A stretch of 64,000 nucleotides of DNA, from contig JAUJYZ010000499.1 of NCBI GenBank assembly GCA_033675265.1, positions 1-64,000 of the forward strand. The letters are read 5' to 3'. The DNA is from Actinostola sp. cb2023 (taxonomy: Eukaryota > Cnidaria > Anthozoa > Actiniaria > Actinostolidae). A program made the position numbers and the translations under genes. Under the pieces are notes generated by a model, which was not told the origin of the DNA, did no database searches, and saw only the letters and a list, made by a program, of their open reading frames with translations. Shown here in pieces: positions 1-64,000 of this stretch (position 1 is its first letter; each line of letters starts with the position of its first letter).

Positions 1-1020
1 TTGAGAGAGATAAAAAGTGAATCTAGCTTCAGGAACATTTTTTATTTCGCGCCACGAAGTTGGACATTTGCGGTTTCAAAGTGCGACAATCCCGCTCGGT
101 CAAACTATAGAAATGTGAGATAATAAGTTGTGCCAAACAAAGGCATACACAACTTAGACGTCACCGAGCCATTGTCAAGGGCTCAGTCTCTGTCGCACAT
201 TTGGTCCAACTGACATTCGAACCGCGAAAAGAAAATGTTCGCACGCTCAAAGCGAGTTTAACTACAGCAAATGTTCAGTAGAAAGGACAAAAACAATAAT
301 GTACAATAAAACAAGGATTCGACATTTCGTTCATAGCACTTTAAGGATCTGTTTGATTCCTCAAAGGAATGATTGAAGGATATCTATGATCATTCCATCT
401 CTTAAATCAATATTCAACAAATTACAGCCATTGGTAAACATTAAAACAACAATAAGAACCAAGTAACAGTTGTTGTTTGTTTACTAGAGTATGCTGCCCG
501 GTCGATGATAACTAGGAGAAACAAATCTTGGATTGTCCCGCTCGCTATCATCTGTGTGAAGACAGTCAAAACGAACCGCGACGAAACCACCCAGAGACCG
601 TCAAGTTCTCTGTATAAACTTCAGAGCAAGACAATTTATCCTGGTCACGCAGGTCACAGGAAAGGACCGAGCATGGGAGTTCCGTAAAGTAGCTATTGGA
701 TTTTTCAACCGAAGGAACTTTGGTCGAGGACAATCTGCTCCTAAGACAGCAACGCGAGCCAAAGTGCGAAAGTACCTAGCGGATGATGTAGTAGAACTGC
801 GGACGGTTGCAGGGGCAGTGTTTATATAATTGAAGACATCACAAATACTAACGGTTACTAAGTTATGTGAGGCGCTATCTATCTACATATCATCTACATA
901 TAAAAAAAAAACCCTCACAAAAACACACCCACCAAATATAAAAAGTTCACAAAGGGTTTCCCATAACGTGACTGGATGGTCAGTCGGGGCACCACAGCAT
1001 AAACAAAGTGTTATGTAGTT
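1..1020. other. No recognised gene; unassigned intergenic sequence
   Basis: I see no open frame with recognisable protein content, no RNA gene and no clear repeat in this kilobase. Short frames of about 60 codons occur but have no coding signature or splice context. It could hold distal exons or UTR of an off-window gene; nothing in the sequence decides this. Confidence 0.5.
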
Positions 1021-1022
1021 TA

Positions 1023-1262
1023 TAGAGTAAAGAACTACCGATTACAGTAGGCGTTTGTATAGAGGTAACTACCGTTACGTAAGGCGTTATGTATAGAGTA
1101 ACTACCGTTTACGTAAGGCGTTATGTATAGAGCAACTACCGTTAGTAAGGCGTTCCATGATATAGAGTTACCGTTTGTAAGGCGTTATGTAATAGAGTTA
1201 ACCGTTACAATAAGGCGTTATGTATATATAGAGGTCAGTACTACTGTTACGTAAGGCGTTAG
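1023..1262. repeat. Degenerate tandem repeat, unit about 42 bp
   Basis: Six or so imperfect copies built around ACTACCGTTACGTAAGGCG followed by TTATGTATAGAG. Copies differ by small indels and substitutions, so the array is old or poorly homogenised. No coding content. Confidence 0.8.
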
Positions 1263-1505
1263 AGTCTGTTCCGTATGAGTGGGAAGTTACGGTACCGTGG
1301 TCGTGCCGTATTGGAAGAATTGATTGGATGCAGATGCATCTGCACGCCTTTGTGATTGGTTCAGAGAGGAAGCAATTTAAGTGTCACGTACCGTAGGTTT
1401 CCCACCGTCATACGAAAACGACTTCTATGTATAGAATTACTGCCGTTTTGCTTACTACGCGACAACTCGAGAACAAAGTCGCGACTTGTAGTTTTGTGAT
1501 AATTT

Positions 1506-1798
1506 TATACAGCTATTTCAAAAAAGGTTGGTGAAGGTTTTTGTTTGCATCTGCATCTTGCCTACCAAGCGCCGAAATGTATTGTGAATCATATGTAAAT
1601 AATAATGTCAGCATGCACATACATCAAAAATATGCCCGGTTGCATATTGCGAAGACAAAGTTTGGTAAAATTCCCAGAGTCATATTGTTGTGACCTTTCG
1701 CTGATTCTCATTCACATCTCCCATAGTGCGCGATTTCGGGCTTGGTATGCAAGATGCAACAAAACCTTCACCAACCTTTTTTGAAAAATAGCTGTATA
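1506..1798. mobile_element. MITE-like inverted-repeat element (~290 bp)
   Basis: The left arm from 1506 (TATACAGCTATTTCAAAAAA, continuing through GGTTGGTGAAGG) is matched in reverse complement by the right arm ending at 1798. The arms are about 70 bp with a few mismatches and surround a unique centre. No transposase frame is present. The target duplication is not obvious. Confidence 0.75.
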
Positions 1799-1799
1799 T

Positions 1800-3338
1800 C
1801 AAAGATTCGTGGATTCGGTATAAATCATGATGTGATTGTTTTATTACCAGGTCGTGTCGTAATTGCAAAACAGGTAGAGTTGGTGCAATAGAGTTGCCGA
1901 TCACCAGCCCTCTTCGATTTTATCCCATCAATCGCAAAGGTTTCTGGGTATGCCAGAGGGCAACACTAATGAACATTTTCTCAAAAATGCTAAAAATGCT
2001 AATGCTCGAGTGAATTTATTTTTGTTGCCATTATTATCACAGTTCTCGATGCCTACAATTTCCGCTCACTACTTCGGCAAATATGTAGAACCAGTTATGG
2101 TACTTCTGGTAGGAACTCCATAGTCATTAGGCTGCTACATGATGGCCTTATTATATTAGTTTGTTTGGGGCTTTCCTCAGTATATCACCGTCCTGAATTC
2201 CTGAAAATTTTAATAACATAGTTCATATTGTTGTATACCTCATTTCTACAAGACGTTCTTTGATTTGAATAACAAAGGTTTTTCATGGATAGTGATATAC
2301 TGAGAAAGAGCCGTTTGTTTCCCCTCTTTACCCAGAAAGCTTTGCGATTTACGAGGATAAAAGCTGGTTGCCAGCAACTCATTCATCGCACAAGAGTGAA
2401 TAATGTGATGGTCGTTCCTCTCTTTTACTCCTATCAGCCGTGTTTGGTTTCAAGGTAAAAAGAGAGGGTCCATTCTATACATCAACGGCACTGAAAATTT
2501 CTATTTTAATATTGAGATTGACACTGTCTCAAGAATGAGTGATATTGTTATATTGGCCTGGGTTTTGCCAATCAGGAAGCTTGCTTTTATAATAGAGTAA
2601 ATTTTGATGAGCTTCTATGGTTTTAAGTATTTGACAGGAGAGAAACGTAATTTGTACAATAATCTAGTTAAATGAGTTTATAATGATAATTATTCGTTTG
2701 AATCATGTTGAAGAGTATAATGTTGTTAATCAAGACATTTTTGCATGATTATTAGCCTAATTGAATGGTACAATATCGTCACTCTGTGTATTGTTTGCCA
2801 TGTGCATGGCTTTCAGTAGGATTACACGTGGCGCAAGCGAGGTCTACATCTACATTAATCATAGCAGTCCAAGGCATTCTCTCCTAGCTAGCCGAGTGCG
2901 AAGCGCGAGAAATGAGAACGAGAGTGTTTGTTGGTGACGTCATCAGAACGTCCCCTCGCTCATCGGTGAAAGCCTGGGACTAGGCTGCGTTTATTTTAAA
3001 ATCATATTTTTCGTGAAATGCCCCAAACGAGGATTTCAGGATTTCGAGTCATGTTTACTATCCACTGAAATCTTGAGAGAATTTTGTTTCAAAACTTCAG
3101 TTAGTGAGAAACTGCAGGATTTTCAAACCGTAAAATATACCAAGGAATGCATAAATTGCCACCCAGCCATACATTCTCTGCAAATGTTACTGTTTACCCC
3201 ATCAGTACAGTGAAAGCAGATACCCAGACCATGGGAGAATGCTTCTACCGCCTGCTTAATATACGGTGTCCGATTAATAGAGGTTCCTTGGTCACTATCC
3301 TTTTGTCCTATCCTATCTACAAAGAGTCGTCTTCGATG
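1800..3338. other. Unassigned sequence downstream of BUD13
   Basis: No gene or clear repeat is recognised here. The stretch is AT-rich and has only short chance frames. It lies downstream of BUD13, which is on the minus strand and ends at 3939, so it may include that gene's 3' UTR and intergenic DNA. Confidence 0.4.
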
Positions 3339-3530
3339 CAGGGGCGGATCCAGGGGGGGGGGGCATGGGGGTCGGTGCTCCCCCCTTTGAGTTGGGCCCG
3401 ATACATATTCGCCCACGTTTCCCCACTATTTGATGCCCAGAATGGATGGAAATTGCATTTTCGAGCTTCTAGATTTCAAAATTTTCTGGGGGTGCATGCC
3501 CCCAACACCCCCCTAGAAGAAGGGGGCTAA
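3339..3530. mobile_element. hAT-like MITE remnant
   Basis: Starts with CAGGGGCGGATCCAGGGGG, which resembles a known hAT-type terminal repeat, followed by G-rich and C-rich tracts (GGGGGTGCATGCCCCCAAC). I could not find the matching right terminus, so this is probably a truncated copy. The assignment rests on recalled family ends and is tentative. Confidence 0.45.
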
Positions 3531-3938
3531 GTCTACTTCTGGGTGTCACGACTTACTCATCGTTGGACCTACAGTGCATCCACCACTCAACGATGTCCTC
3601 TTACGCAGATTGCACCCAGTTGCTCTAACCACAGACATCTCGAAGATGTATTTTATCGAGCGTTTTTAAACATGAGCACTCTGGCTCGGATGACTGGGCA
3701 ACCACTTCGAAATCTATGTTATCGACTGCAGCCCAACCATTTCTTCTATTGGTAAAAAAAAAAGATATGGTGCATAATAGACTCGTGCATAATTTGTATC
3801 GTTTTATCAATATATAATATCCTTCTTCTATGTTCTAATATTCCTTTATTCCCGCGTTTTCAGACCCATCGTCAGGGAGAGATGTAGCCGTTAATTAAAA
3901 CCATATTTTATTTAAAATATCAGTGCGAATAGATGTTG

Positions 3939-6900
3939 TTACATGTCTTCTATGCTCCATTTGTGAGCTATCATCTCTGTAGCCTTCTTATTCGCCAACA
4001 TAGCAATCGTTTCTTTCGAATCCGTTAGAGCGATCTACACCCATCCCATCGGTAACCAGGCGGGATACCAAACCGATTAGGATGTGGTAACGGGCCCTTG
4101 TACGTGGGTTTAGCTGAAAATGATCAGATAAAATCACTCATTTATGAGTTATAGAGGTTTGAAATCTCCATATGCAAATCAGATGACCATAACTTATGCA
4201 AGGTTCAGATCACAAAATACTGAACCCTCCAACTACATGTATTCAGTTTATATTGAATAGATTTTAACACAAACACACAAGAGTCATAGAGACTTTAACA
4301 CGTCAAGTAAACTACATGACTGTATAAACACAACAACTAGCTTAGTAACCTTTAACACCAGCCTTTTTATTTCCTGTGGCTTTCTTTTTCTGCATGTATG
4401 CCAACATAGGATCGTCATCACGGTCCTGATCTTTGAGCATGGCATCGAGATCTTTGTCATCTTTGTATCTTGCTAGAGGTTTGTTGGTTTCATGGACATA
4501 ATCGTCAAGCCTTTCCTTGGCTGCTTTAGTTTGTGCAACTCTTTGAAAAAGAGAGAAAAACAAGTTTAGTACTATCATATCCCAGACCTGTTCCACTGCA
4601 TGGTATGTGTATATTTTTTTCTTGGTTTGTTCAAGTTCAGCCTTTTATGCTCTGTTTCTGACTTACTACTTTTGAGGTACAGCACAGTAGTGCTCCACTT
4701 GCTGGTGGTCAGCATACATGTGTACACTCTCAGCCATGGGTTGAATTAGCAAGCCAAATGCATGAACATATGTATCAATAATCGACTCACCCTCTTCCCC
4801 ATTCATGGAATTTTTCATCATCTTTTGCCTTTTTCACTTGTTCCTCTTTTTTCTTTTGTTCTTCAGCTTCAAGGTCTCTCTTTCTACCCGACTTGTCACG
4901 GTGAACTGTCTTTGCATCTCTCCCTGATATGCTACGATCCATGCTAGCAAACATCTCAGCTTCACGCTTTCTAGTTAAGGCATTCTCTCTCTTTTCAAGT
5001 CATCAGCAGACAGTAGTCCTGCTCTTCTATCTAAAATCATAAAAATATTTTACGTCAAGATGGGTAGTCCTGTTGGGTAGTCTGGTTGGGTAGTCTGGTT
5101 GGGTAGTCTGGTTGGGTATAGTCTGGTTGGGTAGTCTGGTTGGGTAGTCTGGTAGGGTAGTCTGGTTGGGTAGTCTGGTTGGGTAGTCTGGTTGGGTAGT
5201 CTGGTTGGGTAGTCTGGTTGGGTAGTCTGGTTGGCTAATCTGGTTGGCTAGTCTGGTTGGGTAGTCTGGTTGGCTAATCTGGTTGGCTAGTCTGGTTGGG
5301 TAGTCTGGTTGGGTAATCTGGTTGGGTAGTCTGGTTGGATAGTCCGGTTGGGTAGTCCGGTTGGGTAGTCCGGTTGGGTAGTCCGGTTGGGTAGTCCGGT
5401 TGGGTAGTCCGGTTGGATAGTCCTGGTTGGGTAGTCTGGTGGGTAGTCTGGTTGGGTAGTCTGGTTGGGTAGTCTGGTTGGGTAGTCTGGTTGGGTAGTC
5501 TCTGGTTGGGTAGTCTGGTTGGATAGTAGTCTGGTTGGGTAGTCTGGTTGGGTAGTCTGGTTGGGTAGTCTGGTTGGGTAGTCTGGTTGGCTAGTCTGGT
5601 TGGCTAGTCTGGTTGGCTAGTCTGTTGGCTAGTCTGGTTGGCTAGTCTGGTTGGCTAGTCTGGTTGGCTAGTCTGGTTGGCTAGTCTGGTTGGTAGCCTC
5701 CTCCGCATGCAACTCCAACGGAAAGGAGGCCAAAGGCCGAGAGATGGGATCCCTGTCCCAGCGAGGCCAAAGGCCGAGAGGGACTTGGCCCTAAGGAGAA
5801 ATAGGAGGAGTTGCCTGCCAAAACTCGACAATGTTTTTTCCTATCTGCGCATCTCAAAGTGCGCATCGAACTGCTACTGACCAGGGAAGGGTAGTTTGAA
5901 TTTGGCTTACCAGGGGACCACTCTCGAATATTATTTGCGTCAGCGAATAACGACAACACTCTCGCTGCCACTATTACACGATACTCCACCAGTAGGTCCA
6001 GATGAAGAAGTAAAGGAATTCAGAGTTTATATAATTGACGTTACTTTGAAAGCAAAGTCAAGCTATGAAGAAGCTCTTAGGACTGCTTGTGTCCTCAGTC
6101 GATTCAAAGTGCCGTGTTGTGTTGATAAGGGCCGTACCGAGATCAAACAAAGCTAGGATAGTTTGAATCGGTTGACTTACGCTTCAAATTATACAAAAAC
6201 ATCGACTGTCGGACATGTAATATTTTCAAAACCCTGTCTGGCAGTTCGCGATGTCAAATTTCTAAGTCCGTGTTGTGTTGATTCACTGATAAGGTCATCG
6301 AAGGTCAGTACCGATCGAAACTGCCAGTTCAAATCCATGGCCGGCTTGTCACAAGGTATTCGATCGAAGCCCTGACAAAGCTAGGATAGTTTGAATTGGT
6401 TAACTTAATACATAAACATCGACTTCCGGACATCTACAATGTAGTATTTTCAAAACCCTGTCGGCGGTTGAAGCCGTAGCTTTTCAAATTCGACTTTCAT
6501 GCTGTGTACATGTATTTCAGAAACCTTTTCTTCCATTTTGATTCGCTTTCCTTTAACTTGTCTTTAAAAGTATCTTTTGTACTCTGTGCTACATACTGGA
6601 ATTCTACTTTTGAAATACGTCTTTGAAACACGAAGGATGTTTTCCTGCCATACTGCAAAGAGTCTGCAAAGACAAGTACGTATAGAGCCCGAGAGTACCC
6701 CCGACAAAATCGTATATGACAATATATCCCAAGGGTACCCGGGGTGAAGTGGGGCGTCCCAAAGGTGAAGTGAAATGTCCATACACTTCGAGTTTTGGCA
6801 GGCGTCTCACCTTTCCTTTTCTTCTCCCAGCCTAGCGCCTATCCCTCTCGCTCCGCCAGTAACACAGGCAACCCAACGACACTTTTACTACTTTTATAGA

Positions 6901-8637
6901 GAAAAACGAGCCTTACGAGATGCCTGCGGAGGAGGCTATCTGGTTGGGTAGTCTGGTTGGGTAGTCTGGTTGGGTAGTCTGGTTGGGTAGTCTGGTTGGC
7001 TAGTCTGGTTGGGTAGTCTGGTTGGGTAGTCTGGTTGGGTAGTCTGTTTGGCTAGTCTGGTTGGGTAGTCCGGTTGGGTAGTCCGGTTGGGTAGTCCGGT
7101 TGGGTAGTCTGGTTGGGTAGTCTGGTTGGGAAGTCTGGTTGGCTAGTCTGGTTGGCTAGTCTGGTTGGCTAGTCTGGTTGGCTAGTCTGGTTGGGTAGTC
7201 CGGTTGGGTAGTCCGGTTGGGTAGTCTGGTTGGGTAGTCTGGTTGGCTAGTCTGGCTGGGTAGTCTGGTTGGGTAGTCTGGTTGGCTAGTCTGGTTGGGT
7301 AGTCCGGTTGGGTAGTCCGGTTGGGTAGTCCGGTTGGGTAGTCCGGTTGGGTAGTCTGGTTGGCTAGTCTGGTTGGCTAGTCTGGTTGGCTAGTCTGGCT
7401 GGGTAGTCTGGTTGGGTAGTCTGGTTGGGTAGTCCGGTTGGGTAGTCCGGTTGGCTAGTCTGGTTGGGTAGTCTGGTTGGGTAGTCTGGTTGGCTAGTCT
7501 GGTTGGCTAGTCTGGCTGGGTAGTCTGGTTGGGTAGTCTGGTTGGGTAGTCTGGTTGGGTAGTCTGGTTGGGTAGTCTGGTTGGGTACATCTAGTCGGGT
7601 TTGGGTTGTTTTGATTTTATTTTTATATGTACACTTGTACAGGACAGTACATGAGATTATTATGAGTAAAGTTCTGGCCCCGGTTGCACGAAAGGTGAAT
7701 AGCGCTATCCACCGGATAAGTCCTATCCAACGGATAAAATTTATTGGATAACTGCATCAGTTTTGTCCATTGGATAAGACTTATCCGGTGGATAGCGCTA
7801 TTCACCTTTCGTGCAACCGGGGGCCAGAATCACAAGTACATGTATATTTATTTACCTTGTGGAGTAGAATAATTTGATGAATCATCATGACTTTCCTTTG
7901 AATTAGATTGATTATAATTCTTATTTTTCACTCCTCTGAGAGGAGTTTCCAGCTTTGATCTCCTAGGAGGTGAATTATCTGGGGTATCTCTCCTTGATCT
8001 CCTTGGAGGTGAATTATCTGGGGTATCTGCTCTTGTTCTCCTAGGAGGTGAATTATCTGGGGTATCTCTCCTTGATCTCCTAGGAGGTGAATTATCTGGG
8101 GCATCAGCCCTTGTTCTCCTAGGAGGTGAATTGTCTGGGGTATCTCTCCTTGATCTCCTAGGAGGTGAATTATCTGTAGTATCTGTCCTTGATCTTCTTG
8201 GAGGTGAATTATCTGGGGTATCTGCCCTCGATCGCCTTTGAGGTGAATTATCTGGTGAATCATGTCTACCGCTAGTTTTTTTGCTGTTTTGAGTCCGATG
8301 TTTCCGTCTTTTTCAATGCTCCAGTATTCAAAGGCGCCCACTTTGACTTCAAATCATCTTCTCGCTTCTTATAAACATCCAAGGAAATCGCCTGGATGCC
8401 ATCTTCGTCGTATACAACAGGAGCTTCGTCCCCAGCTTCGTTGAATTCTGCCTCTTGGATTTTTGCTTCTTCATTTTTTAGAGTCAAATCACTCCATCCG
8501 ATATCATCGTCAACAATGACTGAACGAGCAAACTTTTGAGGTGCTATAGGTTTCTTTTTTCGCTTCTTTTTCTTTTCATCGTCCGCTGTGTTTGATAAAT
8601 AACGTTTCAAATACTCTGCTTTAGAAACGGCCGCCAT
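3939..8637 (-). CDS. BUD13: BUD13 homologue, spliceosomal RES-complex subunit (4 exons, frame broken by indels)
   Basis: Bud13 is a subunit of the nuclear RES complex (with Snu17/RBMX2 and Pml1/SNIP1) that acts in the activating spliceosome. Exons on the minus strand are 8637-7856, 5030-4791, 4540-4350 and 4113-3939, all with GT-AG borders and matching phases. The start codon at 8637 gives [15 protein letters not shown], the family N-terminus; upstream ATGs are not conserved. Exon 1 then encodes eight 13-residue repeats of the type [13 protein letters not shown], as in animal BUD13. Exon 2 holds [13 protein letters not shown], exon 3 [17 protein letters not shown], and exon 4 [14 protein letters not shown], the Snu17-binding region, ending WSIEDM-stop. 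The reading frame needs correction at an A7 run near 8276, an extra AG in an (AG)n run near 4990, and three single-base shifts between 4005 and 4055. These may be assembly errors or recent decay; amino-acid conservation is otherwise strong. Confidence 0.92.
5061..5693. repeat. 13-bp minisatellite, left block, in BUD13 intron 1
   Basis: About 48 units of GGTTGGGTAGTCT with variants GGTTGGCTAGTCT and GGTTGGGTAGTCC. Variants occur in runs, showing local homogenisation. It was continuous with the block at 6939-7590 before a transposon split it. Confidence 0.95.
5696..6936. mobile_element. 1.24-kb transposon inserted in the minisatellite
   Basis: Terminal inverted repeats GCCTCCTCCGCATGCA (left) and TGCCTGCGGAGGAGGC (right) are flanked on each side by TA, consistent with a TA target duplication within the array unit. 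The minisatellite resumes directly on both sides. The interior has a partial direct repeat around GTGTTGTGTTGATAAGG (near 6115 and 6275) and AAGCTAGGATAGTTTGAAT (near 6150 and 6378). No intact transposase is visible, so it is non-autonomous or decayed. Confidence 0.8.
6939..7590. repeat. 13-bp minisatellite, right block, in BUD13 intron 1
   Basis: Continuation of the GGTTGGGTAGTCT array, about 50 units, with mixed GGGTAGTCC and GGCTAGTCT variants. Together with the left block it makes about 1.3 kb of tandem repeat in one intron. Confidence 0.95.
7672..7829. mobile_element. Hairpin MITE (158 bp)
   Basis: Near-perfect inverted arms of about 55 bp: CCCCGGTTGCACGAAAGGTG then AATAGCGCTATCCACCGG, mirrored at the right end. 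A short loop of about 40 bp separates them. It lies in BUD13 intron 1 just beyond the exon 1 donor. It has no coding capacity. Confidence 0.85.
7969..8280 (-). repeat. 39-bp coding repeat inside BUD13 exon 1
   Basis: Eight 39-bp units encode RR(S/T)R(A/R)D(T/A)PDNSPP in the BUD13 frame. The spacing is exactly 39 bp throughout. This is the Arg-Asp-Ser-Pro tract typical of animal BUD13 proteins, likely phosphorylated and disordered. A longer frame reading QIIHLLGDQ across the same DNA is the wrong frame. Confidence 0.9.
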
Positions 8638-8908
8638 CTTGAAAACGCTATTGATGACAACACAGGGAGCCCACGTAAGCATGGACTCGCACACAGGAAG
8701 CCCAACTTTGCTTTTGTTTTCATTTAGAATTTAATATTTGAAAGTCTGTCGAGTCTGTAAAGTTTGATTTAAAAGTGATCAACTTGTGGCTATGAAGTCG
8801 TTGGCATCAAAAATATAAAACAATAGCAGACGCGGACCATTATTATGTTGTTGTTTTTAGGTGAAAATATCTTGTTTGGGATCCCTGTGTAGAATCCAAA
8901 AGATCAAG
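8638..8908. promoter_or_regulatory. Divergent BUD13/UFL1 promoter interval (271 bp)
   Basis: Only 271 bp separate the two start codons. Both starts sit in the same sequence, AAGATGGCGG, which matches the YY1-type initiator element often found at housekeeping gene starts. No TATA box is clear. A shared, bidirectional housekeeping promoter is the simplest reading; transcription starts themselves cannot be seen. Confidence 0.7.
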
Positions 8909-11900
8909 ATGGCGGATTGGGAAGAAATCAAAAGACTTGCGGCCGACTTTCAACGCGTTCAGATCACAAGCACAGCTCATAAACTATCGGAAAGAAACTG
9001 CGTAGAGATAGTGCAAAAGCTGATTAATCTAAAACTGATCGAAGTTATTTATACAACCGATGGAAAAGAATATCTGACTCCACAACAACTAGAGAAGGAA
9101 ATCAAAGACGAACTGTTCGTCCATGGAGGTGTGTAGAAACCCGCTTCCTTTTTTAGTACTACAAACAAAAGAATCTTAGTTGCTAATTTTAACTGATTGT
9201 TTTATCTATAGGAAGAATAAACTTGGTGGATATTCAGCAGGTTTGTAAATGTTTTTAAAATCATTAAGCTTATTGTACTGTCAGTAGCTGACGTGTCTTT
9301 TGATTCTCCGTTCTCGTGTTCATGTTGGACTTTTCCGACCAAATAGTAACAATAAAAATTAATTATGAAAACCGTAAAAATCTATTTTCTTTTATAATTC
9401 AATCTATGGGACGAATTTCATATTGGAGGGAGGGGGAGGGGGTGGGGGTAAATTTCTTTAAAACTGGGGAGGGGATGTGTTGGGAATATCTTAACCTTCA
9501 AATATATATAAAGGAGAAATAAGGATGTCTGTTCATCTGCTCTTATTTTCTTCTTGAAGCCAGGCTAAATGTACATGTACATATGTACATGATGTACATG
9601 TATTGGGCTTATTTTCGTACCAAGGACATTTTTGTGGAATGTGTTTACTGCATTTTCCGGGAGGGTTTATATTTGGTGGGGCTTTATATTGGAGGGGCTT
9701 GCCATAGACAATTAGACAATTGATTAAGATGATTAAGTACTGGTACATAAATATGATAAAATGATAAATAAATAAAAAAGAAATAATTTTAAACTATAAA
9801 TAAATTTATATCTATTGATTGATTGAACGAATGAATGAACAAACAAAGTTTCTCATCACTTATTTGTTTATAGCCATTAATGTTGACCTGACTCATGTTG
9901 AAAATAAAGTTGGTGAAATTCTTAGACATGACAGGAACCTTGTACTCATACAAGGAGAGATCATTGACAGGTACCAATATCAACTAAAAACACTGAGTTT
10001 TGAATCAATAGAAAACTTGTGTGCATGCTATGTGCAGTTTTAGAGGGCACACAGGAACTGATCAGAATATGAGAGAAGTGTTACATTGTAGGAGAAGCAT
10101 GATGCGTAGCAGAGTGCTCTAGAACTGCATAATTATATACATGTACATGTATGTACATGTCTTTATTGTCAATACATGTAGATTGTTAATAGATTGCCAG
10201 TAACCTCTATAGTTGTGAGTTGGTTGTTGGTACGTACATGTAGACTGTCTTGCAATGGATTACAGTGTAGTAGGATTGTTGGTGGAATAGAAGTGAAACA
10301 GTGCAATTCTACTTAAGTATGAAGTGCCAATGTTGCCATTGAATGCAATGCTGATGGCTTGTTTGGAGATACTGTCAATTGTGTGACAAACCTTGAAAGA
10401 ATGGCACTGTTAATTGTATCAAACATACAAACATGTGAATAACTTGTTTGTTTGCATTCCCAGGGATTACCTTGATAGAATGGCTGAAGAAATCAATGAA
10501 ACCCTACAAGAATCAGGTCAAGTGTTTATTGCTGAACTCAGTAAGAGTTTTACTTTGCCAACAGATTATGTTCTTGAGGTAATTACAAAATGTACACAAG
10601 TTGTAGTACATTTAACAAATATAAAACGTTTTCCATGTGATATCGGCCTAATATAACACGAGTTTGGGAGTTTGGGAGAAGTCGAGAGCTGATGTGTAAA
10701 ACCGAGCCGTAGGTGATATCACATGGAAAACGTTTTATATTTGTTTTGTAAAATAACGAGGCACAAACTTAAAGGAGCACTCTCACAGGTAATGCATTGC
10801 GCGCCTTGAACCCCTCAGCGCCATTTTCGTATGATACGAAAATGGCGGATTTCTACTTACCACACAAGAAGGAAGAGTTTCTCTGGAGAACTCCGGACTT
10901 GCCATTGCTGATCCGTCTCGGAATTCGAAAGGCGAACTTGTCACATGAACTTTTCACGTGCGTTCTTGTCAAATCTAAGTAGTATCCCGTATGTAAACAA
11001 TAACACGGCGCGCAATGCATTACCTGTGAGAGTGCTCCTTTAAGTTGAATTAAAGCAACTTTCAGTAGCCAAACCAAATGCTAAATTCTCCTATCATCAA
11101 AAATGGTTTGAACAGCCAATCAGCATTCGCTTTATATGAACCGAGCTTGAGCTTGTGTGATCAAGTAAAACACGGCAAAGCATCAGTGCACTGTATTCCT
11201 CGATGCTGAATTGCTATTTAAAACAATCTTAAAATTAAATGTTTCTTCAACTTTGGTGTTGAAAACATTGCGATATACCAAAACTATGGATTTTTGATGA
11301 AAAAAGAACAAGTTAGAATGGTGACAAACACTGCAAGAAAGTTGAGGATTCTGTTGTGTTTTTGAATAAAATTTCAGTTGAAGTGCGCGCTACTGACGAC
11401 AATCAAGCGCACGCTGGGTTTGTTTTCTTCAGCTGTGTTTACATACTCATGTAAACATAGTACTTAGCTAACCAATCAGCGCGCGTGTTAGAATTGTGTT
11501 ATTTTACAAATCATTATATCAAATTATACATAAAATGTAGTACGTACTTGTTGTTATTGCTGGTTTGCACATGACTTGCACATGGTCAGAGCCTTCGTTG
11601 ATCCAATACAGCATAACTATTAGACATGCACACATATTACATAGATAATAATTCATTAACCTTCTGAGTTGGTTTGCTAGAGTGCAAATGCTAAAACTGT
11701 GAAACAGTACTAACTAATTAGTGCTAATTTATAAAATAGCACCAATGAAACAATATTTAGTGCTATTTAAAGTTAGCACTGTTTCACTGTTTTAGTGTTT
11801 GCACTCTACATCACCGGAGATATTTTCGTTGCGAGTATGTCGATTTGTGACAGCTAAAAAAGCCCATTTTTATAACTCGTCGTCTGCCACAGGCAGCCCA

Positions 11901-14900
11901 ATGAGTAATAAAATAGCAAAATCTATTGCACAGGCACTACATGATTGTATATATTGTGATAGTTGCCCTCAGCGTAGTGACACTATCACCCCATGCAATC
12001 GATTGTTTCCAATCAGAGCGTCAAGGGAAATTTATTGTTGAATTATAAATTATTAATAATATATTTTTTGAACAATTGACTACATTGTAGGTGGTTGAGT
12101 CAAGACTAGGGTCTATAATTCATGGTCAGTTGGATCAGATGGATAGGAATGTCCTCTTTACTCATGCCTTTGTGGCCAGGCAAACTGCTCGTATACGAGG
12201 TGTACTGACAGCTATTACAAGGTATAAAACACTTTCAGAAGCACAAAAGAATTAATGTGAGTCCATTGATCATTTATGGTGGTTGTTAAACATGACACGT
12301 TGTTTGCTCTTGCTCAGACCTACTCAGCTTTCATCACTCATTGGACAGTATGGCTTTCAAGAGAAACTATTCTACGGTAAGTTATAACCGTGAACTTGTT
12401 TGAAAATAATAAAAACCAATCAATAATGAAAATGACAATCAATACACAAATGCAATAACGCAAATTCAAGTCCAATTCATCTTCAAGTTAGCATGCATGT
12501 ACATGTAAGCTTACATTGTATGTAATATTAAATTTTGTAAAGTGCAAATAAAGTATTATTATTATTATGATGGCAGGAATATCATTACGTAGGAAATATT
12601 ACAGAGTTTTCTATGTAAAGTACATGTACATATCTAGCCTGATCTAAACATGAGGGATGTTCAGGAAGAACTCAAGAGAAGTGTAGGGAAATCACGATAC
12701 ATGTACATAGCATTGTATAAACATTGTATATACCACACTCACAGATAAGTGTACTCTGAGTTTGGCAACTCAAAGTTTTCATAGGGAAATCGTGATGCGT
12801 AGAATTGTGTAAACATCGTATTTATATAAGCCACACCCACGTCACAGACAAGCACACCCTGAGTTAAATGGCAACTCAAAGTTTTCATAAGGAAATCATG
12901 ATGCGTAGAATTGTGTAAACATCGTATTTATATAAGCCACACCCACAGACAAGCACACCCTGAGTTTGGCAACTCAAAGTTTTCATAGGGAAATCATGAT
13001 ACGTAGAATTGTGTAAACATCGTATTTATATAAGCCACACCCACAGACAAGCACACCCTGAGTTTGGCAACTCAAAGTTTTCATAGGGAAATCATGATGC
13101 GTAGAATTGTGTAAACATCGTATTTATATAAGCCACACCCACAGACAAGCACACCCTGAGTTTGGCAACTCAAAGTTTTGAAAGAAATATTTTGAAAGAA
13201 TTAAACATGGGCGATTACATATTTTTTATCACAACAAAAATAACCTCACCTCAATGTTATATAATAATATGCCATATAATAAACAACTTAATATTTACCT
13301 TGCTTCCTTGATAAGTACAGGAAAATATCAGACCTTGGTCTTATTTGTACAAACCTCGCTCGGTCTGTACTGTCAAGACCTTGGTCTGATATTTTCCTGT
13401 ACTGACCTCATGCTTGGTTATCTGGTGGTTTTATTGAAGTCAGTGTGGGATTGTACATTGTAGGTTGCATTGGTGATTTGTTGTCCAATGAACGCATTGT
13501 TGGCTCTACACAAGGAAGGCAAGATAAGGTTTCATTTGTACCAGATATCTACACACAAAGTCAGAATAGTTGGGTTGATGACTTCTTTAAACAGAATGGT
13601 TACATTGGTGAGTCAATATTGTATTATAGTTGAACCCCTATTAAGCGACCACCCCTATTAAGCAACCACCCCCTATTAACTAAGACCACCCTCTATTAAG
13701 CGACCACTCTCTATTAAGCGACCACCCTCTATTAAGAGACCACCCTCTATTAGGAGGTACATGTGTTCCAAGCCTTAATGCAGCTGTGATTGATCAAGTT
13801 TTGAAGTTTTGATGTGTTTGTTTAGAGTATGATGCACTAACAAGACTGGGTATCACAGATGGCAAGCAGTTTCTAAAGAGACGTTACCATAACAACGAAC
13901 TGTTCCTGCCAACTTGTTGTGTTGGTCAGCTACTACAAGACAATGTCCATGCTACCATAGATGAAGGGCTGTCTACCACAGGATGGATTGATGTCATGGT
14001 AATTACTCTAATTCAAATAGAAATTGAAGGGCTCCCTGCAAGAACAACATAAATGGTCTCTGATCAAAATCTAAATTCTCCTTGAGATTCTTTGATTTTC
14101 TGAAGGAGAATTTGGGTTTTGATCACAAGTCACTCTGTTCTTGCAGGGAGCCCTTCATTTGAGGAAGAGATAAAGTGCTATTTATACACCCTATGCAATA
14201 CTCGATTTCTTGAATTTGCATAAATTTGCAAAAACTGAAAGAATAACGAGTTAAGTAAAGGTAAAATAATAGATTGAAAGATCATCCACAGCTTAGTAAT
14301 TACCCTAAAAGTGCATTAATAAAAATGAAACTATCATTAAGTAGTAAGCGTTTGAAAGGTCCAAATACATGGAAACGAGGCATTTAGGGCCAAAGTCCGG
14401 TTTCTGGCTCAAATCTTTGTAATTTCAAGTCACTATCTCATTTCAAGATTTCATAGTACAGCCCTAAAATTTGGTGTGTTCATTTTTGATAACACTCACT
14501 TTAAAGAGATTGTCAGATATTGCTGTAACATATTCCCAATAACAAAGTGAATGAGATTTTACGATTCTACCATTTATGCATAGGGTGTATAAGGATACCC
14601 ATAAAGTTCTTCTGGGCATTAGCGATAGAATTGAAATAAATGTACCATTAGAGTGCAACAATATAACCATGAAATAGTACTATTATACTAAAATTTAGTA
14701 CTAAATAGTGTTATCTCTATTGTTTGCTATCGTTTCATTATAGTGCTATTTAGTACTAATTGCATGTAGTTAGTACTGTTTCATGGATATGTTGTTTGCA
14801 CTCTATAGATCTTTTTTTAAGAAACTCTTATAACATAGATCTTATATTTTTCCAGCCTCTTTTACCCACTCCATTTACTGGTGAAGACGCTAATCAATTT

Positions 14901-16513
14901 GTTCAAAGCTATCTCAAGGTGTCAGGAAGGACCACAGCACATGTCTTCTGTGACAGCTTCGTTGCCAGTGAAGAGTTTATTGAAACTTGTAAAGTACCTT
15001 TTGAGAAAATCATGCAAACCAAGGCAGCGAAGGTACATTTATGTATGTGATAATAGCACAACACAACGCATCAACAACAACAAAGTACAGTACATCACGA
15101 AGTATTTCAAAAGGCCAGCTTGAAAGCTCTGCTACTTCTGCCGCTTCACACTTCTATTTGTTGTAATATATGGTCTTTTAATATTTTCCTCTGCGAATGT
15201 TTCTTAATTCTTTATGTATCACACAGTTGTATTGTATATACATATGTATGGCAAATATATAAATAAATAAATAAAACAAAATATCTATTGTGTTATTTGT
15301 GATACAGGACGCTGCTGAATCACCTGCCTTACTATCAGAACTCTCCAAGCGAGACATGGCCAACATGAAGGGGTCGGGGAGTGCTGCTGATCGACGGGAA
15401 TCCAAGAAAGAGGAACGTCTTAAAAGGGCGACTACTGGAAGCAAGGGAGGGGGGAGTGTTGGAGGACGAGGTGGACGAGAGACTAAAACAAGGAAGGTAC
15501 GCGGCATACAGATCAAAACTTCTTGTATTAAAGCACTAGGACTGCATAGCAACAATTATCTGACCACGTTGGGATTCGAACTCACGACCCTCAGATTTAT
15601 TCTCGGTTTCAGACAAAACAGTATCAAAAGATAAAATAAGGGAGAGTACAATGGGAAAAACGATAGGCAGTCAATTTATCACCACAAAACAAGACGCTCA
15701 AGCGTTCACTTGGCGAGCTTCAGGTCTTTCAGCAATGAGCATTTCTACAGCGGCACAGAGCGCATGTGCATTGGTGCTCAGTTCGCGATTTGTGGCCATA
15801 AGAAAAAGAAGCTTATTTTTCAACACTGGGCGTGCCACGGACAGCCCGCCAAGTAAATGAGTTTAAATAAAGCCGCTGGTTTTCCAAATAGTGACAACGA
15901 AAGAACATTCCAATAACCAGGGATTTCTTGCAGGTCAAAGACAAGAGATATAAAGGTGGTAAGAATGAGGAAGCTGATGACTCGGCAGATTTTACAGAGA
16001 GAAATACACATTCTGATGAGCTACAGTTTATGAATATCGAGCAGGTAAGTGTTATAAACTCATAGAAAATGTTGCAATTCGAATCGGTGGAAGATAAAGC
16101 CTGGTCCTCACTAGCGACATAAGCACAAGCAACATACGCAGACTCAGTATATTGTTATATGTAATTTTAGATAGAGGGCCACAGGGTTATCGGCGTCACG
16201 TGTCACCCTCTTTAAATAAAGTCATTTAATTTCAATGCATTGCTCATTAACGGTGCTTGTCTTTTGTCACACCTATTATGTCGCTAGTGAGGACAGGCTT
16301 AACAATACGTTTTGTGTCTCTTCTGTCTTCATTTTACTCCCCTGGCATAGTCCTTAAGCTAAGTAAACTTATTTGATTGTTTTTAGATCACAGAAATTTT
16401 ACAGAATAACAACAAGGAGTGTGACGAAGAGTTTATGACTGAGGTTGCTGGACAGTTGTACAGGTAAAGGATTGGTTGTTGCTGTCATTCTCTTGTTGTT
16501 GTTGTCATCGTCG

Positions 16514-16545
<32 letters not shown>

Positions 16546-19459
16546 GATCCATACTCCTGGCTGGATACTTGAGACGATTCCGTACTGTACCACATTAGTC
16601 CTGTCATAGCCATATATAGTTATAATTCCACCGAAAGTTCATCTGTTCAGTATTTTTTTGTCAATTCTTACTCAATTCCATGACTGCCTGTGCACATGAA
16701 CCTCGTATAGTAGGGAGGGCGTTTGTGTAATTAGGTAGACTGGTAAATGTAGATGTCTTGTTTTATATTATACCAACAGACCGCTGACCCGTAGTTACCA
16801 GCAAGTAGTGCGCACAATACTTCAGACTTCCGGTGACAAGAAGAGAAAAAGTCATGCCGAAGTACAAGAAAAGGTTAACACCCTGTGGTGTAGTGCCAAG
16901 GTCTTCGAGAAAGGGATTCAATTATTTGATGGTAGGTAGAACTAGACTGTTGTCTATAGGCTTGACTTGAGATACTTTGACGTTTTCGCTGGATATATTT
17001 TAAAACGAAGTACATAAGGAACCTCGATTTGGAGACGGAAGTAAAAAGGTACATTCCACAGTTTTCTCATATTTCCACTTTCCTAAAGTAAATGAGCTTT
17101 CATTCATTCTTCATTCCTAAAATATGTCCTCTGAAATAGAACTGGTGACAATAAGAATAAAAATCTATTATTACTTTTAATAAAATATCAGTTTAAAAAA
17201 TGCACTCGTGCGCTTTTTAAGCTGAAAACTGGGACCGTTTAAGCACCGTTAACCCGTTTATCTTTGAAAGGTTGATCACAATCATTACATTCGGCTTTGT
17301 TTAGTGGTACTACACGTACGCAGACTCGAAGCCTCGCTTTCTTGCTTACGCGCTTGTGCCGTATATCTTTGTGCTCAGTGATTTTTCTGCCTATGTATGA
17401 GTAGTGTGTTTGTTCTATTACAGTGTGACTACACCAACCAAGGCCACCCAAACAAATTTTCATACAAATTATACAATCACAATTATCCAATCACAAATTT
17501 TCATATATTTTACTTTATATGTGTATGTATATGATCAAGAGTGAACGAGAAACGGTTTAAATTGTAGAATTCGACATCATTCTGTTATTCAGCATCACAA
17601 ATGTGATTAGAAAATTTGATTCAAAATTTGTTTGGGTGGCCTTGGATGTAGTCGCACTGTAAATGATGTAGAAGTTGAAGTACATATTGTATGTAAGGAG
17701 ATATTATTAGTGCTCAGCTATATTTTCATTGGAGAATGCGTTATATTACGCATTTAATAATATCCATGAAAAAAAAACTCCATTCTGATTGGCTAAGAGC
17801 AGTGCAGTTGAAAAGTATTTTTTTAAATTTCTATTTTCTATTATTATTATTATATGAGTAGTGTTTTTGTTCTATTAGATGATGTACAAGTCCACCTTTC
17901 AAGGCACTTACTGCGTACTGTATGCACGGATATAGCGAATCTAGCCGTCAATATGCTAGCCGCTGACCACATGCTTGCTGTCACAGACGAGACTACACTT
18001 ACACCAGAGGTTAGCAATGAATAACTTTAATGATGGTGATGATAGCAATCTCATGATTTATAGATGATGTTGATGATGGTGGCAATCATAATTGTTGTGA
18101 TGATGAATGATGACAATGGTGGTGATGATGACTCTGAGGATGATGACGATGATTCTATTTCATACATTCTACTTTTCTCAGAATCGCATGAAGATCATTA
18201 CAAAAATGCCCGAGCAGATCAAAGCTCCTCTCATCAAGTTGAATTCTTCGTTAAATGGAAAGGTATGATTGGCTTTGGTTAAACCACATTTCATCACCCT
18301 TCGGCCATGTTTGTAATAAGCAACTGGTCAGCCTCTTACATTTGTTTCTCCTCTTTTCTCTGAAAAGCCCTGATTGGGACGAGGTAATAAATTTACTTTT
18401 TTTTTTTACATTCTCTTTCAAATTTACCTCGCTTTGACTGCACAAAACTAGTCCCACATGCAAAGACACTCGTCGGTGGGTGGGTGCCTTCTACAGGAGA
18501 CGTCGGAGTTCTTCAGCGAAATTCAAGCTACAAAAAAATCCAAAAAATCCGAAAGACGGGTTCCCCATTTATACAATACAATTTATCATTTCAACTATTT
18601 AATATTTTTCTTTGGCTCTTCTTTTAATGTTTCTACAGGAGACGTCGGAGTTCTTCAATCAATTCGACGTTGTTTCAGGGCCTGGGTTGTGTGAGTTCAT
18701 GATTAAAAAGTTGGACAAGAAAAAAGAAAGGTAGGCTTAACGAGCTTTCTCTGCGATACTGCAGTCATTGAGAGCGTGGCGGCCATTTTTGTGGCTGTAT
18801 TTTTATGATGAAATTTGTCAATCTAATGTCAATAATTTACAACACTTTCGAGCATTTTTAGTAGTTTTCCTGTTGCATGATATTGTTTGTAGCACAAACC
18901 CGAGAAACTCGCAAAAGCATGGTTGGAAGTGAGAGTTCTCTGAAACCCAGTGCAAACGCTCCCAAAGCTGTTGGTCAACGGCAAGAGGGCTGTTGCAAAC
19001 TTTTGAGCCAACAACAGGCTCTTCTCATCCTCGTTTTGTTGTGTGACGATTTCTTACCTATTGATTTATTGTTTCTGTCTTTCCAGACAAATAACCATTG
19101 AACACCGAGCTGCGTTACAAGAACAATTGCGTCAAGAGAGTGAGCCCGCGATGGCTCTTCACCTAGCAGCGGTTTTACTATTCCAACATTTCATGTCCAC
19201 ACCTCTTCACGCCCCTGGACGGTGTGTCCCACAGATTATCTCATTCCTCGCTACTCACTTAACCACAGAGCAACAAGAAACCTTGACTCGATACCAGTCC
19301 CTGGTTGTGAAGCGTTTAACTGGTGGTCCAGTCAGGGAGGAGGGGGAAGCTGGTAACGAGACAGAGAAAAGCGCTGTTGTGTTGTTAGAGGAAGGGATAC
19401 AAGAAATCAAAGATATTGCAATAAATATTAAAAAAATTACCAATAAAGAAGAACAATAG
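8909..19459 (+). CDS. UFL1: UFL1, E3 UFM1-protein ligase 1 (17 exons, 784 aa)
   Basis: UFL1, with DDRGK1 and UFC1, attaches UFM1 to targets such as 60S ribosomes at the ER. Exons: 8909-9128, 9212-9244, 9874-9970, 10464-10578, 12091-12221, 12318-12376, 13464-13607, 13826-13998, 14856-15032, 15308-15496, 15934-16044, 16387-16463, 16780-16931, 17879-18009, 18182-18262, 18639-18730, 19087-19459. They total 2355 bp with consistent phases and GT-AG borders. The N-terminus [18 protein letters not shown] and [13 protein letters not shown] match the family, as do [29 protein letters not shown] and the C-terminal [13 protein letters not shown] lysine-rich, Gly-rich tract (exon 10) corresponds to the charged linker of animal UFL1. 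The length is close to the human protein (about 794). Exon 2 uses the donor GTAAAT at 9245 rather than GTTTGT at 9241, because only the former keeps frame. No damage is seen. Confidence 0.97.
10614..10746. repeat. Hairpin repeat in UFL1 intron 4
   Basis: Left arm ACAAATATAAAACGTTTTCC, continuing ATGTGATATC, is mirrored by the right arm ending at 10746. The arms are about 31 bp, with a 70-bp centre. Likely a MITE or the end of a larger, diverged element. Confidence 0.75.
10773..11039. mobile_element. TTAA-flanked MITE (piggyBac-type duplication)
   Basis: Both ends are flanked by TTAA (10769-10772 and 11040-11043). The inverted ends AGGAGCACTCTCACAGGTAA, continuing TGCATTGCGCGCC, are near-perfect. 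The interior contains the palindrome CGCCATTTTCGTATGATACG, continuing AAAATGGCG. TTAA duplications are characteristic of piggyBac elements; no transposase is present. Confidence 0.8.
11678..11808. mobile_element. Small MITE, TAGAGTGCAAA family, copy 1
   Basis: Inverted ends TAGAGTGCAAATGCTAAAAC and the mirrored GTTTTAGTGTTTGCACTCTA bound a 131-bp AT-rich hairpin in UFL1 intron 4. Ends and TA borders match the copy at 14649-14805. A Tc1/mariner-type origin (TA target) is plausible. Confidence 0.75.
12680..13178. repeat. 98-bp tandem repeat in UFL1 intron 6
   Basis: Five copies anchored on GGCAACTCAAAGTTTTCATA occur at about 12767, 12873, 12971, 13069 and 13167. Spacings are 106, 98, 98 and 98 bp. 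The first copies are more diverged; the last three are nearly identical, so expansion is recent at the 3' side. Confidence 0.9.
13314..13403. repeat. 90-bp perfect hairpin in UFL1 intron 6
   Basis: AGTACAGGAAAATATCAGAC, continuing CTTGGTCT, is followed after a short loop by its reverse complement. It resembles a minimal MITE and would form a stable stem in pre-mRNA about 60 bp upstream of UFL1 exon 7. Confidence 0.8.
13625..13757. repeat. 18-bp tandem repeat in UFL1 intron 7
   Basis: About seven units of CCCTATTAAGCGACCAC with variants (AAGCAACCAC, AAGAGACCAC). Noncoding. Confidence 0.85.
14025..14157. mobile_element. Hairpin MITE in UFL1 intron 8
   Basis: Ends TGAAGGGCTCCCTGCAAGAA and the exact mirrored TTCTTGCAGGGAGCCCTTCA. 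The 133-bp element also has a second inner inverted repeat around AAATTCTCCTT/AAGGAGAATTT. Confidence 0.85.
14182..14592. mobile_element. 411-bp inverted-repeat element in UFL1 intron 8
   Basis: TTATACACCCTATGCA at the left end is mirrored exactly by TGCATAGGGTGTATAA at the right end. The centre is unique and AT-rich, without a coding frame. Confidence 0.7.
14649..14805. mobile_element. Small MITE, TAGAGTGCAAA family, copy 2
   Basis: Ends TAGAGTGCAACAATATAACC and the mirrored TTGTTTGCACTCTA. Same family as 11678-11808, only 50 bp before UFL1 exon 9, so it reaches close to the branch-point region of that intron. Confidence 0.75.
16095..16302. mobile_element. MITE in UFL1 intron 11
   Basis: Inverted ends AAAGCCTGGTCCTCACTAGC, continuing GACATAA, mirrored by TTATGTCGCTAGTGAGGACA, continuing GGCTTAA. 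It is 208 bp and has no coding capacity. Confidence 0.8.
16490..16546. repeat. (GTT)n microsatellite
   Basis: An uninterrupted run of GTT triplets with a few variants (GTCATCGTC) in UFL1 intron 12. On the minus strand it reads as poly-Asn, which is not a gene. Confidence 0.95.
17421..17659. mobile_element. TA-flanked MITE (Tc1/mariner-like) in UFL1 intron 13
   Basis: Ends CAGTGTGACTACACCAACCA and the mirrored TGGATGTAGTCGCACTG, each bordered by TA (17419-17420 and 17660-17661). Arms are about 40 bp and share AAGGCCACCCAAACAAATTT. Length is 239 bp. Confidence 0.85.
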
Positions 19460-19559
19460 ACAGTATAAGATTTAAAAAGTAAATTAAAGTTTGCCATGGG
19501 ATACTGTGTGGTTTGTGTGCTTGATTCACGTCTTCCATGCTGTTAACTGGTGATTATTA

Positions 19560-19565
19560 AATAAA
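19560..19565 (+). terminator. UFL1 polyadenylation signal AATAAA
   Basis: A canonical AATAAA lies about 100 bp after the UFL1 stop codon, a usual distance for an animal 3' UTR. There is no competing signal between the stop and this site. Confidence 0.65.
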
Positions 19566-19643
19566 GTATTACCACCACCACTGGCGATCGTAAAAAAAAA
19601 ACAAGCCTTTGAGAAGCCTTTGTAGTTCGCTGGTTCAATAAGC

Positions 19644-20125
19644 CAGTTCAAGCTGTCGTCCGCCATTTTGAATTGGGACAAATGCGGCAAAATTTATAGA
19701 AATCTGGATCACTTTGATTTGCCGTAACTCCGCTCGATTTCGTTGGATTTTTTTAAAAACTTACCATTTTAGAAAATATGTTTTCTTTGTTATTTATGAC
19801 CTATAATTTGATGTGAATTCGAAAGCTACAAATCGAGAAAAAAATATTTTTGTTTTCAAAGTAAAACGTTCGGAACGTGAATATGTAAATTAGCTCGAAA
19901 TTTCAAGATCCATTCGTGAAAAGAAGATTCAATCGTAAAAGGTATAGTTAAAACACCGACATTGGTCTTATTTTCAGTCTAACAACTGATATGCATGCCT
20001 GCTGATTATTGAAGTTTCAATTTTGAAAATCCAACGAAATCGAGCGGAGTTACGGCAAGTCAAAGTGATCCAGATTTCTATAAATTTTGCCGCGTTTGTC
20101 CCATGGCGGACGACAGCGTGAACTG
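19644..20125. mobile_element. 482-bp inverted-repeat element downstream of UFL1
   Basis: Arms of about 115 bp, starting CAGTTCAAGCTGTCGTCCGC and mirrored at the right end (GCGGACGACAGCGTGAACTG). They also share TCCGCTCGATTTCGTTGGAT. The centre is unique and no transposase is present. Confidence 0.85.
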
Positions 20126-20603
20126 CATGCTTCAGTTTGCGCGCTTTGTGCAAAATCACAAATACCACGATTTCTACGGCCAGCGCCTACACACTTCCCA
20201 CCTGCTAGTAGCGGTATAATTATGAACGAATTTAACTTTAAAAAATTCATTCAACATGTGGCCTTCTGACGAGTGATAAAAAACAAGTTGACTTCGATTG
20301 ATACACATCTTCCTTATTAGTACTGTACCAAATAATATAATCAGTGGAGCAGATTCATACAAGGATTTTAATCCAGCTTGGAAGAATATTTGCCGTCGAT
20401 CATTATCATTATTAATAATTTTTTTTTTTTTTCTCCTGTTATTTTGCATGGTGGAAGTTTTGTAAATAAAATAAATAACTTATTATTGTTAGACAATCGA
20501 AAACGTGTTGGAGCACCATATGTAATGAAGTTTTACCACCACTGATCATAAGTACTGAATATTCTGGAAATCGTCTCAAAAAAGATCCTTGAATCGAGAT
20601 TTG

Positions 20604-20949
20604 AGACGTCACTAGACAAATGCGCATGCGCGAGAAACCGGTGCCCGTGTTAGACATCCCACACGTGTTAGGTGTTTCAATTGATAGTTAACTGACACGA
20701 GAAAACCGTCTAATCTAAGACCGTACTTACTAGGATCATTTCTATAGTACGCGTCCCGTCTTTGTTTCCCAACAAAGGCAACTACGACAGCCACGATGAT
20801 GATGCAAAGCGTTCTCTTCTGAGCGTGAAGCAAACCATGGGTATTGCCTTCATTGGCAAGTTACCGCTGGTTATTGATGACCGTTCTTCTCTCTCGCTAG
20901 TCGAGGGAGTAAGAGGAATGGAACGCATTCAGAGTGGTTGTCTTTTTTT
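20604..20949. repeat. 346-bp direct repeat, copy A (with exon-like segment on minus strand)
   Basis: Nearly identical to 59942-60289, same orientation, with a handful of substitutions. On the minus strand it has an open frame with the hydrophobic run LCIIIVAVVVAFVG, followed by RRDAYYRNDPS and a strong splice donor GTAAGT (exon edge at 20731). It may be a duplicated host exon encoding a membrane or signal segment, or part of an unrecognised mobile element. I do not recognise the protein. Confidence 0.7.
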
Positions 20950-20959
20950 ATTAAAATAA

Positions 20960-21710
20960 GGCATAAAACATTTATCCGAGTTACCACAATTATTGAAGAA
21001 TAGAAGCAGTTTTCATGAAGTTTGTTTTTTTAGATGTTTTCCAAGAATAACTGGGGTTTTCATGGATATCTAGGGGTAGCCTCCTATTAAAAACAGACGT
21101 CCTTTCTAGGAAGTGAAACTGATGCTGCGATGTATCGACTAGATTGATTTTCATGACTTTGTCAATAAGGCAGTTTTCAGAGTGAATAAGGTTCAGTGCG
21201 CATGCGATTTTATCCCGATTATATCATGATCACCTTCTTTTGTTAACGTTTGTGTGATTTTTAAATAACAAAAGAAGGTGCTTCGCAGACGTTTTAGTAG
21301 GTTCGATTTTCTCCAACTGCTAAAACGTTTGCGAAGGAGGCTAGGGGAACTAGCTGGTTGTACCCTGCGAGCAGATGTTCCTTTTCGTCTGATCTTTCTA
21401 TTCATTTTCACTGAGTCTTTTGCTTTTACTTTTGCTGTATTGGCTTTTTGTTTTGGCTTTTACCTTGCTGTTTGAACTACAGTTTGCGTGACTATTGCGT
21501 AATATTGTGGAAATAATGCACTGACCAAGTAATCGCTGGCTCAATACACATGGCACGAGGTCAAGATGGCGGAGAACAGGCAAATAAATTGCATCATTCA
21601 TATAATCTTCCTTTTATCATGCTAAACGATACCATCCTCGAAATATTTAGCTGGGAAAGTGCCGAAGGAAAACCTTGGAACGTAGCAGAAAGTTGAGGAT
21701 GATAATAAAA

Positions 21711-21790
<80 letters not shown>

Positions 21791-21843
21791 TAATAATAAT
21801 AGGATCTATTAGATACAATTTTATCGATTGGGTTCCAGTCCAT
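20960..21843. other. Unassigned AT-rich sequence with microsatellite
   Basis: No gene recognised. It holds two small hairpins near 21230-21345 (CACCTTCTTTTGTTA/TAACAAAAGAAGGTG and CGCAGACGTTTTAG/CTAAAACGTTTGCG) and an (ATA)n tract at 21713-21801. The poly-Ile and poly-Tyr frames on the minus strand are simple-repeat translations. Confidence 0.6.
21713..21801. repeat. (ATA)n microsatellite
   Basis: About 28 consecutive ATA triplets, interrupted once by an A-run. Noncoding. Confidence 0.95.
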
Positions 21844-22494
21844 GGCGCGTTCACACTGGGGTCCTAGATCAATCTGAGATCGATCTGAGATCGATCTACA
21901 ATCAGCGACAAAATTGAATGACACCCCCTTGTTATATGTCTCCAAAATGGCTTTTTAAGATAAATCAATATTCAACCCCTTCTCCCCCCTGCCCCCTTTG
22001 TTCAATGTTGATTTTCTCAGATTTTTTTTTGGCCGGAACATTGTCTGCCTCAACATTGAATAGGGGAGGGGGGATGGAACATTTATAACTCCCCATAAGG
22101 GGCTTATTCCGTTAAATCCACCTTAAACGACAATTTATTATCTAAGAGTGTCATCTATTTTGTCGCCAATTGTAGGTCAAATGCGAGCTAAGTGTGAACG
22201 CATTTTTTTTTTTGTATAGATCGATCTCAGATCGATCTACAACTCCGGTGTGAACGCTCCCTCAGATCGATCTGAGATCGATCTGAGATCGATCCAAGTG
22301 TGAACGCAAGCGAGCTAGAAGTGGGCTATGTTTATATAATTAGAAATGTCAGCTATTTTATGGTAACATTTACATACATATACTTTATTGAATATTCCCC
22401 GTAGGGCTTGTCAGTCACAATTTACATTTTTAAAGAATGCGAAAATAGACGGTCATTTATTGTATCACGGCCCGTACGGTGATGGAAGAGCCGC

Positions 22495-23120
22495 GGATTT
22501 TCAGGTTCCCTGCACACGGTACAGGACGAATTTTTAACCGTTCAAAAAGTTGACCAGTACACACCGTTTACACGGAACCGTCTCTTCAATTAACCACTTT
22601 AGAAATGAGTGGAGGACTGGGAACGAGTTTTAAGAATTAATCTAATTAAAAAATGAACCCCATCACAAGAAAGAGCATATCACAATTAGCATTATTACAT
22701 AGGTTTCAAAAGGTTTTGTTAAATATTGAAACTTAACGAGCCAGCTTTCCAAAAATCGCAAAAATTACAAAGAAATGTATGTTTAGTAGGGACGCTTGTC
22801 CCGAGTAACCATACATTTCTTTGTAATTTTTGCAGTTTTTAAATGTCTGCAGTTCAGTTGCTGCTTCTCCAAACCCTATGAAACTCCTAAAACTTACTAA
22901 TTCTGATATGCTCTTTCTTGTGATGGGGTTCATTTTTTAATTAGATTAATTCTCAAAACTCGTTCCCAGTTCTTTACTCGTTTCTAAAGTGGCTAATTGT
23001 ATAAAATTTTGTATAGAATTTTTGTCCGGATAGCACAGTTCTGTGTGAACGGAACGCCTAAACGTACAACTTTTTGAACGGTTATAAATTCATCCGGTAC
23101 CGTGTAGACGGGGCCTCATA
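22495..23120. mobile_element. Nested long-arm palindromic element
   Basis: Arms of roughly 200 bp (22500-22700 and 22900-23118) share ACCGTTCAAAAAGTTG, GGGAACGAGTTTT and AACCCCATCACAAGAAAGAG in inverted orientation. A second inverted pair in the centre is AATTACAAAGAAATGTATG. It was probably inserted into the surrounding composite MITE. Confidence 0.75.
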
Positions 23121-23674
23121 TTTAGGTTGGATGTTCAAATTACGACAAATAAACGAGATAATGGCGCTTTTTGAGCAAACTTGAAATAACCAAGCGTTCA
23201 CCCAACAGTAACATCCCCACGTGCAGGACTTGCGACATTTTGGGCGAGCGCTTAATTGCGTGCAACATTTCAATTGTAATACCCTTGGTCCCGATTGCAA
23301 TCACATGTTATAAGACAAGTCACACGTTTTTTCTGTTGAAGTCACTGAAACGGCCTGCACAAACCAAAGCTATGTAGACTGCACTAGACAGCGCCATCTG
23401 AGCCTGGTCATTTTCAAAAGCGATGGCGCCGCGTTTACAAGCAGCAAAGGCGTTTGATTCTAATGATCCCGCAATGCCAGTTGTGGTAGTAGAAAATCAC
23501 GAATAATCACGTGAATCACTCAAGCGTACTGCTCATGAATTACGCGGTTTTCATGTTCACAACTAATTTACATATAAGCAGAATCATGACCATATAAAAA
23601 TGAGTTAATACGAAATCGTTCTACAAACAGTGAATCAGAAGAAAGAAAAAAAAAGAATTATTGATACTACTTTT

Positions 23675-23746
23675 GATATGGGATTCGAACCCAAGACTTC
23701 TGCGTCGTCAGTCCAACGTCTTACCTATTCTCCCAAAAATAACAAC
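23675..23746 (-). repeat. tRNA-like segment (SINE head or tRNA pseudogene)
   Basis: On the minus strand GGTTCGAATCCCATA matches a tRNA B box and AATAGGTAAGACGTTGGACT an A-box region, 70 bp in total. The acceptor stem does not pair well, so a functional tRNA is unlikely. Confidence 0.5.
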
Positions 23747-24309
23747 TTTTCAAGTATCCAGTGTGAACGCAAATCCAAAGTAGCCTGAGATCGATCTGAG
23801 ATCGATCTGAGATCGATCTGAGATCGATCTGAGATCGATCCAGCTAAAGCGATCTCAGTGTGAACGCGCCCTTAAACGAGCTCAAAAAAAAAATTGTCCG
23901 ATATTTTTGCGTAAAAGTTTGTAGCCTGCGTAGTTGGCTAAAACGTTTGTGAATCGTGTTCAATAGACCTCTTTAGCTTGTATGCAAATTGCCCATTTCA
24001 GATCATGTGATGTAAACACTGTAAAGTGGTCTATTGACTTGGTGAATATCCTAACTAAGTTTCAGCAAAATCGGCGAAACCAAAATAAACAGGTTATGAA
24101 TTTTAGTCAGTCATGAATTTGAATGCTGTTTCATTCTACTTACTTTAGCATAAAGAACATGGTCGGCTTCACAAAGGGAGGTGACCCCTGTATTCGCCAC
24201 TGTCATTATCATGCAATATTTGTTTTATGTCATGTGACAGTTCTCTCAGTATTAAAGTATATGTTCCAGGATGGACAACCTTTATTTGTCAGTTTACTGA
24301 CGGCTCGGT

Positions 24310-24442
24310 TTCTAACTCGAATCGATCCTAACTCGAATCCTAACTCGAATCCTAACTCGAATCCCGAACTCGAATCCTAACTCGAATCCTAACTCGAATC
24401 CTAACTCGAATCCTAACTCGAATCCTAACTCGAATCCTAACT
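24310..24442. repeat. 12-bp tandem repeat (CTAACTCGAATC)
   Basis: About eleven units of CTAACTCGAATC, preceded by degenerate units, abutting the left end of the next inverted-repeat element at 24443. Confidence 0.95.
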
Positions 24443-25130
24443 TCTCAAGCATGTTAAGGCTTGACCAGATTCATTACATTAGGACCCCCCGCGTGGATTT
24501 CAGGTTTTCAATTGTAAGTCAGGAAATATGTAACGCTTTTTGATAAAATCTTTTGGGTTGAACAAAATGTATGTCCTTAATAAATCATTATGCATAATTA
24601 CACGATCACGTGATCAATGACGTCACAATAAGGGAAAAAATGACCAAAAAAACGCGCTGCTCATAGTTAGCTAGAAGCTGAAACTAGATATGGGAAATTG
24701 CTTGCCATAGGATGTGAATAAAGCCCACGTTTCGATTGGATGGTTTCAATGATTGGATAAGGCTATATTTAGATGGGTTTCTAGTCACGTGACCTGTTTT
24801 AGGCAATATCGCCTTACCAAAAAGAAAAAGTCAACCAAATGAGACGGATTATTGTTAGAGACAATGATACAAATACATTAAATGTGATAAATGTTATACG
24901 CCATTGAAACTCGTCAGCGCATTTCCAGAAAACCATTTTTGTCCATAATCTACAAAATCTGATCACGTGAAATGACAATCCCAAAATACACAGTTGAATA
25001 TTGTTCCTTTTACTGAACTCTACTGATGGACCGAATATTAAGAAATTCTACCAAGGTTTCAGTGAGAAAAGCTAAAAAATGAATTTGACTAATATTTGGC
25101 CAAATGCCAAGCCTTAACATGCTTGAGTTA
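24443..25130. mobile_element. 688-bp inverted-repeat element
   Basis: TCTCAAGCATGTTAAGGCTTG at the left is mirrored by CAAGCCTTAACATGCTTGAG at the right (20 bp match). There is no coding frame inside. It ends about 145 bp before the giant CACTA element. Confidence 0.65.
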
Positions 25131-25276
25131 CTAGTTAGTTTATCTCGGCTTCAACTCCGATACTGGAATACTATAAATGTAAGCTTGTGGTTCACTTTCT
25201 AGAACATGTGTTTATATTCCATGCACTGAACCGTTTGATCGAATTTGAGACAGTACACAGGCAACCCGGTAGAGGT

Positions 25277-25830
25277 CACGGCAAAAAAGGCCGCGTTTTA
25301 CCGCTGGAAAATGTAGGGATTTTACATTCCTTATGTAACATAATGCCTTCATTGTCCCGCATTTTACTGTTGTTAAAATGCGCATAATCGATTCATTTTA
25401 CCGTTGGGATAATTTCTGTAAACGTACCGTTTTACTGAATTATCCCGTTTGAGTTAATAGGTGGATTACGTGCATAGTACCTGCACAACGCCGCGAGGCC
25501 GATTGAAGGGATAATGCGGGTTTTACTGAATTATCCCGTTTGAGTTATAGGTGGATTACGTGCATAGTACCTGCATAACGCCGCGAGGCCGATTGAAGGG
25601 ATAATGCGGGTTTTACTGAATTATCCTACATTGGGATATTGCTGGTAGAACACATGATATACCAACATAATAAACCGAGGATAACACAGAGTTATTGTAT
25701 AATGTCCCCGAATTATCTCGTAACGATAATCCATGGATTATGCTCATTTTACTGCATTATCTATGGCGAGATTATTTATGGCTTATAGGTAATTTTACCG
25801 CCATTTACTCTAATGGACTATGCGTGTAAA
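25277..25830. repeat. Left subterminal repeat region of the CACTA element
   Basis: Contains two and a bit direct copies of a 90-91 bp unit (from 25429, 25520 and 25610) with TTTTACTGAATTATCCCG and AACGCCGCGAGGCC. Short motifs TTTTACCG and GATAATGCG recur throughout. Such subterminal repeats are transposase-binding regions in plant CACTA elements; binding here is inferred. Confidence 0.8.
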
Positions 25831-26149
25831 ACGCATTTTCCACCCGTTTTAAAAACGTTGTCCTGGTACAATATACACAATGGTAAAAAAAGAAATAAAC
25901 TAAAGAAACAATGAGCCAGAGTTAAGCTTGTTTCTCTAATTAATTTCTATTTTCTACTATTTTGTATTTTCTACACGGACAACGTTTTTGAAATGAAACA
26001 GGTGTATACAATTTCCAAATAAACAGTAATAACGCACAAAGTAGTTCTCAAATATGATTTAATTTCAATAATAACTATATAGCATGACTTTATAAATATA
26101 TGCTTTATAAATCGGTCAGAAAAGTTGACATCAAACTAATACCGTGTAC

Positions 26150-27600
26150 TTAGTTAACCCAAAATTTTAAGTCGTTTGGGACATTTGCAGCAGTCCTTTC
26201 ACTTGCATTTTCCCCGCCATCAATTCGTCGAGCCATCATACGTCTCTGTAGCTGTGTCGGAGTAAGACCACTGGTATATCTACCGTCCTGAGTTGTTTGA
26301 AGAAGACAGAGAGATCTTCGTTCCTCCATGGCAGTTGCATTGTAACCACAGCTGATCGTCGTCCTCGTCCCCAGACTCGTCTGAACTCATCAGACTGATG
26401 TGAACCGCTTTTCCTATCGCGCTCTCTTTCTCTGCGTCGTTCAAAGACTGAACTCTTCTTTTTAGCTTCTGTGAGAAAGAAGATAAAGAAAACACATTTT
26501 AAAACAATCGTATTGTAGTATCGTGTTGTGCTATATTTTAGTTTACCGCGACTAACTTGTTGTTATAACGATCGTAATTAGCAACGATTTTAGTCATCCA
26601 ATAGTTTTGTAGTTATATGAGTTTCCTCAACCAAATTTATTGATAAACCAAGCTTTCGGGCTAATAGACCATCATCAGGGTTAGAATAGTCAATCTCAGT
26701 TCGTTACAATCGATTGATTTTTCATTGATTTTTCAATGAAACCAGCAAAGCTGCCATGACACATGAGCGCTTGGGCACATGTGAATCATAAATGCACAGA
26801 GACAAACTGAATCCATTTCCATCCATGGTGAATACTACATATCTGATCATCCTGGTATTAAGTTCCTATCAACATTTTAAATTAGTTATTGTGAAATAAA
26901 ACATCATAACTGAACTCACCGACAAATCTGGATTCCTGTGAATCTTTCTTCTCTTCGCACTTGGTGGTGTGCAAAATCCATTCTCCGGCAACTAGTTCTC
27001 GTTCCGTCAGCTAGATTTTCCTCAATCGCACTAATCCTATCCAATAAGGGTTGGATGGAGGTTTGTATTTTCTCGTTCAGCCTTTCTTCCATCAAATCTA
27101 AGCGTTTGAAGACCTCGTCTCCAAACTCCAAACAGTGTAATGCACCTATCATCGGTTATCCCCTGGGGGGGGGGGGGGGGGGGGCCCCCACCCCGGGCAA
27201 ATACAGGTTTGCATGGGGACTTTTAGGGAGGTTTGAACGCTATTTCTCCCTGGGGGAGGGGAAAATGACGGAGATTTGTTGGAATTTTTTTAGTGTCATC
27301 AGAGAACTTGCGTGATGATACTAAAAACGGCTGCGAAGGAGGCTACTCTAGGAGGGGCATTTGTTTGTTCTATGTCCCCACTTATACCAGGGGGAAATTA
27401 ACAACTTTGACAGGCCCTTTTGCAAAGTGTCCTCCCTTGCCCGGGGTCCCCCCCCAGGGGATAACCGATGATAGGTGCATAAGATTTCCGCCTACTACGT
27501 TCACCGAATCCACGACCTTTGCGGCGCTGATCTCCTTTATAGCTTCGTTTACTTCTTTGACTTGATGCAGAATTGCTCTAAAGTCGCTATTGACAGGCAT
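26150..27600 (-). pseudogene. Degraded coiled-coil gene of the CACTA element
   Basis: Transcribed toward the left terminus and divergent from the transposase. The likely start at 27600 gives MPVNSDFRAILHQVKEVNEA; after an inserted MITE (27141-27479) the protein resumes with CLEFGDEVFKRLDLMEERLN and a heptad-like helix up to a donor at 26920. A second exon from 26468 gives KLKRRVQSLNDAEKESAIGK, an acidic stretch, then LPWRNEDLSVFFKQL and finally GLTPTQLQRRMMARRIDGG, ending at 26150. At least three frame changes are needed in this exon and the exon phases no longer agree. I cannot name a family. It could be an accessory protein of the transposon, such as a DNA-binding or oligomerising factor. 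Confidence 0.6.
27141..27479. mobile_element. MITE inserted in the coiled-coil gene
   Basis: Inverted ends TGCACCTATCATCGGTTATC, continuing CCCTGGGGG, mirrored on the right. The flanks read TAA on both sides (27138-27140, 27480-27482), which fits the TWA duplication of PIF/Harbinger elements. The interior begins with a run of about 20 G residues. The exact end is uncertain because the palindrome may include host exon sequence. Confidence 0.65.
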
Positions 27601-27925
27601 AGCGGTACAAATTAACTGAAAGACGTTGTATTCCACACAAAAACGTGGCGCTGGCAGATCTACCAAGACTGGAATGAATGAAAAATTTGAAATTCGTACC
27701 ACATGTGGACTAATAACACAAGAAATGTGATTGGATAATTTCTAATGATGTCATAGATTTCTCACGCAATTTGTGATTGGCTGAAACAGACTTTGCACCA
27801 GGCCGTCACGTTTATATCTTTGACCCGCCATTTTTAAAGTCAATACACTGTCAACAAGTGTCAACACGGATTTATCCTTGATTTGTTTACGTTAATACCC
27901 GTACATTTTTAATGCTTTCATTACA

Positions 27926-30900
27926 ATGGAGAGGAATAGGAAACGTCGCCGTCAGACTTGTAGCAAATGTGGACAAAACTTTGCGTGTTCGTGGATAAAC
28001 CAGCATAGAACAACCTATGGTTTGCCGACCTCCCAACCTACTGATGGCACAACTGCCGATATCGAAGCCTCTCAATCCACCGATTGTTTCAGTTCTGCCC
28101 CAGCGGAGCAAGATAATATTGATTCATCTTATATTTCATCGAATGAAACACTGACGTGTATGGAAACCTCAATTCCAAACCGACTGTCAAATGAATTTCG
28201 TTCAAGGCTTCAAAGCCGTTATGAACAAGAGGATCAAGATTTTTTTGATCAAGAAAGCACTTCAGATTCAGAGGAAATGGTAGAGCCGGTTGTAGAACCA
28301 CCAGCGGAAAGCTGGAATGATTTGCAAGACGGTGAGGTAGACTTCGCTTTGTCTACTGATGACTCCACTGCTCAAGACCAAATATTGCCTGATTATGAAA
28401 AACAACAAACAAAACTTGAAGTGTTGGTGCTGTGGCTGATGTTATTTCTTTCGTCCTGGCAGAGCCAATATGCTATCACTGACACTGCTCTTACAGTGCT
28501 GATTAAATTCATCTGCCAATTTTTCTGGTTCTTGGGAATGTTTGATAACCCAGGTAGAAATCTTGTTAAGATCTTACAAGATCTTGTAAGATCTTATAAG
28601 ATCTGATAAGATTGATCTAAGATGTTTTGTTGGGTTAAGATCTTAATAAGATCTTATAAAATACCTTAAAGGAATCTTAAGACATTAAGATCTTAACAAG
28701 ATCTTATATAGATTCAACAAATCATATAAGATCTTACATTAATATCTTAATAAGAATCTTATAGATGCTATCTTACATAATTCTTATTAAGATTTTATAT
28801 TTGTCTTTATAAGATCTTAATCAATCTTACATATCAATATCTTAATAAGATCTTAATTAATCAATCTTACATATCAATATCTTAATAAGATCTTAATCAA
28901 TCTTACATATCAATATCTTAATAAGTTCTTATGAAATTCTTACTAAGAATCTTATTAATTATAAGATACATGTATCTTACACAGTTTTCTTATTAAGATC
29001 TTGATTAAAATCTTACTAAGAATCATAGGGCATTACCCTTGCGAAATGGATTCCCAGAAACCTTGGAATTCCTAGGAATTCCAAATAATTCCAAGACATG
29101 CAAATTATGTTGAACTGAAAACCTTGGAATTGCTGGGAATTTTTGGGAATGCTCTAAAACCAACTGAGAATCCTTAGGAATTCTTAGGAATCACCCAATA
29201 ATATTTCAAAGACTGTAAAGAAAACCCGCTACAAGTCTTCAAAATACCGTATTAAAATGGCCGGCAGTCAAAATATATTTCATGGTTTTCAAGGAATTAT
29301 CTTAGCTGATTGAATTCAAATCCTCCTTTAAAGTTTGTTATTTTTCAATTTGCAAAGTTTCCTTTATAGACGCCTGACGAGACACTTAGAAAATTTCACA
29401 ACAACTTTGTATGGCCGAGGGAGTCTAGTACCTAGCTCCATATTTGGAACATATCCCCTGCAGAGCTTCACTCTGATTGGCTACTGACACGGTTTTGAAT
29501 TCTTGTGAGACGCCATTTTGAGTTTCGCTTGAGTAACGTTAAAGTGCTACTTAGACGAAAATCGATCGAAGTTTAATTTAGCTGAAACTTCATTGAATAA
29601 TTCTTCAAGGGTCTAATAATAACTAGTTAAAATCTTTTTTCGATATTCCAGAGGGAAGTACTATATTTTCATGAATCTTTAGAGGTGTCAGTGACGTCAT
29701 CTACTCAACCCAACATTCAGCTCCATACATTTCTTTGTATTTTGTGAGTCAAAATATCTCAATGTTTTGTTCAGATAACAGCTCTGCATTGAAGACAACT
29801 GGTCAGACAATCAATCCTAAGCACAAATAATGTAATAAAACTCCTTCACCCAAACTTTTAGCTTCATAGAAATAAAATAATTCAAGAAACTAAACACAAA
29901 GAAATGTATGGAGCGAAGCCGTGTTGATTGTTAGGGTTGAGTAGATGACCTCACTGACACTTCTAAAGATTCATAAAAATGTAATACTTCCCATAGGAAT
30001 TTTGAGAAAGCACATTATCCAGTAATTGTATGGCTCTTTGAGATTATTTCAGTGAAGTTTCAGCTAAATTAAACTTCGATCGATTTTCGTCTAAGTAGCA
30101 CTTTAACATAACGTGTAGTGGAAACTATTCAGTCAAATAATCACTCTTTTCTTCCACTAAATCCCTGGAGAACGACATGGAACAATTGGCATGTGTTGTA
30201 GAGTGTTATTTCTTGACAAATATGCAGTGAAATACAAGAAATTGTGCTGAATTCACAAGGTAAGATTCGATGTCATGAAGCCATTCAAATGTCAGCCAAA
30301 CGGACTGATGTACAGTAGTTCAGATCAAAGTATTCTTAAGATAATGAACAAACCAATATTGTTGAAATAGTTTGCTTAAAACAGAAAATATTAAGACTGC
30401 TTTTCTCTGATTACGAATACCGATTAAGTAGTATTTCGCAGAGATCAGAGAGGTTCAACAGCAATGTTTTTTAACTTTATAAATACTCACTGAAAGAGAT
30501 TTGAACAGTGGTTTGTTTACTGTTTACCTGAATCAATATTTGCTTACACACTAACACAGCTCAAGAAACTATAGAAGTATTCTTATTTCAGTTCTCTGCT
30601 TTCAGTTGTTACTGAATGTACTGTATGCACTGATCAATATCCTTCCATACTAAAAATATTCTCTGTTTGATTATGATGATATGCTTTAATACTTTTATGT
30701 TCTTCTTCAATAGAATGAAGCATAACAAATGCAATACAATCATTATGGTGGTGGACAAATAGTCAAGAGGTCAACAAAAAGCTAAGAGAACTGACACCGG
30801 ACTGACATCAGTCTGTACAAAATAATTCAAAGTGATTTGGATATTTATAGTATTGAATCCAAGTTAAAGGAATACCTTCTAATAATTTTACTGTTTATGT

Positions 30901-31637
30901 CAATCAACATTGTACATTACTGTCTTGAAGTTTTATCAAATAAACATCTTATTCATTTCAATATATTGAAATGTTCGTTTGCATTCAAGATTTACATGTA
31001 TTGAGATTTTCATACTTGATCTTCATAATATCTTGCACAATTTCAATACGATCTTTTAAATACAAGTGTGTATACGATCTTGTAAGATCTTGTTAAGAAT
31101 GTTATAAGATCTTGCCAGATCAGAGTAAGAATTTTATAAGATCTTACAAGATTATAATAAGATCTTAATAAAAATGTTACAAGATCTTATAAGATCTTAT
31201 AAGAATCTTATAAGATCTTGCAAGATCAGAGTAAGAATTTTATAAGATCTTATAAGATTAGAACAAGATCTTACAAGATCTTATAAGATCTTATAAGAAT
31301 CTTATAAGATCTTATAAGAATCTTGTAAGATCTTATAAGATTCTTATAAAATAAGGTTTAAGATCTTAATAAGAATCTTATTAAGATCTTATTAAGAATC
31401 TTAATAAGATCTTAATAAGATTTCCACCTGGGAAGTCAAAAGTATTTCCAAGCTCACATTATAAACTTAAGAAAGTGTTGGGTATTGTTGATGATGATTT
31501 CTATAAATATGTTGTTTGTCCAAAGTGTAAATCCCTCTACAAGTATGAAGACTGTTTTGAAATTCGTTCTGGAAACAAGGTTTCTGCAAAGTGCAAATTT
31601 GTTGCCTGGCCAAATCATCCTCACAGGATCAGAAAAG
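27926..31637 (+). pseudogene. CACTA transposase, N-terminal part (interrupted exon)
   Basis: Starts MERNRKRRRQTCSKCGQNFA; the CSKC...H pattern is a small zinc-binding motif at residues 12-28. A long acidic region follows. The frame runs into a 2884-bp palindromic element at 28549. Removing that insertion and one AA joins GMFD directly to KSKVFPSSHYKLKKVLG in frame. A second zinc-type motif, CPKCKSLYKYEDC, lies at about 31516-31554. The exon ends HPHRIRK at a GT donor (31638) and continues in the exon at 41043. The layout (zinc finger, acidic linker, CPxC motif, then tnp2 domain) matches EnSpm transposases of animals as I recall them. Confidence 0.85.
28549..31432. mobile_element. 2.9-kb palindromic element inside the transposase exon
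   Basis: The ends are CCCAGGTAGAAATCTTGTTA and the mirrored TAATAAGATTTCCACCTGGG. Next to both ends are several hundred bp of AAGATCTTATAAGATCTTA-type repeats that pair with each other. AA flanks both sides and may be the target duplication. A second inverted pair inside (29540-29710 versus 29935-30115) shares TTCAGCTAAATTAAACTTCG. No transposase frame was found. The superfamily is undetermined; the flanks are not TTAA, so it is not a standard piggyBac. Confidence 0.85.
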
Positions 31638-31649
31638 GTATGATACATG

Positions 31650-31963
31650 CCCAGGGGGGGTACTCAGGGGTATCAGTGGCGGGGAGGTGCGAAGACCTTT
31701 TTTGGGTTTGAAATTCGTGGCTTGGGACTTTTTTTGGGCTACAAATTTCTGGTGGACTTTTTTTGATATAAAGATTTTTGCAAGGACTTTTTTGGGGGGT
31801 TGATAAAAATGATATCCTACCATTCTCGATTTTATGCGGTGAAAAATTGGGCCGTTGGACTTTTTTTGGGTCTTGTTTTTGCGTAATGGACTTTTTATGG
31901 GTTAAAAAGTTTGGCCTCATTCGCACCTCCCCATCACTGATACCCCTGACTACCCCCCCTGGG
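31650..31963. mobile_element. 314-bp MITE with 7-8 bp target duplication
   Basis: Ends CCCAGGGGGGGTACTCAGGG and the mirrored CCCTGACTACCCCCCCTGGG. Both sides carry ATACATG (31643-31649, 31964-31970). A 7-8 bp duplication suggests hAT or a related group. It lies only 12 bp after the transposase splice donor. Confidence 0.85.
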
Positions 31964-32689
31964 ATACATGTCTAACATTGCAGAACCTGTTTTCTTTCTT
32001 TGGACAAATTTAGTACTCAATTATTAGTCTTATTAGAAAATCCTGCTCATAATACTAAACAGTAAAACCCTTGTACAGTGTATAAGAACCAACGCAATCA
32101 AAATTTAACTGAACTGTTTACTATGTAACAATAATTATTGATTGTAGAACTTGTTTCCATTTTATACTCACGTGACATTTTGGGTATACCACATGATCAA
32201 TTTATTGTGATCAAAATATGCTCTAGTTGACACAGTGGTGGTACATATAGGTAACAGAAAACAGTCATATATTTATTAAATGTTCTGTTTTGTTATAGTT
32301 TATTATCTAATCACATTAAAATGTGTGGCAGGGAAAGGAAACAGAACTTACATGTACGTCCCAATTGATATCCTCCTCCCCTTACACTGTATATGGTAGG
32401 TCAGGCCACACTCACCGGGAACTTCGTGCCCTACTCTTAGTCGAACAGTGGTGTGGGTTCTTTTACATCCCTCCGTTGCAATGTTACTACTATTATGAAT
32501 GTGAATGCAATCAGACTAATGTGCAATCTGCAGCCAATCATACATACATGTACATGTCAAATGTTTGTTTACATTTATTTGCTGTTTGTTTGTTGGGCCA
32601 ATGTCCCATCAACTACACTGTAGTATGGTCCTTGCTGCTATCACAAAGAATATTGTTTCATTCTATACATGTACTTACAGCGAGTTATG

Positions 32690-32860
32690 TTATTGTGAAA
32701 ACCATACCCTATCCCAGACCAAAAAGGCACCCTATCCCAGACTAAAAGTGCAAAAATGATACCCTATCCCAAACCTAGGGAACTCAAAAACATACCCTAT
32801 CCCTCGGCACATACCCGTATAGCATATATAAGGAGCACCACCCCCCCCCCCCCCCCCCAA
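32690..32860. repeat. Short repeats around ATACCCTATCCCA, then a C-run
   Basis: ACCCTATCCCAGAC-type units occur five times between 32704 and 32815, followed by CCACC and a run of about 19 C residues. This may be one end of an unidentified element. Noncoding. Confidence 0.6.
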
Positions 32861-32879
32861 GGGAGCATACATTGTACAT

Positions 32880-33472
32880 GTACTTGTTATATACTAACTG
32901 CTATGCATACATCAGTACATTTGCTGTACATACATGTACCTGTTATCTACTAACTGCTATGCATACATGTACCTGTTATCTATTAACTGCTATGCATACA
33001 TGTACCTGTTATCTACTAACTGCTATGCATACATGTACCTGTTATCTACTAACTGCTATGCATACATGTACCTGTTATCTACTAACTGCTATGCATATGT
33101 ACACGTACCTGTTATCTACTAACTGCTATGCATACATGTACCTGTTATCTATTAACTGCTATGCATACATGTACCTGTTATCTACTAACTGCTATGCATA
33201 CATGTACCTGTTATCTACTAACTGCTATGCATATGTACACGTACCTGTTATCTACTAACTGCTATGCATATGTACACGTACCTGTTATCTACTAACTGCT
33301 ATGCATACATGTACCTGTTATCTATTAACTGCTATGCATACATGTACCTGTTATCTATTAACTGCTATGCATACATGTACCTGTTATCTACTAACTGCTA
33401 TGCATATGTACACGTACCTGTTATCTACTAACTGCTATGCATACATGTACCTGTTATCTACTAACTGCTATG

Positions 33473-33511
<39 letters not shown>

Positions 33512-34088
33512 GCATGCATGTACCTGTTATCTACTAACTGCTATGCATACATGTACCTGTTATCTACTAACTGCTATGCATACATGTACCTGTTATCTAT
33601 TAACTGCTATGCATACATGTACCTGTTATCTACTAACTGCTATGCATACATGTACCTGTTATCTACTAACTGCTATGCATACATGTACCTGTTATCTACT
33701 AACTGCTATGCATACATGTACCTGTTATCTACTAACTGCTATGCATACATGTACCTGTTATCTACTAACTGCTATGCATGCATGTACCTGTTATCTACTA
33801 ACTGCTATGCATATGTACACGTACCTGTTATCTACTAACTGCTATGCATACATGTACCTGTTATCTATTAACTGCTATGCATGCATGTACCTGTTATCTA
33901 CTAACTGCTATGCATACATGTACCTGTTATCTACTAACTGCTATGCATACATGTACCTGTTATCTATTAACTGCTATGCATACATGTACCTGTTATCTAC
34001 TAACTGCTATGCATACATGTACACTGTACCTGTTATCTACTAACTGCTATGCATACATGTACCTGTTATCTACTAACTGCTATGCATA
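32880..34088. repeat. 33-bp minisatellite, left block
   Basis: About 35 units of the 33-bp sequence ACCTGTTATCTACTAACTGC then TATGCATACATGT, with variants (TATTAACTGC, CATATGTACACGT). One (TTA)n insertion sits near 33476-33510. All reading frames stay open because 33 is divisible by three, so the long repeat-protein frames are artefacts. It is split from the right block by the transposon at 34089-39468. Confidence 0.95.
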
Positions 34089-36421
34089 TGTTGTAGTTCA
34101 ATATGGATTCTGGTACAATTTGGTTTTGTACCGGTACAATTTGTTTTGAACTGGTACAATTTGTTTTGAACTGGTACAATTTGTTTTGAACTGGTACAAC
34201 ATGAAGTACCTTGGGGTTAGGTTTAGGGTTAGTATTGGCGAAGACTTTGTATTTTATTATAATCATGAAGTACCTTGGCGTTAGGTTTAGGGTTAGTATT
34301 GGGGAAGACTTTGTATTTTATTATAATCATGAAGTACCTTGGGGTTAGGTTTAGGGTTAGTATTGGGGTAGACTTGGTAGGAATGAATACAATCTGCTTC
34401 GTTCTACTAGAGAGCAAGACAGGTACATATGTACGTTCGAGTACGTGTTGACGTGAATACAAGCTGCTTCGTTCTACTAGAGAGCAAGACAGGGAAGCGT
34501 TGACACGTTGACGTGAATAAAACCTACATGTACTTCGTTCTACTAGAGAGCAATACAGGCACTCGATGTGAATACAGCTACTAGTAAAATAAATAAATAA
34601 ATATCATGTTTAACGTGTCAAGTGTTGATATCAGTATGGCTAGTGGGGACAAGACTCTCACACTCACTTCTTACTACATTATATATTCTGTACACCCAAC
34701 ACTCATCTCACTAGTTCGTTTTTACCGAGGGAGGAAAACCGGAGTACCGGGAGAAAATTCATCGAAGCAAGGGAGAGAACGAACCGGCTCACAACTCAAC
34801 TCGCGCCCGGTCCTTGAATTGAACCAGGCGCCACTATAGAACAAGACAGGTACGCTTTGACGGTTTAGGAATTTCTTTGCATTTTCATAAAATGTGTCTT
34901 CAAGTACGAAAATCACAAGCGAATGTTTACTTTTAGTTTCCTGTTTCAGGTTGTTATTTCTCGTTAGAAAGCCTCACGATCAACCCATGGTTCGTGATCC
35001 GCCATTTTGCTAAGTCCACGTTTTTGATCTAGCGCGCATGCGTGAATTTAAATGACATAATGACGTAATAGAAAATGAAAAAAACATTATAATAAAATGT
35101 AAATGTGACGGGGAGCTGAGTCCGGAAAATGGGGGTTTCGTTCAACCCACACCACAGTAAAGGTTTGACACCAGATTATGGTAGAATAGAACCTCCTGAA
35201 CAATGTCAGGTAGTTAGTAGAGTTGAAAAGTGGTATCAGTTTCGAGTTAAGGCGACTTTTTGTTGCGTGATTGGCAGTTTAGCATGGAAACGAGGCTCTT
35301 CAAGTAGTCACCTGTTTGAAGGCTAATTCTTTATTATCATAGCCGTAAATGTCTTCCAATACAACTTATCTTCACAATGTTGTGTAGTGCCACTAAGTGC
35401 CACATAAAATTGGTCACGTGACAAGTCACGTGGTTCGATAATCACGTTTTAATTGGTGAAAACAAAATATGGTTTTCTTGACCGATACGTATAGTCCCGT
35501 CAACGAATGACATAGGTTGGAAAAAAATGTTAACAGAGCTTTCTCACCTGAAATATGTTTATTAGTGTAATATCACTGCACACAAAAAAAAACCACCCGA
35601 AACCAGAAATAGGAACCCTCGTTTTCGACCCATGGAAAAACCTCGCTTTCAGGTCAAATCGAAGATGGCCACCATTATACAGTCTCGTCTCCAAACGCAC
35701 TTAAATTTGGAAATAAGTAAGTCAGAGACATATATGAAGTGTTAATTCCAGCTAATTTGAGCATGACCTTTCGTTTGGTGCTATTTTTGAGCTCGCTAGA
35801 GGTCAAGGTCATGCGTTAAGGTCAAGATCAAGGTCAAAGAAATATATAAAACATATGTACTTGCACTTTGTTGACGTATAATTAATTGGATATCCAAACC
35901 TGTGGGAGCTTGACAAGAAGTGCACTTCCGAGTGTGAAGATTGACAAAGTTACCTGAATTGTGGGCCTGGGAATGAGTTTTGAGTCAGCGGTAATTTTCG
36001 CGCCATTGAACGCTAGAGACAAGTTGATTCAGGTGAGTGATCTTGATCTTAATCTATACATTTCTTAATTAATCGATGAATTAACCTAATAGGATAAAAT
36101 ACTTACCATACTATTTGCAATTGTACATCTACGCTGAAGCAGCTTTTTTTTTAGCAAACTTAGACTAAGTGATTCAGATTATTTTCAATTGATATTCAAT
36201 CTTGCACAAAACGCAATCACAAAACTATGATAAAACACGGTAAAAAGCACAGAACATTTTACGTTTCTCTAGTAAAAAAAACTAGTTCCTTCTTTGACTA
36301 TTTAAAGAATAAACTTTTCTAAAGGTTACAAGTGATTATCCATTCACTCAAATCGTTTTGCATTCACTGCAAGCAAAACAGAAGAATTAGGTGAAGACTC
36401 TGCGCCTCGGAGCAAATCGAG

Positions 36422-38205
36422 ATGGATCCACAGCACCTCTACCAGCGTCTTATTATAATGGGTGTTGGTGATATCCCTCTTCCCGATCTCCTCCAATATG
36501 AGCTGTGCTCTTTACCCGCATCTCTCTTCGACAATCATATGTGCATGCGGACTGGGGACAAAGCCGAGCTCATCCATGATCATATCCTAAAGCTTGTCCC
36601 TGATTGCATCGTCCCATCCCTGCCCACTACAGAATTGCAGTATGTTATTGATGGGAGAGGATTGCTCCACAAGTTCGCTTGGCCCATGCAAACACTCTAC
36701 CTATGCCGAGATCTGTTCGATGTATAATCCGGCATGTGAGGTGAAGCAGCTATGGTCATGCATTGGTTGTGTTTGACGGATATCACGGCCCAAGCACTAG
36801 TGACGAAGCCCATCGTCACAGGACTGGGAATGATGTTGGTGCATCGGTCTCAGTTTCCGCAGAAATGCGTCTAACCATGAGCAAGAAGGCTTTCCTTGGC
36901 AATACATCAAACAAGCAGGCCCTTATCAACCTACTTGCATCGGAGATAGTCGAAGAAGGCATCGATGTAGAGCACGCAGTCGGGGATGCGGACTACAAAA
37001 TGATGCATGTCGGCATGCCTTTCAGCGACTGGAATGCCAACAGCTGTTGTCGCTGAAGATTCTGATGTGTTCCAGTTAATGACACATCATGTCGATGTCA
37101 CAGTTGTAACCTGTACATGGTGATGGCAAAACATGTACAAAAGGTCTGCATCACTACCTTGAAAAAGAAGTTGGATCCATCACTGTCAGAAGCTCTACTT
37201 TTCTTACACGCTATCAGCGGCTGTGATACCACATCAAGACCACATGGAATTGGTAAAATGACCGTTCTCAAGAAGTATGCAGCCCTGAAGAACTCAACCT
37301 ACATCTTCATGTCTCCATCGTCCTCGAAGGAGGCCATTGAAAAGGCAGGCGAGAAGGCCCTGCTGGTGATATACGGGTGTCCAACGTCACCAAACCTCAA
37401 CTCTGCGCGGGTGAAGAAGTTCCAGGTGATGGTGGCGACCTCTGCAGGGTACGTGCCCCCCCAGAGAAACTTCTACCCACAACAGAAGCAGCCTCCCACC
37501 ACAGTCATCGCACGTATCATCAGGTGCAGGCATGGCGTGAAAACGATGTCTCTTCTGAGCTTTGGGGTTGGTTAGCATCATCTGCTGGTCTTGTGCCTGT
37601 TAGAATGGCTCAGCCAGCAGCACCAGAGCGACTTCTCACAACGATAAAATGCAATTGTGGTGGTAGATGTGATAATAAAAAATACACCTGCCGCAAGAAT
37701 GGGCTCCAATGCACCAATGTGGCCAGCGCAAGGGCATCTCATGTTTAAACACGAAACCGTGCTATAAAAGGGCCTGTGCCAGGCAGCTAACACCTTCAGT
37801 TGTCAGTCATCCATCGTACTGTCAAGAGCTCTGCATCGTAACAATGGGCGCGAAATTTGAATTAAAAAAATTGAATTTCAAATTGTTGACTTTCTTCGTT
37901 CTTTTAATAACATCAAGAACTCATTTTCAAAATCTTGTTATTAGTTTTGAATGATCAGTTTTGAAAATATTGATATTTAGCTCAGTTTTATCGAAGTCCA
38001 GTTGAATAATAATTATGAACTTTGAGTCGTTCAATACGACATAAATACGAAGATGTTACTCCACCATTTCAAATTGATTCAACTGAGCTGGAAAGGTGTG
38101 AAATGAAGGCGGTCCAGTCCCTTTTATAGCGCGGTTTCGTGTTTAAATGCGCTACAATTGCAGAGCTGCGATTATGATAATGATGACGATTAACTATCAC
38201 ACAAG
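36422..38205 (+). pseudogene. Decayed transposon ORF with Cys-rich C-terminus
   Basis: Starts MDPQHLYQRLIIMGVGDIPL and reads in pieces: FDGYHGPSTSDEAHRHR, LHAISGCDTTSRPHGIGKMT, SELWGWLASSAGLVPVRM, then CNCGGRCDNKKYTCRKNGLQCTN. At least four frame changes are needed. A 392-bp MITE (37750-38141) splits the end; after it the frame continues CYNCRAADYDND and stops near 38193. The ISGCDTTS plus CxC cluster pattern belongs to a widespread family of transposon-encoded proteins of unknown function, recalled from animal genomes. I give it no catalytic role. Confidence 0.7.
37750..38141. mobile_element. 392-bp MITE inside the decayed ORF
   Basis: Inverted ends CACGAAACCGTGCTATAAAA and the mirrored TTTTATAGCGCGGTTTCGTG are bordered on both sides by TTTAAA (37744-37749, 38142-38147), which may be or contain the target duplication. 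No coding frame. Confidence 0.75.
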
Positions 38206-39074
38206 GCATGTTAGCTGTAATGAAACCCTGGACGCTGCTGTAAAACCCTGGTGTAACGTTTAATTCAATGTCACCAAGGGCTCAAATTTGGTAACTTTTA
38301 GGCTTTTCTGTTCAAATTTTACTTTGACCTTGACCTTGACCTTAACGCATGACCTTGACCTCTAGCGAGCTCAAAAGTAGCACCAAGCGAAAGGGCATGC
38401 TCAAATTAGCTGGAATTAACACTTCATATATGTCTCTGACTTACTTATTTCCAAAATTAAGCGCATTTGGAGACGAGACTGTATAATGGTGGCCATCTTG
38501 GATTTGATTTGAAAGCGAGGTTTTTCCATGGGTCGAAAACGAGGGTTCCTATGGCTGGTTTCGGGTTGTTTTTTTTGTGTGTGCAGTGATATTACACTAA
38601 TAAACATATTTCAGGTGAGAAAGCTTTGTTAACATTTTTTTTCCAACCTAAGTCATTCGTTGACGGGACTATAAGTATCGGTCAAGAAAACCATATTTTG
38701 TTTTTCACCAATTAAAACGTGATTATCGAACCACGTGACTTGTCACGTGACCAATTTTATGTGGCACTTAGTGGCACTACACAACATTGTGAAGATAAGT
38801 TGTATTGGAAGACATTTACGGCTATGATAATAAAGAATTAGCCTTCAAACAGGTGACTACTTGAAGAGCCTCGTTTCCATGCTAAACTGCCAATCACGCA
38901 ACAAAAAGTCGCCTTAACTCGAAACTGATACCACTTTTCAACTCTACTAACTACCTGACATTGTTCAGGAGGTTCTATTCTACCATAATCTGGTGTCAAA
39001 CCTTTACTGTGGTGTGGGTTGAACGAAACCCCCATTTTCCGGACTCAGCTCCCCGTCTATAAACCGACATCGAA

Positions 39075-39365
39075 ATCCTCGATGGCATAGTTGGTTAATG
39101 CGCTGGTCAACGCTGGTCTACAGTCAGAGTTCGGAGTTCGAGTCCCAGACAAGGTAAGACAAAAATTGAAAAAAATATGTTAATATGGTATTAAATAGAC
39201 AGATAGACAGAATTAATGTAGGCAGACAGGAAAGGAAAGGAGGGGTAGGTAGAGAGAGAATGAAGGGAGGGGTGGGTGCCAGGAAGTCGTCTAGTTCTTT
39301 TGAGAACCCCCTAAAAAAATCCAAGCCCCTGTTTTTTTAATGAGTCCCCAAAATAAAATCCCTTT
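39075..39365 (+). mobile_element. tRNA-derived SINE, copy 1
   Basis: The head at 39080-39152 has A-box (TGGCATAGTTGGTTAATGCG) and B-box (GAGTTCGAGTCCC) sequence. A variable purine-rich middle follows, then a conserved tail with TTCTTTTGAGAACC, CCAAGCCCCTG and TTAATGAGTCCCCAAAA. The same head and tail occur on the minus strand at 60878-61175. The conserved tail is probably what the LINE machinery recognises; that is inferred. Confidence 0.75.
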
Positions 39366-39469
39366 TAAGAATGCCAGATTGTACCAGTTCAAAACAAATT
39401 GTACCAGTTCAAAACAAATTGTACCAGTTCAAAACAAATTGTACCAGAATCCATATTGAACTACAACAC

Positions 39470-40322
39470 ATACATGTACCTGTTATCTATTAACTGCTAT
39501 GCATGTACATGTACCTGTTATCTACTAACTGCTATGCATACATGTACCTGTTATCTACTAACTGCTATGCATACATGTACCTGTTATCTACTAACTGCTA
39601 TGCATACATGTACCTCTTATCTATTAACTGCTATGCATACATGTACCTGTTATCTACTAACTGCTATGCATACATGTACCTGTTATCTACTAACTGCTAT
39701 GCATACATGTACCTGTTATCTACTAACTGCTATGCATACATGTACCTGTTATCTATTAACTGCTATGCATACATGTACCTGTTATCTACTAACTGCTATG
39801 CATACATGTACCTGTTATCTACTAACTGCTATGCATACATGTACCTGTTATCTACTAACTGCTATGCATACATGTACCTGTTATCTACTAACTGCTATGC
39901 ATGCATGCATGTACCTGTTATCTACTAACTGCTATGCATACATGTACACTGTACCTGTTATCTACTAACTGATATGCATACATGTACCTGTTATCTATTA
40001 ACTGCTATGCATGCATGCATGTACCTGTTATCTACTAACTGCTATGCATACATGTACCTGTTATCTACTAACTGCTATGCATACATGTACCTGTTATCTA
40101 TTAATTGCTATGCATGCATGTACCTGTTATCTACTAACTGCTATGCATGTACATGTACCTGTTATCTACTAACTGCTATGCATACATGTACCTGTTATCT
40201 ATTAATTGCTATGCATGCATGTACCTGTTATCTACTAACTGCTATGCATGCATGTACCTGTTATCTACTAACTGCTATGCATATATACATGTACCTGTTA
40301 TCTACTAACTGCTATGCATAAA
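39470..40322. repeat. 33-bp minisatellite, right block
   Basis: About 25 units, same orientation and unit as the left block. Trailing degenerate units run to about 40460. It was continuous with 32880-34088 before the 5.4-kb insertion. Confidence 0.95.
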
Positions 40323-41042
40323 TACAATTTTGTATGTACATGTACAATGTACCTGAACTCTACTAATTGCTATGCATACATGTACATGTACATGTACCTG
40401 TTACCCATCACCTGTTAATTACTATACCTGTTATCTACACAATGTAGTAACTCCTATGCATGCATATAGAATACCTCAGTTACCGCTACAGAACTGCCGT
40501 TAGTCAATATCATGTGATTTGATGTGCCCCAAAACGTCATGCAAGTACCCGACCAAACAAGTAAAACATTTCAATAAAACATCATAAAACGGTCGCACTA
40601 GTACAGAACATATACAATGTATGGGTACAGAGTCAGCGACCATTACTGGAATAAGTTATATACTCTGCATTTATTTGAACCTTTTGACCATTGCTTCAAA
40701 GCACTTTTAGCTCACAGGAATAGGAATACAAGAGATACAGTAAATTGACTTTAATAACCGAAACAAAAAAGCCCTTATGATATCCAAAACTAACAGCTGT
40801 TCTTGTGCCCTTTTTTAGTGAAACAAGAGAAAACAATATAGTTATTAAACAATACTATTTAGTATTAGTAGAAACCATGAACTAGCATACTATCACGAAT
40901 CCTGCAATCTGATTGGGTAACATACTCACTATCTGGTTTATGACTATTGTAATGTAAATGTCAATAGAGTGCAAACAAACATATTATATACATATACAGT
41001 ACATGTATAATTATTTTCATAAATATATTCATGTTTTTGCAG

Positions 41043-43180
41043 GCCCCTGTGGAGAGTTTCTCTTAAAAGCAGTTCGTGGTGGATCAAAAACAACATTCTA
41101 TCCAAGGATGGTTTTTCCCTATTATTCTCTCATAAAATATCTGCAGATATTGCTAAAACGTCCTGGATTTTGGGGCAAATGTCAAGAATGGAGAGACAAA
41201 GAAACTCCAGAGAATATAATGTCAGATGTTCATCATGGACGTGTATGGAAAGAGTTATCTTCCACTGGTTTTCTTTCAAACATAAATAGTCTTGCATTAG
41301 CATTTAATGTTGATTGGTTTCAACCACATAAACACACACCAGGATCAATTGGAGTTCTCTACATGGTTGTACTCAATCTTCCAAGAGAAGAGAGGTATAA
41401 ATTGGAGAATGTTATTGTTGTAGGCATTCTGCCAGGACCATCTGAGCCTAAACTGACAGCAAACACTTTTTTAAAACCATTAGTGGATGCATGAACTAAA
41501 GATATTGTGGAAAGGAAGAGAAACATTCTCTGTGAGTGGCAGTATTTTCAAAAAGATTATAAAAGTTGGGCTGATATGTGTCACCTGTGATATACCAGCA
41601 TCAAGAAAAATAGGAGGGTTTATGGGACATATGGCAAATCAAGGTTGTTCTCGTTGCAAAAGACAATTTTGTAAAGATGGGTGTTTAAACTTTTCTGGTT
41701 TTAACCGTGATCTATGGCCTCCTAGAATTTCCAGTGAACACAAGAAATTAGCACGTGATACTTTACACGAAACATCACCTACTACCCAACAAGCCAAATG
41801 TTCTGAACATGGTGCAAGGTATTCTGTCCTGCATGAACTTGATTACTTTGATTGTATCAGGTTTTTTGTAATAGATCCTATGCATAACTTATACCTTGGA
41901 ACAGCAAAACACATGATGAAAAACATCTGGCAGAAAGAGGAATCACCAATGTTCAGTGATGAGGACTTTAAAAAGATGCAAGCATGTGTGGATTCTACTG
42001 ATTACTCCTCAAGACATTGGACGAATATATCCCAGCAAAAATTGCATATAGCTTTGGGGATTTTACAGCTGACCAATGGCAAAACTGGACCATTGTGTAC
42101 TCCATGTATGCTCTTCAGGATATCCTTACAAAAGAACATCTGGATTGTTGGAGGTTGTTTGTTAATGCATGTAAGCGGCTTGGAAAGAAAGTGGTTACAG
42201 TTGAAGACATTGAATTAGGAGATCAGTATTTGATTCAGTTTTTACACAAATTTGAAGAACTTTATGGCACCTCTGCAGTAACACCTAATATGCATTTACA
42301 TGGACATCTTAAGGAGTGTGTGTATGACTTTGGACCTTTTCATGGATTTTGGTGTTTTAGCTTTGAACGCTATAATGGAATACTTGGAAGATACAATACT
42401 AACAACTGCTCTATCGAAATTCAGATTATGAGGAAATTCCTTGCTCAAATCAAGTCAAAAGTATTTGAGATGCCAGAAATGTTCAGAGATGATTTTAAGC
42501 ATTTTTTTGAGGATACAGAATCAACAGGATCTTTAAAGACTACAATCGATCAAATTCACCAACTTCATGCTTTAAAGAGACACCAAAACATTCCAGTTAA
42601 GGAACTAAGCTTAGCAGAATGGAATGATTTTTCTCTTCTGCAGCCAATACCTCCAATTCAAGATCATACTCTTGACAATGAAGATGTCCAGTATCTCAAA
42701 GTGGTGTATGGTCTACTGATTGGAATACAAAACATTGACCGTTTAGACATTCCCTTTACAGTTGGGAAATATTCCTGCATAAAAATTGGATCTATATTGT
42801 ATGGATCCCTTAGCAGTAGGACCATTCGCAACTCCTATATTCTGGCAAAATGGGCAAGTGGTTTTGGTCGAATCAATGACAATATGCAAAGACCAGGAGA
42901 GGTTTTATATTATTTCTGCCATAGAGTTAAAGTCAAATCATTGGACTTGTCAGCTGATGAAACATACACCTTCCATCTTGCAAGGATTAATTGGTATTCA
43001 AATCACCCAGATCAGAATAGTCTTGGTGAACCTCTACAGATATGGTGTAAAGAGTTTGACAGTTTTGGGCCTGCTTGTTTTATGCCAATTCAAAGAATAA
43101 TGTCAAGATGTGTTGCAACTGAAGGAGTATTTCATAGGGAGAAGGTAATGATAGTTACTTCTCTTCCAGGTGAAGCATAA
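41043..43180 (+). pseudogene. CACTA transposase, catalytic exon (tnp2-type DDE domain)
   Basis: Follows a TTTGCAG acceptor and begins GPCGEFLLKAV, in phase with the donor at 31638. It carries the three acidic centres expected for tnp2/EnSpm transposases: NVDWFQPHKH (first Asp), FFVIDPMHNLYLGTAKHMM (second Asp) and WCFSFERYNGILGRY (Glu). GHMANQGCSRCKRQFCKDGC is the inserted zinc-type motif. The frame is broken near 41489, where four extra bases (GCAT) separate LVD from ELKILWKG, and again near 42014, before IPAKIAYSFGDFTADQWQNW. It ends at a TAA at 43178-43180. The family match is very strong; the copy is inactive unless these shifts are assembly errors. Confidence 0.93.
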
Positions 43181-44348
43181 ATGTGAAACAGTTTAGAACA
43201 ACCCAGAAAATTTACTGTACATGTTTATGTATACATAGTCATAATTGTTTTAGGAGTATATGTAAACTATGTGAATTGTATACTTCTGATATTAAATACA
43301 GCTATTCATTATTATTCCACTATTGCATGATCATGTGAACTACCATTATATCAGGGCAAGAGAACATGCAGGATAATAATAATGGATAGGATATATGCCA
43401 GTGTATTACACAGTAGCTCGCGCTTGTACAGAAAACAGAGCAAAAATGGCTCAAAAGCTTCAGGAAACAAATAATAACAAAGAAACAAAATTAATATTAT
43501 AGTATATGAATGCCAGGTTGTCTCTGACTAATATAACTTGAAATAGGACGTTTCAGTTGCGTTAATTGCTACAACCTTCGTCAGCTAAGGATCTTGTGCA
43601 ATAGTTATACATGTAGAGTGTTATACAACCAATGGAAATAAAATGAATGTTATAAATTATTTATAATATTGTGGAATGATAAACCCTTAATACATTGTAC
43701 ATGTACATATATTTGATGGTTTGACAGATAATACTTGCCGACATTTTACTCATTGCTTGTATTTTTCCTCGCAATACAGGCTCAGAAAAATACTACGCAA
43801 CTCGAAAAATATCTGAGCACATTATCTGTCAAACCATCAAATAATTAAGCTGTATATGTACATTTCATAGTTGAGAGTTTTATTGGATAGTTTACAACCA
43901 TTATCATTGAAGTGCGAAATCTACAACGCTCTCACACAAACTCCAGTCTAGACGGCCATCAATCAAATTAGCTTTACTATGATTGGTTAGTCTAGACATA
44001 TCCATGTTGTTTGATTGATTGATGTCCAACTGTTTTCAAACCTGACAAGCTGTTTTGAAGGTCGAACTTCAACAATAACGGTTATACATGTGAGAGTGCA
44101 AAAATCAAGTGACACATATTTGTATGATTGGTGTTGCTAGGGAATGCAGACATTAATTGTTGACCTTTAATCTTCTGATGTGATAAAATGTACAGTTGTA
44201 GGTAAACATTTTAGTCTGAGAAAGCTAACCAATGTTGCATTACTTTTCTAAACTGCATTAATAATTCATGAGCAAGTGAATGATCCAACCAGGTATAAAT
44301 AACCTAGTCCAGTCTCAGACTCACTTTCTATCCGCTCCGATAAGCTGA
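43181..44348. other. Spacer between transposase and kinase genes
   Basis: No gene is recognised. A hairpin at 43696-43864 has arms around ATTTGATGGTTTGACAGATA. The two CACTA genes converge across this part of the element, so their 3' UTRs should lie here. Confidence 0.5.
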
Positions 44349-45016
44349 AGTCGCGGAGGAAAGAGAGTCCAGTATTATAACTTGCATGCGCATGGCAGCT
44401 TAGCAGCCAGGCGACCACCACAAATATGTGGTGGTCGCCTGGTTACAAAGCCTGTCTGATCTCCAAAATGGGGGAGGCTCCAGTAAATCCTGGTTTAATA
44501 ATTTAATATTTATATTGCACAGTTTTTCAGTTCTGTATGAGTGATATCAGTCGAATTTTGCGAAGAATTTCATCGATTCCGTGAAGTTTTCCCTCGCAAA
44601 GAGTAATTATAATATTGTTCCAAAGTTTGAACAGCTCCAAGCCATTTATCAAGTGACTCGTGGGAAGGATGTTTTTGTTAATTTGAGTACGGGCTTTGGA
44701 AAGTCCCTGATTTATTCTTTATTAATCTGCACGCGCTGTCAGCCATTTCATTCCATTTTATTTTGACAGCTCCGCGTACATGAGGTAAAATAGACAAAAT
44801 CGGCCAACGCAATGTTTACATTCTTTAACCCAATTCAAACCCTTTGCAAACAATATTTCCATTTCATTTCCATGTCAATGCTCTATTGAAGATCTGAAAT
44901 GGGTCAAAGAATGTAAACATTGTGTTGGTTGATTTGGTCTATTCAGCTCCGATCTGATTGGCTGCTAAGCTGCCATGTGCATGCAAGTTATACTGGACTC
45001 TCTTTCCTCCGCGACT
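44349..45016. mobile_element. 668-bp inverted-repeat element carrying a helicase fragment
   Basis: Arms of about 70 bp: AGTCGCGGAGGAAAGAGAGT, continuing CCAGTATTATAAC, mirrored on the right with a few changes. The interior encodes a 61-codon frame (44581-44766, plus) reading QAIYQVTRGKDVFVNLSTGF then GKSLIYSLL. This is a Walker A motif in a RecQ-like helicase context, cut off before the later motifs. It looks like a deletion derivative of a helicase-encoding element. Confidence 0.7.
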
Positions 45017-45232
45017 GTATCACTGTCTGTATCACATATTAATAATTAAACATTAGAGACCTGTATCACTGATTAATAATTAAACATTAGGGACCTGTAT
45101 CACTGATATAATCCTATAAATAATACATTAGGTTATTTATAACACTGATACAGATCCAATGTTTTATTAATCAGTTCTTTATCAATGACAATGTAACACA
45201 GCTCATGCAAAGGTCTCAATTAGCTTTCTTAA

Positions 45233-46248
45233 CCCTTTGACACCCAGAGATTTTTGAGTTTTTTAGCGATTTTCTGGACCTAATCACGCCATAGGAAATT
45301 TCGATTCCATATAAGGGGTTTCCATGGAAATCTTGACAGTTCTGAAAGCCCACGGGCTCAGGTTCTGACGTAATCTTTCTCTTTTGGTGAATCTCCTCGA
45401 GGAACGGCATCTCGTAGCTACTAGGAGCGGTCAATTTTGCATTTTTAGAGTGTTTATAGCCATTATTCACCACAGAAGCCCCCAGGACAGCATCATTAAG
45501 CTTGACTGGTGTGGTAGAGACCGTTCTCCTGGAAGAACTCAGGAGTTTAGATACGAATTCACGAACAGATTTCGACTTTGCCGTTTGGAAATTCAAAATG
45601 GCGGACTCAATTGTGAAATCGTCTCTCTGGTCTTTCTGTGGTGGATTCCAGGACCTACAAAGGCATTTTTGGCGACTTTGGACTTGTAAAGAATGCAACC
45701 GCGGTGCAATATTTTGCCTGTAGGACCGAGTGGCTCGACACTCTATATATTCTTAAAAGAGGGATTTTCGGGGGAGATCTATGCCGAAATTCCCGGATGT
45801 TTCCCGGCATCCTTTTCGGGCGTGCAGAAGGAAAACACGTGTTAGCGAAAGTGGGCCTAAGGAAATGGCTATTGTTCGGCGAGTTAAGGAAAAGAGAGGG
45901 CAAAATTCACGACTATATCAAGAAGAGAGATGGAAGTTTGCTGAGAAAGTGGCGTTTTGTTTCGCAAGGATGTATTTTGGAAGAAAATCCAAGTCAAATG
46001 TCGTTCATTTTCGAGGTGTAAAATTGCGTCAAAAACACGCATTTTTGATTTTTATGGCAAACAAATTGAACTAATGCCCAGAAATCGGACCTGTAAGTCA
46101 GTTTACTTGAGGTTAAAATATGAAGAGTTATCTAGTTGTCACTAATAACTGGCCATGAGATCGATGTTACGAAAATTCAGAAAGTTAGAATTTTTCAAAG
46201 CAGTATCGATTTTTACGGACGGTTTCGGGCGCCGTGGGAGTCAAAGGG
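45233..46248. mobile_element. 1.0-kb TTAA-flanked element (piggyBac-type)
   Basis: Ends CCCTTTGACACCC and the mirrored GGGAGTCAAAGGG with TTAA on both sides (45229-45232, 46249-46252). CCC-starting ends plus TTAA are characteristic of piggyBac elements. Several overlapping frames of 80-160 codons exist on both strands, but none shows a family motif, so I treat it as non-autonomous. Confidence 0.85.
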
Positions 46249-46723
46249 TTAACTGAAATAGCAAAAATGTCTAGGACATTATAATTTTAAAATATTTAGC
46301 AATATAAAAAATGTCAATACCAGTATTAAATGTTCTCAAGGGAGTTTTTATATAATAAATGCCTCCCCCAAACCTTTATAACTCAGATGCATATGCTACA
46401 TGTTATTATTATTATTATTTTTTCACATACATGTACTGTATCTACATGTACATTTGTAATTGTATTTAAATTTAAGTGTCCCTGATTAGTGTACTACTTG
46501 TGGTACACTAGAAGTTTTGACACATTAATTAGAGATTAAATAGCACTGCCATCAGTGCTAACCCTAGCACAATTAAGGTCTTGCAATACTTTTACTTTAC
46601 ACCATTGTTGTTGAAGTACGACCCTGAAAATTACAACACTTTCAAACAAACTTGAAATTGTTTGAAACAGTTACAACTTACATTAAGACTGTTTAACATT
46701 AGTATACTTTGATCAAAGCAACT

Positions 46724-49700
46724 TCAACAACTCTGGAAACAAAGTTTAAATTTCAGTTCTTCTACCACTGTATCCATGTTTGGGCGAGTGAATGGAATTC
46801 TTTGAGTGCATTTATCCGCCACATTACCAATGACTCCAGAACCTACCTGAACATCAGTATGCTTATTTACAGTGGTTAGCAAAATGCCCAAAGAATATAC
46901 ATCAGAAGAAAATGTCTGTTTGTGAGAGCCATCAATCAGTTCAGGAGCAATGTGACTGTGTTTTTTCAGGTATGTGTCTCTTTCCATTGGTGGTACACAT
47001 TTGTTCCTTCCTGCTGAAATTTTGCAGCTTTTTCCAAAGTCAATTATAACAGGACTTGGCTTTCCCTCAACAAAATCAATGACTACATTATCTGTTTTTA
47101 AGTCATTATGCAAATAGCCTTTTATGTGCATGTGTAAAAGTCCTCGTACAACTCCATAGCAGATGGATTGAAAACACAGAATACCTGAATAATTTTCACT
47201 CTTCAATGCATACCATAAAGTAATTCCTTCCAAGTTTTTCCCATGGAACTTAGTAACAATATATTTATTTTCCATGTTTTTGGGGCTGATACCCAATAAT
47301 ATTGGCAGATTTGGGTGTCCTTCTAGCACTTTCACTATTTTTGCTTCATTCAGTAAATCTTGGTATGAACTTTCTTTTAAATATTTCACCGACACTTCAA
47401 TGTTTCGATACAGCTTAAGAGTACAAATACCAAATGCCCCACTTCCTATGTGTTTGGACTTATGATCTGCAACTGCCTGTATGTCAATAAGTAATTCATT
47501 AGGAATTTGTGTGAAATTATCTCTCACACTAGTAGATGACAATGAAGCACTAGATGAAATTGTCCGTTTGTGAAGACTTTTCCCTTGACAACTATGTTGA
47601 TACTTTTGCAACTGTGTTTTGGTCTTTTGAAGATCTTGTTGGGTACATATTAGTTCTTGTTGTACACCAGCATGATGTGCATGTGCTTCCTTTAAAGCTT
47701 TATCAGTATCTTCTATTTGCTTTCTGAAGACTTCATTTTCTTTTATAAGAGATGTGGCAGCTGAAATTGAATTATTTGCTGTACAGGTATTACAATCTGT
47801 GCCGACAGGTGTTTTCATGGCAAGGCCTTGATAATGATATTTGTAACCTGAGCTATGCTTCCCTCTTCTGATACCTGGAAAAGCAATTCTTACAATGCGA
47901 CCAATTTCTTGCTCAGTTAACTCTCTACCATATTGAGACCAGATAATTTGCTTGATTTCCTCACATCCAACCCGTTTTCCTGCACTTTCAACCAACTGTG
48001 TTTTAAGCCTAAAATAAAAAGAGATTTCATTTTCATTATTGTAACATGAATTTATACAAGAAAAATATGTATTCCTCAAAATGAAATCATGTTGATGTGA
48101 CAGTGTCCCTTTGTTCACATCTTTGACAATCGTTTTTAAGTATTTTAAGTATAATTCTTTATGTTAGAAGTAATGTAGATTTTACTTCCACGGAATTTGG
48201 GTTTGGTTCAACGTCATCTAATTGGTATCTAGCAACGTTTTGCGTAACGACTTACTTAGGCGTGTTGCAGTACATTACGTTACACACTAATCTGATTTAC
48301 TGATAACGGATTAGCGCGTGTTGTCACGTTTATTACCTAACATTATTTCACAACCTTGCCACTAGGCAGATGTATTCTGTTAAGTTAGATATAGTAATTT
48401 CTACAGTAGTTTTAGGATTACTTTGAACTAGTTTAGTTTGAGTTGGGATCAACTATTAATTGGTTTATCCACGTTTAGGACACACGGCTACAGTTATTTT
48501 AGGTGGGATGCATGACGCGTTTCCGGTGTCAACATACCGAATAGTTGCACGTGTTACGACACTAGCTATTATAAATACAGCGTTCTAATGCATTAGTTTT
48601 CCGAGTTAACATTGGGGTTGCTCCCCAGAGGAGTTGATCTCTGGTCAGCGAGTGTTGTGCCATGTTCTCAGAATGCTAGCTCATTCCCGTTTTGTTTTGT
48701 ATACACGTTTTAGTATACACGTTTTGTATGTACCCGTTGTTTAGTATATGATTCGTTTACTATGCCGTCTAGTATTCGTTTCAGTATTTCGTCCAGTTTT
48801 GATATATTGTAGTTTTCAATATCTGCTTTAAGTGAACTCGAGAGTATAGCTTACGATGCGTTTGCTAAGGGATTATAAGCACTCGTACATGTAGTTATCA
48901 GTTCGTATCCAGTTATTGTATACTTTCAGTTAGTCTCGTAATTAAATTGTAGTTTATCTTTCTCTTGTATTCAATAAACATGATATAAGTCCACACCTTG
49001 CATTCAGAAAGAATTCATTTTCTTCATTTAAAAGATTTCCTCGCGCTTACCGCTCAGCGCTTCCTTACAATATGGTGTCAGAATTCCCTGCGTTTGTTTC
49101 TATAGTGATTCTTCATCGTTTCATTATAGTGTATTGTAGTAACCATTTTCCCCGGTTACATTTTGGTGTCAGAAGTGGGATGCAAGTGTATTTTAGTGGC
49201 TTTTGTTACGGAATTACAGTTTGTTATACAAGAGTTAGTGAACTGTTTTATTACGGATTGTTTTCAAACAAGTTAGGCTTTATGTTTTTAAACGGGAATG
49301 AGTAAAGAAGAGCGTAAATTCAAGGCTGGCACGTGGAAGAAAGAAGATGCCTGGAGTAGCTATGTGGCACGTCATGATGTTCGGGATACCCCAGCAAGGA
49401 GAAGCGAGCGCATAGAGTACAACTGAGGCAGAGCAGTAGTTGCGAGTGGATGGGTATCAAGTGGTAGTGCGATTGGCTTGTGGTGGCGACCGACCAGTGA
49501 CAGCACCCTTGTGTATTCATGGCATGTTGATGCGACAGGCTAAAGCCCTAGCATGCCATGAAAGGAGCGCAAGTGACGGCGGTGGAAGTCGGTGTGGAGC
49601 ATATTGAGCGGATTCCTGATAGAGGACCTGTGAGACAGTACCCACACGGGATCTTACAGCCAGCCTCTGATGTATGTAGTACCTGGAATAGTCTCTCATG

Positions 49701-52700
49701 GGGAAGCTCTACTGGATGACCATTGGGATGCCAAAGTGTTTGTCATCTGGGAAGGAAGCTAGTATTGAGGTTCGGTCAATGGGCCCTTGGCGCGGCCTCG
49801 TGTTATTGCAGTGCGTCACAACGTAAAGGCGTTCTGCGGGTTTTTATTTGCAAGCTGATGCTACACCAGTGATTGGGAGTCTACTCGCACAAACTGGATG
49901 ATATGGCTTATCATGGACTATGGTGGATTTAACCTGGACTTGACTTTATTACAAAATGTATTACCTTCACTGTATGACTGGTGGAACCAAAAGGCAAACT
50001 GTATAAAGTGATGGGAGATGGAGTGTTTGACTACATGTTCAGCTGGTGGTTATAGTGATTAGCTCTCACGAGGTTCACTTGGCCAACGCCGCCCCAGTTA
50101 TGGAACTTATGCTTAGCCAACAGGGAGACTTCAATACAATTCACCGAAACACATGCGTCTGGAGGTTGAAGATACCACATTCAGGAGTGAACCGATGGTG
50201 CAGCATTGTGGTTGCGTGAGTGATCGTCAGGTTGGACATCGTACAGATTTATAGTTAACAAGGACTTGTAAGAAGAAATGAACTGAACTTTACTTATATT
50301 TTGTAGGACTTGTTAGTTAGTGTAGTTTGTTTTTGTTTAGTTCACATGAGGACATGTTGAACAAAAGGAGGGGCGAATGTGACAGTGTCACTTTGTTCAC
50401 ATCTTTGACAATCGTTTTTAAGTATTTTAAGTATAATTCTTTATGTTAGAAGTAATGTAGATTTTACTTCCACGGAATTTGGGTTTGGTTCAACGTCATC
50501 TAATTGGTATCTAGCAACGTTTTGCGTAACGACTTACTTAGGCGTGTTGCAGTACATTACGTTACACACTAATCTGATTTACTGATAACGGATTAGCGCG
50601 TGTTGTCACGTTTATTACCTAACATTATTTCACAACCTTGCCACTAGGCAGATGTATTCTGTTAAGTTAGATATAGTAATTTCTACAGTAGTTTTAGGAT
50701 TACTTTTGAACTAGTTTAGTTTGAGTTGGGATCAACTATTAATTGGTTTATCCACGTTTAGGACACACGGCTACAGTTATTTTAGGTGGGATGCATGACG
50801 CGTTTCCGGTGTCAACATACCGAATAGTTGCACGTGTTACGACACTAGCTATTATAAATACAGCGTTCTAATGCATTAGTTTTCCGAGTTAACATTGGGG
50901 TTGCTCCCCAGAGGAGTTGATCTCTGGTCAGCGAGTGTGTTTGTGCCATGTTCTCAGAATGCTAGCTCATTCCCGTTTGTTTTGTATACACGTATTTTGT
51001 ATACACGTTTTAGTATGTACCCGTTGTTTAGTATATGATTCGTTTACTATGCCGTCTAGTATTCGTTTCAGTATTTCGTCCAGTTTTGATATATTGTAGT
51101 TTTCAATATCTGCTTTAAGTGAACTCGAGAGTATAGCTTACGATGCGTTTGCTAAGGGATTATAAGCACTCGTACATGTAGTTATCAGTTCGTATCCAGT
51201 TATTGTATACTTTCAGTTAGTCTCGTAATTAAATTGTAGTTTATCTTTCTCTTGTATTCAATAAACATGATATAAGTCCACACCTTGCATTCAGAAAGAA
51301 TTCATTTTCTTCATTTAAAAGATTTCCTCGCGCTTACCGCTCAGCGCTTCCTTACAATATGGTGTCAGAATTCCCTGCGTTTGTTTTCTATAGTGATTCT
51401 TCATCGTTTCATTATAGTGTATTGTAGTAACCATTTTCCCCGGTTACATTTTGGTGTCAGAAGTGGGATGCAAGTGTATTTTAGTGGCTTTTGTTACGGA
51501 ATTACAGTTTGTTATACAAGAGTTAGTGAACTGTTTTATTACGGATTGTTTTCAAACAAGTTAGGCTTTATGTTTTTAAACGGGAATGAGTAAAGAAGAG
51601 CGTAAATTCAAGGCTGGCACGTGGAAGAAAGAAGATGCCTGGAGTAGCTATGTGGCACGTCATGATGTTCGGGATACCCCAGCAAGGAGAAGCGAGCGCA
51701 TAGAGTACAACTGAGGCAGAGCAGTAGTTGCGAGTGGATGGGTATCAAGTGGTAGTGCGATTGGCTTGTGGTGGCGACCGACCAGTGACAGCACCCTTGT
51801 GTATTCATGGCATGTTGATGCGACAGGCTAAAGCCCTAGCATGCCATGAAAGGAGCGCAAGTGACGGCGGTGGAAGTCGGTGTGGAGCATATTGAGCGGA
51901 TTCCTGATAGAGGACCTGTGAGACAGTACCCACACGGGATCTTACAGCCAGCCTCTGATGTATGTAGTACCTGGAATAGTCTCTCATGGGGAAGCTCTAC
52001 TGGATGACCATTGGGATGCCAAAGTGTTTGTCATCTGGGAAGGAAGCTAGTATTGAGGTTCGGTCAATGGGCCCTTGGCGCGGCCTCGTGTTATTGCAGT
52101 GCGTCACAACGTAAAGGCGTTCTGCGGGTTTTTATTTGCAAGCTGATGCTACACCAGTGATTGGGAGTCTACTCGCACAAACTGGATGATATGGCTTATC
52201 ATGGACTATGGTGGATTTAACCTGGACTTGACTTTATTACAAAATGTATTACCTTCACTGTATGACTGGTGGAACCAAAAGGCAAACTGTATAAAGTGAT
52301 GGGAGATGGAGTGTTTGACTACATGTTCAGCTGGTGGTTATAGTGATTAGCTCTCACGAGGTTCACTTGGCCAACGCCGCCCCAGTTATGGAACTTATGC
52401 TTAGCCAACAGGGAGACTTCAATACAATTCACCGAAACACATGCGTCTGGAGGTTGAAGATACCACATTCAGGAGTGAACCGATGGTGCAGCATTGTGGT
52501 TGCGTGAGTGATCGTCAGGTTGGACATCGTACAGATTTATAGTTAACAAGGACTTGTAAGAAGAAATGAACTGAACTTTACTTATATTTTGTAGGACTTG
52601 TTAGTTAGTGTAGTTTGTTTTTGTTTAGTTCACATGAGGACATGTTGAACAAAAGGAGGGGCGAATGTGACAGTGTCACTTTGTTCACATCTTTGACAAT

Positions 52701-55700
52701 CGTTTTTAAGTATTTTAAGTATAATTCTTTATGTTAGAAGTAATGTAGATTTTACTTCCACGGAATTTGGGTTTGGTTCAACGTCATCTAATTGGTATCT
52801 AGCAACGTTTTGCGTAACGACTTACTTAGGCGTGTTGCAGTACATTACGTTACACACTAATCTGATTTACTGATAACGGATTAGCGCGTGTTGTCACGTT
52901 TATTACCTAACATTATTTCACAACCTTGCCACTAGGCAGATGTATTCTGTTAAGTTAGATATAGTAATTTCTACAGTAGTTTTAGGATTACTTTGAACTA
53001 GTTTAGTTTGAGTTGGGATCAACTATTAATTGGTTTATCCACGTTTAGGACACACGGCTACAGTTATTTTAGGTGGGATGCATGACGCGTTTCCGGTGTC
53101 AACATACCGAATAGTTGCACGTGTTACGACACTAGCTATTATAAATACAGCGTTCTAATGCATTAGTTTTCCGAGTTAACATTGGGGTTGCTCCCCAGAG
53201 AGTTGATCTCTCTGGTCAGCGAGTGTTGTGCCATGTAAGTATCTCAGTTACAATGCTAGAATGCTAGCTCATTCCCGTTTTTATACACGTTTTTTGTATA
53301 CACGTTTTTTGTATACACGTATTTTAGTAGTATGTACCCGTTGTTTAGTATATGATTCGTTTACTATGCCGTCTAGTATTCGTTTCAGTATTTCGTCCAG
53401 TTTTGATATATTGTAGTTTTCAATATCTGCTTTAAGTGAACTCGAGAGTATAGCTTACGATGCGTTTGCTAAGGGATTATAAGCACTCGTACATGTAGTT
53501 ATCAGTTCGTATCCAGTTATTGTATACTTTCAGTTAGTCTCGTAATTAAATTGTAGTTTATCTTTCTCTTGTATTCAATAAACATGATATAAGTCCACAC
53601 CTTGCATTCAGAAAGAATTCATTTTCTTCATTTAAAAGATTTCCTCGCGCTTACCGCTCAGCGCTTCCTTACAATATGGTGTCAGAATTCCCTGCGTTTG
53701 TTTCTATAGTGATTCTTCATCGTTTCATTATAGTGTATTGTAGTAACCATTTTCCCCGGTTACATTTTGGTGTCAGAAGTGGGATGCAAGTGTATTTTAG
53801 TGGCTTTTGTTACGGAATTACAGTTTGTTATACAAGAGTTAGTGAACTGTTTTATTACGGATTGTTTTCAAACAAGTTAGGCTTTATGTTTTTAAACGGG
53901 AATGAGTAAAGAAGAGCGTAAATTCAAGGCTGGCACGTGGAAGAAAGAAGATGCCTGGAGTAGCTATGTGGCACGTCATGATGTTCGGGATACCCCAGCA
54001 AGGAGAAGCGAGCGCATAGAGTACAACTGAGGCAGAGCAGTAGTTGCGAGTGGATGGGTATCAAGTGGTAGTGCGATTGGCTTGTGGTGGCGACCGACCA
54101 GTGACAGCACCCTTGTGTATTCATGGCATGTTGATGCGACAGGCTAAAGCCCTAGCATGCCGTGAAAGGAGCGCAAGTGACGGCGGTGGAAGTCGGTGTG
54201 GAGCATATTGAGCGGATTCCTGATAGAGGACCTGTGAGACAGTACCCACACGGGATCTTACAGCCAGCCTCTGATGTATGTAGTACCTGGAATAGTCTCT
54301 CATGGGGAAGCTCTACTGGATGACCATTGGGATGCCAAAGTGTTTGTCATCTGGGAAGGAAGCTAGTATTGAGGTTCGGTCAATGGGCCCTTGGCGCGGC
54401 CTCGTGTTATTGCAGTGCGTCACAACGTAAAGGCGTTCTGCGGGTTTTTATTTGCAAGCTGATGCTACACCAGTGATTGGGAGTCTACTCGCACAAACTG
54501 GATGATATGGCTTATCATGGACTATGGTGGATTTAACCTGGACTTGACTTTATTACAAAATGTATTACCTTCACTGTATGACTGGTGGAACCAAAAGGCA
54601 AACTGTATAAAGTGATGGGAGATGGAGTGTTTGACTACATGTTCAGCTGGTGGTTATAGTGATTAGCTCTCACGAGGTTCACTTGGCCAACGCCGCCCCA
54701 GTTATGGAACTTATGCTTAGCCAACAGGGAGACTTCAATACAATTCACCGAAACACATGCGTCTGGAGGTTGAAGATACCACATTCAGGAGTGAACCGAT
54801 GGTGCAGCATTGTGGTTGCGTGAGTGATCGTCAGGTTGGACATCGTACAGATTTATAGTTAACAAGGACTTGTAAGAAGAAATGAACTGAACTTTACTTA
54901 TATTTTGTAGGACTTGTTAGTTAGTGTAGTTTGTTTTTGTTTAGTTCACATGAGGACATGTTGAACAAAAGGAGGGGCGAATGTGACAGTGTCACTTTGT
55001 TCACATCTTTGACAATCGTTTTTAAGTATTTTAAGTATAATTCTTTATGTTAGAAGTAATGTAGATTTTACTTCCACGGAATTTGGGTTTGGTTCAACGT
55101 CATCTAATTGGTATCTAGCAACGTTTTGCGTAACGACTTACTTAGGCGTGTTGCAGTACATTACGTTACACACTAATCTGATTTACTGATAACGGATTAG
55201 CGCGTGTTGTCACGTTTATTACCTAACATTATTTCACAACCTTGCCACTAGGCAGATGTATTCTGTTAAGTTAGATATAGTAATTTCTACAGTAGTTTTA
55301 GGATTACTTTGAACTAGTTTAGTTTGAGTTGGGATCAACTATTAATTGGTTTATCCACGTTTAGGACACACGGCTACAGTTATTTTAGGTGGGATGCATG
55401 ACGCGTTTCCGGTGTCAACATACCGAATAGTTGCACGTCAGAGTGTTTACGACACTAGCTATTATAAATACAGCGTTCTAATGCATTAGTTTTCCGAGTT
55501 AACATTGGGGTTGCTCCCCAGATCGTTTGATTGGAGTTGATCTCTGGTCAGTAATTTAGAGTGTTGTGCCATGTTCTCAGAATGCTAGCTCATTCCCGTT
55601 TTGTTTTGTATACACGTTTTGTATACACACGTTTTAGTATGTACCCGTTGTTTAGTATATGATTCGTTTACTATGCCGTCTAGTATTCGTTTCAGTATAT

Positions 55701-58700
55701 TTCGTCCAGTTTTGATATATTGTAGTTTTCAATATCTGCTTTAAGTGAACTCGAGAGTATAGCTTACGATGCGTTTGCTAAGGGATTATAAGCACTCGTA
55801 CATGTAGTTATCAGTTCGTATCCAGTTATTGTATACTTTCAGTTAGTCTCGTAATTAAATTGTAGTTTATCTTTCTCTTGTATTCAATAAACATGATATA
55901 AGTCCACACCTTGCATTCAGAAAGAATTCATTTTCTTCATTTAAAAGATTTCCTCGCGCTTACCGCTCAGCGCTTCCTTACAATATGGTGTCAGAATTCC
56001 CTGCGTTTGTTTTCTATAGTGATTCTTCATCGTTTCATTATAGTGTATTGTAGTAACCATTTTCCCCGGTTACATTTTGGTGTCAGAAGTGGGATGCAAG
56101 TGTATTTTAGTGGCTTTTGTTACGGAATTACAGTTTGTTATACAAGAGTTAGTGAACTGTTTTATTACGGATTGTTTTCAAACAAGTTAGGCTTTATGTT
56201 TTTAAACGGGAATGAGTAAAGAAGAGCGTAAATTCAAGGCTGGCACGTGGAAGAAAGAAGATGCCTGGAGTAGCTATGTGGCACGTCATGATGTTCGGGA
56301 TACCCCAGCAAGGAGAAGCGAGCGCATAGAGTACAACTGAGGCAGAGCAGTAGTTGCGAGTGGATGGGTATCAAGTGGTAGTGCGATTGGCTTGTGGTGG
56401 CGACCGACCAGTGACAGCACCCTTGTGTATTCATGGCATGTTGATGCGACAGGCTAAAGCCCTAGCATGCCATGAAAGGAGCGCAAGTGACGGCGGTGGA
56501 AGTCGGTGTGGAGCATATTGAGCGGATTCCTGATAGAGGACCTGTGAGACAGTACCCACACGGGATCTTACAGCCAGCCTCTGATGTATGTAGTACCTGG
56601 AATAGTCTCTCATGGGGAAGCTCTACTGGATGACCATTGGGATGCCAAAGTGTTTGTCATCTGGGAAGGAAGCTAGTATTGAGGTTCGGTCAATGGGCCC
56701 TTGGCGCGGCCTCGTGTTATTGCAGTGCGTCACAACGTAAAGGCGTTCTGCGGGTTTTTATTTGCAAGCTGATGCTACACCAGTGATTGGGAGTCTACTC
56801 GCACAAACTGGATGATATGGCTTATCATGGACTATGGTGGATTTAACCTGGACTTGACTTTATTACAAAATGTATTACCTTCACTGTATGACTGGTGGAA
56901 CCAAAAGGCAAACTGTATAAAGTGATGGGAGATGGAGTGTTTGACTACATGTTCAGCTGGTGGTTATAGTGATTAGCTCTCACGAGGTTCACTTGGCCAA
57001 CGCCGCCCCAGTTATGGAACTTATGCTTAGCCAACAGGGAGACTTCAATACAATTCACCGAAACACATGCGTCTGGAGGTTGAAGATACCACATTCAGGA
57101 GTGAACCGATGGTGCAGCATTGTGGTTGCGTGAGTGATCGTCAGGTTGGACATCGTACAGATTTATAGTTAACAAGGACTTGTAAGAAGAAATGAACTGA
57201 ACTTTACTTATATTTTGTAGGACTTGTTAGTTAGTGTAGTTTTGTTTTTGTTTAGTTCACATGAGGACATGTTGAACAAAAGGAGGGGCGAATGTGACAG
57301 TGTCACTTTGTTCACATCTTTGACAATCGTTTTTAAGTATTTTAAGTATAATTCTTTATGTTAGAAGTAATGTAGATTTTACTTCCACGGAATTTGGGTT
57401 TGGTTCAACGTCATCTAATTGGTATCTAGCAACGTTTTGCGTAACGACTTACTTAGGCGTGTTGCAGTACATTACGTTACACACTAATCTGATTTACTGA
57501 TAACGGATTAGCGCGTGTTGTCACGTTTATTACCTAACATTATTTCACAACCTTGCCACTAGGCAGATGTATTCTGTTAAGTTAGATATAGTAATTTCTA
57601 CAGTAGTTTTAGGATTACTTTGAACTAGTTTAGTTTGAGTTGGGATCAACTATTAATTGGTTTATCCACGTTTAGGACACACGGCTACAGTTATTTTAGG
57701 TGGGATGCATGACGCGTTTCCGGTGTCAACATACCGAATAGTTGCACGTGTTACGACACTAGCTATTATAAATACAGCGTTCTAATGCATTAGTTTTCCG
57801 AGTTAACATTGGGGTTGCTCCCCAGAGGAGTTGATCTCTGGTCAGCGAGTGTTGTGCCATGTTCTCAGAATGCTAGCTCATTCCCGTTTTGTTTTGTATA
57901 CACGTTTTGTATACACGTTTTAGTATGTACCCGTTGTTTAGTATATGATTCGTTTACTATGCCGTCTAGTATTCGTTTCAGTATTTCGTCCAGTTTTGAT
58001 ATATTGTAGTTTTCAATATCTGCTTTAAGTGAACTCGAGAGTATAGCTTACGATGCGTTTGCTAAGGGATTATAAGCACTCGTACATGTAGTTATCAGTT
58101 CGTATCCAGTTATTGTATACTTTCAGTTAGTCTCGTAATTAAATTGTAGTTTATCTTTCTCTTGTATTCAATAAACATGATATAAGTCCACACCTTGCAT
58201 TCAGAAAGAATTCATTTTCTTCATTTAAAAGATTTCCTCGCGCTTACCGCTCAGCGCTTCCTTACAATATGGTGTCAGAATTCCCTGCGTTTGTTTCTAT
58301 AGTGATTCTTCATCGTTTCATTATAGTGTATTGTAGTAACCATTTTCCCCGGTTACATTGATTTCAAATAACAAAAGGTACAAGCGGGCACTGGGGGCAG
58401 TTAAAGGGAGGGGGGGGCACTGGGGGCAGTTAAAGGGAGGGGGGGCACTGGGGGCAGTTAAAGGGAGGGGGGGGGGCATCCAGGGTATGCAAAAGTGTAC
58501 ATATAAGCGTATGTACAGTTGTTTACATGTAATTATTGTTTCATATTTATAAGTTATAAGACTAAATCATATAAAGCCTAAGCTGTTTCGAGTTCAATTT
58601 GGAATTCAGTTTAAGTTTATAACTGACAAAGAGTAAGAAAATACCATATAAATTTGAGCTCTTTGAAAAACACTTATTTTGTAATGTGCTATACTTACCA

Positions 58701-58778
58701 TTGTGCACGATTCAATCTCAAAGTTCTATTAAGTCTTTGAAAACATCTTGATTGACTTGATCCTGATCCAGACGCCAT
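46724..58778 (-). CDS. RFX-like DNA-binding protein kinase carried by the CACTA element (2 exons, 454 aa)
   Basis: Exon 1 is 58778-58699 (MASGSGSSQSRCFQRL..., donor GGTAAGT); exon 2 is 48008-46724 (acceptor TTTTAG). The junction codon TGG gives QWLKTQLVES in frame, restoring the QWL start of an RFX-type winged helix. Residues 24-90 continue with EIGRIVRIAFPGIRRGKH and YKYHYQGL, as in RFX DNA-binding domains. A predicted coiled coil spans about 115-165. The kinase domain (about 205-450) has the glycine loop GSGAFG (215-220), Lys235 in VSVKYL, Glu248, HND at 327-329 in place of HRD, Asn334, DFG at 350-352, APE at 381-383 and Arg435. All catalytic residues are present, so activity is plausible. 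The frame is intact, unlike the transposase. A 10.7-kb intron holds an LTR array. Its promoter faces inward from the right end of the element. Family-level kinase assignment (Ser/Thr or Tyr-like) is open. Confidence 0.88.
48096..49160 (+). repeat. First LTR of the array, with TATA and poly(A) signals
   Basis: 1065 bp, TG...CA ends. Contains CTATTATAAATACAGCG near 48568, a likely TATA box, and AATAAA at 48973-48978. The first LTR reads GTGTCCCTTT where the other four read GTGTCACTTT. The outer two LTRs are the same length, 1065 bp. Confidence 0.88.
49161..50377 (+). mobile_element. Internal region of the LTR element (one of four)
   Basis: Begins with TGGTGTCAGAAGTGGGAT (49164), which looks like a primer-binding site complementary to the 3' end of a leucine-type tRNA. 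Ends with the polypurine tract AAAAGGAGGGGCGAA just before the next LTR. The only sensible frame is 42 codons starting MSKEERKFKAGTWKKEDAWS (from 49300), possibly the start of a lost gag. There is no protease, reverse transcriptase or integrase. It is equivalent to the regions at 51449, 53765 and 56075. This fits a TRIM/LARD-like element mobilised by another copy. Confidence 0.85.
58376..58483. repeat. G-rich 31-bp tandem repeat
   Basis: Three copies of GCACTGGGGGCAGTTAAAGG then GAGGGGGGG, immediately after the LTR array and upstream of kinase exon 1's donor side. The G-runs could form quadruplexes on the plus strand. Confidence 0.9.
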
Positions 58779-58859
58779 CTTACGTACGGTTAAAATCACT
58801 ATATCGACTGTATCTGCACTTTTCGGAATCAGCGGTTATCAGTATACAACAGGGAGCCC

Positions 58860-59595
58860 ACAAAACGCATGCATGTACTGAATAACAGAAAAATGCCGGT
58901 AAAATGCGAATTATCCTGTATAGAGATAATTGTAAGTAAAACGCAAGAAATGGGGATGAATATTGAGGGTGAATTCGCCATACATTTTACCGTGCGGGAT
59001 ATGTTGTATATTAATGCATGTCATCGCGATGGAATAACGCAGGGAAATGTAAGAGATAACACGCTTTATCCTGACTTGTAAAACGAACGGAAAATCTATC
59101 GTAAAATATGATGTTATCTCTTCGTTTTACATATAAGGAAAATGAGTGCAAAATATTATGTTTGCAAGTTCGAGATAACAACAGAAAAATGCCGGTAAAA
59201 TGCGAATTATCCTGTATAGAGATAATTGTAAGTAAAACGCAAGAAATGGGGATGAATATTGAGGGTGAATTCGCCATACATTTTACCGTGCGGGATATGT
59301 TGTATATTAATGCATGTCATCGCAATGGAATAACGCAGGGAAATGTAAGAGATAACACGCTTTATCCTGACTTGTAAAACGAACGGAAAATCTATCGTAA
59401 AATATGGTGTTATCGCTTAATTTTACTTATGAGTAAAATGAAGGTAAAATTTGATTGGAAAACGTAGGTATAACGAAGGTAAAATATAAAATTATCTCTA
59501 CTTAGTAAAACGCGTAGATAATGCAAGACTATTTTAGATTATCCCTGAATTTGGCTTTTTACAAAATTCATGATAACGCGGCCTTTTTTGCCGTG
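58860..59595. repeat. Right subterminal repeat region of the CACTA element
   Basis: Two direct copies of a roughly 230-bp segment, offset by 296 bp (from 58884 and 59180), differ at only a few positions. They share GCCGGTAAAATGCGAATTAT and AAGAGATAACACGCTTTATC. Motifs ATAACGC, GATAACAC and GGTAAAAT recur up to the terminus, as in the left end. Confidence 0.85.
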
Positions 59596-59747
59596 GGTTA
59601 GAGGCACGGAGACCAGAAGATCGACCCCAGCGGCTAATTATAACCGGCTTTATTTGTGATCTAGCTGGGGGATTATATCGCCTCGAAAAAGATCTAGCTT
59701 GAATGGAGATTGGAGATGGTACAGGTTAGATCACTTAGCCCAAAGGA

Positions 59748-59803
59748 CCCTACCCCTACCCCTACCCCTACCCCTACCCCTACCCCTACCCCTACCCCTA
59801 CCC
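59748..59803. repeat. (CCCCTA)n repeat, telomere-variant-like
   Basis: About nine CCCCTA units (TAGGGG on the other strand), 150 bp outside the right end of the CACTA element. It is not the animal TTAGGG telomere repeat and is short, so an interstitial microsatellite is most likely. Confidence 0.9.
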
Positions 59804-59941
59804 CCGACGCAAGTATAAGTGCAAGAATAAAGAAACTTGTCATAACGGACTTTCTTTACGAAGTTTTGATTATTTAATTCACTGATTATTAGTTTCGTGG
59901 GAAGTTGAATTTTAGTTTGTTTATCGCCTCGTACACATATT

Positions 59942-60289
59942 AGACGTCACTAAACAAATGCGCATGCGCGAGAAACCGGTGCCCGTGTTAGACATCCCAC
60001 ACGTGTTAGGTGTTTCAATTGATAGTTAACTGACACGAGAAAACCGTCTAATCTAAGACCGTACTTACTAGGATCATTTCTATAGTACGCGTCCCGTCTT
60101 TGTTTCCCAACAAAGGCAACTACGACAACCATGATGATGATGCAAAGCGTTCTCTTCTGAGCGTGAAGTAAACCATGGGTATTGCCTTCATTGGCAAGTT
60201 ACCACTGGTTATTGATGACCGTTCTTCTCTCTCGCTAGTCGAGGGAGTAGAGGAAGGGAACGCATTCAGAGTGGTTGTCTTTTTTTTTT
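59942..60289. repeat. 346-bp direct repeat, copy B
   Basis: Same sequence and orientation as 20604-20949, with about ten differences, including the minus-strand hydrophobic frame and the GTAAGT donor. It lies 347 bp outside the right end of the giant transposon. Flanking sequences differ completely between the two copies. Confidence 0.85.
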
Positions 60290-60634
60290 AGCACAAGAGT
60301 TCACTCGTGCCCTGGTGCGATTGAGCACTGGGATGCACTTCAGCATGAAAGACGCATCGGCTTATGGGTCTCCACCTTCCATTTTGATCATGAACGATGG
60401 TCGCTACGTAGCGACCGGCTTCGCACGATGTCAACATTCTAATGTCAACACGGCCTAAGATATTCGCGAACTGAACATCATATGATATATATATATTAGC
60501 TGGATCGTGCACAATTAATTAAATTAATTTAATTTTTATATTATCGATTTTATAGTTTATATTTAGTATTCATGTTTTTAGTATTTGTAACCATAGATAT
60601 GTATTTTGTCTAGGAATAAAGACATTATTATTAC

Positions 60635-60669
<35 letters not shown>

Positions 60670-60877
60670 CCAGTCTTACTTCATTGCAGATTCGCGACGT
60701 GAACAAAAAAAATGTAAGACGCATCACGGCCCGAGATATTCGCGAACTGAAACAGAGACAATGGAAGCTTAGAAACCCTTTATCAGTTATACAAAATGGA
60801 AGTAAAACTGTTGCAGAATCAATATTTTTTACATATATATGTTGCAGGTGGAATTGACTCGATCTGCACAATTAACC
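60290..60877. other. Unassigned sequence with exon-like segment and (ATT)n
   Basis: A (ATT)n run lies at 60624-60668. After TTCATTGCAG at 60691 an open segment reads IRDVNKKNVRR and ITARDIRELKQRQWKL. A partial copy of its DNA (GATATTCGCGAACTGAA) occurs at 60454. It could be a coding exon of an unknown gene or of an old element; no family is recognised. Confidence 0.35.
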
Positions 60878-61175
60878 GGGTGGGATTTTTTTTGGGGACT
60901 CATTAATAAAACAGGGGCTTGGATTTTTAGGGGGTGGTTCTCAAAAGAACCGAAACAACTTTGCCTAATCCTCCCTTCCCTTCTTTTCCCTTTCCTTATT
61001 CCCTTATGATCTTGCATTTCCCTCGTCACCTATTCCATCACCACCCTCCTCCCTAAGTTAACATAACAAATTAGCATATATTTTTTATTTTTGTACTTAC
61101 CTGAACGGAGATTCGAACCACAGACCTTCGGTTTGCAAGACCAAAGCTTTACCACTATACCAGCGAGGATTGTGA
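60878..61175 (-). mobile_element. tRNA-derived SINE, copy 2
   Basis: On the minus strand: a tRNA-like head (CGCTGGTATAGTGGTAAAGC, anticodon-loop CTTGCAA, then GGTTCGAATCTCCG), a variable middle, and the same tail as 39075-39365 (TTCTTTTGAGAACC, CCAAGCCCCTG, TTAATGAGTCCCCAAAA). The acceptor stem does not pair, so it is not a functional tRNA. Confidence 0.78.
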
Positions 61176-61179
61176 TTTG

Positions 61180-62269
61180 AGAGCACTACTACATTTGCAT
61201 TTTATTAATGTAATTCATTTGTAATAGTCATTGTTTTGTCATTTTGTTCGTAGTTTGTGTTCATAGTTTTCACATTTGCATTTGATATCTCATAAGATTT
61301 TGATAAGATTTTTTCAGATTTTTCAGATATGATTTTGAGTCCGCGGAACGACCTGCATGGTCCGAAAACGCTTGACATCTTTTAGAGTATATAGGTCTAC
61401 CGCTAACGGCGTGTGCGTTTGCCAGTGAGATAAGCGTATTAGACATACTTCGTTCAAATGTTTTTTTCTCACGATCACAAGACGACATAACCTTCCTCCA
61501 ACAAGGTTTGTGAAGAAAGAGTTCGATTGTCGATAAAACCTCATATCAGCTTTTAGTGGTCTCATTCCCAGTCCCACTCGATTGCAGATTGTGCTTAGTC
61601 ATCATAGGTGTATTCACTACTTAAACATTTCTCAATGTTTAGATCTGAGATAACGATTATAGTGATCAAATCAGTGTTTGGTTACTTGTTGGGTGACTCG
61701 ATAGAACATACAGAATTTGGAATCGCCCGGCACTCGACAACATAATACTGGCCAGCTCAGAATTTGTATAAAGGACTGGTTAAGCCGGTAATTAAATTAA
61801 CAGTGCTAGCAAAATCGAGAAAACATACTTAGATTTTGGGGAACTATTTCAGCTAGATATCTTTACGTGAGTGATTTTGACAGCTGAACTTCCCACTTGG
61901 CCGTCCCCGAGCCGCCCGCGAGCAATAAAAGCACCACAGCTGGACTCTCGAGCATGAGAGCCCACGTACAGATGCATGTGTCTATTATATCAGTATCTCG
62001 AGTTCGAAGGTTTTACGGTTTATTGTTTAAAATATCAGTAAATTTCAAATAATATTGCTGTCACAAATACTCAAACCGGATGTCGCTGTCGACATATATT
62101 GTTCATTTTTTATGTCGGATGTCGTTTTTAGCGAGAGGTATGTCGCCTATTTTTGAGGCCATGTCGCTGTCGCTAGGACCACTTTGTAGGCCCTTCCTTA
62201 TTGAAAATGATGACGATCTTCTTATATAATTGATCAATCATTCTGAGCAAGAGACCATTATTTTTGTTA
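61180..62269. other. Unassigned sequence
   Basis: No gene, tandem array or inverted repeat recognised. Near 62100 a short region repeats ATGTCGCTGTCG-type motifs (four partial copies). Short chance frames only. Confidence 0.4.
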
Positions 62270-64000
62270 ATTTTTTTATTTATTTATTTATTTTTATTTT
62301 TTTATTGTTCAGAATATATGACATAGCATTTTACACAAATATGCAATGAATTAACAGAATATAATATAACATTTTACAATTTTACAACAATATACAATTA
62401 TACATATCAACATTGCTCAATGCAATTATTATTATTAATTATTATTATTCAACAGAATATTTAAATATTATTTTGTAACAAAAAAAAACAACAAAAAAAC
62501 AACAACAACAACAATGAAACGAAATAGGTATGCGCATTTGAAATATAATTAGGTGAATTTTTTCCACGTGTTGAGCGAATTAGTTTTTTTTACACTTTTA
62601 TTTTCAACAGCCTCAACAACAGCTAGTTTATTTTTAAGTAAGGATTCAAACGATTCAAAAATTAGTGCCTGCTCGTGAATACAAGAAAGAAAAATGTGGT
62701 ATTTCGCCACTAATAATACATAATTTAAGCAATTTTTGTTTTCAATATCTCCGAGTTCACCATACAATACATTACTTTTTGTTAGAACTACATTTTGGCT
62801 ACATTAAATTCTCCACCACCCTACAAACAGCCTCCAGAAATTTTGAGAGGTCCGCGTGGGTAGCATATTGTGAATAATTTTTATCTGAAACTCGGAAAGT
62901 TTTGTATCTTTAGTTATTTTGAAAGGGAGTTGATATACTTTTTGTAGGTTATCGGGACTAATACCGTTGTTAAGAATTATGGTTTTTGCAGTATAGGTGG
63001 ACGAAATGAATTTTTGAGTATGGCGGTGTAAACAGAACGGTTTTTTGTTGTTCCAGATTTTTTCTGAAAACAGGTCCAATTTATCCTTTGTTATCAAGTG
63101 CCTTGATTCTTGCCAGTAGAAAAGTAGATTTGAGTAGAAGGTAGGAAGGCCACTAAGATCCAAAAATTGGACATCATACTAGTTACATTTATGCAAGAAA
63201 TTTAAGCCACCATGGTGTTTACACAGCTCTTCAGGGATAAATTTCCAGGATGGGTTGGAGTTTGACATCAGGCGATTAAGCCATGTTATTTTTAATGCTT
63301 TCTCCATTATAGTGAAATCTATCATCTTTAATCCTCCGTCTTTTTCTCGCCTATTATCGTAGTTTGTTTTATTTTCGGTGGTTTATTAGTCCAGATAAAG
63401 TTAAAAATTATACTATTGATTTTTTGTATTATCTCTTTTGGAACTGCGAGCACGGAACTATTGTATATCAATTTTGATAAACCTAATGTTTTGTTAATTG
63501 TAATTCTTCCTAGTAGCGTCAATTTCCTTCTTTCCCACGAATTCAGTATTTTTTCTATTGTTTTTTTTGGCTTATAGTTTACGTTTTCTCCACGAACCAA
63601 TCCACATTGCCTCAGTTTTTTGAGAATTGATTTCCAGCCCGGAACAGCTGCCAAAGTCTTTTAGAGTCTCGAGGAGGTGTTCAACGGATTTTTCGTTTTG
63701 AAAAAATACTGTTGTGTCGTCTGCATATTGCGATAATTTTATTTCTTTAGAGCCTACATGGATTCCTTCTATTCTTGGGTCATTTTTAACAGTGTCGTGC
63801 AAGCAGTTCAATGCATATAACAAAGAGAATGCCTGATAGGGGACATCCTTGTCTTACTCCTCGTTGGAGCTCGAACAAATTAGAGGCATAGCCATTGTTG
63901 ATCACGCAACTTGAAACGTCACTATAAAATGTTTTCAACCATGTAGGATATCAGGTCCAAAATTGAAAGTTCTTAGAGCCTCGAACATGAAACTCCATTC
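62270..64000 (-). pseudogene. LINE (L1/Tx1-type) ORF2 3' part, truncated by the window edge
   Basis: On the minus strand the window end reads LFELQRGVRQGCPLSGILFV, then LSQYADDTTVFF (reverse transcriptase YADD), GLEINSQKTEAMWIG, and further on RRKLTLLGRITINKTLGLSK and IIFNFIWTNKPPKIKQ, which are L1/Tx1 C-terminal features. Frames change several times (near 63830, 63650, 63330), so it is a dead copy. The frame ends near 62804. A T-rich tract at about 62270-62305 may be the complement of the poly(A) tail. The 5' part lies beyond the window. Confidence 0.85.

Follow-up and report, generated by a model that had tools for sequence, protein, structure and literature searches.

The 64,000-nucleotide stretch of DNA analysed here (the window) contains a DNA transposon of the CACTA type that carries its own protein kinase gene. 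We consider it likely that this element is a transposase-broken copy of an animal CACTA (tnp2) lineage, in which a kinase gene lies tail-to-tail with tnp2 and encodes the kinase behind a coiled coil and an N-terminal module that is either of DNA-binding type or basic. Kinase and tnp2 pair recurrently in related elements, and the kinase thus seems to serve a function in these transposons; very probably, it is one of their integral genes.

Structure of the window element

The CACTA-type (EnSpm, tnp2) element spans 34,319 bp (positions 25277–59595) and was recognised by its inverted termini, a 3-bp duplication, subterminal arrays and an internal tnp2. Its terminal inverted repeats are perfect, 21 bp long and start with CACGG; the left one, CACGGCAAAAAAGGCCGCGTT, at 25277–25297 on the plus strand is an exact inverted match to the right one at 59575–59595 on the minus strand. 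The flanking letters give a GGT target site duplication, with copies at 25274–25276 and 59596–59598. The left and right subterminal arrays (25277–25876 and 58996–59595) each hold 19 TTTTAC and GATAAT words in 600 bp, compared to an average of 1.05 and at most 7 per 600 bp in 606 other overlapping control intervals. CAC-type ends, 3-bp duplication, subterminal repeats and tnp2 together make the element a member of the CACTA/EnSpm group; for CACTA elements, passages of PMC8978399 describe terminal inverted repeats to which the transposase binds, besides subterminal repeats and a 3-bp duplication. The complete CACTA letters are absent from its termini, which keep the CAC start; an animal CACTA member likewise does without these letters at its ends, according to PMC1636069. 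The exact terminal repeat was not found in viral contigs. Several other insertions sit inside the window element.

The main exon of the tnp2 transposase lies on the plus strand at 41044–43180 and reads as three overlapping frames with two frame breaks, near 41490 and 42000. It shares 72% identity with the database protein P0039 (68–80% piece by piece). Its first piece matches PF02992 at E 2.1e-4, under the cut-off, and P0039 itself carries PF02992 (Transposase_21). As its tnp2 frame is broken, the window copy is probably not autonomous as read. An open frame on the plus strand at 27926–28606, starting MERNRKRRRQTCSKCG, may be the exon with which the tnp2 coding sequence begins. Open frames on the minus strand at the left end (26150–27741), interrupted by a short inverted-repeat insertion at about 27140–27480, possibly represent a third gene in pieces and may encode another element protein. 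Pfam gave no family above cut-off for these pieces, nor for the frames of a nested insertion in the window element.

The RFX-kinase gene is on the minus strand, tail-to-tail with the plus-strand tnp2. Exon 1 (58699–58778), with the start codon 817 bp inside the right end of the element, joins exon 2 (46724–48008). The intron between them (48009–58698) contains a tandem repeat at 48095–58360 of about 4.5 units of 2.3 kb that are 96.7–99.7% alike, a satellite-like array. The joined exons form an intact frame, whereas tnp2 is broken. It encodes an RFX-like winged-helix domain (about residues 27–92; 47813–48010), assigned by profile and fold comparison, a 61-residue helix in the predicted model that is a probable coiled coil (47588–47770), and the protein kinase domain with the C-terminus (46727–47461), assigned by profile match, residues and fold. 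Catalytic residues and fold of a eukaryotic protein kinase are kept, with HRD reading HND, and the Pkinase HMM match is strong. The initial annotation had joined these exons to the same three-part protein and had placed the gene inside a CACTA element; the joined frame is confirmed, and the 21-bp terminal repeats and GGT duplications supply the proper ends of such an element.

Kinase and tnp2 are linked in related elements

We searched the host genome (424 Mb, 1594 contigs) with the kinase and with P0039 as the tnp2 query. The kinase query gave 99 matches, with 98 of 273 candidates scored; a second C902 match covering the N-terminal part was merged, leaving 98 places. For tnp2, 69 matches were obtained, with 63 of 348 candidates scored, and merging the pieces of one gene left 62 places. 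The exact RFX-kinase of the window occurred once among the matches listed, the next closest being 41% identical (C902). Kinase and tnp2 lay within 2 kb of each other in 12 pairs, all tail-to-tail, with about 0.06 pairs expected by chance. Widening the distance to 5 kb gave 17 pairs (15 tail-to-tail and 2 on the same strand; chance 0.14), and at 20 kb there were 19 (17 tail-to-tail and 2 on the same strand; chance 0.57). The chance figures assume an even spread, and one of the 19 pairs is the window itself. Two more tail-to-tail pairs, C614 and C1357, came from outside the tnp2 places that had been scored; in each, tnp2 lies about 1.3 kb from a kinase gene that is 99.7% identical to P0013. Some near-identical contigs may be alleles, e.g., C672 and C1484, and independent events are hence fewer than pairs. 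At 79 of the 98 kinase-like places no tnp2 was listed within 20 kb, with 63 of the 348 tnp2 candidates scored.

Copy comparison revealed sharp kinase-side ends starting CACAGGGCGAAA at C1162, C9 and C318, and also at C309 and C1424, where the flanks are again different. The kinase-side flanks at C9, C318 and C1162 differ, which makes these separate insertions. The 12-base pattern itself was found at 43 places in the genome versus 31 for the reversed control. This is only modestly above the control, so that single matches mean little and inverted pairs carry the case. Nine inverted pairs occur within 15 kb: C9, C318 and C1162 enclose both genes (12.0–12.9 kb), C310, C578 and C1276 a listed tnp2 and no listed kinase, C731 a listed kinase and no listed tnp2, and C591 and C864 neither. 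Matching 3-bp duplications flank four of the five elements checked (C1162 TTC, C318 TGT, C578 CAC, C1276 CAA), the flanks of C9 being unmatched (CTT versus CAT). By their matched ends and duplications, C318 and C1162 at least are complete elements of the CACTA type, with both tnp2 and a kinase. Around the C614 pair, no inverted ends of 11 bp or more were found in the 19.5 kb examined. Related elements have near-identical copies at separate sites, which implies that they transposed recently. Linkage of the kinase to tnp2 in other copies, on which the initial annotation had made its case depend, is thus borne out by the 12 pairs within 2 kb and by the inverted ends around both genes at C9, C318 and C1162. 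Neither outcome that it had named as refuting, the lack of any RFX or kinase HMM match or a kinase confined to this locus, came about.

Given that the window element holds several other insertions, the kinase gene might also belong to a different mobile element inserted in the CACTA element. We give this reading next to no credence. One inverted pair that spans the gene (39259–39362 with 60882–60986) has an arm outside the CACTA element. Apart from the CACTA ends, the others that were found to span the gene are either simple repeats or 35-nt stretches that match the intron array weakly, at 74%. The start codon lies at the short distance from the CACTA terminus given above, and the kinase–tnp2 layout recurs inside other CACTA elements. 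Linkage counts, enclosing ends and matched duplications elsewhere largely refute a nested origin.

Relatives of the kinase and selection

A protein database search with the window protein gave 37 matches with the single sequence and 53 by profile. Eight relatives in other assemblies (P0002, P0003, P0004, P0005, P0006, P0008, P0010 and P0159) can be aligned with the window protein from the winged helix through the coil to the kinase, at 27–59% identity; of these, P0002, P0003 and P0004 begin inside the RFX-like domain. P0013 is a diverged version. The frames enter the domain via ..FRL (P0005, P0006, P0010, P0013), ..SRL (P0008) or ..NRL (P0159), and exon 2 of the window gene reads ..FRLK after the acceptor. 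This common run-in together with the window acceptor suggests that these six genes and the window gene have one intron position in common. P0005 and P0006 are 98% identical and differ in their longest contig; a further near-copy, P0009 (91%), carries a deletion. Such near-copies are as expected for mobile DNA; they could also be alleles. A tree built from 61 kinase domains grouped the window protein with P0002, P0003 and P0160 (100/100), and this group joined seven more (99/97). P0010 and P0013 fall elsewhere in the tree, and the RFX-like end is thus not restricted to a single clade. No relatives of kinase or tnp2 were found in the viral contigs and the prokaryote genome contigs scanned.

Of four comparisons of the kinase C-lobe exon between element families, three yielded a dN/dS (0.21, 0.26 and 0.37), at a dS of 1.8–2.6, which is saturated; the fourth gave no value. 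The dN between family kinase exons was 0.48–0.67. Six comparisons of near-identical copies contained too few changes to tell dN/dS, and the L019–L020 pair gave a value of 0.46 that is inflated by an apparent frame difference at the exon start. For the dN/dS comparison across copies that the initial annotation had suggested, the between-family values, with their saturated dS, lean towards long-term constraint on the kinase, although not decisively.

These data bear on the view that a CACTA element simply took up a host kinase gene that plays no role in transposition. Plant CACTA elements do capture gene fragments and satellite arrays, as passages of PMC8978399 report, and the kinase intron of the window copy contains a satellite-like array. 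The 79 kinase-like places without a listed tnp2 and the elements with matching ends and no listed kinase would also fit a passenger. However, the tail-to-tail layout recurs in several families whose kinase exons are as far apart as the above dN values indicate. This calls either for one old acquisition that has been kept since or for many parallel captures in one orientation. Moreover, nine relatives have an aligned RFX-like N-terminus (P0002–P0006, P0008, P0010, P0013, P0159), and all of them lack an NCBI or UniRef entry, while tnp2 proteins from named corals, an anemone, hemichordates and a mollusc appear among the matches listed (120 of 2083), which makes a conserved, annotated host gene unlikely. 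Passenger capture appears quite improbable to us.

The RFX-like module is one of several front ends

The initial annotation had described the N-terminus as an RFX-like winged helix. Resemblance in fold and profile upholds this description, with an HMM match that stays sub-threshold: depending on the stretch given, PF02257 scored 15.2–19.4 bits versus a cut-off of 27, and we therefore file the domain as RFX-like and not as an RFX factor. In the predicted model, the N-terminus has an RFX-type winged-helix fold, and the RFX fold stands out in structural comparison of this predicted domain. Identity with the solved DNA-binding domains of RFX1 and RFX5 is 21–24%. PF02257 was found at E ≤ 1 in five of seven family N-termini (best 2.6e-4). 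A PDB sequence search with the N-terminal profile yielded nothing significant, RFX5 being ranked fourth at E 0.41; the RFX case thus rests on fold comparison, profile comparison and a shared pattern.

This RFX-like pattern is present in C902 (a 540-residue frame) and C1316. The kinases at C627 and C852 match the N-terminus of the query, and the pattern scan for an RFX-like frame picked neither. With Pfam, segments of C902 and P0159 matched RFX below the threshold (E 0.019 each), and those of P0013 (C614 type) and C1316 gave no match. The tnp2-linked loci C309, C318 and C304 have lysine- and arginine-rich frames upstream of their kinase exons, and the RFX-like pattern was not seen in them; we infer that these basic frames are part of the kinase gene. 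At C614, the kinase can be aligned with the family across an RFX-like N-terminus that has diverged. Among the N-termini read, RFX-like kinase and tnp2 were seen together only at the window and at C614. In the 8.6–9.7 kb downstream (3′) of the C902, C1316, C627 and C852 kinases no tnp2 was found; on the upstream side of C852, at a distance of about 9 kb, there is a weak match to tnp2 (E 1e-11). From the basic frames at three linked loci and the four loci that match the N-terminus of the query and had no tnp2 in this downstream stretch, it follows that the kinase, and not the RFX module, is the constant feature. The RFX-like module is one of the front ends of the element kinase, and an RFX part as a fixed companion of tnp2 is not supported.

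As the initial annotation had proposed, the RFX-like protein might be the equivalent of plant TnpA, i.e., a binder of subterminal repeats to which a kinase has been added. Dense subterminal arrays at both element ends and the DNA-binding nature of the RFX-type winged helix would suit such a function, and plant Spm TnpA regulates the promoter of its element, according to PMC1636069. The array words TTTTAC and GATAAT are, however, unlike the RFX X-box consensus, and X-box-like sites were absent from the ends of the window element at up to 2 mismatches. In addition, the kinase genes at three other tnp2-linked loci showed no RFX-like frame, and the left end holds another candidate gene. We judge a TnpA equivalent to be unlikely, and we only infer that the RFX-like domain binds the element ends at all. 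This reading overlaps with our preferred one of a kinase-bearing CACTA lineage.

Proposed role of the kinase

In this kinase-bearing lineage, the N-terminal module could hold the kinase at element DNA or chromatin, or in the transposition complex, with the coiled coil pairing kinase subunits into a dimeric kinase. The enzyme might then phosphorylate the transposase, or else host proteins of chromatin or repair in its vicinity, and phosphorylation would license or time excision or expression of the element. That the N-terminal module tethers the kinase to DNA is a step we rather favour. More broadly, an entire lineage of animal CACTA transposons may encode a kinase of its own that is conserved as a factor of transposition and whose N-terminal targeting module is interchangeable (RFX-like or basic), phosphorylation at the element's own ends timing excision or steering repair; we regard this as possible, if somewhat short of probable. 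The transposase or the repair machinery in particular as the target is more doubtful, and we suggest it tentatively.

Alternatively, the element kinase may target the host, in its defences or chromatin (for instance through piRNA, cell-cycle or stress signalling), and not transposition itself. All catalytic residues are kept while the N-terminal module varies, and the ends contain no recognisable element-binding site, both of which would agree with an enzyme directed at the host. Yet the RFX-like domain and the basic frames point to nucleic acid, and no target is named by any result, and we hold an anti-host role to be somewhat unlikely. It overlaps with the preferred explanation, as both treat the kinase as an element gene.

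Comparison with known systems

CACTA elements are among the best-known transposons. To our knowledge, little is known about the second protein of their animal members, and we know of no CACTA element with a phosphorylation control layer at its ends. Tests of the second protein in animal CACTA elements have been called for, according to PMC1636069. Plant En/Spm (tnpA, tnpD) and Schistosoma SmTRC1 resemble the window element: as sections of the same paper describe, they have ends of the CACTA type, a transposase of the tnp2 type and a second protein that is not a transposase. In contrast to En/Spm TnpA and SmTRC-PrA, which these sections ascribe to alternative splicing of one unit, the second gene of the window is separate, tail-to-tail and encodes a kinase; the word 'kinase' occurs 0 times in PMC1636069. 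Chenopodium Jozin, a CACTA element with captured genes, also contains extra coding sequence and tandem arrays (excerpts of PMC8978399). Its captures are, in these excerpts, fragments, whereas the kinase gene described here is intact and is found repeatedly beside tnp2, in a single orientation; 'kinase' is absent from the main text of PMC8978399. RFX transcription factors differ from the window domain, which remains below the Pfam cut-off at 21–24% identity, is fused to a kinase and has no other RFX-family domain listed. In open-licence literature, we found neither a CACTA-borne kinase nor an RFX-like transposon protein. If our reading is true, it would place RFX-like winged helices in mobile DNA.

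The closest likeness is to the TBE elements of Oxytricha, cut-and-paste DNA transposons whose accessory protein joins a predicted DNA-binding module to a kinase, as portions of PMC4724952 and PMC12242761 describe. Their 57-kD zinc-finger/kinase protein is under purifying selection (same portion of PMC4724952). When expressed in E. coli, it showed no specific DNA binding by ChIP-seq, as stated in part of PMC12242761; we found no other experiment on a protein of comparable make-up. Kinases related to that of the window recur next to the transposase gene within element ends, as expected of a TBE-like accessory gene. TBE elements differ by a Tc1/mariner transposase, a zinc finger in place of an RFX-like winged helix, a ciliate host and a further 22-kD gene, the kinases being set side by side by description only. 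The initial annotation knew of no described transposon with an RFX–kinase combination. A transposon protein that combines DNA-binding and kinase parts is, however, known in the TBE 57-kD protein, although that one has a zinc finger and comes with a Tc1/mariner transposase. If true, a kinase kept tail-to-tail with tnp2 across families would make this a DNA transposon with its own signalling enzyme, a system in which one could ask whether a transposon-borne kinase regulates transposition, repair or host silencing, in parallel to the ciliate TBE elements.

Repeats and nested insertions within the element

The intron of the kinase gene is filled by a tandem array of roughly 4.5 units of 2.3 kb (48095–58360), the units being 96.7–99.7% alike. 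This array is a recent expansion within a transposon intron. In front of the same gene, the right subterminal region holds a direct duplication of 279 bp with copies 95% alike (58881–59455), and the stretch between the transposase gene tnp2 and the kinase gene contains a short element (44349–45016) whose inverted ends measure 61 bp and are 93% alike.

The segment 35107–39057 is a nested, unclassified mobile element with inverted arms of about 740 bp that are 97% alike (35107–35845 and 38316–39057). Between the arms, frames at 36395–37745 carry the phrase LHAISGCDTTS; a Pfam scan of frames within 35107–39057 returned no family above the cut-off for the frames scanned. On either side, the nested element is flanked by 33-bp minisatellite arrays (ATGTACCTGTTATCTACTAACTGCTATGCAT..) at 32800–34150 and 39400–40400.

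At the left end of the CACTA element, minus-strand open frames with an acidic stretch (26150–27741) may represent a further element gene. At roughly 27140–27480 a short insertion with inverted repeats splits these frames.

Other inverted end pairs and likely neighboring genes

Our host-genome search also found inverted pairs of the 12-base terminal sequence CACAGGGCGAAA lying 4.8 kb apart on contig C591 (42136–46955) and 12.9 kb apart on contig C864 (245245–258128), with neither tnp2 nor kinase inside among the matches listed. The C591 pair may mark a non-autonomous derivative.

Left of the CACTA element lie likely host genes, at 19007–19459, which matches the UFL1 C-terminal domain (Pfam, E 2.3e-34), and at 8272–8730, a frame that we take to resemble BUD13.
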